Source: Heliocidaris erythrogramma (taxonomy: Eukaryota; Echinodermata; Echinoidea; Camarodonta; Echinometridae). From it: 64,000 nucleotides of DNA. Below, in pieces: positions 1-64,000 of the stretch. Each line of letters starts with the position of its first letter. Positions within the stretch are counted from its first letter, which is position 1. The position numbers were made by a program, and so were the translations under genes. The DNA lies in assembly GCA_025617745.1 (NCBI GenBank), contig CM046853.1:65863981-65927980 (forward strand). Direction: 5' to 3'. Under the pieces are notes generated by a model. It searched no databases and was not told the origin of the DNA. It saw only the letters and a list, made by a program, of their open reading frames with translations.

Positions 1-1570
1 AATAGCATCTAAGGAACTATTGTCCTCGTTTGTGTAGAATGGCCAGCGTTACCTGTTTTTTCAGTGAATTCAATTCATAATTGTTTAGAATTGAAAAGAG
101 TAGTATAGCTAATTAGCCACCTATGAAGCCTTTTCGCTTTCATGAACCTAGTGAACTAGTTGAAGAGACATTGGAAAAACTTACAATGGCGCCTTAATAA
201 AGTTTTGGGCCTTAACCATTTTAGGAACGGCAAAGCCATGTGTTTCTCATAAAGCAAATATACACATTGAATTAAGATTAAAAGAACTGTCTATTAACAC
301 AGTATTTTCAATAAAATAACGTTAATGGGTCAAATAAAATATACACTACACATTTCTTTGTTCCCTTTTTCACAAAACGAAATTGGTCTTCTTTCTAGCT
401 AAATTGAAATCACAGGAAAAATGAATAAAACGATGATTTATTAAAAATTTGAAATGGATACCCCATTAACATGCAGGATCCCCTAATAATAATACGTGAT
501 ATAAGCTTTTGATTATAAACGATTCATTCAACAAGAATGATTCCCATAAAATATTGAATTAAACAATTGTCTATTGATATTCATACTACGGCACATGATG
601 GCTAAATTAACAAAATTGGATTTAGATACAAAATTAAATGAATTTGAACACATTTATATTCATAAACGTGGCGTATTTAGACCTTGGTGTCAGGGAGGCA
701 AAACATCAAAGTCGTTGGTGACCCATGTATATAAACAACAAAATCACTTTTTTGGGCCCTGATTTTTAAATGTTATGATATTGATTTCGATGTAGTCATT
801 TTGCACAGCGTTATTAAATTAACTTAAAATCATTTGTGAGCAATTAAAACATTTTTGACCACATTTCTTTTTGTAATGATAGTTTTTGGACAGGTTCATT
901 GTTTATTGCGTTTGCGTATGATCTATTGATTTGTATGTTTGCTGATATTTCAAAATAATTTCAATTCGTGACAAGTCATGAGAAAGGCTTTCCATTTTTC
1001 TCTATAAGTCATCTTGTAAGGAGCTACGTGAACCCCGTTTCAATTTCTCTTCATTTTTCAAGTTTGGCCGCATAGCCTATTCTTAGCATCGCCGTTTGTG
1101 AGGCCGCACCGCGGCCGAGCAGATTCTTGGAGAAGATTTCTATAATTTATGAAGTTTTAACAGGAATTTGAATAATCATTTACCTTTCAATAATTACTCA
1201 CTTAACTTAAATATCTTTTTTATATTGGAAATTTTTCAGGGGGTGGCAAACTACCCTTGTCCATTTTAAATACGCTAGTGTTACAGAGAGAGTTAATCAT
1301 AAATGAATGAGATATTCAGAAGTTTGCAGGGGATAGGTTGTAGCCTATAGCTTTAATTTAGTCCCATCCACTATGCATGCATGTAAATATTTGAATTAAT
1401 CTCTTTATTTTCTATTTTTTTAAATTATCATGACATATCTGTTCTTGAATTATGTAATCGATTTCTATTATTCCAGAATGTATAATTTGTATTTTGATGG
1501 ATTTTTTTGGAAATAAAACTAAACTAAACTGAAATTGAAGAGAAAGTGATAGAGAGTAATGTGAGGGACA

Positions 1571-1645
1571 AAAGAGAGAGAGAGAGAGAGAGAAGAGAGA
1601 GAGAAGAGAAAGAGAGAAGTAGAAGAAGAAAGAGAGAAGAGTGAA
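1571..1645. repeat. (GA)n microsatellite
   Basis: An almost pure GA/GAA purine tract. It produces spurious Ser/Leu-rich open frames on the opposite strand. Confidence 0.95.
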
Positions 1646-3062
1646 AGGGGGCAGAGTACAGATAGAAACAGACATATTATGACAGACAAACTTATATAGA
1701 GCATAATCTTGTCTGAATTAACCAGTAGTAAGCCTATACTGGTATATTTACCTGCATGCAGATTGAAAACCACTTCTTTTGCAAGCATAGTATACATTTG
1801 GTGGCCATCTTCATTACTTTGTAAACTATGGCTTAAACATGCTATAAATGTATGTCATTGACTGACATGTACATACACTAGCTGAATTTAACGTTTTACA
1901 TAACTGAATCTAAATATGCATAAATTGACCCGGTCTTATGTATGACTAGCCTGAAACTGAAAAATAGACCTAATATAAACATTATATAACTCCATAATTA
2001 TGCACCAAAAAAAGAAAAAAGAATTAGTATCAAGATTATTAAAGAGAATGTGCATAGTATGATATCAAGTCTTGACTTAGTATTAAATGAACACATTAGT
2101 TTGTCAATAAGATTTACTTTCAGATCAACAACACTTCGTGATCATCTACAGCAAGTACATCCCACTTTGATATAATTGAACATTTTCTTTTAAATTGAAA
2201 TCCGGATTCGAACCATCTTACACACTAGCTAATAACAATGCAGTTGATCAACAACGTCTTTAACGCCCCATAAAACAATACAAGAACTCAACGTTCACAA
2301 TCGGGCAAGCTTCCCGGGCGGCGAGTGCAATGCGGGCGTCTGATGCCCTTATTCTGCGGCTCAAAGAATAGCATCTTAAGAACTTGTTCTTCTTTTATAC
2401 ATGAACGCGCATTATTACCTGACTGCGTTGTTCTTTCGGCATACTCGGCTCTTAATGAACTTTTACAAAAAACATGCAGCGAAATCACTAGATATTTAAC
2501 AATATATGACAAGAGTATGGGTCATACTCGTATAATATTGTTTTTGATGGGGAAGTATATATTTTATTCAATTATAAGATATGGCATATGCATTAGGAAA
2601 ATAACACATGGACAACCTAACTTCATTACAGCTCAGATTCCATTGGAAAATAATTCAATCAATTTGGTTTGATATGAATTTACTTGATATTTATCGAATA
2701 TCGTATATGAAGTTATTAAAGTTTATATAATTCTCATACCATAAGAGTGTATACACAGACGAATCATTGTGGAAATTAGGTTTGAATGAAAGTGAATAAA
2801 ATCTATATTGTTTGAGTTTGCTAGCAGTAGAATACAAGTACAATATATATTAACTTTGCTCGCAGTAGAATAAAATCTACCTCGCATGCACAAGTTTGCA
2901 CGAAATGGAATAAAATTTATGTTGAGTAGTGACGTTACACATTATGCAAATTGCTAGAAGGATCTTTCAACCGTAAGTATAAAGACAAATATGATTTATA
3001 CTTTTACATGGTGTTTATAATTTTAGTCATAAAATGACTTTGCGTTTTTATAAAAGAATAAT

Positions 3063-3260
3063 AATACACATGAGCATGATGGAGTAGGTTACTCTTTTCT
3101 ATGTAAGCCGTTCATATTTATTTTTTTGGAAATCAATTTTAAACCATTTTGATTAAGATTGAATACACATGAGCATGATGGAGTAGGTTACTCTTTTCTA
3201 TGTAAGCCGTTCATATTTATTTTTTTGGAAATCAATTTTAAACCATTTTGATTAAGATTG
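3063..3260. repeat. Exact 99-bp tandem duplication
   Basis: The segment starting AATACACATGAGCATGATGG at 3063 recurs at 3162 with no difference that I can find over 99 bases. The flanks of the two copies differ. It is either a very recent tandem duplication or an assembly join artefact. Confidence 0.95.
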
Positions 3261-4612
3261 AATTGTTTCGTATCAGGGTAGCGCAAATCAAAAGAAAATC
3301 AAACGTTTCTTTTTAATTGCATTTGTTGATAATTTGTTATTCGACCATTTTGTAAACATTATAATAATGCACTGGGACTATGACACCGTTTCACTGTACG
3401 CTGGTTTAATATTGCAATACATCCGTTACCAATAGTTCTTTTAGAGTCTGTGAATCGTTTTGGTGTAATATGAACACAAGTCCATGATTATCGTCGTTTG
3501 CTTTATACATGAAAATCAATCAGCTATTAAGTTCAGTGAAGTCAAGGGTTATTAGAAATTATCAAAGATCACAATTTAACGGCAAAAGTAACAGAATCCG
3601 TATAACTTGTCACAAATCTTGTCGTTTTAGTTTCAGATAAGCATTGTAAAAAATTATGACATTTTCTCTTCCATCATACATTGTACAAAGTAGAAAGAAA
3701 TCATGTTACTAGCTCGCTACACTCACCGATATTTAGGGATTTCCAGATTTCATTAAAACATGCGAATGTTTTGTCTAATTTTGTACTGATATAAATATGA
3801 ATGAATAGAACTGGATGTGAATCTTTATAAATTGCTAGCATTTACCTTCTTTTCATCCAAAAAAGGCAATATTTAAAAATTGCATGATTTTTTACGTTTA
3901 TGAACATTTCATTTTCACCTCAAAAGAATACATGATTATTCGCCCATTAATCTTAAAATGTTTGTTAATATCACCTGAACTGTCATATTTTTACGTGTTT
4001 CTTTTTTCAAAATACAATATTGATATTTACAATGTCAATGAAGTTTCGTTTTATAAAGACCTATAGAACCAAATGTGCACTCATACATGGATATCTTACG
4101 TATGTTACAAATAATGTGGTTTGTGTTTGCATTTTGTGCCACATTTTCATTACTCGAAATTCATCCAAATGATACGTTACAGGTCAATTTTCGTTTACTT
4201 TCCTTCTGTTTAGACCACATTGCCTAATGTGTACTCTTGTCATAAGCTGCATTGCTGCTCCTGTATTATAATTATCTGAAAGAAAATACAAAATGTGCGA
4301 ATGAGTGGAATTATTATTGTATATTTGTATAATGTTGTATCATCATATACATGTAAATATGTAAATAATGTTTTCAATGAATAAAATATTGAATGCTTGC
4401 AATTTCTTCTTATTTTTCTATATAAACTTTTAACTGCTTATATTTTTCTATTCTTACAACAGAAAGCATCATGTCCCAAATTTTGGAACAGTCTCGATCC
4501 AGACCTTAAGGAAATAGAGAGACTGCACCATTTTAATAAAACAATTGAAATCTCTTTTGCTGAAACCATATACTAGAATGCTGCATGGTTGCTGATCTCG
4601 ATCTGTACTTCG

Positions 4613-4697
4613 CTTCTCTCTTCTCTCTTCTTTCTTTTCTTTTCTCTCTCTCTCTCTACACACACAGACTCTCTCTCTCTCTCTCTCTCTACACACA

Positions 4698-4737
<40 letters not shown>

Positions 4738-4740
4738 TTC
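4613..4740. repeat. (CT)n/(CA)n compound microsatellite
   Basis: Alternating CT runs interrupted twice by ACACACAGA segments, so the tract itself has a higher-order repeat of CT block plus CA block. Confidence 0.95.
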
Positions 4741-4799
4741 ACTATATGACTACTTAATTGTTTATGTTCTCTTTTGTTTCCCTTGGCTGCGTTTATTAC

Positions 4800-4946
4800 A
4801 TCTACTGGAAGATATTTATTATACTGAGTTGTTATGATATATGTATTATCCTTTGTATTATGCCATATGTATGTTTATATTTTGCTTTCTCATGTATACA
4901 TGTAAACCGATTGTGGAAACAAATCAAATCAAATCAAATCAAATAT
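4800..4946 (+). mobile_element. Probable 3' tail of a non-LTR retroelement
   Basis: An AT-rich segment ends in a GATTGTGGAAAC-like stretch followed by four AAATC units (about 4920-4944). A short 3' UTR ending in a simple pentamer repeat is typical of LINE insertions. No coding part remains, so the family is not assigned. Confidence 0.35.
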
Positions 4947-5882
4947 TAAACCAACACCAGTTTGTTATGGCTTTACATGTGATTCTACACATACACGATG
5001 TACTTAACATGTCAGGGCATCGACCCCAACAAGATGACAAGCTTTACAAGTAGAAAAGAGTTCAATTTCATCTGCTTTTATCGATAAATCCAATTAGGCT
5101 TCTTATGATCAGTGAGTAATCAAAATATACCCCTAGATATATCATCGAATCACCGCGCTATCTTAAAGGTTCCTTAAATACCTTGCAAATAAAAACTCTT
5201 TAAGTTGATCTTCGAATTAAACTGAAAATCGATACTCTATTTTTGTTTTACTTTAAGTCTGCGTTTGCCATTGCGACAGCTTTGTGAGTAAATAATACGA
5301 AGTGTTTTGTCATTTCAGACTACTGGAGGACCTAAGCTTTCCTATATGTTGTTTTAAAAGAAGATTTGAGATGATACAACGCCAAGGGCTCGTAAAAATG
5401 GTACATAGCCAGAAAGCTGTAAAATAAAAGAAACAAAGTATTGCATTAACAGGATCTTGGAAGGGGAGACAAAAGTGGGAAGAGATTCAATGACGACTGG
5501 CTTTCTTCTCGTATTTTCCCCCTTTATCATGGCGGCGATCAGAAAGCGAAAGCTGTAAGAAAGGAGTAAGACGACCCAATTTGTGTCCTGAATAGATATC
5601 AGTGTCTCATCCCCATCATCCATTTCAACGATCCTTTTATATTGGTGATAGGGGGTCCAGCGCGGTGCCGCTGTGAGCTATTGACGTGTAAATGAGCGAG
5701 CCTTTTGAACTTGACTGGTTGGATAGAACGCGCTTTTGTTGTTTTTGTTAGCCCGCCGTGTCCGCACGCCATTGTGCGCGCTCGCTATTGATGACTCCGT
5801 GTAATGGAGCTTTCATTACTACATCGTTTAGCTTCTTCGGCTTGGCAGCGTCGATTTGCATAACAACAGGGGGAACGCCCCC

Positions 5883-6000
5883 TTATTGGTGCGCTAAGTT
5901 CAAAAGCAGTAGCCCTTATTGGGTGTTACCTAATCTGGTATGGTCATGATTTAGTTTTACTCACCCGTATTTAAATTGGAAGAAAGCTGAAACATCATCA
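5883..6000 (+). promoter_or_regulatory. Putative eve core promoter
   Basis: A TATA-like TATTTAAA lies at 5968-5975. Two ATTGG (inverted CCAAT) motifs lie about 55-85 bases further upstream, near 5884 and 5913. Spacing predicts transcription starting near 6000, giving a 5' UTR of roughly 430 bases before the first in-frame ATG of eve. The motifs are seen directly; the start site is inferred. Confidence 0.4.
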
Positions 6001-6434
6001 TTCTAGAATTTCGTCACCCAAGAGAGAAGTTACCATGTCTTACTGTCTTCAAGCCTCCCCGATGAGAAAGTGAACTCGTCTGCATTGTTAATGGGCTACT
6101 GATATCAGTTGCAAGTTGACACGCAAGTGGTGTTGATAATCAACATCCTTTAAATATCGTCGTCGAAATATTACTTGGACATTTACTAACTCTCCTCGTA
6201 TCGTCATCCACTTCGGCAGTGATCCTGACGCAGGAAGCACTTTTCTGACCGGTCGACATCAATTTCCGAAAGTCAAAGAGCGCCGACGATAAATTGATGT
6301 TTAGATATTTCATCCAATCCACGAAGAGAAAGTTTCAGGACTACTGCTTGTCGTCTTGATTTGATTTGGAGTTGATTTAAAGTCAAGGATTGGTCGACAG
6401 CGAGCAAACATTGATCGAGTGGTTTCTGTTTAAC

Positions 6435-6996
6435 ATGGACAAGGGTTTCACCACCATGCTCCCTACGACCGAAAACCTATCTCATCAAGACTCGAACAAC
6501 AACGTCACCACCACACCAGGAACATCACCCAGTCGAGTGGCTGCCCCATCTGAGGCTCGTCATCATACCCTCTTCATGCCATACGCCGATGTCTCATCTA
6601 GCAGTTCATCAAAGACTTCATCAGCTGCTGCCGTTGTTATGAGCCGGGCCATCACGGGCGGCGACCACCCGGTTCCCGTCACCATCGGCCATCACCCAAC
6701 CATGCTGCCGTTCCCGACGTCCCACTCCATCCCCTCAGCGCAGACGATGGACTTTCGTCACCCGACTCATCATCATCATCATCCTCTGTCCCGATCACCG
6801 AGTCCTCCTGTGAAGGGCGAGCATCTCAGTGGCGACGAACACCAGGACTCTCTACTGAATGGTCACGACTATTCCCGGGATCCTAGCCCGCTGGGGAAGT
6901 GGGACGACCGCTTGTCACCGGATAGCTGCCCTGACAACCTCGAGTTTGGCCTCCACAAGACTGACCCATCATCTCCAACAAACTCTGCACTCAGAG
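6435..6996 (+). CDS. eve: eve exon 1 (N-terminal region)
   Basis: Encodes residues 1-187 plus one base of codon 188. The protein opens [18 protein letters not shown]. Low-complexity Ser, His and Pro runs dominate, then an acidic/Ser stretch with [13 protein letters not shown] follows. The exon ends CAGAG before a strong GTAAGA donor at 6997. The open frame continues to 7037 only by reading into the intron. Confidence 0.93.
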
Positions 6997-9900
6997 GTAA
7001 GAAAAGAAATTCTCACCTATCTTTTATTTTTAAATAATTATGCTAAAGTTGCTGTAGTGGCACCATTGGCTATCTCTGTACTTGGCAATTTCTTTTTATA
7101 TACATGTACCTTATTATGTTCATTAACTCTCTCTATTTAAAGTAATCATTGTATAAGAATGCACTGTTAGTGCCAGAAGTCTTTCATGTATACTTGGGCG
7201 ATTTACAAGTTGAATGCTATGATTTTTACTTTTTAAATTCAACCTAATTGAAAAGGAGACGTTGTCTGGGCAGAACTTAATGTTCATTAGAGGGAGTACA
7301 TGTATTGCAGACCCCCCAAAGTAGGATCGGGAACGGAAATTCAATTTTTCAGCTGATTACCCCCAACACTTGTCGTGCATCACGCGACAACGTCCGGGGA
7401 ACGCTTGAGCAGCGTCCCGCTCTAATCATTTAGAAAGTAATTAGACACGCGCATTAATTGTAAGGCATTGTCTATGAAGGGTAGCAATGTAAATATGTTC
7501 CTCTCGCTTTCGCACCCACAATTTCACGTTATGTGATTTCATATCATTGCCAATAATTATGAAGGGAGTCTACGTGGTCATAATTAGCATAAGTGTCAGT
7601 TGCACTTTCTGGCTAATAGGCTTTTGATAAGTCATGGTCGGGTTGCTGGTATGTCCATTCAAATGCCTGTTTCTAATTGATTTTGATCGTATCCTATGAA
7701 GCAGTTTTCGTTAATGTTCAATTTATATCTATACTGCTGTTTCAACCCCTCATTTCGGTTGGAGACCCAGAAGAAGTTAATATTTATGTATTACTAATGG
7801 AGAGAAGGAAAAAATATAAATCGATGATGGAACTTGGGGACTTTTTCTCATATTTAAAAAAAAATGATTCACATAGTGATTCCATTTCATTAGATCATAT
7901 ACCCTGTTATCTTTAGGGAAAAAATTACTTTCCATCGCATTTTAAACGAACGCATAATGATCAAATTCGTTATTTCGTTGATTTTCCCCATTACAGCCGA
8001 CCCGCTTGACCCGTCCCAGGTTCGCCGGTACCGCACTGCTTTCACCCGGGAACAGATCGGCCGTCTGGAGAAGGAGTTCGCCCGTGAGAACTACGTATCC
8101 CGACCCAAGAGATGTGAATTGGCTACCGCTCTCAACCTGCCAGAGACAACAATTAAGGTATGTATTCAGTCAGTTTTAATCGAGAAACATCACTTTTATG
8201 AATAAATTCGCTGTTCTTGTGCGGGTAAATGATTTATAGGTGACACGGTCATTTGTATGTTTCATGGCCATGATGACAGCAAAGATTGTTAAAAAACCTC
8301 TTTTTTAATTAAAATAAGTTTATAGCATTCCCTTCCAAAGTCATTCGTCATTGTTTCTCAAAAGAAAGAAAACAATGTTTATATAATTACTGTTACACGC
8401 GACATTTTTTCCACGAAAGATTGGAGACCCGCTATATTTTGACAGAATGCAATTACAAATTTTGAATGATTACTGATCATAAACATGTATTCCATTAATT
8501 GATGTTATGAGAATGTTTTAAATATTTTTAGTTAGAAATTCTTTAAAAGTGATGGGTTCTTGTTAGGGTTTTTAGTAGCTAAAAATCTGATGATAATTAG
8601 ATTAACTACACTCCGCCTGGTCTGATACACTTGATTTAGCTTTCCATTTAATCCCAACTATTTTGATCATCTAAAACATCCCCTGTCAAAAAAAAAACGA
8701 TGGCGTCTTTTCAGATAAGATGATGAATGCTGTCATAGAAATATCTCTCTTTTAATAAAAGGTTAAATTAGTATTAGTAAACTAATCAGAAAGTGTTTCG
8801 CTTCGTGAACGAGAAAACTCGATTAAAGATTCGTGTCTTGCTTTCTGGTATGGCCTTCCTTCTTAGCTTGTTCCCTTTTAAATCCAATCATCACCGATGA
8901 TCACCGAATTGATGCTTATCTCTGTTTCTGAATGTTTATTCTGATATGGGTCATTAATATAGCAATGCAATGTGCTTACGATGGTATTTAACAATTATTA
9001 AAGGGAATATTCTGTTACATTTTAATGATTATGAAGTCTTCGTAACGTTGAATAACAAATAAAGCTCTTGCAAGACACTCGATCTTTTCAATCTTTTCGA
9101 TCTTTTTGGGAAAGCCCCCAAATTTAATAAAACATACAAAATTCATGGATGTTACATTAATTTATCTATTTATCTATCTATGATTGAATCGATGAAATAG
9201 ACTTTCTTCTGTGATGAAGGGTATCAAATTATCTATTTTGCAAACTGTAATTAGATCATTTCGCGGTTCCCCCACGGTGAATGAAGCAATAATCATGATC
9301 TCCAGCCTGCCTTGTTTGCAATGCATGATGTACCAATTACATGACATATTTACACTTCCAATTTGTCTACTCAGAGAGTCAAAACGTATGTAACCTGACA
9401 AGGAGATGTACCGTGTGTTTAATTACAAAACAAACACAATTTGCACTTGATTGACTATTACAGCAGAGTCCATCATTTAGCAATTACAGACCGCTAATTC
9501 CCTACCCCTCGCTCATCCTTCAAGTTAGTTCCACGCACGCGATCTAGCGTACAGCTGCCTTGCTGGGCACCCGAAGATTCCCGGGTCGTGTGCTTCAATC
9601 ATTCTAGCCAATTATTGCCCGCTCATGACTCCGGTGTACTTGAATGATAGAAATAATTTTGAAGCGGGATCGGGGTGATAGCGGAAATGAGGTAGCACTC
9701 ATCAGGGGTTCTTATTTATTTAAAAATCGAATAAGCGTGATGTGGTATCATCAGCCAATTTTCCAGGTTTTAGGCATCTGTACTTTATGGTGTTCATGCT
9801 GTGCGTACAGTCGTCTCTAATTGCTATTGCTACACTGGTCTACTTGAAACATGGGGTGAGGAAGGTTTTTCAAACCAAGATATATTTTAATTCGAAATAA

Positions 9901-10594
9901 TCTTTCACTCTTGTGCTCCTTTTTCTTTTCTTCTATTCAGGTCTGGTTCCAGAATCGTCGCATGAAGGATAAGCGTCAACGGATGTCCATGTCTGCTTGT
10001 TCCTGGCCCCACCACGCCCATTTCGACCATCACCTCTACTCACTCATGCTGGCTGGTAGACTGCCACCATACACCTGTCACACCCCATCTCCACTCAGCT
10101 ACTACCACCCACTCGCTGGAGCTGCACCTGTCGCCGCGGCCGACGCCTACTCTCTGCACCTCCGATCCCGAGCTGAGCTTCTCCATGGCCTCGGTGCACA
10201 CCCCTATGCGAGACCGTTTCCCAACCCCGCTGCCACCGCTGCCCACCACCAATCCGACATCTTAGCCGCTAGAGCTGCCGGTGCATCCCTCATCTTGCCA
10301 CCTACCAATCTACCTCCACCACCACCAGCGGCCCCACCCGCGGTCTCTGCTTCGTCCCCGTGTGGATGTCACCACGCCCCTGGAGGATCACCGCACCGAC
10401 ACCCATCTCCGACGGCTCCGATCACGAGTTCAACCACGCCCGTGACCACCAGCTCCTCTCCGCACTCCAGCCCGGTCACCGGTACGCCCGATCACCCAGC
10501 AGTTGTTCACGTTCCAGCAGTTTTGTCGACACCTCACTCGCACCCATCGGTTCATCACCCTGGCTTAGCCCTCCAGATCCCCGGAGGTTTCTAA
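6435..10594 (+). CDS. eve: Even-skipped/Evx homeodomain transcription factor (complete, 3 exons)
   Basis: This gene encodes a nuclear DNA-binding regulator of the Evx class. Exons 6435-6996, 7997-8157 and 9941-10594 join to 1377 nt, or 458 residues. The homeodomain spans residues 196-255. It starts [12 protein letters not shown] and carries the class-typical [13 protein letters not shown] and [15 protein letters not shown], with Trp48, Phe49, Gln50 and Asn51 intact; Gln50 favours TAATTA-type sites. The N-terminal arm is Ser/Thr/His-rich with a His run. The 203-residue tail is rich in Pro, Ala and His and ends in GGF. Intron 1 is phase 1, and exon 1's last G plus CC from exon 2 makes Ala188. 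Intron 2 is phase 0 between homeodomain residues 46 and 47, a position I recall as typical of Evx genes. The first ATG at 6435 is chosen because an in-frame TAA lies upstream at 6378-6380. In echinoderm embryos eve acts in posterior and endomesodermal patterning (established knowledge). No Hox gene is visible nearby. Confidence 0.95.
6997..7996 (+). promoter_or_regulatory. eve intron 1 with GC-raised block
   Basis: A 1.0-kb intron with GTAAGA donor and TTACAG acceptor. Around 7340-7530 the GC content rises and several ATTA/TAAT cores occur close together, for example in GTAATTAGACACG and GCATTAATTG. This resembles a cis-regulatory block, possibly autoregulatory because Evx binds TAATTA-like sites. 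That role is inference only. Confidence 0.35.
7997..8157 (+). CDS. eve: eve exon 2 (homeodomain residues 1-46)
   Basis: A 161-nt exon entered in phase 1 and left in phase 0. It encodes ADPLDPSQ followed by homeodomain residues 1-46, with helix 1 ([11 protein letters not shown]) and helix 2 ([11 protein letters not shown]). The donor is AAG|GTATGT at 8158. Confidence 0.95.
8158..9940 (+). promoter_or_regulatory. eve intron 2 with GC-raised block
   Basis: A 1783-nt intron with GTATGT donor and polypyrimidine TTCTATTCAG acceptor. Most is AT-rich filler. The interval around 9470-9710 is distinctly GC-raised, lacks simple repeats and carries several TAAT/ATTA cores, so it is the best intronic enhancer candidate. 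No factor can be named. Confidence 0.35.
9941..10594 (+). CDS. eve: eve exon 3 (recognition helix and C-terminal tail)
   Basis: Begins GTC TGG TTC after a strong acceptor and encodes homeodomain residues 47-60 ([14 protein letters not shown]), then a tail of about 203 residues. The tail has Pro runs ([14 protein letters not shown]), clustered His and Ala, and long Ser/Thr-rich stretches. Composition suits a repression or activation region, but no Groucho-type motif is clear. TAA stop at 10592-10594. Confidence 0.95.
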   Translation, partial: VWFQNRRMKDKRQRMSMSACSWPHHAHFDHHLYSLMLAGRLPPYTCHTPSPLSYYHPLAGAAPVAAADAYSLHLRSRAELLHGLGAHPYARPFPNPAATAAHHQSDILAARAAGASLILPPTNLPPPPPAAPPAVSASSPCGCHHAPGGSPHRHPSPTAPITSSTTPVTTSSSPHSSPVTGTPDHPAVVHVPAVLSTPHSHPSVHHPGLALQIPGGF

Positions 10595-11095
10595 GAGACT
10601 TGCTGTGAAAGACTGCTCTATAGCTTGCCTACGTTAATATCGGACTTATGACTCACATTAGATTAATATTTATTTGTATATTGAGCAAAAATTATAGATC
10701 ATACAAAAAGAAAAATTATTATGTTCCTTATGTACATTACCTATTCAACCCCTGAGTAGTTTCGTTAAACATTTGAAATTCAATTGTTCAACTCGTCAGC
10801 TTTACTGTTCAAAATTAGCACTTTGAAAAGAGCTGCTTAAATTTGTTTCTTTACGCATAAATTTGAAGCCGACTTGACGGGTATAAAATGTTTCTCGTTA
10901 TTATTTTGTTGTTTTTGTCTTGCCAACTACTTGGTAAACCTGTATTTTGGGCAGTAATTTGATTGGCTATGGGTTTATCCATGCAATGTATCAATATTTT
11001 ATTGTTGTATTCTGAATATTGTATCTATTTATTATGTGAATCAAGTGAATGTTTTGATTGAATTTCTCATTAATAAATGAACTGAAATTGAATTG
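10595..11095 (+). other. eve 3' UTR with poly(A) signal
   Basis: An AT-rich non-coding trailer. AATAAA at 11072-11077 lies in a T/A-rich context about 480 bases after the stop and is the best cleavage signal. Confidence 0.6.
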
Positions 11096-11159
11096 TATTA
11101 CAACATTCGTTACATTGGTGTCATTCGGGTCCTAAAATAGTGGGTGAAATACAGATCGT

Positions 11160-11300
11160 AAGAGAGGGAGGGAGAGAAAAAAGAAAGTGAGTGAAAAATA
11201 AATGTATATGTATTTAGTGTTTAACATGAAAACGAGAGAGTAAGAGAGAGAGAGAGAGAGTCTGTGTGGGTGTGTGTGTGAGAGAGTGTTTGTGTGTTTG
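11160..11300. repeat. GA/GT-rich simple repeats
   Basis: Purine GA tracts followed by a GTGTGT segment just past the eve poly(A) site. Confidence 0.85.
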
Positions 11301-11943
11301 TTCGGGGAGCATGACAAATGAGAGAAGAGAAGATAAATATTTTCCATTGTTTTTATTATTATTTCAAATTTTGTTTAAGAATATGTGAAAAGAGGAAGAG
11401 AAATTTATTTTAGTCTGAGTGAGAGGGGGAAGAGGTCTGACGTGAAAGATAGAGAGAAGAAATGAAAAGAAGAGTAGAGATTGCAGCATCGGTTTGAATG
11501 GACTTTGGGCGGAGCGATAAATAAAAGTGCAATGGGAAACGTAAAAGACGATTCATTATTTACTATTCCTCATGATCAACGTTATTTTTATTTTATTTAT
11601 TTTCCTTCTCATTCTTTTTTCTACATTCTCTCTTTATATCTCGCCTTTGACCTATATTTTGCTTATCTATCATTTTCTTTCTGTTTAGCAACGTTTTCCT
11701 TCTCTCTCTCCCTCTATCTCCTCATTATCAATTCATTCGTGTATATTTCATTCCTTTTCATGTTCATATGAGATAACCAAATCAGTTGCAATATTGTGTT
11801 ACAAGTTGATCATTAAGACGATGGCACTTTAGTCAAGATCTATATATTATGCAGGACAAGAAATCAACGAAATTAAATTTTTTTGGTAAATATTGCGCTT
11901 GAACCCAAAAAAAAATCATAATTTTATATTGAAAAAGGGTTTC

Positions 11944-12133
11944 CAACACGATAAAAACTACTTTCGAAAAATCAACTGAAGGCAATTTCAATAGCCCTGT
12001 CTATCACCTTTAGAAATGTGCGAACATTACAATCGCCTATTACGTAATCCGAACCTGATTTCTATGGGTAGTACAATAGGCCTTTGAAATTGCCCTTGAG
12101 TTTATCTTTCGAAAGTAGTTTTGATCGTGTTTG
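11944..12133. mobile_element. Foldback (MITE-like) element
   Basis: The left end reads ACACGATAAAAACTACTTTC and the right end is its near reverse complement, GAAAGTAGTTTTGATCGTGT. The similarity continues inward (GGCAATTTCAATAGCC against GGCCTTTGAAATTGCC). There is no coding capacity, so it is a non-autonomous DNA element. Its right end lies inside the first unit of the next tandem duplication. Confidence 0.65.
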
Positions 12134-12316
12134 CTAAAAACAATACAAATATTAATAATCAAATATCAAAACATTATTATTAATCGTGGTACAAATGAAA
12201 TGAAAACTTCGATCTAGTTTTGATCGTGTTTGCTAAAACAATACAAATATTAATAATCAAATATCAAAACATTATTATTAATCGTGGTACAAATGAAATG
12301 AAAACTTCGATCTAAG
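12121..12316. repeat. Near-exact 99-bp tandem duplication
   Basis: TTGATCGTGTTTGCTAAA at 12121 recurs at 12220 and the similarity runs through to CGATCTA. The copies differ by one A in a run (AAAAAC against AAAAC). Confidence 0.9.
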
Positions 12317-14565
12317 TTTGATTTTCATTTTTTTTTTTTTTTTTTGGGGGGGGGGGTTATTTATATGTGGAAGTCATTTTCAATGGAATGCTGAAATAGC
12401 GATATTTCATTTTACCTTCTTTTTCATTTTCATGTTCCTTCCCATCCATATATAATTTCGTTATTATTCATTATCTTGCATTACATGATATGGATTAAAT
12501 ATCCTCTATTTATTCATAGGAGTATTATGTTATTGCTATAATCTATTCATGAGGTTACAATTAATTCGAAATGGGGAGGCATTGCGTTGATATCATTGTT
12601 CATGGCGCACACATTAAAAGCTCAATTTCATTTGTATTTACTTCTACAATGAGCTCTTAAAAGGATCGAGAAAGAATCTTTTCCGTTCAAGTTTCCCCGT
12701 TCGCATAACGAGTGAGCATTTCCAGTCCAATTTGTGAAATTAGCGGATTTGAGCTAATGCTGTGTCGTATTGTCCATGGCCCCCTTTTCGCCAAGGCAAA
12801 ACATATGTAATAAAATTAGCGAAATCTAAGTGCTTCCAGATTGCCAATGATCCTGCATAACATCAAAGGGATTAGCAATGCGAGTATAACGACCTAAATC
12901 AAGAGCTATTTTTTCATTGAACAGCCATATTTCTGTCGCCTAAATGGGAATTTAAAGAATTCATCGTCAACTCTATGCGATGATTTGGCATGAGTTGATG
13001 GGAAATAGAAGGTCACTCAGCTAAGCAGATTAATTCTTGCATGATGCATTAATTGTACATTATTGCCCGCCAGTAAATCTTCAGCCCATTTCACATCAGA
13101 ATCATCACTGATTTCTATAATTTTTCAAGGTTCATTTTTCTATGAATTAAAAATGCCACTACCAATAAAATACATGAAACTAGTATTAAATAGGGTTCGT
13201 GTACACCAGCGAAAAATATATTTACAAACGTATGTAGGAAGATTATATTCACATCAGTACGGACGCCGTCGAAGTAGATTTAATTTTATTCATGAACGGG
13301 AAACACGGTCTTTCAATTCGAAATGCAATTGAGCGCGCGCTAGCCTTCTAATGGAATATTTTGTCCCAAAATCGTATACAGATACACATATGGCTATTAT
13401 GATCTGTCACAGACGTATCAGACCGCCGCACTCTGCGTATCAGCGCGCTCGCTAGACGCCATTTTTGTAGGCCACTCCCTCGGGAGCAGGGTTTTGTTGG
13501 CGGAAGAGGAGGACCTCAATTAATGATCTAGATCAATAAGAGCGCATCAGATATAAGCTACTTTCGACTTCTTGATGAATGGCCGAAAACGCGTCGAAGC
13601 GAGACTATTATTCATTCATTCGTTCAATACCATCTCTCTCTTCCTCTCTCTCTTTCTCTTCCTCCATCTCTTATATACCATTTTTGTGCAACTGTCCAAC
13701 TGATCAATATATTAAACATTGATGATCCTTTATATCATAAGTATTCTATTGATATACTGGGCATCTTTTTTAGAGATTTGAAATGGACAGTCTTGTCGGC
13801 ACTTAGCTTTCACAACAGGGGATATTTCAGTGCGAAACAAAAATATCCTTCAAAACTTAGCTGATCTTCTTGACAGGGAACATTCTTAATTCAGGTTTCT
13901 TGAATTCCTTTGGGTAAAGTTTTGTCCCATTTCATTTAAGAGATTGAATGGGTTAAATAAATAAAAAAATTGGGGTTCACCGAAGATATGTTTTTACGTA
14001 TGTGATGTGGATGCTTCTTGTTCCGAATGTTCGTTTTTCCAAAGGGAAAAAAAATCAAAATTCTGAAAACTATTTTTCACTTTCGAAATTAAAAAATTCT
14101 GTCACTCTCGTGATATCTAAAATCTAGGCTAGAATATCTTTTTCATCACAATTTGATATAAAATTACAATTTTTTCTAAGGTAGTTGATTGAGTTTTATT
14201 TCACAGTGACTTTAAAAAAGAAAGGTACTAACCAACTCTGGTCAACTTTTTAAGCGGAACAGAAGAAGAAAAAACATCAACATTTAACATGTCCGTGAGC
14301 GTTATAATACTGCAGGTTAAAAAAAAACTAATGCCACTAGTCAGTAAGTATTACTTTTTTCTACTTAGAACGCATACAACGCAATTAATTTTTGTTCTTT
14401 AAAAAATCATGTAAATTGGCTCTCCTTTTGAATATTTCGTCTGTCATAAATATGCGTATAACTATACACACAAATATGTGAAACCGGTATGAAAACGGAA
14501 CTTCAAAACTTAGAATAAAAGTTACAAACATGAACATACATGTATTACCAATTAAGGATATAAGT

Positions 14566-14570
<5 letters not shown>

Positions 14571-14608
<38 letters not shown>

Positions 14609-14690
14609 TCTACCCCTTTCTCTCTCTCTCTCTTTCTTTCTCTCCCTCTATCCCTTATTCACACACACTCTCTCTCTCTCTCACCTTCGT
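14571..14690. repeat. (CT)n microsatellite cluster
   Basis: Long CT runs with CTTT and CCCT interruptions and a short CACACA. They give a spurious Ser/Leu open frame. Confidence 0.95.
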
Positions 14691-16729
14691 TGCTTCCTTG
14701 AGTTTCTATCTTTTTCATCTTTTTTTAAAAACAAATATACTAATGACTACCGTTGCTCGTATAGGAAACTAAATATGAACATTCCTGTGAGTATAGCTAT
14801 TTATTTTGCAAATGAACACACAAAGAGTTATGCACAAACCTTAAGATTTTAGGCTAAAATCTTCGTTTCAGATTTGCCGACTTGACATACGACACCATTA
14901 TCTATATACACAATCTATGCAGGATTCGTGTATATGTACGGGACAGTATGCGATGATGCCTGCCAATTCGTGCGGTATATTCTCTCCATTTTCATTTGAG
15001 CTTCGAAGCGATGATTTCTAATGGGTCACTATCGCTTGCTGGGTAATGTGACACAGTACAAGTAGCTGAGAACTTCACCACAAGTACAGGATATGTAGAA
15101 ATAAGTGCTAGTGTCATGAGTAACATGTTAATTGTTGTTTGTTGTGACGTCGACAGAGAAGAGGCATAATATTGTACTGCTGACTAACGGGGCAGGCGAT
15201 AATTTCACGCCGGCTACGCCACTTTTGTTTCTTTTCTTCTTTACTCTCTCTCGCTCTTTCAAATCTTGACGGAAGTAGAATTCATGTTACGAGACTGGTG
15301 AAACAACATGAGCTTGAATTTTTAATATATTTTGTGTCATCATCTAACATAATTTTACACAATGCGTACAAGAGGCGTGTAGTGTCAGGGTGGGTGCAGC
15401 TATTAGGACCATCGGATTTACAAGATGGAGGAAAATTTTGTTATCAAACAATATGAAACAAAGGCAGTAATACTTGACTACGGGGTAAAAGTGACGTGGA
15501 GTGTATCTATGAGTGTTTGTCACATGACTTGGATGTTTTGAATCTTTCACTAGAAAGTGATAATGTTGGAAGTTGGAACTGAAATTAATAAAGAAATTAC
15601 GTAAATAGCCAAGTAAGGCTTTATGTCAGTATTAATCCACGCATCTTCACTGACTTCCTACATGCATAAGTTCCAATCATGGTTCCAAGAAAAAATATTT
15701 TTTTATGAGACATTCTATAGTATCGAACTTTTGCTTGAAGACATAAAGGTCGATGCGATGACGAACCAAGATCCTTTAAAAGCTATTCATTTTGGGCGGA
15801 TTTAAGGAAGGCTCTTACAATTCGTCACTATTTCTCCTTGTCATCATTACCAGTAGCAGCTCTTTATGGCACACATCAGGCAAGAGTATCGGAGAGGTTC
15901 AACGGGGGCTTTGACACCCCCCCCCCCTCCACCAGCCCACTAGATTTTTTTCGGAGAAGCCGCAAATAGCTATTGCGTCATAGCGTTTAACTATAAAACC
16001 GATACGTTTATGAGAAGATCAATAAGCTCTGTTCGTGTATAAATGATAGGGGAATTGAAAATGAACGGATTTGAAAATTATCACTTCATCAGAAGCGCAT
16101 ATTTTAACCAGTTATTTTACTCGATCTCATGATAAATTAACACTGCGACAATACTGAAGATGAAATTGAACGTTGAATTCAATTTATTGATAGAAATCGA
16201 AGGTTTCTTTTCTCAGGTTCTCATGCTTCTAAATTAAAAAAGAAATGATAAATTTATTGATTGATTCAGTCATTGATTCATGAAAAAATTAGAAAGTGTT
16301 GAATTATCATGACAGTTCCACAGAAATAACAAATCACTGTTTGAAATAACGATATGGATTTGTAAATCGGGAAATGATAACATCGTCATTACGAGTCCGT
16401 TTAATAAGGCTTAAAGCCGTAAGTCCCCTTGTTACTTTCCTACAAGATTGAATTTATCGCGGCTGATCTAGTCATCGTATCATACTTACTTTCTTAATAA
16501 TCATGATAATCATGATCGACTAATAACTGTGTAACGTAAAGCTGAAGCCATACCTCTTGTCATGCTTGTGTAGCATGTAAGTTGTAAATTTAGATATTGA
16601 TACAAAACTTGTAATTATGTGAGATTTTGAATGGAGTCACAATCCAACCTTTCTCTCAACTTTCCCTTCATTCACACATCACAAAGTGAAGTTTTCTTAC
16701 ACTATAATGGACAACCATGACTGAGTATT

Positions 16730-17170
16730 CAGGAGGCTTCAAGGGGCCTCCAATTGGCGGCCTGTTTCGGCATACTTGCTCAAAGCGACTGTAAATGGCG
16801 TATCGGCTTTAAGCAGACGACATGTCAAGGCGCCAAGAAAGCGCGCGAAATTACACTCCCCAATTCTTGATGTTGCACAAAAACGAGACAAACACTTTGC
16901 CTGCTGGGCAACTGGCTGAATCCATGTGCCTTTGAATCATCAAAGCCGTTTATTACTTTCCTTTTAAATTGTCTCCCGAAATCCACTTGGATTTTCAGCG
17001 CCGATATGAAAATAAATCGGCGACCTTAAGCCCTCGTTTCACTCTCGTCTCACCAAAACTTGAAATCCTTTCGGCACAAGTACCGCTCAAAAATATGGAA
17101 ATATGAGTGGCCATAAATATGATGGGTGTCCCCCTCCCACGCGAGTAATGTCTTCATGACTACATCATGG
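16730..17170. promoter_or_regulatory. Candidate cis-regulatory block
   Basis: A non-repetitive interval with higher GC than its surroundings and no coherent open frame. It holds Cdx/Hox-like sites such as CCATAAAT near 17112 and a GC-rich segment near 16.8 kb. The compositional shift is seen; regulatory function is inferred. Confidence 0.25.
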
Positions 17171-17569
17171 CTGTGATTCACGAACGGGAGGGGATATCAT
17201 GGTATGGGGATAAAAGTTTTCATTTTGAAAAGTCCGGGAGATGATTTTAATGGTGCCCATCGTGCTTCCAAAGACATCATGATGCTTACAGGAGGAAGAG
17301 AAAGAAAGAGAGAATGATAAGGAGAAGGAAGAGAGAAACTAATGAGAGGGACAGAGAGAGAGAGAGAGGGAGAGAGAGGGGGCGGGCAGGGGTGTGTAAT
17401 GTTTGCTGATGCATAGTGGGTCATGAGTGGCATGAACAGGCGCCTCTCGTAGAAAACAATAGAAAAATAGTTTGTGTACATCAACAAATTTTTAAAGAAA
17501 AGACAATGTCTCATTCATGATATTCACGTGTAAGTATTATTATGATAATGACAATAGTATTAATAATAA

Positions 17570-17712
<143 letters not shown>

Positions 17713-18419
17713 ATAAAGATAAACGATAGTATTGACAAAATTATGACAATACCCCCTTCCATGGCTGCCGTCACTTTAATATTGCTATGTCCTGAAGGAC
17801 AAGCGTATATGCCACCATCTCTTCTGCTCACTGTATCTTCTTTTTCCTTTTACTTTTGTCATGTTTGTATATCACTTGCATCGCTATATACTATATTTTT
17901 GCAACCTACCTGTTATTTCATCCCATTTTATTCTCATTGATAATGCTTTCTTTCTACCTTTCATAGGCTTTTTGAAAGCTACAGAACAATCTATTGGTTA
18001 TTTCCCTTTAATATTTTCATTAACTGATACATCCGTTGTTCGTCTCATTTCATAGTGTTCCGTCTCATAATCCTGACATGTAGAAAGTCTTCGAGTAAGT
18101 ATATTAAGTAAACAAATAACTTTTTGCCTTCATGTTCCGTATATTTTCCTTTTCCATTCAATTTTGGTTTTTTATAGTCTTTTTGCCTCGTTTGCACGTC
18201 TATTCGCTAATAATAGAAAGGTCAAATTCTTCAAAATTATATCTATTTTACTTCTCAGATTAAAGCGCTAATAAAGAGTCTTTAGAAAACATTCTACGCA
18301 GAAAGTATCTCTATGAACATTTTTTTTTCTCATATCGTATTGGTATTCATAAAAATCCTTGAATTTCCTAGCTCATAAGATTCCAATTAGTCAATATGAG
18401 ATGTGGAAGGTAATATCGC

Positions 18420-18860
18420 ATCTTAATTGCTACTTAAGGTGAAGCCGTTTGAGACTCTAACAACAAAAGGAGTCGCATAATTTATGAGATGATACTTCAT
18501 AAAAGCATCGGCGTGACATAACATAAGCAAAAAGCCACCGAAGCTAAGAGGGCCTAACTCTATTCAATTCTCAACAATTTGAAGATAAATTCCCTCGGGG
18601 AAGGCGCGATTGAAAATAATTGTTATCATACTCAATGAAGGTTAAAGGAAGCCGGAGCGTGGAAGAGTGAGAGAGAGGGGGAGAGCGAAATATCAATCCA
18701 CACAAACGCTTAAAAAGGCGGCTATCTCCCAAACATTCATATAACATCATCGCTTTGTGCGCGCCCATTAAGGCTTTGCAGGGCGAGACGCGGAGAGGCG
18801 GGGATGAAAACGGGATCTTTCCGTCTTGTTTGCGGGCATTAGGAACGTTTATCTTAAAGA
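18420..18860. promoter_or_regulatory. Candidate cis-regulatory block
   Basis: A GC-raised interval with CATAATTTATGAG and TTCATAAAAG (caudal/Hox-like cores) near 18.48-18.50 kb, then a GC-rich GCGCGCCC segment near 18.76 kb. No protein-like frame is present. Function is inferred from composition alone. Confidence 0.25.
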
Positions 18861-19804
18861 GCTCTTAAATTAAAGAATGAGATATACAAGACTGATGTGG
18901 CATCGGAAGTGTTCTTGACGTGGATTGAGGCAGAGAGCGACGAATTATATTTTTTTATCATGATACATGATGGCAGGCAGACGTCCCACAATAGATTCGT
19001 ATCATGACGACGGTTGTACATCGTCTCTCGCTCGTTACGTTTCCGTTTAACAATTTTTTCTATTAAAACTCGATCGAAGTAATTGAGAAGTGGTTCAAAG
19101 TGAAGCGAGGGGTATATCCGGTATGAATATCCTCGTTTTTTAGGATTGTGGAGTTTAGTCGCAGAAAGAAAGAAATAGGAGGGAAGAGGTAATTGAAAAG
19201 GGTATTTTCTCTTTGGGATAAACAGATAAAGGTTTTTCTTCCTAAAGCATGCATTCCTGATTCCCGTCTCGCTATTGATGAGCGGTGATCGAGGCATGGT
19301 GCTTACATAGCGTAATAGAAGGGGTGGCGGAGCAGATCGAGAGAGCCGAAACTGGAAAAGCTCTAAAACTCATCCCTGGAAAGTGTATATTTGTCTTAAA
19401 CAAAATGATTCAGCAAACATGATTTTGATTGATTGATTAATTATTTGTTTATGATTATTAATTTTTACTTGTTGAATTTGTTTTTTGTAAATAAAGAACC
19501 ATGTGGAAGGGAAAAAGAAGAAAAAAATTATTTTTACAGTACCTGATAACTCTTGATAATTTTATGAGGGTTCACGAGAGACAGGCCACCATACATTTTC
19601 AGACAACTCACGAGACCGATAATTTCGGTTAATTAATGGATTTTTCAGTCAGGTTTCAGATGGTTCACGGAGCCGACGGTCCATGAGTACGACATTGTTT
19701 TAATTTATTTCCCTATGAATTATTTGCTTTCCTTCGTTCATCTAATTCTCTTTCTATCTGTCATGTGAGTGTTTTATCTTCAGTAATTATTATGTAACAA
19801 CGAC

Positions 19805-19945
19805 ATGAAGAAAAGGAAGAAGAAGAAGGAGGAGGAGGAGGAGGAGGGGGAGGAGGGGGAGGGGAGGAGGAGAAGTAGAAGACGAAGAGGAAGAAGAAGT
19901 AGAAGAAGAAGAAGAAGAAAAAGAAGAAAAAGAAGCAGAAGAATG
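19805..19945. repeat. (GAA/GGA)n purine tract
   Basis: Polypurine on the + strand with mixed AAG and GGA triplets, giving spurious Arg/Lys/Glu and Leu/Ser frames. Confidence 0.95.
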
Positions 19946-20141
19946 GTAAATAATAATGATAGTGGGGTTTTTCTACTGTCTATCATTTTTTGCCACTGCT
20001 AGCTCTTCAGTATACAGTACCTCGACTGCCAGTGATCGTATCTCATTAAAGTGCCACAGATTGACGTCACTGATGAATTGATGATGATCTGACTCCGTGT
20101 TCGGTCGACAGTACGATCACGCAGATGATGCACACAAGTCC

Positions 20142-20225
20142 CTAGACGATGACGAGAGTGACCGCCATGTCAGATTTGAGTTCGCCCCTGGTCATGTCGC
20201 TGATGGTGCTCGAGGCGTCATATCC
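20142..20225 (-). pseudogene. Candidate orphan last exon with interrupted membrane segment
   Basis: On the minus strand a strong acceptor (CTTACCCCAG) precedes 27 codons starting GYDASSTISDM, containing RGELKSDMAVTLVIV and ending at TAG (20142-20144). Read past that stop, the same frame continues GLVCIICVIVLSTEHG, so the TAG sits inside what looks like one transmembrane helix of about 20 residues. This suggests a decayed or truncated membrane-protein exon. The plus strand is also open here (20088-20230, ending at a GTAAGA donor), so strand is uncertain. I do not recognise the family. It may belong with the orphan blocks at 33.5-34.9 kb. Confidence 0.3.
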
Positions 20226-20284
20226 CTGGGGTAAGAAAGAGAACCGAGGTTACATGGGGTTCCAGTACTGTTCCCTACCTGTCT

Positions 20285-20287
<3 letters not shown>

Positions 20288-20326
<39 letters not shown>

Positions 20327-20490
20327 AGAGAAACAGACATACACACGCACACGCACACAGACACTTTCCATTATTTATTTTTCTCACTTCACTTCTCTCT
20401 CTCTCTGTCTCTCTCCCTCCCTCTCTCACTTATCAACTCTCTATTCCTCCCTCTCTCGCTCTCTCTCTTTCTCCCTCTCCCTCTCTTTCC
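20288..20490. repeat. (CT)n microsatellite cluster
   Basis: CT runs with a central CACACG segment and CCCT variants. Confidence 0.95.
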
Positions 20491-21159
20491 TTAGAAAACC
20501 ATTATTGATGTCCATGATATCTGTTTCCAAAGGAGGAGCGATTGTGGCCAAAGTTACTCTTGACTTCTGCCAGTCAGTTGTTAATGGAAATGTATTTCAA
20601 GGGAACATCGTAAAAATCATTCTGATTCAAGGGTATGTCTACAAGAATCCCTTCATGTTAACAGTAGCTAAATTTGCAGGAAATATGCACATTTACCTAG
20701 AATTCATGTGTCCAAACACTAATATGCACTGAATAATGTTACTATAATCCACATTGGCAGAATCTTATTGCTTATGATATACTTCAAGAATATGTCCTAA
20801 TCCTGTCATGTGATTGGTTGAAACTGAAGTCGTGTTTTTAACTATGCCCGCAAAAATGAACTATGCCCACATGCATCAGTGCATAGTTAAATTTTGTTGG
20901 GCCAAGCAATAATTGTGACGTAAATTGTTACATTGTTTAAGCCTTTGTACACTTAAACGCCCCTACAATTAATCCTGTAAAAGAATTATAAAAGCCCCTA
21001 TATTCAATATCCAGAAGTGCGTTATAAACATCTACAACAAGTAGTATGACAAAAGTTACTGCTTGTGTTGACTATTCCTGTTTTCGCTGTTCTATACTGG
21101 AGCACAGTTTGACGATTAGTTTCAAATTTGAGGACCCCATGCTCGGTATATAAAAATTA

Positions 21160-21275
21160 TATTGACTGCTTTAATATTCGAGGCATAGTTGTTTCTATGG
21201 GCTCTCGGGGACCTTATATGTAAGGTCCCTTTGAGCCTATAGAAACAACTATGCCTCTCATAGCAGTCGATATAT
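21160..21275. repeat. Long palindrome (hairpin element)
   Basis: Left arm GAGGCATAGTTGTTTCTATG and right arm CATAGAAACAACTATGCCTC-like sequence flank GGACCTTATATGTAAGGTCC, itself a 20-base perfect palindrome. The outer ACTGCT/AGCAGT extends the pairing. It looks like a small foldback transposon remnant. Confidence 0.8.
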
Positions 21276-21548
21276 CTCCATTATCATGGGTAAATGCGTT
21301 TTATATTAAATAAATAGTTTGGCATGTATCATAATTCCTTTTATTCAAAATTGTTTGTAGGAATCATATTTGTCGTTATTCATTAGAACTCAAATTATAT
21401 CCTAAAGTCATTCAACCATCGTAGGTTTTCCACAATATCGTTCATTTCTTTGCAAACTTCACATCAAGATTAGATTTATATTGCGACCTCATGAAAGGGC
21501 ATAAACTGACGTCATAATATAGAAGGTCATGAACTACGTGTTTACTCC

Positions 21549-21600
21549 TCTCTCTCTCTCTCTCTCTTCCCCTCTCTCTCTCTCTTTCTCTCTGTCTCTG

Positions 21601-21632
<32 letters not shown>

Positions 21633-21703
21633 AATCTTTTTCTGTCTCTCCATGTCTTCTCTTTTATCTCCTGTTATCCCCCACTTTCCAAAGCTCCCTC
21701 TCC

Positions 21704-21737
<34 letters not shown>

Positions 21738-21770
21738 TTTTCTCTCTCTCTCTCTCTTCCTCTCTCTGTT
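21549..21770. repeat. (CT)n microsatellite cluster
   Basis: Several CT/CTTT/CTGT runs around a short non-repetitive insert near 21.63-21.69 kb. Confidence 0.95.
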
Positions 21771-21899
21771 TTACGGTGTGTTTTACATGAGCTTCTATTA
21801 GTAGTTCACCCGTAAAAGACAAATTTAAACAGCAAATTATCGAACGAAAGTAGCACCTCTGCAAATCCCGATAATATTTGATTCGACGAACGCCCGCTA

Positions 21900-22100
21900 T
21901 AGATCATAATCCAATCGAGTGCTAATTGATATCTGAGGTCATGACGATGAATTAATCCCGCATCGGTGTCCAAATCATCGCCGCTGAAAGCATTTTAATA
22001 TTGACCGTAGTCCCATTAATCCCATATCAAGGCAACCATCATTAGTTTACTGGTTTGTTTCGATATTAGCTCTTCGCCAGACTCGTCATTAATCCCGATT
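21900..22100. promoter_or_regulatory. Candidate enhancer with four TAATCC sites
   Basis: TAATCC occurs at 21907-21912, 21953-21958, 22017-22022 and 22090-22095, all in the same orientation within 189 bases. TAATCC is the preferred core of K50 homeodomain proteins such as Otx and Goosecoid (established). The block is non-repetitive and GC-raised and lies about 11 kb downstream of eve. It could be an Otx- or Gsc-responsive module, but this is inference. Confidence 0.4.
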
Positions 22101-24525
22101 CGATAACCAATATTTTCTGACATTAGAACTCATACAGGGAACCTCAAAAGAAGGGGATGGGGTATTCGGGGGCTCGATCATGCACCCCTACTATTAAATG
22201 GTTATAATTAGCACTTAATAGCTATCTATAATTTTAAAAAATATATCACAGCGTTTACAAAATATTGCTAACTTATGATAGAAATTAACGCAGTAACGTA
22301 GTATTAAATGAATTAAAAAAAAATCTATTTAGGAAAGAATGTCTTAAATTCGTCTTTTGAATTTGCTGATTTGATGAATCAGCATCCATTCTTTGGATGC
22401 AGTTACAGTAAATTTGCGATTACCAGCTGTGCTATAGAGGTCTATGGAATGCGTAGCAGACATTGGTCTCTTGAAGAGCGAATAGGACGAGTCAGATTAG
22501 ATGTCAAATATACCACAATCTTTGATAAGTCTTGTGTGTTGGCATTTGGAAATCATTTGGAGGTATTTTGCTTTTAATGCTTTCATTTGGAAAGCATTAA
22601 GAACAAACTGATATTTATATATTTAAGAAATCCTTCTATTCTCTTACTCTTTGTACTTAATGGTTGACGCAAATTCATGGACCCCATCAATGCTGATACT
22701 CAAATTGATCGCCTCCATTTTTAAAAGCTTTCCACATCGCCTTGAACATGTTGAAACAACGGAAAACAACAATTCTGTAGAAACTAAGTGCGATTAATCA
22801 ACGATTTCGCAATAACAATCAATAGCCAATTTCTGTTCGTTAACATTTATGAATTGGAAATTGTGATTAATGGTAGACCGTTAGACTTTGGAATTATGAT
22901 TGCGTCTGTGTGAATTAAGCCATGGGAGGTGCAGCCAATTATTGATTGAGAGAGAATTATTGCAGTTGTATATCCGTATCTAGACGTGTATATATATTCA
23001 TTTCAGGAATTAATATACTGAAACGATTAACTTTGAAACCGTTACTGTACATAATTGAATTGACTGAATTGTTTTTATAACTCATGCTGCCTATTCAAAG
23101 CAAAAAGAAACGAACATTATCATCTCGACGATAACAACATTGACAATGATTATAATTATTTGATTTAATATGTAAAAGCAAAACTGAACGAAAAAATTAG
23201 AAGCTTCTCTTTCCCAAGTCACATGTTTTGAATAATGTGAGAAGTTTCTTGAACAAGTTTTATTCGACATTTTTCTGTACGTATCATAATAGTGATGAAA
23301 CGAATACCTGTTTATTCAACTTCAGTTGTAGCTTAGATCAGGTATGACAAGGGCCCTTCAAACTCTGTGAAGTATTTGTCCCAAGAAGAGGGTTTAATTC
23401 CGCCTAATGACCGCTAAGTATGTTATCAAAAGCTGCACCCTATTATTGCATGACGTCTTCCACAAAGCTGCCCCTTTACACGAAGCGCCGAACCGCTGGC
23501 TTAGACATGAGGCGGAAATAGCTGTATATTTCTCGGCATACTCTCCCGGTGTGTCTGTGGTATATTGCGGCGGGCTTTCTTAAAACATAAAATTACTCAA
23601 GAAAAGGAATGTCTATTTGTGCCAACCGCAAAACATTCCCTTTTTTTCAAGTGGTATTTAAATCAAGTTCATCCTCCTTTAACAGAGTCGTGATCGAACT
23701 AGTAGCACCTGAAACGCAGATTTCGATTAAGTATGAAATTATAAATTAATTTTGCAGTGTTGAAAATATTTTTAAAACTAACTATATCTAGTGATTAAAG
23801 AGATTATTAGTACGGGTATTTCAAACGGCTTTCTGCTCATGCTTGCGTATTTGGTATTTCTTCGTTAAAAGTTATTCTCAGAATTGGTAATTTTAATGAG
23901 AACAGTACTTTCTGCTGTAATCATAATGGGTAAATTAAACACATAACCATGTTTAATAGGGTGTACCAATAGCGTAGAAAATTAGAATGAAGCTTTTTTG
24001 TGCCGTTTAGAAAAATGATGGCAGACATAAACCAAGGTGTTTTTTAAGTACCCTGAATTAAACGCGCCGCGCATCAATAATATATTAATATCGCTTAAAA
24101 ACACGACTTTGAAAAGATGAGTAGTGCACTTTAACATGTTAAAATGAAATCTGTGTTCGGCTTAGATTAACCCTAATTCTTTGACGTGTATAAATGTTTA
24201 AAATCTGCAAGACAAGATGATCCGGGGAGACGTATAAACGAGCTGGTTTCTACATTCAAGGACATGTCCTGAAACACGGTTACAAGCATGCGTAGTTTTT
24301 GCACGAATGGAGGGGGTGTCACGTGCTATTTGGGCGCCATCATCAACTTGAAAATGCATTTCTCTCACATTATTGAGTTTTCCTTCTTTTCAATAATTAT
24401 TCATCAAGTGAATATAGAGACATGGACATGTTATTTTTTACATTTATTTATTTACACGTTAAAAGGTTATCTGAAAAGATGAGGTACGTATATTCAGTTT
24501 GGTATCTGCTTTACAAGTGCGCCCT

Positions 24526-24954
24526 GGGGAGTGTTTCATCAAGCGTTTTGTCAGTGATTTTTACTGACAAATTTGCTTTCAGCCAATCAGATGCGAGGAT
24601 TTCAGTAGCTTATAACAGTTATCGTAGAGGTGTCGTGGTCTAGTGGATACGTCACCGGACTGTGGCTCACATGGTTCGCGGTTCGAATCCCGACACGGCG
24701 CTAATGTCCTTTGGCAAGACATTCATCTGCGTTGCCACTCTCCACCCAGGTGAAGTAAATGGGTACCCGGTAGGAAGAAATTCCTTGAATGCCTTAGCGC
24801 GTATCATGGCAGCTCGGCTAAAGCCGGGGTAATAATGTGATACTTTGTATTGCGCCTTGTATCCTTTGGAAAAGGCGCTATATAAATCCTAATATTATTA
24901 TTATTATTATTATCGGTTAATATCACTGACAAAACGTTTGATGAAACGCTCCCC
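24526..24954. mobile_element. MITE with long terminal inverted repeats, host of a nested SINE
   Basis: The left terminus GGGGAGTGTTTCATCAAG continues to CGTTTTGTCAGTGA. The right terminus is its reverse complement with few mismatches (TCACTGACAAAACG, then GATGAAACGCTCCCC). Inside the left part TGTCAGTGATTTTTACTGACA forms its own hairpin. Without the SINE insertion the element would be about 140 bp and almost fully palindromic. No coding capacity. Confidence 0.85.
24625..24909 (+). mobile_element. tRNA-derived SINE, near full length
   Basis: The 5' part is tRNA-like, with box A GTGGTCTAGTGG (24635-24646) and box B GGTTCGAATCC (24680-24690), the internal RNA polymerase III promoter. A body with GCCACTCTCCACCCAGGTGA follows, then a 3' end AAAGGCGCTATATAAAT and (ATT)n. 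It is flanked by TTATCG at 24619-24624 and 24910-24915, a likely target-site duplication. Related truncated copies lie near 58.2 and 63.1 kb. It is not a functional tRNA gene: the body is fused and there is no acceptor-stem end. Confidence 0.9.
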
Positions 24955-27900
24955 TTGCTCTATTCATTCTCAAATACATTGCAGATTCTAAGTTCATGAG
25001 ATATATAAAAAGCCACCTTTTTAAAGTACTAAAGGATAAAAAGTGTGCTACTCATGTCTTTCTTTATTACTGGGGAGATGCAGATGTGATCAACTGGACA
25101 ATATAACCATAACAGTGCCAAGGACTACTTAAATCATGACCCTGTATCTGAACTATAAGTTGCTATGGTTAGGTTTGTCATTACTATATTCTTTCTCTTT
25201 TGATGTTGTTGTTATTGGGTTTTTTCAAATCAATATTACAGGTTGTTTATGCTTCTTTTAGCAAGTCTAGTTCGAACGCAGTGGTCGGCGACGAGTTGAA
25301 AAGCTGCCATACAACTGATTCTCAGCAAGCTCAGCAAAGAGCTCAGTTACAGCCCAAGCATTAATTGAGTACCCTTTGGAATCAAAACACTCATTTAGAA
25401 ATCGATCGAAATAAGGAGATTAACAGAGGGCTTAAAGCTTTGACTTCAGTCCAACGTCATTATTAGTGCAATGTCGTAAAAATGGGGGAACAGTAGGAGA
25501 GACCAGCGGCGACCTACGACTGGGTCGCCGGGACGGCGCTGGGCCGTCAGGCAAGGGACAGAATTGATAGAGCAATCATCATCCCGAGAGCGCAATAAGC
25601 TTAGGGGTATTGTGTACTGGAAGAGGGCTATCAAGAATGGGGTAACCTGGGGGTAATAGGGGTATTGGTGCCCCGCGAGAAGTAGTGTAATTATGAATTA
25701 GTTTTTATTCATTAATCACTCGTATGCGTATTATTAGTTGATTTGTGGATGAAATTATGGTAAACTCATCGCTCGACGATATACGGTACCTGATGTGTGG
25801 TATTCTGTTATTTTTCTTGAATTTTAAGATAGAAAATATATTTTCTTGTTTCAAAGCAAAATGGAAGCCAATTGTAGATAAATGAAAAGAGATGATTATC
25901 GTAAAACATAATTTAATTGTATATAGGCAAGTATGCAAGGTTTTGAGTGAGAATTTAGTGATGAAAAACGAATTAAATTTGGACATAAATATTAGTCAAC
26001 ATGATATTAAGAATGACTGAAACTTATGTCTTCTTCGTGCTCCTTAAAAGTAGATAACCTATCAGCAATATTAATGTGGGAGATAATGAGATCATTTTTA
26101 CTCCAACATGTCGTTAAAAACAGATTCTATCACGCTTTTACAACTTATTCGAAAATGTGTCAAGCCCTTCACAGACGTTTTTGTAAGTAATTCCTCTGGA
26201 GTCGCCCCTTTCGAGCCCGAAACCGTTTAGCTTCAAAATCTAACGTGATTAGTGGGCCATGTTGTCTTCTAAGCCGGGTCATTAGCGTTTCAAGAATGGG
26301 ACAAGGTGGCTCCGACTTCTCCCTCCATTCCCGAAGGCCCACCACCAAAGGGGTGCCGCGCCGATGATTGCCTACCAATGATGCGCTCCCTGGTCGAGAA
26401 GAAAGATGGGCAGACGGGGAACAATAGACAGGGCTGAAATAGTTTAGAGCAAGTCGCAAAAGAGGTGTTTGCTTTGAAGTTTTGCCGCCGTGTCTTTTTG
26501 TGGAGTTAGAGGAGAAAGAGGGGCTCCCACTTCCGAACACTGATGCGGTCCCTTTCTCTTCCTATTATTCTGCGTTTTATTTTTGAATAGAAAAGAATAT
26601 AAAGTAACCGTGTGATGTGCCGGCTTGCCAAAGAAAGACGTATGTCCATAACGACTCCAGACTAATTATAATCTCCGATGGAGGTCTCGTATTTTTATCG
26701 CGGAGAAAAATAATAACAACTTCTAAATGAAGGTATTTCGGTGGTTGAATATTCGAAATGAAAGTTATCATTGCAGGGATAATAGAGGCTTTTGTGTCGA
26801 GGAGAGTAAACAGAATATCAGCTCATCGCATATCATTGGGAATAATTTAGTGGCATGTTGTGAAACATGTTCACGATTTGAATGGAAATTGGACTTTCAT
26901 TGCATTCATGTCGTTAATTCATGACATTATTGGTCACAATAATGAGGTTTCGGAGCTATTTACCATCCATCATAAGATCATAGAACCCAAGGATACATTT
27001 TCCCCAAAACATGTAGCCCTTAAAAACGTCGAATAGAAATAATACTCAGAATAGAATTGGGTGTTGATTGAGAATTTTGTTTGCAGAAAAACAGGCCCTA
27101 CGGATATGAGAAAGGGGAAGAAATGAGAAGGAGAGAGAAGTGGATGGACAGAGAAATAAAGATAAAGAGAGAGAAATATATATATATTAGAAAGAGATAG
27201 AGAGAGAGAGGGGGGCATTTTTCCTGAATTCAAACACTACAATTTCAGAGATTTATGTGTGCGTTGGCAGACTCATCGATAAGACATTTAATTTTCTCAT
27301 TTTAAAGCGCCCTACCTACATGACCTAAAATAATTCAACCATCATATTCAACGAAAGTATAAGGCAATGAAGAAAACTAAAGAACAAAGTGTATGTCTAC
27401 CTTAGGTGTTAAGGTTCTCTGGATAGCTTTCGCTGTTTGTAGGTCAATTCGTAAGCCTACAAATTTGAATGAAAATATTTTGATGTCATAAAATACAACA
27501 TTAATGTAATGCAGTATGAACAACATCGATACTCGAAATTTCAATATTACATTATTAGCACAGTATAGACTCGTTTCTTAATCAAGGAAATTGAGATCTA
27601 TTGTAATATACTAATTTTGCTCAACTACATTCCCCTGACGAAATAATAGTCTATGATTCCAAATTTGGATATCAAACCTTTGAACATTAACTACACGTGT
27701 ATTATCTGTTAATCCCTTTCACAAGATCTATTGTCTAAATAATTTGACATAATTATATATGGCTATATACGGTCTATAAGTTAATGCAATCCCTCGTAAT
27801 GCTCAGACGTGTACATCCCTTCATAAGTTTAAAAAGCTATGCAAAGCTTTAAATCTTGACTCACTGGAATTATAACATTGCTATTCAAATATGTACATTT

Positions 27901-30523
27901 TATAGTATCATTAATTCACTCTCCATTTTTGTTAATTTACCATGTTACCCAAGTGTTATGTATTTTTTTTTTCTTCATGGAAAGCAGTTTTGCATGACTG
28001 AACAGGCCAACCCTGCAGTATAAAATAAAGAAGACAAAATAAATAATAAATAATAATAATACAGCAAACAGACATTTATAGTCAGATGTCTGTATTCAGA
28101 TACTCAAAATCACAATTCTGCATTTTCTAGTATAACAACAAGCTTTTGAATGTAATGCGATAAGCCTGCTCAGTATACTCACGAGATTGTGTAAACACTG
28201 TACTCCCGAGATAGAAACCGAACACCATTCTCGAGTTTATCGCCCTATCATTATCTAGGAGTCCTAAGACCATTTCATCAGTTCGCAGACCTAAACTACT
28301 TTACAAAATCGTTGCATTACTAATGGTGTCGATGTAGTCCTAAATGTATAGGGACATCGGAACTTTGAACTGTAGCTGTTTTAAAGCACCATGTTCAATT
28401 GTTCTTCAAGACTTTAATATACACAAGCATTGTCGTGTGATGTCACGAAGTAAGCACTAATATCGTTACAAAAAAACCCACAATGGATTTCGTAAAACAT
28501 AGCTTTATTTTTGGACACATAGCGCAAAATGACATTGACCTATTATGTAACACCAGTCATCAAATTAAACAACTGGCCTCGAAATGTCTTCTCAAATGAA
28601 AAGAAAGACCTGAAACGTTTTGTCTTTTTTCCATTTAATGGATGAACTCTCTTGTAATGATGGCGGCAGACATCAGAAGCGAGGCTCTAAATTGCGTTTA
28701 ATAAGATTTTTTTGAAGGGGTTATCAACAAAACGCCGATAACCTTATTTACATAATAATGTCTCCTACCAAGAACTGAAATAACATCATTGCAGTAAGCT
28801 GTGCTATCGTCAGCGATACACAATGCGGGTGTAAGCGACACCATGTAATTCCTTTACAACGCCACAATACCCATGATTGTTCCGAATTCTAACAAATAAG
28901 TGCGGAGTCGTCTCCTTTCATTACCCCTTTTCGGACCCAAAGCTACCCCCTCCTCAAAAGCAGTGGTCATCCCGTCTTTTGTTGTTTGGATCTCAGTTAA
29001 CGCTTCCACCCTTTTCACGGCGCTCTTTTGAGAGCTTCTGGGCTCTGCTCCGTCACCGGCTGTGTTATAATCGTTATAGAAAGTCCGACTAAGGGAATTA
29101 ATTACGCGATCTAACGTATTTGTAGCTTTTCATTGAGGAGTAGATCAAGCTCTTAATTCAGTAGCGGCCCTGCTTTGATGTTGCACCATTAACGCTTTAA
29201 GAATGAGGCGTTTGGGACCAAAAAAGACTTGCTTGGGACGAAGCACTTTATGAAGTAGAGATTTAGAACTCAAAGAATGCTTCGCACAAAGACACTAGTG
29301 ACTTTTTAAGTACAATATTGAGACATCACTCTGTGCTGAGAGTCGTTACAAACTAACGTGGTGTCACATATCTACATAGCGTGTTGCTGTTATTTGTTAT
29401 TGTTGTTACTCCGGCTGTTTACCTCCTGATGGCTTTTCTTTTCCTAGCTGTTATTTTCTTCCCTGTTCTTCTATATCTTCATGTGGTGATATTTTATTCT
29501 TATACTACTTCTTCATTTCTTTCTCATTTTCATTTTCTTCTTCTGTGCTTCCTCCTTTTCTTCTTCGTTTTCAAATTCATCCTTTTAAATGTGTCTTCAA
29601 ATTATACATCGTCATCTTGTTCTTGTTTTCTTTTTTCTTCAACTTCTTTATAATTCTCTCACTCACTTTCTTTTGCTTCTCTCTCTCTCTCTCCCTCCCT
29701 CACTTATAACTTGAAGGAATTAGCATGATTATGTGTAATGTTTAAAAATAGATGGAATGTTTCATTATGAATTGAGATTTTTTCAAAAAATACTGAACAT
29801 TTCGGACGCAAATGAAGATGATTATAGCTATCTGCCAGAAAGATTAATAATTACCGAATGGCACAAATCATTAAACTAACTGGATGTATATTTATGGTCA
29901 TATTTGGGTACTCTTTACGATACTGAACTATCATTCTAATTCCAAAATACTGTTTTCAGAATACATCATATAAATATGTTTAAAAATAATAAAACAAACA
30001 AAATATTTCATTCTCAATTTCATCGCTATGCCCTGATGAAATGTTGGAAGAAAATACTTACTAAATGTGCCCTCGTACACATCAGTTTCCAATATCAACT
30101 GATAAATGGCTGGACACACGATATGCCGCTGATAACCAAAACAATTCTCGTAAATAATTTCAAAATAATTTTCTAATTGGATAATAATTTATTTATAAGA
30201 TCTGTTGAAATTCTGTCCTAAAAATTGTATAGAAAATAAATATAACAAATATAATACATCTATTACTATGTAATATTATGAAATCGTTTTTTTTTTCAAA
30301 TATTGAATAGTGGACAAATACATTTTGAAATGATGGGAAAATGCTAGAAATTTTGAATGAAAGCTAATAGTTTATTCATAGCGTTTTAACAAATAAGTAG
30401 AAAGCAAAATTGCCATAATTACTTACAAATTTTACTCTTTGGACAATTTCACTCTATGATCAGTCGTGGAGTTTGAATGTTAAAATAAATTAACGAAAAA
30501 GAAAACTTCCAGGCTAACTTAAA

Positions 30524-30968
30524 GACCTCAGCCTGACCGAATTTTGAAATATACCCTTTATTCATCCACGGGGAGCTATATATTTTCTGAACAAATTGAA
30601 ACCAACTTCATGAGATTCCGTTTCCTGTGGAATGAGTAACAGCGTCCCGAATGTTGAGCCCCGGTGGTTTTTCTGACGAGGGCCCCGTCTCTGAGGAACG
30701 CTACTTTGCGGGGGTGAAAATTTGATGACGACATATCGTGTAGACGCACTCGGAGCTGTATACATGACATGTCGTCACACGTCTAGCGACCCCCTGCAGT
30801 TTCCTCTGTTGTTACGCAATAGGGAGGGGGCGGACCAAAAAAAAATTATCTTTTTTATTTTTTTATGGATAAACGGAGACGAAAGTTTATGAATACCCAG
30901 GGTAATTATATTCTTTGTTTACTAAGCTTTACGTCAATATATGGTTGTTTTGGGTCAGGCTGAGGTCT
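30524..30968. mobile_element. Non-autonomous element with TTAA flanks (piggyBac-like MITE)
   Basis: The 16-base inverted termini AGACCTCAGCCTGACC are perfect at both ends. They are bounded by TTAA at 30520-30523 and 30969-30972. TTAA target duplication is the hallmark of piggyBac elements (established). The GC-rich interior has short open frames on the minus strand (about 64-67 codons) with no transposase motif. Confidence 0.6.
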
Positions 30969-31449
30969 TTAAAAAGAAATCCCTCCTTATTCAGGCAAAT
31001 CAGTCAACATGACGGTTGCTAGAATATAACATTTATTCAAAGACATTTCAGAGGACAATACCCTTGTCAAGTATGATGGAAAACACCGCATTGCAGTTAA
31101 TTAGTTGTGATTCGGATATTACTGGAATACATGTTAGGTGAAATTTTATTGAACATAACTTGCACGAGCTATTTCCCTTTCTTTTCTTTTCATTTTTCTT
31201 TTTACATGATTTTGATTGATACAATCCATGATGCGGTGCGGATAGTTCTTACAAGGGTCGACGTCAAGTTTTTTATGAAGCAATTAGAACAGTTTCAATT
31301 ATGATAGCAAGTAGAAAATAAAGAACAAACGTTTGATGCGCTCATTAATTAGACAAGCAAAATTCTGATTTTTGAACACCCAGCAGTGAGCGGAGCGATT
31401 CGCCACGGCAACTCGGCCGTATCTACCCCATTAGTTTGACAGGGAATGA

Positions 31450-31500
31450 CGTATCGCTCTATATAAATGCAGGGGTATGGTGTTGGGGTGTGACACCAGC
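31450..31500 (+). promoter_or_regulatory. Isolated TATA-box promoter-like site
   Basis: A consensus TATATAAA at 31460-31467 is preceded by a TGACGTA (CRE-like) motif about 10 bases upstream and followed by a GC-richer stretch. No open frame follows. It could start a non-coding or enhancer RNA, or be chance. Confidence 0.2.
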
Positions 31501-33012
31501 TTCACAACAAACTGGTTCGCTATAGATGATATCAGCGATAAAACACCATGTAAAAACCTGCCAAGACGTTAGAGATGAAAACCTCATCACGTTTGAAATG
31601 GAGTCTGCTTTAATTATTCAGACTTAGGTGTTTAAGTGACAGTTAATTCGCCTTCCTATAGGGTTGAATTAGCTGGTGGCCATATACAAAACTAATTGGG
31701 CGATTATATCTGGGCGGGTTGATGATTGTCTTCAAGTCCTTAAATAACTGAGATTTTCTTTATCAACTACCCGTGTCGTTTGGTAATTTCTGATACATCG
31801 TTTACGATTCGACCGTGTTTCTCCGGGATATAAAATATTAATATACCACTTTGCTCAGTGATAGCTCTTCAAAGGTTGTGAAAGCAGCTATATTATGAAT
31901 ACTTTAAATTAACTTGCAGACGGAGCATATTCGCCTAGAGCTTGATTTCCCATTAACTTTCAATACATTAGTCATTAATTTTGATATGAAATGATACCTC
32001 TAAGAAAGATTGGTAAAGGTGGGATAATAGTTACATTAGTGAAAGAAAAGATAGGGCATTTAAGTTGTTGATGTTCCTCAACATGACCCAATAATTACCT
32101 CCTTTTTAAAGGGGGTCCACCCAAACTACACTGACTACACCATCAGATCAAATTCTTTTTGTATTCTGGCCAGATTTACTCCTAAAACGTCTAAATGATG
32201 ATATCATCCTCCTAACAATTGTAAAGTAAGTTCACTGATATAGTTTAGCCGACCAGTGCATTACGAAGTTTTCCAACTTTCCCCAATTTTGGGTCCAACT
32301 ATTGTTTTCATTTTGCAACCTAATGATGATGATGATAATAACTCAATGATTTAACTTCAAGAAAATAGATAGCCAATAAATTTTTTTCGATGTTTTTAAT
32401 CGAGGATTACAGATTAAATTTTAGCAATAAAATAGTATCACTTTACAACAACATTATACAAATAGCATGTTTATTCAAAGAGAAATTAATAGAGCATGCT
32501 GAGGTCGATGTAATGATTTTTAATTAAACTTACAAAACTAGTTGTATTTCAAAAAAATGTAAATTGACAACATACCCTCTCTATTATTTTTGTTCCTTCA
32601 AGATTATATTGTTCAAATGCGGCAATTTGAAAGTTTTGACCAAACTCATAGATGTCAATTTCATATTTGATATGCTCAAACACAGTTCATTCAATATAGA
32701 TGGGTATGTGAGTATTGCTTTTCTTTTCACGATGATCCAAAATGTGTATATTCATTTGAGAATTTATCTATTTTAGAACTGTCTTAATAACTAAATCGCG
32801 CATGCGCAATACCCACAAAAGTGTATGGTTTTCTATAGGGAGCTAGCGCGCTCCCACCCTCTATTAGCTTATTCAATTTTAATTCCGAAATCATATTTTA
32901 TTCTAATTCATTCGTCAGGTATTTAAAGCATGATAAATGTATAAAGATATGTACCTCGACATAATAGCCTATGAAAGCTAACTAGCTAATTTCTGATGGG
33001 GTCCTAAACTAA

Positions 33013-33346
33013 CTGACTTGTGTTTTTCATTACAGATCGAGCATACGATCTTTAACACTGGGAGTAAAATGCCTAAAAATTTGTTTACAAATTAAAATTC
33101 CTCCCATCAAGCTTCTTCGTTTACTAACCATTGTCTACGGCGGACCGTTTGAATATTAATGAGTCAGAAAAGAAAGTCGCTGCCCGGCAAGCAGTAGATG
33201 ACAGGTTCGAATCCCACTGGTTCCAATTTTTTCTGACTTGTGTTTTTCATTACAGATCGAGCAAACGATCTTTAACACTGGGAGTAAAATGCCTAAAAAT
33301 TTGTTTACAAATTAAATTCCTCCCATCAAGCTTCTTCGTTTACTAA
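33013..33346. repeat. Direct repeat pair flanking a tRNA-like half
   Basis: About 115 bases from CTGACTTGTGTTTTTC at 33013 recur at 33233 with only a few changes (GCATACG against GCAAACG, and one A fewer in a run). The 104 bases between them end with GCAGTAGATG and GGTTCGAATCCC, a box-B-like tRNA 3' half. The layout suggests duplication around a SINE or tRNA fragment. Each copy starts with TTTTTCATTACAG, a good splice-acceptor look-alike. Confidence 0.7.
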
Positions 33347-33470
33347 AAGCAAATAGTCGGTCATTGATTGTATTTTTGTTCACTGTCCTATTTTGATCTT
33401 TACTGACGTTTTCTTAGCAGACGGTTAAAAAACAAGAGGCCATGCCCCCAGCCACCATCACCCTCCCCTA

Positions 33471-33590
33471 TCATTTAATTTTCATCAGCTTTGCCTTCGT
33501 CCAGTACCTCGGAGGACCAGATATCCCTCGCCCACCGAGGTACGTGTACTTTAAGGCGAGTGGTCTGGGGGCGGACGCGGTCGTCTGGCT
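33471..33590 (-). pseudogene. Candidate orphan exon, unidentified
   Basis: This GC-rich block is unlike the surrounding AT-rich DNA. It is open in two minus-strand frames (one containing LKVHVPRWARDIW, another LKYTYLGGRGISGPPRYW) and also on the plus strand. On the minus strand a (CT)n-TTCAAG polypyrimidine/acceptor precedes it. The isolated coding-like composition and the neighbouring blocks suggest remnants of a minus-strand gene. Frame and identity remain undecided. Confidence 0.25.
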
Positions 33591-33688
33591 TGAAGAGAGA
33601 GAGAGAGAGAGAGAAATAGAGGGAAGGGGGAGAGTGGCTAAGGAGGAGAGAGAAAAAGAGAAAGAACATGCCAGAGGGGGATTATATA

Positions 33689-33745
<57 letters not shown>

Positions 33746-33880
33746 ATAAGAGAAACAGATTAGAGGGAAGAAAATTATACATTAAAATAAAAAGAGTGGA
33801 GAGATACAGAGTGAGAGGGAGAGAGAATGAGTGAGAAAGAGAGGGAGAGAGAGAGAGAGAGAGATGGGGAAGATGAGAAC
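33591..33880. repeat. (GA)n and (GT)n microsatellite cluster
   Basis: Several GA runs, a (TG)n stretch near 33.70 kb and GAGAGGGA variants fill the gap between two exon-like blocks. Confidence 0.95.
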
Positions 33881-33979
33881 CTCCTCATAGAATGTCACAC
33901 TTCCAATGTCTTTACGCCCTGATAACCTTGTCACAGGTATCCCACGAGTCCAGATTGGTCCAAGTGCCACCACATTCAG
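33881..33979 (-). pseudogene. Candidate orphan exon, unidentified
   Basis: The minus-strand frame reads LNVVALGPIWTRGIPVTRLS and then GRKDIGSVTFYEE, with alternating hydrophobic residues like a beta-sandwich segment. Acceptor-like GAGCAG precedes it, but the downstream donor is weak (GAG|GTTCTC). The plus strand is also open and carries a good CCTCCTCATAG acceptor look-alike, so strand is not certain. The nearby minus-strand block at 34604-34863 favours the minus reading. Confidence 0.3.
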
Positions 33980-34603
33980 CTCTGCTCACTAGTCGATCGG
34001 GGGAGAACATGGAGATATAATCAAACGGGAATGGGGGAAAGATTATGGATAATGTCCCAATCTTGTGTTTAGAGTGTTATCTAGATAAAATAGTGTATTT
34101 ACCTTTGTGTAATTTTAGTTTTAAACATTAATTTTGTTGGAAGGTTCTGGCACTGTTAGTAGTATTAGCTATTTCTGAGAATTATACATGGTGGGTAATG
34201 GAATTACGAAGCCTTTTTACTACACTTTTCCTGAAATCGTATGTACGTGTTAATGTAATATTCCCACTGATTGTCATTATAAGGTTGGATGATACACTCG
34301 TAATCATACAGACAATTAAAATATGAATTTTCTTGTACATGGAATGCTCTAACGTAAAAAGAAGAAGAATATAACAGAATTACTCAGTGAGTTATACGTT
34401 GGCATATTAACTTGCGAAAATACTGCAACCCTGCATTTCTGTAAATCGAGTTATTAAAAGATTGTCTTCTACTCTTTGTGTTGAAAGATTATTTGCATGC
34501 TTGGTTATTAAGAACTTTCGAGAAATAAAGAGCGGTTTTATGTGGTACATAGGTTGGGGCTTTTTTTTTTTTTTCTCAAAAATCCGAATTGTCCGTAGAG
34601 AGA

Positions 34604-34863
34604 TTACAACACTGTGAGAAGCAATGAACCGGAGAGAGACGGGTCATGACTGCCAAACTCAATCGGTGGAAGAGAGTCTAGCCCCCACTTGGCTTGGATG
34701 AAGTCAATGACATCATCTCGTCTCCATGGAAACCATAAATGAATGTACTCTGATTGCTCTAAAATATGCAGAACGGGATCAATATTTGAATCAGAACCAA
34801 AGTCATCGGTGTGTAGTGTCTGGCTCACCCCGATGCTCAATGAAATTTCGTTATCGTAAACAC
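34604..34863 (-). pseudogene. Strong coding-like orphan exon, unidentified gene fragment
   Basis: After a reasonable acceptor (CCCTTAAG) the minus-strand frame runs about 85 codons to TAA at 34604-34606. It begins VYDNEISLSIGVSQTLHTDD. It includes EYIHLWFPWRRDDVIDF, QAKWGLDSLPPIEFG and SGSLLLTVL. Aromatic, acidic and Gly residues are distributed as in a real extracellular or structured protein, far better than any other open frame in the desert. I cannot name the family; a vague likeness to large extracellular-matrix proteins is only an impression. No donor is seen before the stop, so it is either a last exon or a decayed copy. Confidence 0.4.
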
Positions 34864-35083
34864 CTTAAGGGATCAAGGGGGAGGATAATTTTGGAATCCT
34901 TGTGGGTCTCTCAAATATTTTAGCGGCAGGGGTGTCAATCCATTTTTAGTGTGAGTGCACATTGAACGAGAATGTATGTTACATAGGATACACAGTTTAG
35001 CAAGTATTATGGAGGATTGGGAGGGGCAACTGCCCCAACACCATAACGTAATTGTATTCATTGGTATTCGGAATACAGGCTAC

Positions 35084-35305
35084 ACTCCTCCTCCTCCTCC
35101 TCCTCCTCCTCCTCCTCCTCCTCCTCCTCCTCCTCCTCCTCCTCCTCCTCCTCCTCCTCCTCCTCCTCCTCCTCCTCCTCCTCCTCCTCCTCCTCCTCCT
35201 CCTCCTCCTCCTCCTCCTCCTCCTCCTCCTCCTCCTCCTCCTCCTCCTCCTCCTCCTCCTCTTCTTCTTCTTCTTCTTCTTCTTCTTCTTCTCTTCTTCT
35301 TCTTC
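35084..35305. repeat. (CTC)n/(CTT)n triplet tract, about 220 bp
   Basis: About 178 bases of nearly pure CTC/TCC followed by about 45 of CTT. All six frames are open as poly-Pro, poly-Leu, poly-Ser, poly-Arg, poly-Glu or poly-Lys, and none is a gene. A polypyrimidine tract this long can form triplex (H-) DNA. Confidence 0.98.
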
Positions 35306-37814
35306 AGGGGTAGTCAGAATAATTTCCATAAATGAACAGAATTATTTACTGTAGTGACCGAAACAGACGCAGTTTTTTCTACTAAAAATTAGGCTAGAAT
35401 GGTGTCGAAGAATGTAACTGGGGACCGTTATAGCAGGAATGGCGTCCTCTGCACCACCCATCTGCTTTTGACTTTGATTCGACTTTGAAAGAAGTCTTTT
35501 GGTCGTCATGATCAAGCAATCATTCAGCTAGCTATGGTGTCTATAAAGCATCATGACATGTTTGACGGGGGATGAGGGAGTGGAGAGTGTCGAAGCGTGA
35601 ATACGAACTCGCATCATCACCAAACTCTCGACACCTTTCGACGGCGCTGTGGAACCCTTGTGCGCTGAGTTTGACGACCGAGGGATAGCGCCATTTGCAC
35701 AAGCTATAAGAAGATATTACCAGTAGAAGCTAGAGACATTACCATGATTATTTCCCTCACAAAACCCAGAAAACTAATAACATGTAATTACTGTAATCGA
35801 TATAGACGTGATGTTCATCTCATTGTGTAGTGAGAAACAAAGACAAACCTACATAGTGGACTTAAAACAAAATGATTCTTTCCATTCTTTGAGCAATTCT
35901 GGTTTATTACCATTTTAGACCCGAATGTATACAAGACCATTTCATATTTTCACCACAAACTCGACATTTCCACATTTTTCTGTTATTGCATGTGTGCAGA
36001 GTATTGCTTTGTTTTCTGATGGCGAATCCATGATTTTAAGATAAGAGAGGTGTAGACTTGCCTAATCCTTTTCAATTTTTCAATTTGCAGGTGAAACTAT
36101 GCCATGATATGGGAGTCGCCCCTCCCCTCATCCCGCATAGAAAAGGAGTAGTGGTTCATGTTGCCTCTGTTCGAAGCCCCTTGATCCGCCACTATCTACT
36201 ACAGTATTCTATGTTATGCAATTCAACTGAGGAAGACATGTCATTATAGTTCCCTGCTATATTACATGACAGATACACTTAAGTACACTTTTAAAATCTT
36301 CACTGATGACTGAAAACTTTCTAGTGCTTGAACGATTGGTATGACAATTAAAAATAACCAGGCGACAAACAACAGTCACGTTTTGTATAGTCGGTGTTTT
36401 ATTGCTTCCAATGAAAGCAGAATGTTTTCTAAGAATAAAGATCAGAAAACATGATCACAAGGCACGCGTTTCAAAAAACATGTAGAAGTCGATATGATGT
36501 AAGGAATAAGTACACCATATTAAACCAACAATTTCTATACATCGTAATGGAAAGGCCACTGCACGCAATACGACTTGCCTACAACTGGATATTAGAAACA
36601 ATTGCAACTGGATTATATTTGAAGACTAACATAAAACTTGCATAAATTTTTTCTGACTGCGGTTCAAAATATTCCTAAATTGGTTGTATAATAGCAAAAT
36701 CAAAATACACTCCACCAAAACAGAAAGTGGACACACTTTATTGGTCAGTTTTCAGTTTTCATATGAACCCTCAATAAAATATATATCAAATTAAAGAAAA
36801 ATTAATACTCTACCAACATCCGCTTGGATGGGCATATTCGTTTTAACCGTTAGGTCTGATTAAGAAAATTGCAAAAATGGAGTAAGTAGCCATTCCAAGC
36901 ATAAAAGATCAAAAATTGATATTTTTCTTTAAATTGATATACATGTACATTTTATTACATTTCATTGACGTTTTATATGAAAATTTGTAACAATACAGAG
37001 TATTCACTTTCTTTTTTTTGTGAGTTTATATAAAGTCTTTCAAATAGAATTGGGTAAATGATGTGATGTCACTACACCTTGCGCCTGACCAGGCCTTCCT
37101 CTGATTGGAAAGCTTACAACACTCCGCAAATTTCAATATCATTATAAATCAGGAAGAATTTATCTGGATATTCAAATCTAATCCTAATGCAACTCTTTTT
37201 TAAAAAATCCAGTTGTAACTAAGCCGTAAGGAGTTTGATGGCCTGTAGGTTTGCTCTGATAATACAATGTGGTGATGGTCCTTGATTGTATGAGGATGTT
37301 CAAGCCTTTGGCTATAGAGTAAAAATCACAAAGGACAATTCTTTCACATACTACGGGGGACATTGCTCTAGCCTTTAACCCATAGATTACAGGAACCGGG
37401 GGCTCCTGTACTAAGCCTATGAGAGTTAAAGGGAAATTAACCTCAGCGTATGAATTAGCTTATTTTGAATGGTGTAGTATATGCCTCTTATTTGATACAT
37501 GCAATTTCATGTAAAAACACAGGATATAGATATAAATCACTATTTTCCAGCCAAGTTATCGTCTGCTAGCAATAATAAGGGGGCTGCCATTACTTTATGT
37601 GTACACGAACATATTTTTCATCCCAAGTAAAATTTCCTTCATCGTTAACTTGTAATTGATTTTTAGAGGACAAATATATATTAGATAAAGTCACATATTC
37701 TGAAATGTAAGTTTAGTTTTATATATTTTTTAAAAGGTCTTAATTTGTTCATAAAAAATATACTTCATAAAAAATATACGTCAAGGACGGAGAATTGACG
37801 TCAAGGACGGAGAC

Positions 37815-37985
37815 AATCGTAACAATACCAAAACAAAGCGAGGAATCTGCTTTACAGGATGGCTATTAGAACTCATGGGTCGTCAATTATCTAGGCCCAT
37901 GGCCAATAACAATCGTAATACAATCAGAACAAAGCGACGTATCTGTTGTAAAGGTAGGCTATTATCAATGCATATGGTACCTAAT
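37815..37985. repeat. Imperfect tandem duplication, unit about 90 bp
   Basis: ACAAAGCGAGGAATCTGCTT recurs about 90 bases later as ACAAAGCGACGTATCTGTTG. The similarity spans AATCGTAA...ACAAAGCGA...GGCTATTA. The second unit lacks GGATGG and related bases. Confidence 0.5.
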
Positions 37986-38599
37986 GATCCGTGTCATGCA
38001 CAAAATGGCAGCCTCCATGGAAAGACGTAGCAGACAATAGGTGCATCTAGAATATCACGTGGGGTTAATTGTCCTTTAAAGAATTCAGTAGTCAACGGAT
38101 TAATTGGTAATGTGTAGCTGGGAACTAGTCTGTATCTGCGGTTAACAACCCTACAAAATGCCCTGCGGGTTAACAAAGCTTGATGTAACTTCCCATAGCA
38201 ACAGCCTTTGCCTGAACTATTACTGCCAGAAGAAATTGGGATTAGAATACTGGAGTATAAACTATGCATTGACCTATGGCTCATCAACAGTTCATGTAAT
38301 ACTAAATACAGGCTATGTCAAACACATAGAAGGGTTTATGGTATGGGCATAAAATTGTCGACTAAATTTACCACAATCGTCACTTTCCTTTTGGTCATTT
38401 GATTTAAGAATACGACTAGAAAAGTAGTATAATGACAAAGGTTTTTTTCTGTTCTTAGGTAATCAGGATTTTCGGTCAATTTCTTGTTAACTGGTTGGTC
38501 CATTTATCCCCCATTGGGGTAGAAGCATTCTTTTAGAAAACAATAATGAAATCACAATTTAATTGATTCCTTTGATAATAGAACAGGATGATTGAAGAT

Positions 38600-38940
38600 A
38601 TCTTCTAATATAATAATAATAATAATAATACATGCTATTTCTAAAGTGCCATTATCCATTTTAGTTAAATGCTCAAGGCGCTTCAGAGCAATGAATTGAA
38701 AAGAAGTTGACGAGACAAAAAGTGAGATGTCTGTGTTCAATAAGCACCATTGAATAAATATAACACAAACAATTTAATCGCTACATTAAACTCTGACAAT
38801 TTCAGCCTTATATTCACTAGAAATTGTTACATTTTCCATTCTTATGATCATGTACGTTGATCAAGAAACTTTGATACTACATTGTAACTGGTAAGGCGCT
38901 ATAAAAGAAACAGCTATTATTATTTTTATTATTATTACTT
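38600..38940. mobile_element. SINE/LINE tail remnants
   Basis: An (AAT)n tail near 38.61-38.63 kb adjoins TTTCTAAAGTGCC (minus-strand tail). At 38.89-38.94 kb AAGGCGCTATAAAAG followed by ATTATT repeats is a plus-strand tail of the same GGCGCTATATAAA type seen in the SINE at 24.6 kb. Confidence 0.5.
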
Positions 38941-41900
38941 CAGAAAGATGGCAATTCATGAATTTTAGGAAAACCTAACCAATGACTGCTTTAGATCAAT
39001 GGTCATGAATTTCCACTTTTTCTCCAAAGAAAGTTTCATCGTTCTGAAGTTCAGGATACAATAACGTGTTATTGACTTCCTTCCTCTGCTCACATTATCT
39101 CATGAGAGCTTGGAGGGATTAAATCTCTGCTAAAGGAAAGGAGTTAACTACTTTCTGGCTTTCAGCTCTAAGTTGATGTATCACATGCAAACATATGGTT
39201 TTGCAAAGGTCATTCTAGAATGATAGAAATCGCGTACCTAAAGTTGCCAAAATTAAAAAATGCACAATTCTGGTAAAAATGTGTGCTAATGTTTTCATAC
39301 TTTTTATTTCTGTTCCTATGAAGTAAAAAAAAAACCCAACACAATATCATCAGGGGTTGTGATCCTCATTAAATACTATGCAATACAGAGGAGCAATTTC
39401 ATGGAAACTGGAATATATATGCAAAGCAATACTACTATCTTTAATGAGGAAGACATTAGACATCGGATATACAAATATTTCCAAATTGTCACAATATATA
39501 ATAAAAGTAGAAAGGGGCTGACTGTAAATTCCCTGAATTACATATATAATCACAATGCCTGGATAACAATACTTTTATACACATTTGCTCTTAAGCAAGT
39601 TCTGTCCAAGCATTGCTTGTCAGAAAGACTTTTCCAGATCTTTGGAATTTGAAGAACAAAACTGTACTTTTTGCTGCTAATGCGGACTTTGAGCTGTATA
39701 TTAGTTAGTTAGTCATGCTGTATCCAATGCTGACAATATCACAATCAACACAAAGTATGTCACATGAAAATTTCTAGCTAGAAAACAGTGTTGTGTTTAC
39801 AAATTAACATTATTTTCCTATTAGCTTTGAGCAGGACTGATGAAAACTCTTCATTCTTCAGCTGAGATACAACTTACATGATCTCACTTGGTTTGAGCAA
39901 TTTGAACATATGGCAGTACACAGTAATCAGCAATTTCTAGCATTTTACTTTCCTTCAAATTTGGAGCCATTTTTGCTAACCTTGTTTATAAAGACAAAAT
40001 ACATATATTTCAAGGGGACATTGTAAGTGTACTGTATACACATAATACTACCACAGATATCAATATAAACTCTTCTCGCAGTGTGTGATAAAAGAACACT
40101 ACATACACTTATTTTGACTTTCTATAAATACTATAACAACCAACAAGATGGTTGAAATATGGAAGACGATTTCTATTTATCATTTACATATAAATCCTTT
40201 GTGTAGCATATGGAAACTGACTATGGCCAATGAAGACTTGATGAAAACAAAAAAATGAAAAAGAACTCCAGCAACAAAATAGACTTAAAATTCTTTTTCC
40301 TTTATGATAAACTAACTAAAACACTCAAAAGATTGTCGTAGAAGAAAGGCAATGTTTTTAATTCACTTGAAAGGAAGAAGTGCCACTTCAAAATCCCTTG
40401 CAATAAGTTGCGTGATGCAATGTAATTTGCGTAACTGTGACCACAAACACTTGAAAGACAAGTTTTAAATGTTTAAAAATATGTTTAAAATAACAGACTA
40501 TTATAATCTAAACTTATATTCATTATATGTGTACCATCCTACCACTTTCAGGGATAGAACAAACACATTATGAATACTGCTAATATATAAAATGAAAAAT
40601 TTGCTTCGTTTCTTTTCCATGGAAGAATCTATATTTTCTGCACAAGATACCTGTCATACGATTTTGCCAGCAAAAATAACCCATTTGCACGAGCAGACAA
40701 GCTTACACTAGAAACTGGCCAAATAATTTTGCAGGTCAGAAGCACATTTTCTGCCTGCAATATGACATGATAAACATATCTAAGGAAGGCTCTTCCTGCC
40801 ATTCATGTCAATGGAGTTCTTCTTTTCTTTTTTTTTCTCATTGTTAGTTGAGAAAATCAGATGGAGAGAGTTAACTCAGATTTCAGTTTCACTCCCAATT
40901 CCCCCCCTAGAATAAAAAAAACCCTTGCAAAAGAGGGCACAAAGTAACTGCTGCTTGTTGTATAGACTAGTATTCACACCCACTAAATGCCCAGCAATCT
41001 ACACACAGATGAGCACTGAAAAGCCCTTCTTTATAAAGATTGCCAAGTTCTACACTAGGCATAATACATTTTGAAGACAAAGATTCTCTTCCTTTTAGTT
41101 TCATTCATTCTATATCTCTATTTGCAAATGGTGACTTATACCTGGAAATAAAATCAGGTATACCCTCCACCAAGCCATTGACTTCCAAAGTTTGCTATAC
41201 TCTAAGGCAAAATAAAGGCAGAAACCAAGACTGAAAATAAGTTAAAGATGAACTAATGCCTAAAGGTCCAAATGGAAACAGTTCTGCAACAAAATTCAAA
41301 GAAACAAATACGTAAAAGACACACAAATACAAGAGATGAAATTCCTGTTTTAGCCTTTGGTTTTACAGCTGTTGCAATGTACAGCATTGTATACATAATT
41401 CTATTTTTATGTGAAAACCACTAACAATTTCAACATAACCTTATTAAAAAGAACTTAAGTTAAATAACAGTAAAATCATCCACTATCCCCCAAATGAAAT
41501 TTTAAAAAGAAGTTTTTTAACCCATATTCTGGTAGCACGGCTATGGTAGATGCCGGTTTAAAGCTCTACTGTCATAAATGGTGAATAACACACTGTCAAT
41601 TATACAAGAATCTGGCAGTGCTACTGGCCATCAGTAAACTGCAAATAGATGAGTTTAATCAAACCCACCCCCCCTGACACAAATACAGGTCACCCATTTT
41701 TTTTTAAAACCTTGTTTCAGAGAAAAAAGGAAATTACCAATCTACAGCATGTGTAAATCTAAGAGAAAAATGGTTGTCCGCTAAATATACAATGCACAAG
41801 AATTTGTTCTAATATTTAAAAAAGAAATCCTACATGTACATGAAGAAGAGATGTTTGTGCAAGACAAAAAGAGTTTCCAATTTGCAGTATGACATGAACA

Positions 41901-42277
41901 AGGAGCTTCAAACTTTACTGTTTTGATACAGGTATTATCAGTAGATAATAGAATACTTCAAATTTCATTTTAGTTTGACTATCCCTCTAACTCCCCAGTA
42001 AAACACAAGGCCTTTGTTGGATTAATAATAGGCAAGCTCACTAATGTATTCAAATTCATGCATAACTCCATCACAATGATTATTATTGGTGACCTGATAA
42101 CATGCCCAACATACCAAATATATATGCAACTGCCATTTTGCCAGTTGAGATACAAGAACTTGAAACAAATGGATGCAACAACTCAATCACATGGCATTGT
42201 AGGGAAAAGCATTCACATAATTTGAATACATTTGTGAACTTGTCTACTCAATGATTAACTTCTGTACACCGACTCTA

Positions 42278-43337
42278 TCATAGCTCAACCTTATCTTTTG
42301 GAGTGGCTAAATTTTCACTTTCTGTAGCTGTATCAGGTTTTGGCGTTTCTTCTGTCGTCTCTTCTGGTAGCTGAGCCGCACGCACGTACGCTTCAAAATC
42401 CTCTGCCATTCTTCCACCAGTGTATTTCTCTACAAACTCACCATTGCTGTAGAGATTGAAGGTGGGGAATCCCCTAACTTCATATTCCTCACAAAGACCT
42501 GTGAAAGCGAGGGAGAGACAGAAAGAGTGAGAGAGAGAGAAGAGAGATAGAAAGATCATAATTATTGAATGGAAAATCTAAACAGAGGATGGAAAAGATA
42601 TCCTCTAATACCAATTCCTTCCTACTAAAAGATGAGTCTAATATTGTATCTATTGTATTGTACTTTTAGGCTGGTTACCAAATATTATTTGGCTATGGGG
42701 TGCCAAGTGGAACATTTGTTATTTGTAATGAAACCAATGACTCTGAAACTAGATCTTACCAATTGATTTGTCCTCGAAATCAGTCTTGGGACTGATTTCA
42801 TCCATGAAAGCTTTCGGATTCATTTTGATAAAAAAAATCACAAGTGTTACACTTGATGCACCATCAGCGGTTTTCATTTTCCATTATATACTAAAGACTT
42901 CATACGCGTGACTGTTATGGTACAATACTGATCTATGCCAAATTTCATATTTGTAATGCTCTGCAAATGGGATACGTTCCCTTGAAAAGAATGTACATGT
43001 ACTACCATATAATCAAAATGAAAGGTGTGATTCCTTTACCTAACATGAAAGAAAGAAACAAAAGCAACTATAGAAAAACATCCACTTACTCTTTTCTACA
43101 GTGCAGTCAACAGCAGCCAGTTTCCTTCCCGGTGTATCTTTGAAAATCTCTGCCGCCTGCTGGAAGCTGGGTTTGGCCTTTTTACAGTGACCGCACCATG
43201 GCGCATAGAACATGGTCAGTACATGGGTGTTGTCCTGGATGAACTGGCCAAAGGTCTGGCCAGTCAGGTGGTTGACCGAGCTGGGGACATCACTCCAGGC
43301 GGGTTCAGGGGGAGGTGGGGGAGGCACACTGGTTGGG
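42278..43337 (-). CDS. PDIA5: PDI thioredoxin domain 5 and C-terminus (2 exons)
   Basis: Exons 43090-43337 and 42278-42498. Linker TSVPPPPPPEPAWSD, then VNHLTGQTFGQF, VLTMFYAPWCGHCKKAKPSF, KLAAVDCTVEK, SLCEEYEVRGFPTFNLYSNG, FVEKYTGGR. After an acidic Thr/Glu-rich tail comes KDKVEL and TGA at 42278-42280. Here the Trp codon is not interrupted, unlike the other four domains. Linker and DCTV.K..C signature resemble domain 3. KVEL is a plausible KDEL-receptor ligand; human PDIA5 ends KEEL (recalled). Confidence 0.9.
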
Positions 43338-46300
43338 CTATAAAGAAAAGACATAGATGTGGGATGAAGTTAACAATGATATGCAATGTTAAATTCATAA
43401 AGTCTAATGATGGAAAAAACCTCTTTGGGGAATTACTTTCTAAATTATATGCTTAAGGATATTGTTATCCACATACATACATACATACATACACATATAG
43501 TGACAAATGTATTTCACTGATTGATGAAATAAAAAGAGAAAATATTTCCATCCACAAAAGAATTATACAAAATGGTCAAAAGGGCACATCAACTTTGATA
43601 GATAGCTGTCCATATGATTTCCACATTGCATAACTTATAAGTTTATCATTCTATCTCATGACACGTTAGAATAATTGCATGTATTCACACATTATATACT
43701 CAACTGAAAAAGTGAGTTCCTCCGACACTTTTTATATAACTCAAGAAATATTTGTTGAAATCTGTTCATTCAAAAAGCAAAATGGTAGGCAGAATTTTCC
43801 TATCTACAACTTTTTTAGTTATTTGATAATAATTCATTATTTTTTTCATAATGAAACTATGGTTTTTATTGCAGTCGGTACAAGAAACAAGTAATCTTTT
43901 GTTCATGTAAAGACAGATAAATTTCAATTCAAATTCATGAAAATGACCTAAATATTGCAATTTTTCAATGCAGTTTTATGAATTTTAATTACAAGTTATG
44001 CACCTGTAAATGAACAAAAGAAATGAATAGAGTAAACAATGTACACGCTGCATTGCCTTATAAATGCAAAGTGCAACTTTTTTTTCTCATACTGAATGCA
44101 ATAAAAACCATAACTTCATTATGAAAACATAATCAATAGTTTTACAAATAACCAATTAAATTGTGTGTAAGAAAATTCTGCATACGTTGCTTTTCGATTG
44201 AACAAATTTTATCAAATATTTCTCAAGCTATATTAAAAAGTGTCTGGGGGAACTTACTTTTCTGGTTGAGTATATAAGTGACTGCTGGTTGAAAAGCTTT
44301 TGTTTTGATGTAAACAAATAGATGTCATTTCTTTCTTTAAAAATATCTCAATTTTTGTTAACATTTAACTACACGAGACAGACCACTGGCACACAGTATA
44401 ACATTCAATGGAAAATAAATAATAATAATAATAATAATTGTTTTATATAGCGCAAATTGCTGCAGCCTCTAAGTGCTTTAGAGAGAAAAATTAATCTGAA
44501 ATGAAAACCTTAAAGAATAATATTAAGTAATGATAATCCAACGTCAGTAGAGGAAGAAGTTAAAAGCTATTTAGAACAAGACTTGAAAAGATGGGTCTTC
44601 AACATTGTTTTAAAATTATTCACAGAACTAGCATTACGAATATCAATGGGAAGATTATTCCAAAGAAAAGTAGCAGCATAACTGAAAGAACGTTGACCAT
44701 ATTGCTTGTAAAAAGTACATGTAGTTTTAGGACGAGATAAGAGAGATTGAGAAGCAGAACGTAAAGTCCGGATAGGAGTGTATCGAGGGACAAGTTCTGA
44801 AAGATATGAAGGGGCAAATCCATGATAAGTCTTAAATACAATGTTACTCACTCTTTGATAAATTCAAGAAGTGCCTCAGCTGACCTTGCTCCTGTATAGG
44901 CAATATCTTCTTTTCCATTTCTATGGAAAAAAATAAACAATTCAAAATTAATATCACTAACAAGATAGAAAACAAATCAAGTAGAAAACAAATGAAATCA
45001 AAAGAAAATACAATTCAATGCAACTGTCATTTTGCCACTATGCAGGTCTTCTTATCTAAATTTTGTCATTGAAAATGCATTTGAATTCATAATAAATTTC
45101 AAATACTCCTAAACAAATTTATCATTCAAACATATTTTTCCTTCTCATTTCCACAGTTCTCAATGTGAAAGTTTTACTTTTCATTACTACAATATTAAGA
45201 ATACTTTATTTTATAATACAACTGGGGTACTAAAAATATCATACATACCAAAATACATCTGTATAAATCAAATGCATTACATTAATTCTACAATTTTAGG
45301 GTACTTTACATTACTACAAAAATGGACAAAATAGCCATGAGCATACTGCATGCGTTGATAGAAAAGGAAGACAAAAAAAATCTGATGCCGTTATACTTAC
45401 TTGAAATATTTCACTGATGAGGATCAATATGGCACCCGGACATGCAAAGAAACAAAGAATGACAGAATAGAATAAAAAAGACCTGATGTTGGACCAGTAC
45501 CATTCTAAAAAAAAAAAAAAAAAATTGCCCAGATGACCGTCCAATTTTAAAACAATATCTCATGGTTTATGTAAAAGTACCCGTATGACCGTGCAATATA
45601 TTTCCATATCTCATGGTCTGGGGATGCACGTCAAAAAGTGAATACGTGTTTGAATACGCAAAGGTTAAGACAATGGATGTATGCGCGCAGCTCTTGCAAG
45701 ACGTTTGGGTAAGGACAAAAATAATGTTTTTCTACATGTGTATTATGTTGAAGTCAATACAAAAACATCAGGACATGTAATGGTGAAAAGTGAGGAGCTA
45801 GGTTTCATACAATTAATAATAATAATATTGAATGGCTTTTCTTTCGTGGGACACAAGGGTATACTGCACTCACTTTGAAAATAATTCACTCGTCGTGCCG
45901 ACTCGTGAAATATGCTCATAGCTCATGCGATATACCCTTGTATCCCACTCAAGGCCATTCAATGTTACATAAATATTACGGGATAACCTCGCTACTCATA
46001 AGGACCGCTATTCATAAGGACCACTAATTCATATGGACGACTATCCATAACGCGTGACTAAATGAATAGCGGTTTTGTATGAATAGCGAGCAAACCATAG
46101 ACAAATTACCTCGCTATTCATGAGGACCTCCATTCATAAGGACCACTATTCATAACTATTCATAAGGACCGCTATTCATAATGCATGTTAAATGAATAGC
46201 GGTCCTTATGAATAGCGAGCGGACCCCAATATTACTTGGTAACATATGGGATATACCTTTGACTTGCCCATTCAAAAAGACTTGTGAAAGGTTTGGTTCC

Positions 46301-49300
46301 CCTTACATCGTTCATTTATTTATAAAGGTAGCTTACTCATGCTGACCAATGTTGATGCTTTCTACTCACATGTTGGGAATCCTTTAATTTCAAAGTTTGA
46401 TGCTGTCATTGCAGCAACGGTAGCATCAACAGCTGCAAATTTCCCAGGTAACTGATTGAAAAATAAGAAATAAAAGTAACTTTTGTTAAAAATCATACTA
46501 TGTAGAAGCAACACAATAAAAAGTATATGTGCACTCAAATTAATTTACACAATGTTCCCAAGCTTTTGATATCTATAATTCTGTTTTAATTGCTTTTTCG
46601 GAGGAGTTATGTCAAATAATGATAATGGTCAACTTAAATGAAAACATAAAAATCATTAAGCTTACTTTTAATAAACTAAAAATTGTACAGGAACTACTTT
46701 TTCAATTACACAGAAAGCAAATTATCTTGGGACTCCTACACACTTCAAACATTTAGAAAGGAAATCTTGTGGGGTATGATTTATTATTTGCACTCAATAC
46801 TGTTGAAAAAATGAATAAATACTGGAAAAAAACTGGCAAAATCACATTTTGCTCTTTAGCTAATGTTGCTGCTTCTGCAAATGCTGGTTTCATCCTCTTA
46901 CAATGTCCACACCCTAAGAATCAGAACAAAAAGAAAGAACAATGTCAAAAAAATTAGGTATCATTTAAACTTTGGAAAATCAACAAACAGCGTTCCAATG
47001 GACTGATAGATTGATTGGGCAATGAGGAAATGCTCTGAAGAGCTCAAAAATAATGTGGAAATCGTTTTGTAAAGTGAGGATCAGGAAGATGAGATTATTG
47101 CTACATAATGGAGCCCTTGAAAATGTGGCATTGACAGGAAGGATTGAGGGAGGGAAGAGGAGTAAAGAAGAAAGTTAATTTGGATGAATAATTCAAAGAA
47201 ATGGCTTGAAGAAAGAGGAGTGAATGGACAGGGATGGAACTGATGGAGAAAACTAAAAGTTTTGGACAGTATGATTGCCAAAGTCAATGGACACTGCACA
47301 GAGAGAGGGAGAGAGAGAGAGTGATCAAACTTCAATAAATTAACTTACGTTACATAGAGTAAATGCCCCTTTTGCTGTTGGAAATCAACTCCCAGTTTCT
47401 GCTGATTTTACACATTATTTATTTCAATAAAAATTACCCTGCAATGTATCAATATCAGACTGGAATATATTCATTTCATACATTGACATGAACCAGCTAA
47501 TGGAAATAAGTATATGCCCAGAGTAAATGTCAGCAAATCAAATGTTACATAAACCCATTTGACAAGATTACCCACAAGACTGACAGCCTGCAAGACCAAC
47601 AATGCGTTGGTGCGATCTGGCAACACAAAGGTTTTTATTGTGGTATACGCAAGAGGGGCAAGCTGAGTGTATTGGACACCACAATAAAAACCTGCGTGTT
47701 GCCGGATCGCACTAACACACAAACTCACAACCATGTATTAATAGCTTTATAAAACGGGTCAGCAATATGATTATGATTATGCCACGAGTCGCACAGTCAT
47801 GGAGGCTGCCATTTGCTTTCCTGTATGACATCACATAAGCGCAGCCAACAAAAGTCATGCGAGTTTCAGTGCGTGCATGTAATCCCTGCGCTAAAATGAC
47901 AATTAAACAACGCGATTTCATTGCAATTTTAAGTTCAGCCGTGCATTAGTGCAATTTTGCCGTGCGTTAGTACTTTCTTTGTGCACGGTCACGTGGTGTT
48001 ATTTGACCAATCGGGATGGCTACATTCTTGAACCTGTTTTATAACCCCTTCTAACAACTTATATGAGGATTCAGTAGTCCTACATGTCAGTTCCACAAGC
48101 TTTCTGACAACTTTTCTTAGGATTCACTATTGTCATTAGTCTTGAGGACTGTCCGAACTAGGAGGGGAGGGGGCACCCTACACCTACAGTGTACATGTAC
48201 TTACAGGGAGCGAAGAACATAACCAGGACTGAGGGGTTAGTGGACAAGAAGCTCAGGAAAGTGACGTCATCAAGCTGGTTGACATTCTCTCCTCCATCAA
48301 GCTCTGCCCAGAAGTCTTCCGGAGGAGGGGGAGGGGGCTGGCTAGCAGCAGAGCCAGGGCTGACCTGGTTCTCCATGAAGCGTATGAAATCTGCTTCCTG
48401 TAAGGAGACAAGAGACAAACATTAAAGCTAGTAATCAACATTGAAATAATGATGCAAAGTTTGCAAACTCAGCCTGAAGTCATCAAGAAAGAATTGTATT
48501 ATATAGCAATTTCAATATGTAAAACGATCAGATTTTGGTGATAAAGTTCTTTCATTCATTCAAAATGTATTGGGCATCAACATCATATCACCAAGAAAGA
48601 AATGCCTGCATGTCTCAAGACCAAGGTCAGAAAGAAATTACTTTTCAAAATAAAACATTCAAAACTATTCTCATGTAAACCTCAGTCTAAATTCAGTTGA
48701 CTGCAGTTACCTTTTGCAAAAAAAAAGCAAATAAAATTCAATAATTTATGTATGTATTAAGATGATACATTGCACATAAAATATATGACTATTGGATGCG
48801 AGGGGGAGGGGAACGTTACAATTTAAGGCAGAGGCGGCAGAACGTCGGGCACAGACAATGGAACTGGGGGGGGGGGGGGACCTTTTGTCCGCCAAACAAA
48901 AGGTCCCCCCCCACTTCCATTGTCTGAGACCCACATTCCGCCGCTTCTGATTTAAGGAAAATAGTTGCATCACATGCCTGTCAAAACAATTTAATTTTAA
49001 GACTTTTTATAAATTACAGCATTTGTAGCATGTCTCACTGAGCTAATTCTTTGTCTTCAGCCAACACACATTTCACAGCGTCCTTGCTTTGTATATTCAC
49101 ACTCACGTGCAAAAACACACTCGCATAAAAAGAACATGAAGCTAATACAAACTTTTGAACTTGAGTACCTCTCAAGCTGCCTCATAGATTTTCAACAGGG
49201 CTAGCTAATTTCTACCTGCCCACAGATCCAATGTAAATTACATTCCTCCTTGTTTACAAATTAGGGCCGAGATATCACTGCCCATTATTTCTTGTAGATT

Positions 49301-52300
49301 TCTCCTCTCTTGTAAATTACAAGCTAGCCTTTGTTCCATACTTGTTTTTGTAAATTACACACCCGTTTGTGTAAATTGCCGAAGTGCTTGAGTGAATTTC
49401 ACACTCAAGGTATTTCCTGTGTAATATACAACCTGTCATTCAAAGACACTGAAACCTACATGACCAAATGCTATCTCTTAATTTAAGTTCAATGACACTG
49501 CAATAGTGAAGTCAGCAAATCTTTAACTTTATTAAAATACATTTATATTTGGCAAGGAAAGAGCAACTTCATTAATCATGAGTCCTTTTTATAAGCCAGT
49601 GTGGATTCATTTCTTGGGCGATATCATGATCACATCGGTATCAGAACATTTGCCTTTCATAAACAATTTAATTTTGCCTGAATGTTGATCATTCTTTCAA
49701 TATGAATACATAATAGAAAGAAGTAAAAAGTGTTGGACTAGAGTACAAACCTGCTTTGGGTATAACTGTTCGATAATCAATTTCTTTCCACAAGAGAAGG
49801 TAATTCAGGACATTAAGTTTATTATATATGTGATGCCACTCTAATAGAGTGCCTTTTCAAGTTATTAAAACAATCTTTTAGAATGAAAGCAAATGAATCT
49901 GTTAATTACTTGATGCAACTCTTTGCCACTAAAAGTGAAAAACCAAGCTTCTCACCAAATCATGAGAGAAAACATGATTTTGCTAATGCTGCAAGAGACT
50001 GTTATTTGGACTTGCAAATGGAGACCAAGACCAAGACCAAATTCATCCCTTACCTCTCTTCCGCTGGCATAGTCCTGTACCAGTTTGCCGTAGCTGAAAT
50101 ACTTTATGGTTGGGTATCCTGATACATCATAGGTTGAACAAGAATCCTTGTGCACTGTGCAGTCTATTGCAGCAAATGAAACCTAGTTATCCAAGAAATG
50201 GAGGATAAAATTACTTTAATTACTTATATAATTTTTCTTTCCCTTATATATATATATATATATATACTATATTTCTTCTTTTCTAGTATGAAGTACCTCT
50301 ATAAAATAATTGATTCTCTCTCTCTCTTTTCATGAAACAAAAGAGAGAAATTAAAATAATGGTTACATGTCGTTTTTCCAAAGGTTTTATCTCGGAGGGT
50401 TATTTCCAAAGGTTTGTTACTCCGACGGTTCATAATTCTGAAAATAAAATAGGGTTCCTAATTCAGAAAATGAAATAGAGTTCATAATTTCCAAAGGCTT
50501 GCAATTCCGAAAAGTTAAGTAGGGCTCTATTGCATTTTTGAAAATTACGGACCTTCGGAATTACGAATCCTTTTCCATTTTCGGAATTACGAACCCTATT
50601 TAATTTTCTAAATTATGAACATTCGGAAAATCAAAAACCTTCGCAGTAATGCATCAAATGCGCGGAATTATGATCCCTATTTCATTTTCGGAATTATGAA
50701 TCCCATGCTATAGGCAATTTGTGTTTTGGAACTACGAACCTTCGGAAAAACTCCCAAAATAATTACCATTAATCTGAGGAAAATCAGATATCTTTTATCC
50801 CTAGTCACATGTCTGAATGTGAAAATATATAGATTCAAATATAAATTCTTACTTTAGTTTCTTCCTTGAATTGCTCAGCCGCTGACATATATTCCGGTTT
50901 CGCTTTCTTACAATGGCCACACCCTGAGAAAAAAAAAATGAATAGATCAACGAAACAAAGAAGTGCTATGTGCCCACTGTAAATAGGGATACCAGTTGTT
51001 TTATTCCATAAGCCTGAAACAGAGAAGCATTAGGAGCCTTTGTTTGACAAGCAGTTACCTCTTGAATTAAAAAAAAGCCTAATATTACTTGCATCACATA
51101 TATGGAGATATAAATTACATAGCATATTGTTCATAAGTTTACGAACTATTCTCCTAAAGATAAAAAGCTCAAAACCTTTGTCAGCTTGTTCAGAACATAT
51201 TCATAACATATTACAACACATGTAACAACTAAACAGAGTTATGCAAACACCATTTCACACTACCAAATGAGATAAGAGTGCCACTCAAAATAAGAGAAAT
51301 AAAAGTTTGAAAGGTCTAATGGGATGCTCTGTTTGTCTTCTTATACAGCATCTATTTCTCCCTCCATTCTCACCCCAGGAAGACAATTACCATGTTAACA
51401 CAGACAGTATGGTGTAACATTTTTTCACACAAAAGACCACTTTGAAGCTTTTCTGTTTTCACACTTTGAAGAGTTCTTGGAGGTGTACCATCCCATAGGA
51501 CCACCTTTTGAATGTGGTCATGCAGAGCACTTCCTAATACCACAGTCACACCACCAAACCAACACCAACCAACACCAACCAACACCAAACCATCACCAAC
51601 CAACACCAACACCAACACGACACACCGCACCACACCAGACCAGACCATGTAATTTTTTGTTCGGTCTGTTGTCGGTCTGACGTCGGTCCTGTTGGTGTGA
51701 CTGTGGGATAATGCAGTTGCATCTTCACACTCATGTAAGAGTGCTCATAATTTGTGTATATTCATATTTGCATGTTTAAGACCTATCTCGCATAACTTTA
51801 TCTTTAATAAAACGGGGACTTTTGTTACGTTAGTGAAATGAGCTATACAAGCAATGTTCACTATTATTATTGTCATAATTATTTCCAAGAGTGGACATCA
51901 TCCAAGACAATTTTCTCAAGCTCTCATAAAGTAAAATTTTCATAAAGAAAAACAAAAAATGAAAAGTTGAGATCTGAGCTACTTACATGGAGCATAAAAC
52001 ATGACAAGGGTATGCTTCTTCTTCTTGGTGAAAGATTTAAAGTTTTCATCGGTGAGATGGTCCACTTCCGATTCCATGTCACTCCACGCTGGTTCTGGGG
52101 GTGGGGGTGGAGGGGGCTCCTGAGGACTAAAACAAGAAATTAAAAAAGGGGCTATGCATTAAATGGAGCATTAGTACTCAAGCAGTGAAATAAAGGAACA
52201 AAAGAAATGCATCTAGGGATATGGCATATTTGGAGTGAATTCAATATGTACGCAAGAGGAGAGGGAAAGATACAGATGGAAAGGAGAAATATTCGACTTG

Positions 52301-55300
52301 ACAAACGAAGTAAATAAGAGAGAAGATAGCAACAGAATATTAACACAACTACATTTTGGACAACCAAATATTTAAAAATTTGTCAACTTTAAGATTGGTA
52401 TCTATAACAGTTGAAAGTATCTAATGATGTTTTAACGTATTATCATGATAATAATAATATTCCACTTTTATATAGCGCCTAATACATGATAGCAACAAAT
52501 GACACAAATTCCTTTTTTGACAAATGCCCTACATTCTGATAATTGTGGGATGTACTGAATGATGTTTTGATGTATAATTATGATAGGAATTTAACATATG
52601 ACACAAATTCCTTTTTTGACAAATGCCCTACATTCTGATAATTGTGGGATGTACTGAATGATGTTTTGATGTATAATTATGATAGGAATTTAACATATGA
52701 CACAAATTCCTTATATTGACAAATACCCTACATTGTGATAATTGATTCATTGTGAAGAAAATACTTACTCTCGTAAATGTTCCACAAACTTGTCTGCTGT
52801 CCTTTCACTGAAGTCCCATACATGCTCTCCATTCCTGTCAGTCACAAGTCAAATAAACAAAGAAAATTGAATTGCAATGAAAAAGAATGTCTGTAAACTG
52901 GAAGATTATTCAGCTACTCAAAAATGAGATTATACAACCTACATGCACAATCTTTGTAATTGAATATATGCAATGAAACAATATTTCAAATATAAACTAT
53001 TATATGACACCTAATTAGATCCTTGCCATTTGATTGGTTGTTTGATGTTGATCATTTGTCCCATTTAACAATTACGTCATCAATCGTGCAAATTTGATCC
53101 ATTCACCGTGCAATTTTGGATCCATACAAAATTGTCTATTGCACTCGCGACCACCAACACGTCTACATACGCAAAAACGACTTGCCTTGGCAGTGCGCAT
53201 GCGACTACCGCAGCCGCGCGCTCTGCAACAAAATGAAAGTCCCTTCACTCAAACTTGTTTCTTAATTCATAAAATGTCAAATGAGAAGGATAGCTATTTT
53301 TAGGTGTCTCCTATATGCCTCTGCCTAAATTCAGTTGATGGCTCAAACTGTTCTAGAAATATTTGATAACGAGGCTAAAAACCAGTAATTTCATGTAATT
53401 TCATGTAAATTGACCTCTGTGACCTCTGACCTTTGACCTACTTACCCCAAAATCTAATCAGTTCATCTTTCTATGGGGATGCATACTGGTACCAAGTTTG
53501 AAGTTCTCACCTCAGATAGTTCTTGAGATATCGCGGTAATGGTGCTAAAAACCAGTAATTCCATGTAATTTCATGTAAATTGACCTCTGTGACCTCTGAA
53601 CTTTGACCTACCTACCCCAAAATCTAATCAGTTCCTCTTTCTATGGGGATACATACTGGTACCAAGTTTGAAGTTCTCACCTCAAACAGTTCTTGAGATA
53701 TCGCGGTAACGGTGCTAAAAACCAAGAATTTCATGTAATTTCATGTAAATTGACCTCTGACCTTTGACCTACTTACCCCAAAATCTAATCAGTTCATCTT
53801 CGTATGGGGATACATACTAGTACCAAGTTTGAGGTTCCTACCTCAAATGATTCTTCAGATATCGCGGTAACGAGAAGTGGGACGGACGGACGGACAACCC
53901 GAAACATAATGCCTCCGCCCACTGAATTTTCATTCGTGCAATGGACAGAATATTTCATTCGGTGAAAGATGAAATGATCCATTGCACTCATAAACATTCA
54001 TTATTTGTATACTAATTCTAATCTTTGATATATGAATGGAAAAAGAATACAGGATATACCTTGTATTTACAGTAAGAACTAAAGTAATTATATTTTGAAA
54101 ATGGCACAATGCTGGGATATGAACATTTTGAGAAAAAATTTCTGCAATAACAGATTCTGGTAAAGTATGAACATGACAAATGGACATTGACATTCCAAGT
54201 ACCTAATGTTACATTGGGAGTGCAAAGAAAGTTGCCTACAGTACATCCTAGAATCACTGAAACACTTTAACCCATAACTGCCAACCTTCCATACAAAAAA
54301 TAGATATCTCATCAGGCAAAATTAGGAATGCTGTATCTTTTGCATGCTTTTACACAGAAGTTTTCAGAAAAAGAGATGAATTTATAACTGAAAGAAAATA
54401 AACTTACTGGAAATATTTGAGAGTTGGGAATCCTTTTACTTCAAATCTTTCAGCCAAAGCTCTGGCCTTAGTTGCATCCACAGCAGCTAATACTCCATCC
54501 AGCTGAAAACAAGCACAAAATCATTATTTATAATTGGTAATCTTGGTTAGAACCCACCTTGAGCAGATCACTGAACCTTGCTTCCCATTTCCCAGATGCA
54601 GACTAGGAAAGAATGTAAACACCCTGTCCTGAATGGGATACTGAATAGCCTAATCATCTTTTCGTGGGGTGCTATAAATAAGCAATTTATAGTTCTTCTG
54701 TGTATAGACCAGTCTGATAAAGAAGCTATAATTTGCTGGCCTAGCCACTATTCTTGCTTACCAAAATAATGAAACTACTAGCAGGACCCGTGGAAATCCA
54801 CGGGTTCACTTTTTACATTGCACTCTCAACATTTTCACAATCGATGTGTACATTCTTGTGAGTTTATTTATTATATTTATGTTAATGAAATTATCACGCA
54901 TACGTGCTCATGATTACAATTACTTAGTCAAACATACCCACATACTCGGTTAAAAATATTGTGTAAAGTTATGTAATGTACAGAATATATTTTAATTCTA
55001 TCTTACATGTCATTATGACATAAGGGGGAGGGAGAGAGAAATAGAGAGAGAGGGAGTGACAGAGAGGGAGTGACAGAGAGAGAGAGAGAGAGAGAGTGTT
55101 GGTAGACAGATAAGAAGAGAGAGAAATTGATGTAGAGAATATAAACATAACAGAAAGAGAAAGAGTGGAATAGAGATAAAAGACTTTCTTTTGATGTTAG
55201 TGTTTCCATTTAACATATTGTTTTATTATATAGTTGTAAAATTAATTAGCAAGTTAATGGCCTAGTTATGTATATTTTGTGTACGGAATATTGTTGTCAT

Positions 55301-58300
55301 CGTAGAGGTCGCTCATTACTAATTAGTCTATAGCAAGAAATACAATTTTAGTTAGAAATCGGTAGTAGTTATCTATTTTCTATAAGTAATCGAGCGAAAA
55401 TTCACCTACACATATCTCAAATTCAGTGAGACACATGTATGAGCAATAAATGCGTTCAATCACATCCTACAATAAACATTAAAAGTATTAAAAAAAATAG
55501 AAGTATGAATTTCCGAATATTGGGCCCCCTCCCTCACAAAATCCTGGATCCGCCGTTGGACATGGTGGATGGTGAAGGCAGGCCCTATCATGCCCCTGCC
55601 CTCACTCTACTCCATCCGGTGGCATAGAAAGGTCCCAAATACAATGAAAATAAAAATGATTGATGCATTCACATAATCCTGCATCACCCATCCCATCTTT
55701 AACCCCTGCTACTTCTATCTACACTGACTTATTTTTCTACAATAAAAAAAATGTAATGTGCATTCACATATCCCCACCCCCCCCTGCCCGCTATATATCT
55801 ACGCCAATGACTTTAATGGAATAACGCTCCTCTAGCATAATGCTTGCCCCTCAAACTGATAATATTCATGGAACATTTTTTTTCTTTTTTAAAGAAACAA
55901 AATAGATGTAGAATATACTCAAATAAGATGAATTTACCATCGAATAAAACATGAATACAGGTGTATTCGGCCTAATCTGTTTCCAATCTTGATATAAGAA
56001 ACCCAGTGAGGCATTTACTGCAGTGCGGGCTTTAAAATTCAAGTAATGTATAGAATCTGCTCTGACACATATGCGCGTACCAAGGGGGGTGTTTTGGGTG
56101 TTCTAGGTGTTCAAACATCCCCCGTTTGGTGTTATTTGAAGTATAAAAAACCCCTTTAAAATTCCTGATAACCCCCTTTTTTTTTGCTTGTCAGATTTTT
56201 GTAAAAAAGACCCCCCCCAATTAAAAAAAAATACTGATTTTTTTTTTTTGCTTGCCAGAATTTTTTAAAGTAAAAACCACCCCCTTTAAAAAATCCTGGG
56301 TACGCCACTGCTCTGACATACGGTAGGATAAATTCATCGTCAAATGTTAACTGCAGTTTTAAAAAAATGGTAAGTAGGTCTATACCTATTTTCAATCTTG
56401 AAATAAGCAGCGCTCAGTAAGGTATTTACTGCTGGACATTTTGAACCTGCCAAGCCAATGGGATTTGGTCATTCAGGAGATCGCTCACCTGCTGCCAACG
56501 CGATGTCGTCGTGCAACGTGAAGTCCACGTTGCACATGCGGACGGCCAGGCTGACCGGTCGGGATGGAAGGCGGCTTGCGGCGGGTAGCGGGAAAACAAT
56601 TTATAGAGTCCATCGGACCCCCTCCTGCAGCGCGTGCAAAGTCAATCGGGGCGGGCGCGGGACCCCCGCGTCGCCTTAGCAAATTAATTATATTAGATAT
56701 ACATTACATTAGGAAGCAGTAATATGGCAAGCAAAAACTGAAATTATTAAGTGGCAACCCATGTTGCTTTTAACAATTAAATCAGCAATTTTAGCAACAC
56801 TTTGCGACTTCAAGACAAGTGTAAATTGTGCTTGCCAAGGGGACATATTTGGTTGCCCAGGGCCCAGGGGCCATCTGGCAATAGACTGTGTTCTTACCCC
56901 TTCCTCCTTCAGCTGTGCAGCTGCATCTACATATTCAGGCTTCATCTTTTTGCAGTGGCCACACCCTAAATAAAAATGTGAGACAAAGAGAAGTAAAGAA
57001 TCAAGATGCAAACTTTCATTATCCTTCCTCCTTCCCCTTCTCCTTCTCCTTCTCGTAACTATTATTGTCATTATCATTGCATCTTCATGGCCATCAATAC
57101 CATCGTAACCATCACCATCACCATCACCATCCCCATCATCATCACCATCACCATCCCCATCACCATCACCATCACCATCCCCATCATCATCACCATCACC
57201 ATCCCCATTATCATCACCATCACCATCCCCATTATCATCACCATCACCATCATCATCACCATCATCATCACCATCACCATCATCATCATCATCACCATCC
57301 CCATCACCATCCCCATTACCACCATCCCCATTACCACCATCCCCATCATCATCACCATCCGCATCCCCATTATCATCACCATCACCATCATCATCACCAT
57401 CATCATCACCATCACATGATCATTACCACCATTACCATCTCATCAACTTCACCCTCATTATCTCACCCCCACTTCATCATCACCACCTCCACTATCATCA
57501 CCACAACCATCATCTCCTTACCACCACCACCATCACCACCACCACCACCACCATCATGATCATCTTACGTCCTACTCACATGGTGCATAGAACATGACCA
57601 TAACAGAGTCATGGATGGAGATGTATTCATCAAAGCTCTGATCCTCTAGATGGACAACATCATTTTCCTCATCACTCCATTCTGCCTCTTTCTCTGGCTC
57701 CTTTGGTGGCTGTGGACTAGAGGGAATCACAAAGTATAAATAAGTATTGGGAAATTCCAAATGGGACAAAAAAAAAAGAATTTTAAAAAGTGTATCAAAC
57801 CTTTGAATCATGACATATTTTGTGTAACAATTGTACCCATCACAAGGAAGAGTATACAATCTTTCAACAATGTCACTGGTCGATGTGATCGAAGAATCAG
57901 GAGAATTCCTTTGTAAGTTGAATGACAGCATATATTACATACCAAATTCTCTAATGCAAATTCCGTTACAAGTGATTACAAGTGTACATGTATCACCAGG
58001 CCTCGTAAAACTCAACTAATCAGTGTGACATAAATTCATGTCAGTAAAATTATAGCGGAAATGTGATTTCAGTCCATTACTCGCTTACTATTACTAAGAA
58101 CTTGCTCAATTTGAGTTATGAGACCCATTTTCCTGGGAATACAATGGAATGGGTATTATTACAGAATCTGCAGCTGAGTCGTTATATACACTCCAGCATT
58201 CAAGAAAAAAGGCACACCCTATCAGGTATCCATTTACTTCACCTGGGTTGAGAGTGGCAAATTAGAATAATGTCAAGTTGGAGAAGGATGTTAGTGCCAT

Positions 58301-61300
58301 AGCATTCAAAACTTACTCCTCCATCCACTCAACAATTCCTTGTCGTGTTCTCTCACCACCGTAATCATATTTCCGTTTTCCTTTCCTGAAAGAAAGAATG
58401 AAAGAGAGAGAGAGAGAGAGAGAGGAGGGTTTAAGATAGTAATGAAAGCAGCAGCACACTTTGCACAAAAATCATTACACAAAAATCACTGCACTGCACT
58501 TTGTATCACTTATAGGGCAATCCGACCTTGGTAGTAAGATGATTTGTGAGAAAGCAGAAAAATAAGAAAAGCAGGATGGTGAAAGTTTGAAAGAAATCGG
58601 ACGAGGAATAAGAAAGTTATGGATGTTTGAAAAATGAGATCACTACATATGCGCGAATCTCAAACTGGCAATTTTGTGAGCCGATTGCGACATAGTGACA
58701 ACTCTCCCGTTTGTCGTACACAAAAAATATCATTAATTTGCGTTTATTTCCAAATTGCCTTTACCCTCAGGGCAGTACTCAAAATTTATTGGAGATAGCA
58801 TATTGTTATAGGTCCTCATGAAAGAAAAAGATCCTGAGTAATACATTTTTCAAAAAATGACATTTTAATAATTTTGTGTGTTGGAGCAAATGGGGGAGCT
58901 GTCTGCCATTACATTACTGTGACATTACCTGTGAGGCCAATTTGAAATTCCCATATGTATAGGGATTACAACTTTCAAAAATTGATAACTGTTTTATTGG
59001 TTGTCCGATTTCGTTCAAACTTTCACCAAACTGCTTCTCTGATTTTCCCCTTTCTTTAAGAGCAACTTGCCATTAAGGTTGGATTTCCCATTAATGATAC
59101 AGATACTATACTGAACAGATGCACATGTAAATGGAAAGGTACAAACTAAGTAGGTGTAAATTTTTATCATTTATGAATAATCCACAATATTGGTATAAGC
59201 TGATGAAGTAAACAAATCAATTTGTTCAGTATTCTGTTTTTGAATATACCTAAAAGTGTTGAACAAAAGCCCATAATAGTCATGTTTTGAACTCCTAAGT
59301 ATTTCAAAATTATCTTGTTCAGTAGTGATTTTGGTAAATTATCGATCTCAAAATAGAGAATTATTAGAAATTCCACGAAGGAAAATATGTAGCCCCTTAT
59401 AAAGGGGAGAAGGAAATTGTCTGGCTTGATAAATAAATAAATGTGACTTGCATTATAACATCACTTTTTAATAGGAAAAACCCCCACCATGCCTAATAAT
59501 TCGTTCTGTTTTGTACAGGGATAAGAATGTTCCAGGCAGTTAACTATCAGATTCTACCAGTATAGCAGGAAGTAATTAATATCATCATTCTTGTCTTCAG
59601 CTTACTCAAAATACAATATTGTTGGGAATCCTGTGATGTTAAAAGTTTGCCTGGTGGCCATGTTTTCTGGTCTATCCACATCCATGCCAGCTAAGACCTG
59701 TTAATTAAGGAAATGAGATCAAATAAAGATGATATTCATATATTATAAGATATTATATGAAGAGGAAATAAGAAGAGGAACTATTGAGATAATATTATAG
59801 CAGGAAAAGAATAAAATATTCTCAAGATCTGACATTTGATATGTTAGACTAAAAGAAACCCACCCCAATGTATTTCAGACATTTACACAACAATCCTAAG
59901 CTGCGGCATAGCTACGGGGCTGGGGGGGGTGGGGGGAGTTAGCATACATTCTAAAGAGAATAACAACAAAAATTACAAACTTAAACATGCAAAAACACAA
60001 ACATGATACAACCTCCTCCTACTCCCTCCCCTCCATATATGGCCTTGTTCTGTAGCATTTTCTGGTGCTCACCCCCTCCCTCCCCCTTCCACCCCCTCAA
60101 TGACCGGACGCACAAAACACAACTAATTAGCAAGTAATTAGACCTTGAGAATACTTTTCAGCACTTTCATGAAGGAAGTTTTATACAAAAAATATTCTAG
60201 TTTCAAAAGACACCTCTAATCAATTTTCTCATTAACTGATTTTGTTCAAACAGTAAACCCTATTCGTTATCAAAAACTAAAATCTTAGACCTTACTGTAC
60301 ATACAGTAATTAATAATGTCTGTAACTATTGATTGGTGATTCTTTCAAAAGTGAAACAAATGTGACACACGCAAGTAGATGAAGAGGTGCCCAGTTTCAC
60401 TTATAACCATTATTTTTAAGTTTTGCTTTGTCTTGTATGGGAAAAGTTCACATATTTCCACGAGAAGTACCCTTCTCAATCAAAATATTTATGAAATCTA
60501 GATAAGAAGAACCCTGTATGTGTAAAATCACACATAACAGCCAACCTCCCTTTGATCTTTGAAAAAAATATAGCATGATATCGTGACTAGAAATAGCTTC
60601 TATACTGCCCATCAATTATTTATCTTCACTATGTAAGACATAAACCATGAACCTTGCTTGATACTTATAAGCTTTTTATAGGATTTACAATATTTTCAGA
60701 ATTTAACTGGTGGCAATATAACCAAAGTCCTTTAACCTTTTATTCACTGACCACCCAGGACCGCACTTTGTCAGCCTTATGCCAAAAGGGCCTTAAGGTC
60801 ATAGACATTATACAGTGATAAGGCCCTTTTGGCATAAGGTCGATGACTTCTGATCACTCACTGAACCGCCCAGGAACGCTCGTGGACTTTGACATGTGTA
60901 ACACTACATCAAATGTAATGTAGGGGATATTGGGCACTGAATTTTTCTGTGTGCTATCTTTACACATAAGCTATTTAGAATCCGTATTGAAGCGACACAT
61001 TACTGTGAAAAGATTTTCTGTGCAGCAGAGTCTATGCTGCAAGATGGTTTACTGAAACATAATTCAGTGAGTAAATGACTACAATACGCATAATCCTTAG
61101 GTACTAAAGGGTTAACTTTTCATACTTTCACAACTGCTACATCAATAATTATGTAGTCTATCATGAAAACTGATATAAAAAAGCTGGTTAAAATGACAGG
61201 ATAAACTTACTGCTTCTCCCTTCAGCTCTGTGGCTGCTCCTGCAAACTCGGGTTTCATTCGCTTGCAATGACCGCACCCTAGTTAAGTTAACACAATCAC

Positions 61301-62970
61301 ATTAAAAAGGAAGTTAGAAGATCTGTGCAGTTTAGAGGGAGCCACATTTGCATTTTCATTGGAAATCTATCTCTTCAACCCTCTAATGTATCTCAAAAAG
61401 CAAATTTGATTTGAGGATTAATCATGTGGAGGAACATAATTTACCCCAAATTGTGGTTCATTTAACAAAATATCCATGATCACTACATAAGTGACATAGA
61501 CCGCGTTTACACAGAGTGAACTCGAGTTCAAATTCGACAGCGAATTCAATTGCGACCTTGGATTAGCATAAATTATTTTTCGGTGGGCTGTTTACACCAA
61601 GCGTTGGACGAACTCGAATTCAGAAGGAAAGTGAATTCGACTTGATAACGCCCTCGCTTGGTGGGAATATCGTGATAATCAACTTCCGGGTTAAATTTGT
61701 GAAAACCCCGCGAGTAAGTTCAAAATGGCGGTAGCGAGTATTGTAAGCGCAGCCATTTTGATCTGGTTTCGTATGATTTTACGTCGGAATTACAAAATTA
61801 TGAACGAATATTTGCAGATGTGATGAGCGCGTGGTGGATTGAATCAAGCCAGTTCGGTGAATGTGTCGTCGTTCGTTGTGGTTCACTTGTTGAATGACGC
61901 TTGTTTTACTGACGCGACGCTTAGCGTTGCTTAGCAATACCGGAAGTGACGTATGACGGGGTCACTGGCTGGATATTTGCTAGTCGACTTTCAATTACGT
62001 GTCCGTTCATACTGCAAATAGCGAATTTAAATTCGATAATAGTCGAGTTTGAATTCGATAAAAGTTGCTCTGGGTCGTCATTCGATTTTGAGTTTTGAAC
62101 TCGAGTTCTAACTGCGACTACCCTGTTTACACACAAATGAACTCGAGTTCAAATTCGACTAAAGTCGAGTTCAGTCTCTGTGTAAACGGGGTCATAGTTT
62201 TCAACTCCAGAATGTCTCTGTATCAAGACCACTACTCCAGACAACTGAAGCAGTAGGTTCTTTAAGCCATCTTGAATTATCCTTTTTTCTTTATATTTCT
62301 ACCATTTGTAAAGTCAGTTTTTAGAGAAATGTTTTGAAATATGCATTAAAATACATGATAACTTGTGAAAAATACTGGCATAACAAGATTCCTGAAGCAT
62401 TTATTTTATCCGACTTTCAGGATAGCAGGGCAAGTATATATATGAAAATAACATAAAAGATATTTGACGAAACTGATGGAGAATCACATTTTACAGATCT
62501 GCTATCTCAAGATGTTCCCAAGATGTTCTTAAAAATAAATTATTCCATCTACCCTGGTCTCACTGAATATCAATAAGAGGAAATGAATGGAAAGAAAAAT
62601 CTAGAACAATTTGATGTAATCACTTACACGGTGCATAAAACATTGTCAGCAATGGCTTTTTCTCCTTGTTCAAAAGTTTTTGGAAATCCTGTAAGGAAAA
62701 AAGGAAATGAAAGAGGATATAAAACTAGCTTTTATGCATAATATAGAGGCACTGAAAGTAGTTGACTTTCGGGACAGACCACTATCTATTTGGCTAACTA
62801 GAAGCTCAAAGAAATATATCTTTTCAAAAAACCCGTCACAATGGGAAATTTAAGACCAGTATACAGATATAGAACGTATTGTATCTTGGTTTTACCTGTA
62901 CAAATAGCTTCTTGTACATTTGGAGATAGTTGAGGCAATCCTCAGTTTGACTAAGTATTGTTAATCTGAC

Positions 62971-63007
<37 letters not shown>

Positions 63008-63686
63008 TGTCTTCTTTACCCAGGATAGCCTTATCAGTATTATATACTGTTCTCCCTGAGGGTCCTGCAATCATACTATTACCCTGGCTTTAGCAGAGCT
63101 ACCGTGGTGTTCAAGCATTCAAGGAATTCCTTCCTACCAGGTAACCATTTACCTCACTTGGGTGGAGAGTGGCAAAATGTAGAGATCAATGTCTTGCCAA
63201 AGGACAAGAAGCATGAACAAATATACCTTTTCTAACGAAAAGAGATGCATTTGTTTGTCATACAATGACATCACCTTTATTGAAAGTTCTGAAAAGAATT
63301 GTCTTTGTGCTCTCAATATGAACCGCATCTTCATCATCTGGCTCTTCCTCCCATGGTATATCTCCCTCTGGATATCCATGTCACTAACTTCACCCTTAAC
63401 CCAAGATAAAGCTTCCCTATTGGTGCACCTCCTACAGAAATGACAGGTCCTAAATGCATTACTTATAACAAAATACTGCATAGAGCTCTAAACACTGTTC
63501 TGTTCTGTTCAGCCATTCAATTTTTATTACAAATTCACTACAAGACCCACATGGTGTATCCATAATTGTCTGTGCTTTCAGACCCTGACATACCTTTGCA
63601 CTCTCGATATGAACCACATCTTCAGCATTTGGCTCTTCCTCCCACGGTATATCTCCCTCTGGATCTCTCAGGAAGTTTATAAATGA
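42278..63686 (-). CDS. PDIA5: PDIA5-like protein disulfide isomerase, 5 thioredoxin domains (19 exons, 5' end outside window)
   Basis: An endoplasmic-reticulum thiol-disulfide oxidoreductase that forms and isomerises disulfides in secretory proteins. Nineteen exons join without a frame break to 1983 nt: 660 residues plus TGA. Numbering from the first codon seen, WCGHC cysteines lie at 53/56, 175/178, 298/301, 429/432 and 553/556. Each domain has the cis-Pro loop (GFPT or GYPT). Proline-rich linkers separate the domains and the protein ends KVEL, a KDEL-like retrieval signal. Domain 1 ([18 protein letters not shown]), domain 2 (AAVDAT, FPTLKYF.NG) and domain 3 ([14 protein letters not shown]) match the order of human PDIA5 as I remember it. 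Human PDIA5 has three such domains with CSMC, CGHC and CPHC; here all are CGHC and two domains are added. The signal peptide and N-terminal non-catalytic domain must lie beyond 64000. What is odd: extra domains, a microexon, and a decayed exon copy. Confidence 0.88.
42757..42824 (-). other. Exon-like block inside the last PDI intron
   Basis: On the minus strand ATG starts a short frame, MNPKAFMDEISPKTDFEDK, ending SIG at a good GTAAGA donor. No splice acceptor precedes it, so it does not insert cleanly between the last two PDI exons, which already join in frame. It could be an internal first exon or chance. Confidence 0.15.
43692..44279. mobile_element. Long palindromic MITE, about 590 bp
   Basis: The left end TATACTCAACTGAAAAAGTG and the right end (reverse complement TATACTCAACCAGAAAAGTA) continue pairing inward for well over 150 bases, for example CATAATGAAACTATGGTTTTT against its complement near 44.1 kb. 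A TA/TATA flank suggests a Tc1/mariner-type origin. It lies in the intron between domains 4 and 5. Confidence 0.8.
44420..44847 (-). mobile_element. 5'-truncated non-LTR retrotransposon (LINE) 3' end
   Basis: The minus-strand frame up to about 44847 reads FKTYHGFAPSYLSELVPRYT, then RTLRSASQSLLSRPKT, RSFSYAATFLWNNLPIDIR and SSVNNFKTMLKTHLF before its stop at 44567. This is the conserved tail that follows the reverse-transcriptase domain in many animal LINEs. The 3' UTR ends GCGCTATATAAAACAATT plus (ATT)n at 44420-44440. The reverse transcriptase itself is missing, so the copy is dead. Confidence 0.9.
44852..48397 (-). CDS. PDIA5: PDI thioredoxin domain 4 (5 exons including a microexon)
   Basis: Exons 48205-48397, 46846-46913, 46370-46451, 45401-45413 and 44852-44920. 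They encode EADFIRFMENQ, linker [87 protein letters not shown] and LLEFIKD. It resembles domain 2 most closely (AAVDAT, FPTLKYF.NG). The second exon probably ends AAT|GTGATT, the weakest donor in the gene; a phase-0 alternative (CCA|GTTTTT) lies 12 bases further on. The last exon's donor directly abuts a LINE fragment. Confidence 0.85.
45401..45413 (-). CDS. PDIA5: 13-nt microexon of the PDI gene
   Basis: Between CCTCATCAG and GTAAGT lie 13 bases, TGAAATATTTCAA. They complete a Leu codon begun by the previous exon (T|TG), encode Lys-Tyr-Phe, and begin a Lys codon finished by the next exon (AA|A). Without it the reading frame breaks and the conserved LKYF strand is lost. The same residues in domain 2 sit uninterrupted in one exon, which supports the call. 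Confidence 0.85.
45827..45966. repeat. Inverted-repeat element
   Basis: ATTGAATGGC...GTGGGACACAAGGGTATA at the left is mirrored by TATACCCTTGTATCCCAC...GGCCATTCAAT at the right. A foldback transposon remnant in a PDI intron. Confidence 0.75.
45987..46220. repeat. Two adjacent foldback units
   Basis: Both units (45987-46090 and 46109-46220) start CCTCGCTA(C/T)TCATAAGG-like and end with the complement ATGAATAGCGAG. Inner motif AAGGACCGCTATTCATAA is repeated several times within each arm. Confidence 0.85.
47540..48060. mobile_element. Foldback element region
   Basis: A strong inverted repeat pairs GTTGGTGCGATCTGGCAACA (47606 on) with TGTTGCCGGATCGCACTAAC (ending 47716), including AAGGTTTTTATTGTGG and its complement. 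Further on, TTTATAAAACGGGTC (about 47.75 kb) pairs loosely with AACCTGTTTTATAA (about 48.03 kb). Probably one or two nested non-autonomous elements. Confidence 0.6.
48829..48950. repeat. Inverted repeat with poly(G)/poly(C) arms
   Basis: CAGACAATGGAACTGGGGGG...GGACCTTTTGT pairs with ACAAAAGGTCCCCCCCC...ACTTCCATTGTCTG around a short loop. The outer AGGCGGCAGAA pairs with TTCCGCCGCTT. Confidence 0.8.
50054..52126 (-). CDS. PDIA5: PDI thioredoxin domain 3 (3 exons)
   Basis: Exons 51987-52126, 50853-50923 and 50054-50182. Linker PPPPPPPEPAWSD, then [75 protein letters not shown] and ASGRE. An extra Cys pair in the DCTVHKDSC segment matches domain 5. This domain has no intron after YF, so its last exon is 129 nt and both ends are phase 0. 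Human PDIA5 has CPHC here (recalled); this copy has the canonical CGHC. Confidence 0.9.
50250..50272. repeat. (TA)n microsatellite
   Basis: A pure TA run just upstream of the foldback region. Confidence 0.9.
50371..50755. mobile_element. Foldback element built from GGAATTAYGAACC-type repeats
   Basis: The left half carries AGGGTTC(A/C)TAATTC(C/T)GAAAA motifs and the right half the complement (TTTTCGGAATTACGAACCCT), each several times. The ends are TTTTTCCAAAGGTT and AACCTTCGGAAAAA. Non-coding, in the intron between exons of domain 3. Confidence 0.7.
51535..51711. mobile_element. Small inverted-terminus element with (CCAACA)n core
   Basis: Termini ACCACAGTCACACCA and TGGTGTGACTGTGGGATA are near-perfect inverted repeats. 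The interior is a CCAACA/CCAAC minisatellite (51556-51620) then GGTCTG repeats. Confidence 0.7.
52450..52495 (-). mobile_element. LINE/SINE 3' tail remnant
   Basis: The minus strand reads AGGCGCTATATAAAAGTGG followed by ATTATTAT, the same tail type as the SINE at 24.6 kb and the LINE at 44.4 kb. Confidence 0.5.
52501..52745. repeat. 99-bp tandem repeat, about 2.4 copies
   Basis: GACACAAATTCCTTTTTTGA begins at 52501 and recurs at 52600; a third, diverged partial copy starts at 52699. Units 1 and 2 look nearly identical. Intronic, between domains 2 and 3. Confidence 0.95.
52769..57716 (-). CDS. PDIA5: PDI thioredoxin domain 2 (4 exons)
   Basis: Exons 57580-57716, 56898-56965, 54408-54502 and 52769-52834. 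The linker DPQPPKEPEKEAEWSD leads to [33 protein letters not shown], then [29 protein letters not shown] and QNGEHVWDFSERT. Introns fall at the Trp codon (phase 1), after KEEG (phase 0), after YF (phase 2) and before the next linker (phase 2). The AAVDAT and ALAERF signatures match PDIA5 domain 2. Confidence 0.9.
53374..53925. repeat. 170-bp tandem repeat, three copies, ending in a GGAC-rich terminus
   Basis: GCTAAAAACCAGTAATTTCA starts at 53374, 53544 and 53714, a 170-bp period. The third unit lacks a GTGACCTCTGA segment. The array ends with GGGACGGACGGACGGACA and ATAATGCCTCCGCCC. Similar sequence is, to my recollection, dispersed in several marine invertebrate genomes, so it is probably a mobile satellite-like element. 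Confidence 0.85.
54776..54812. repeat. Short hairpin
   Basis: ACCCGTGGAAATCCACGGGT is a hairpin with seven-base arms, likely the end of a dispersed element. Confidence 0.5.
55021..55165. repeat. (GA)n microsatellite
   Basis: GA runs with GGGA and GTGACAGA interruptions in the intron between exons of domain 2. Confidence 0.9.
56080..56315. repeat. Degenerate dispersed repeat with poly(T)/poly(C) units
   Basis: TTTGCTTGTCAGATTTTT and TTTGCTTGCCAGAATTTT, each followed by an ACCCCC run, form imperfect tandem units ending GGGTACGCCACTG. Typical of an old interspersed element. Confidence 0.5.
56475..56685. other. Isolated GC-rich island in an intron
   Basis: About 210 bases of strikingly higher GC, with many CpG, inside AT-rich intron DNA. 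Both strands are open for about 65-73 codons. The minus strand includes CNVDFTLHDDIALAAG followed by a donor-like CAG|GTGAGC. It does not fit into the PDI frame, which is complete without it. Origin unknown: a captured exon, a transposon piece or a CpG-rich regulatory island. Confidence 0.3.
57105..57560. repeat. (CACCAT)n/(CATCAC)n minisatellite
   Basis: About 450 bases of CACCATC, CCCCATC and CATCATCAC units with a loose higher-order period (blocks with CCCCAT every 30 or so bases). It gives His/Pro and Met/Val open frames that are not genes. It lies just before the donor of the 57580-57716 exon. Confidence 0.95.
58140..58300 (-). mobile_element. SINE fragment
   Basis: The minus strand carries TTTGCCACTCTCAACCCAGG and TGAAGTAAATGGATACC, matching the body of the SINE at 24.6 kb. 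The tRNA head and tail are missing or decayed. Confidence 0.65.
58317..63686 (-). CDS. PDIA5: PDI thioredoxin domain 1 (5 exons)
   Basis: Exons 63594-63686, 62628-62688, 61211-61278, 59606-59697 and 58317-58385. They encode the end of a preceding domain (SFINFLRDPEGDIPWEEEP), then [50 protein letters not shown] and IVEWMED. The first exon ends AAG|GTATGT. The Trp codon is split T|GG between exons 2 and 3. The YFE codon is split in phase 2 between exons 4 and 5. The preceding-domain tail shows that more coding exons lie upstream of the window. Confidence 0.88.
58513..59090. mobile_element. Foldback element, about 580 bp
   Basis: GGCAATCCGACCTTGGTAGT at the left corresponds to the complement of the right end (AACTTGCCATTAAGGTTGG). 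GTTTGAAAGAAATCGGACGA pairs with TCCGATTTCGTTCAAAC. No coding capacity. Confidence 0.75.
60775..60839. repeat. Near-perfect hairpin
   Basis: CCTTATGCCAAAAGGGCCTT at 60775 and AAGGCCCTTTTGGCATAAGG ending at 60839 are exact complements around a 24-base loop. Confidence 0.9.
61499..62193. mobile_element. Non-autonomous DNA transposon, 695 bp
   Basis: Termini GACCGCGTTTACACAGAG and CTCTGTGTAAACGGGGTC are inverted repeats with one mismatch. GAACTCGAGTTCAAATTCGA recurs inside both ends. It is flanked by ATA at 61496-61498 and 62194-62196, a likely target-site duplication. The interior holds no transposase. It lies in a PDI intron. Confidence 0.8.
62971..63206 (-). mobile_element. 5'-truncated SINE copy
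   Basis: The minus strand reads GTCCTTTGGCAAGACATTGA, GCCACTCTCCACCCAAGTGA, GGAATTCCTTGAATGC and GCTAAAGCCAGGGTAATA, closely matching the SINE at 24.6 kb, and ends in (ATT)n at 62971-63008. The tRNA-like head is absent. It sits in the intron that also holds the decayed PDI exon copy. Confidence 0.85.
63303..63373 (-). pseudogene. Decayed duplicate of a PDI exon
   Basis: 71 bases match the 63594-63686 exon with 7 differences by hand count. They read PEGDIPWEEEPDDEDAVHIEST instead of PEGDIPWEEEPNAEDVVHIESA. The splice sites are gone: the donor AAG|GTATGT is AAG|ACAATT here, and in-frame stops lie just upstream. It is a relic of a local exon duplication. Confidence 0.85.
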
Positions 63687-64000
63687 CTGTCATCATAAAT
63701 CAAACAATAAAATAAAAATGTGAACACTGACATTGGTTTTTTTTCACAGACTGTCTTGAGAAGTTTATCACCCACGGATATAAAAATACATATTATTAAA
63801 GCCTTTAGTATAATCATGGCTGTATCATACACTATCTCAAATAAACATTGTATTTTAAACTGAATGACATATATGCCATCAAACACAAACAACAAAAGCT
63901 TAATACAGAATCTCAACTTTTTAATTCACGTTTTTACAAAGTACAAGCTGTATTGCCAAATTTTGTTGTTGCTTTTTAAAGTTTTTTAAAGTGAAGAATC
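63687..64000 (-). other. Upstream PDI intron
   Basis: AT-rich intron sequence leading out of the window. No exon is seen; the exons for the N-terminal domain must lie beyond 64000. Confidence 0.6.

Follow-up and report, generated by a model that had tools for sequence, protein, structure and literature searches.

A PDIA5 gene with five CGHC domains in an echinoderm

A 19-exon frame on the minus strand

We analysed a window of 64,000 nucleotides, the whole stretch of DNA numbered from its first letter. On its minus strand, read from 63686 to 42278, 19 exons join into one frame of 1,983 nt encoding 660 amino acids and a stop. All 18 introns are GT-AG, and their phases are all compatible. The exons are:

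63594..63686 (-), exon 1a: b-domain end (SFINFL..), then linker DPEGDIPWEEEPN and the first part of domain 1
62628..62688 (-), exon 1b: domain 1 as far as APW
61211..61278 (-), exon 1c: CGHC of domain 1
59606..59697 (-), exon 1d: cis-Pro strand of domain 1 (GFPTILYF)
58317..58385 (-), exon 1e: end of domain 1
57580..57716 (-), exon 2a: linker 1-2, then the first part of domain 2
56898..56965 (-), exon 2b: CGHC of domain 2
54408..54502 (-), exon 2c: AAVDAT..GFPTLKYF of domain 2
52769..52834 (-), exon 2d: end of domain 2
51987..52126 (-), exon 3a: linker PPPPPPPEPAWSD (2 to 3) and start of domain 3
50853..50923 (-), exon 3b: CGHC of domain 3
50054..50182 (-), exon 3c: AAIDCTV..GYPTIKYF..SGRE of domain 3
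48205..48397 (-), exon 4a: domain 3's last helix, then linker PPPPPPEDFWAELDGG and the first part of domain 4, all in a single exon
46846..46913 (-), exon 4b: CGHC of domain 4
46370..46451 (-), exon 4c: AAVDAT..GFPT of domain 4
45401..45413 (-), exon 4d: 13-nt micro-exon giving LKYF of domain 4
44852..44920 (-), exon 4e: end of domain 4
43090..43337 (-), exon 5a: linker PPPPPPEPAWSD (4 to 5), domain 5 through CGHC to DCTVEK
42278..42498 (-), exon 5b: the rest of domain 5 and the C-terminal tail, closing with KVEL and a stop

Beyond the upstream end of the window, exon 1a joins four further exons, all in frame with it, at window-equivalent positions:

71377-71251, b-domain exon
68975-68888, b-domain exon
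65914-65849, b-domain exon
64482-64437, b-domain exon

A predicted signal exon must lie further upstream than these. A scan of ~32 kb upstream of the first b exon returned weak candidates, including two hydrophobic stretches; one low-complexity weak candidate with a phase-0 donor lies ~5.3 kb upstream of that exon. Rfam and tRNA scans gave no matches.

The original prediction placed 19 exons and five catalytic domains at 42278-57716. The assembled frame confirms both numbers for the window; the figure of 19 already counts the exons of domain 1. That interval covers domains 2-5 and omits domain 1 (58317-63686), and the gene as a whole has more than 19 exons, the four b-domain exons lying past the window end. 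In exon 4a (193 nt), EADFIRFMENQ forms the final helix of domain 3; a PPPPPPEDFW linker comes next, and then the strands with which domain 4 opens. By spanning the 3/4 junction, exon 4a places domains 4-5 in the same predicted protein as domains 1-3, as had been proposed. As modelled, domain 3 has neither its own stop nor its own retrieval signal.

Several other features lie within or beside this gene. At 63303..63376 (-), in the intron that follows exon 1a, is a decayed 74-bp copy of the 3' part of that exon, 89% identical. It ends exactly at the exon end, has no donor site and falls outside the gene model; its continuation into exon 1b, as in a spliced copy, scored no better than shuffles (245 of 1000 were as good). 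An intronic element of ~695 bp at 61499-62193 (-), with near-identical inverted ends GACCCCGTTTACACAGAG and GACCGCGTTTACACAGAG recognised by eye, looks like a small DNA transposon. Beside exon 4e, an open stretch at 44567-44863 (-) has no Pfam match at E 0.01 and presumably resembles the end of a non-LTR reverse transcriptase. Introns also hold two tandem arrays, at 52494-52744 (99-bp unit, 2.5 copies, 96%) and 53367-53872 (170-bp unit, 3.0 copies, 89%).

Five intact active sites

Pfam PF00085 matches five stretches of the 660-aa protein (E 7.2e-136). Taken alone, each domain aligns from profile position 2 or 3 to 101 or 102 of 103, with scores of 91.9-100.3 bits. CGHC, the cis-Pro and a conserved Arg are present in all five domains, and on these residues the five sites are expected to be redox-active. 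The chain ends in KVEL followed by a stop, a putative signal that should act in ER retrieval.

Beside the active site, PDI, ERp57 and PDIA4 keep a buried Glu, which assists proton transfer at the second cysteine. Met occupies this position in all five domains here, in all three human PDIA5 domains and in the first domain of TXNDC5. We therefore predict slower turnover per site than in PDI. The accessible text of PMC3500226 reports lower activity for human PDIA5 than for P4HB and gives the CGHC site of human PDIA5 as its most important.

The gene belongs to the PDIA5 family

The product of the four upstream exons has human PDIA5 b domain 4i6x as its best solved match (E 1.3e-29), with the second-best solved chain at E 9.1e-9, and it is 49% identical over 132 aa to a hand-entered human PDIA5 sequence. 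Exon 1a by itself matches 4i6x weakly (E 0.041). The human catalytic domains used in all comparisons likewise come from one hand-entered sequence. In a maximum-likelihood (ML) tree of 15 domains (the five of the window, three of human PDIA5 and seven of other PDIs), domain 1 grouped with human PDIA5 domain 1 at 100/99. The window domains do not group with those of TXNDC5, which form their own clade (93/99).

Because the b domain matches human PDIA5, we conclude on sequence grounds that the gene is the PDIA5 (PDIR) of an echinoderm. The PDIA5-like assignment of the original prediction is thus borne out by a non-catalytic N-terminal domain. The comparison of five catalytic domains with three in human PDIA5 also held: the accessible part of PMC3500226 gives the human domains as CSMC, CGHC and CPHC, whereas all five are CGHC here. 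That three-domain set is a human trait and does not imply a family-defining status.

Further likenesses to human PDIA5 are the Met at the buried-Glu site, the identities of domains 1, 2 and 3 (54, 56 and 47% to the hand-entered sequence) and a C-terminal xxEL signal, KEEL in human and KVEL here. Over the five-domain stretch, TXNDC5 (8eky) and not PDIA5 scores highest among solved chains; the one human PDIA5 entry to surface among them was the b-domain structure 4i6x. TXNDC5 (ERp46) resembles the window protein in its string of CGHC a-type domains with linkers and in the Met of its first domain, but has three domains and is not known to have a b domain. PDIA4 (ERp72, 3idv) and DNAJC10 (ERdj5, 3apo) are other multi-domain ER oxidoreductases among the solved-chain matches, with three and four catalytic domains, respectively, and other extra domains in both; PDIA4 retains the buried Glu where Met stands here. 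On the domain tree and the b-domain match we rejected a TXNDC5 or PDIA4 identity.

The genome searched comprises 1.064 Gb in 26 contigs. A whole-genome search with the 660-aa protein gave 33 matches (67 of 91 candidates scored). Nineteen fall at this locus with 60-99% identity and represent 18 exons plus the exon copy, the 13-nt exon being missed; the other 14 lie elsewhere, at 38-48% identity. No second PDIA5-type locus was found genome-wide among the 67 of 91 candidates scored, and a weaker copy is still conceivable. A TXNDC5-like locus (C4, L020-L021) and a PDIA4-like locus (C18, L013-L014) each show three domains by tblastn of 20 kb fetched, so that neither relative looks expanded. Among viral_contigs and genome_contigs, tblastn confirmed no relatives. 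On contig C8, two thioredoxin-domain loci lie ~205 kb apart (29118854-29128567 and 29323835-29334248). Their scores are identical in the thioredoxin search and near-identical in the protein search, and the pair appears to represent a recent duplication of an ERp57-like gene, or else two haplotypes within one assembly.

No description of a PDIA5 with five catalytic domains turned up in the literature searched, which lies largely outside subscription journals, and such a gene may be annotated somewhere. None is mentioned in the accessible text of PMC3500226, PMC5722932, PMC6080950, PMC10739154, PMC13409769, PMC7794689 and PMC7563561. We regard the gene as encoding a known ER oxidoreductase in a variant form with five sites, not a new kind of system.

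Best-supported pairing: domain 2 with 4, domain 3 with 5

The motifs on which the original prediction drew are all found in the assembled protein: AAVDAT, GFPTLKYF and NG in domains 2 and 4, DCTV.K..C..Y.V in domains 3 and 5, and the linkers 2 to 3 and 4 to 5. AAVDAT, FPTLKYFKNG and a PPPPEPxW linker also occur in human PDIA5 (hand-entered sequence). Several of these motifs therefore predate the copying, and alone they are no proof of it.

Residues exclusive to one pair, counted for all ten pairs of domains, are most numerous in 3-5 (13) and 2-4 (9). Pairs 1-2, 1-3, 1-4 and 2-5 have 7 each and 4-5 has 6, followed by 3-4 (4), 2-3 (3) and 1-5 (1). Judged by these counts, the 2-4 and 3-5 pairing is beyond chance. 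In a column bootstrap (10,000 replicates, against the window's other domains), domain 4 was nearest domain 2 in 0.939 and domain 5 nearest domain 3 in 0.86. The ML tree recovered (2,4,human 2) at 69/86 and (3,5,human 3) at 87/85. The starred grouping is that of domain 1 with human 1; the two key clades fall below starred support. Among constrained trees, p-AU was 0.055 with domains 4 and 5 together, 0.044 with 2 and 3 together and 0.097 with 3 and 5 together without human 3.

The expectation that 2 would group with 4 and 3 with 5 thus stands, with moderate support, at the level of nearest neighbours, while the clades remain unstarred. The opposing arrangement of 4 with 5, named in advance as the one that would refute it, is disfavoured and not quite rejected. 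On the sequences compared, the 2-4 and 3-5 pairing is the best supported, not a proven, arrangement. Over segment B, domain 4 resembles domain 1 most (16 of 23 residues, compared with 13 for domain 2); we rejected a chimeric domain 4 derived from domain 1, as the whole domain is nearest domain 2.

Intron positions agree for domain 4 and differ for domain 5

Domains 1, 2 and 4 have four introns in common, in position and in phase: one of phase 1 at APW/C, one of phase 0 following the first helix, and two of phase 2, behind KYF and ahead of the linker. An extra intron in domain 4 creates the 13-nt exon 4d. The introns around this exon split the domain at GFPT/LKYF and KYF/K, the first being unique to domain 4. 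Domain 3 has the APW/C (phase 1) and after-helix (phase 0) introns and, behind SGRE, another of phase 0. All three are absent from domain 5: its APW/C position lies uninterrupted within exon 5a, and it carries one private phase-1 intron after DCTVEK. A phase-2 intron marks every domain junction except 3/4.

This pattern is consistent with domain 4 being like domain 2 (or 1) and lends no positive support to a derivation of domain 5 from domain 3. The introns of domain 5 and the 3/4 junction tell against a simple genomic copy. Either intron loss at the 3' end or a second event would explain the introns of domain 5.

Estimated age of the proposed copying: near the echinoderm-vertebrate split

Against the hand-entered human sequence, identities are 54% for domain 1 with human 1, 56% for 2 with human 2, 47% for 3 with human 3, 48% for 4 with human 2 and 46% for 5 with human 3. 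Within the protein, 2-4 reaches 49% and 3-5 reaches 47%. The copying is old, because domains 2 and 4 are less alike than domain 2 and human 2. In blastn between the module 2-3 and module 4-5 regions (E 1e-3), only three short matches appeared (50, 35 and 25 bp), all exonic, by which a recent duplication was rejected.

Site counts for domains 3, 5 and human 3 form a star (15, 14, 15). Those of human 2 lean to domain 2 (17, versus 9 for domain 4), with 10 exclusive to 2 and 4, and human 2 picked domain 2 over domain 4 in 0.971 of bootstraps. When the modules were concatenated, the topology joining module 4-5 with the human module was nominally best in all four runs. That joining 2-3 with 4-5, the arrangement expected of a lineage-specific copy, was best in none, with a bp-RELL of 0.0465 in one; by the AU test, all three topologies survived every run (p-AU 0.127-0.824). 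In the ML tree, domain 2 groups with 4 rather than with human 2 (85/86) and domain 3 with human 3 rather than with 5 (82/80), so the two halves of the tree conflict over timing. From these comparisons we estimate that the copying took place near the time of the echinoderm-vertebrate split, on either side of it. Of the proposal that module 2-3 was copied to give 4-5, the pairing stands; an expansion within this lineage is not demonstrated, given the outcome of the four runs, which a five-domain ancestor with later reduction in vertebrates fits equally well.

Origin and possible function of the five-domain form

We consider it probable that this PDIA5, with a b domain and five CGHC domains, acquired domains 4-5 through an old head-to-tail copy of module 2-3. 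The copied module would most likely have been fused to the C-terminal end of domain 3. The timing evidence also allows a different history, which we hold to be possible though doubtful: the five-domain form would be ancestral, at least to deuterostomes, and vertebrates would have lost one two-domain module. The closeness of domain 2 to human 2 rather than to domain 4, in identity and in bootstraps, speaks for such a loss, as do the near-equal distances among 3, 5 and human 3 (47, 47 and 46%) and the failure of the 2-3 with 4-5 topology to come out best, though AU rejects none. Faster change in new copies would yield the same identities, however, the ML tree places domain 2 with 4 and apart from human 2, and the human side of every comparison is one hand-entered sequence. 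That the five-site enzyme is ancestral to animals or deuterostomes, and the three-site vertebrate enzyme a reduced, specialised derivative, seems to us slightly less probable again.

Two separate additions, beginning for example with domain 4 from domain 2, domain 5 following later or by way of a cDNA-mediated copy of domain 3, would fit the absence of every domain 3 intron from domain 5, its private intron and a 3/4 junction built unlike the others. Yet a single event explains the order 1-2-3-2'-3' with a 2-3-like linker at 4-5, and 3'-biased intron loss would account for domain 5, so we judge two events unlikely. It is very improbable that domains 4-5 are a neighbouring gene or pseudogene wrongly joined to PDIA5. 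Their joining rests on predicted splicing, but domain 3 finishes and domain 4 begins within one open exon, 4a, on which ground we rejected this reading. As modelled, domains 4-5 moreover contain no stop or frameshift, keep CGHC and cis-Pro intact and end in KVEL, and domain 3 lacks its own retrieval signal.

A single copying of module 2-3 remains our preferred account. Its product would be a soluble ER thiol-disulfide oxidoreductase consisting of a non-catalytic b domain at the N-terminus, then five thioredoxin domains of the a type separated by proline-rich spacers, and KVEL. The analysis establishes its gene structure, domains, motifs and family; that it is expressed, resides in the ER and is catalytic is inferred, as is the single copying event. 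Its five CGHC sites on polyproline linkers would isomerise or reduce disulfides of secreted proteins, and one enzyme could engage several cysteine pairs of a large client. The spacers probably hold the domains apart, the sites acting independently on one such client, and the number of CGHC sites could offset what each site lacks.

If the gene is expressed as modelled, deuterostomes differ in how many catalytic domains one ER folding enzyme has, with five CGHC sites here against one CGHC and two altered sites in human PDIA5. Natural three- and five-site versions would allow a test of the extra sites and of polyproline spacing. Should the five-site form be ancestral, PDIA5 biochemistry would rest on a derived enzyme with two non-CGHC sites. 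In starfish proteomics, PDIA5 is among the folding enzymes of a collagen-secreting cell fraction (PMC13409769, accessible text), so that a connection with bulk secretion of extracellular matrix can be put to the test. For human cells, the accessible parts of two papers implicate PDIA5 in ATF6 activation (PMC6080950, PMC10739154); in the first of these, partial knockdown of PDIs including PDIA5 did not significantly impair thapsigargin induction of BiP.

A neighbouring homeobox gene and the mitochondrial code

At 7894-10588 (+), the window also contains a homeobox gene with an intron inside its homeodomain, two open stretches matching positions 1-46 and 42-57 of Pfam Homeodomain. Its residues look like those of Evx/even-skipped; if it is Evx, PDIA5 would adjoin the posterior end of a Hox region.

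Elsewhere in the assembly, COX1 on the mitochondrial contig (C24; 12,905 bases) has 11 in-frame TGA. The usual echinoderm mitochondrial genome is longer than this contig, which is perhaps incomplete. Translated with table 9, COX1 contains DDQIYN, RMNNMSFW and MPIMIGGFGNW, and table 5 gives K for N and M for I. Set against the usual COX1 motifs, AAA reads as Asn and ATA as Ile, as in the echinoderm code, which supports an echinoderm origin of the DNA; table 9 also serves flatworms.
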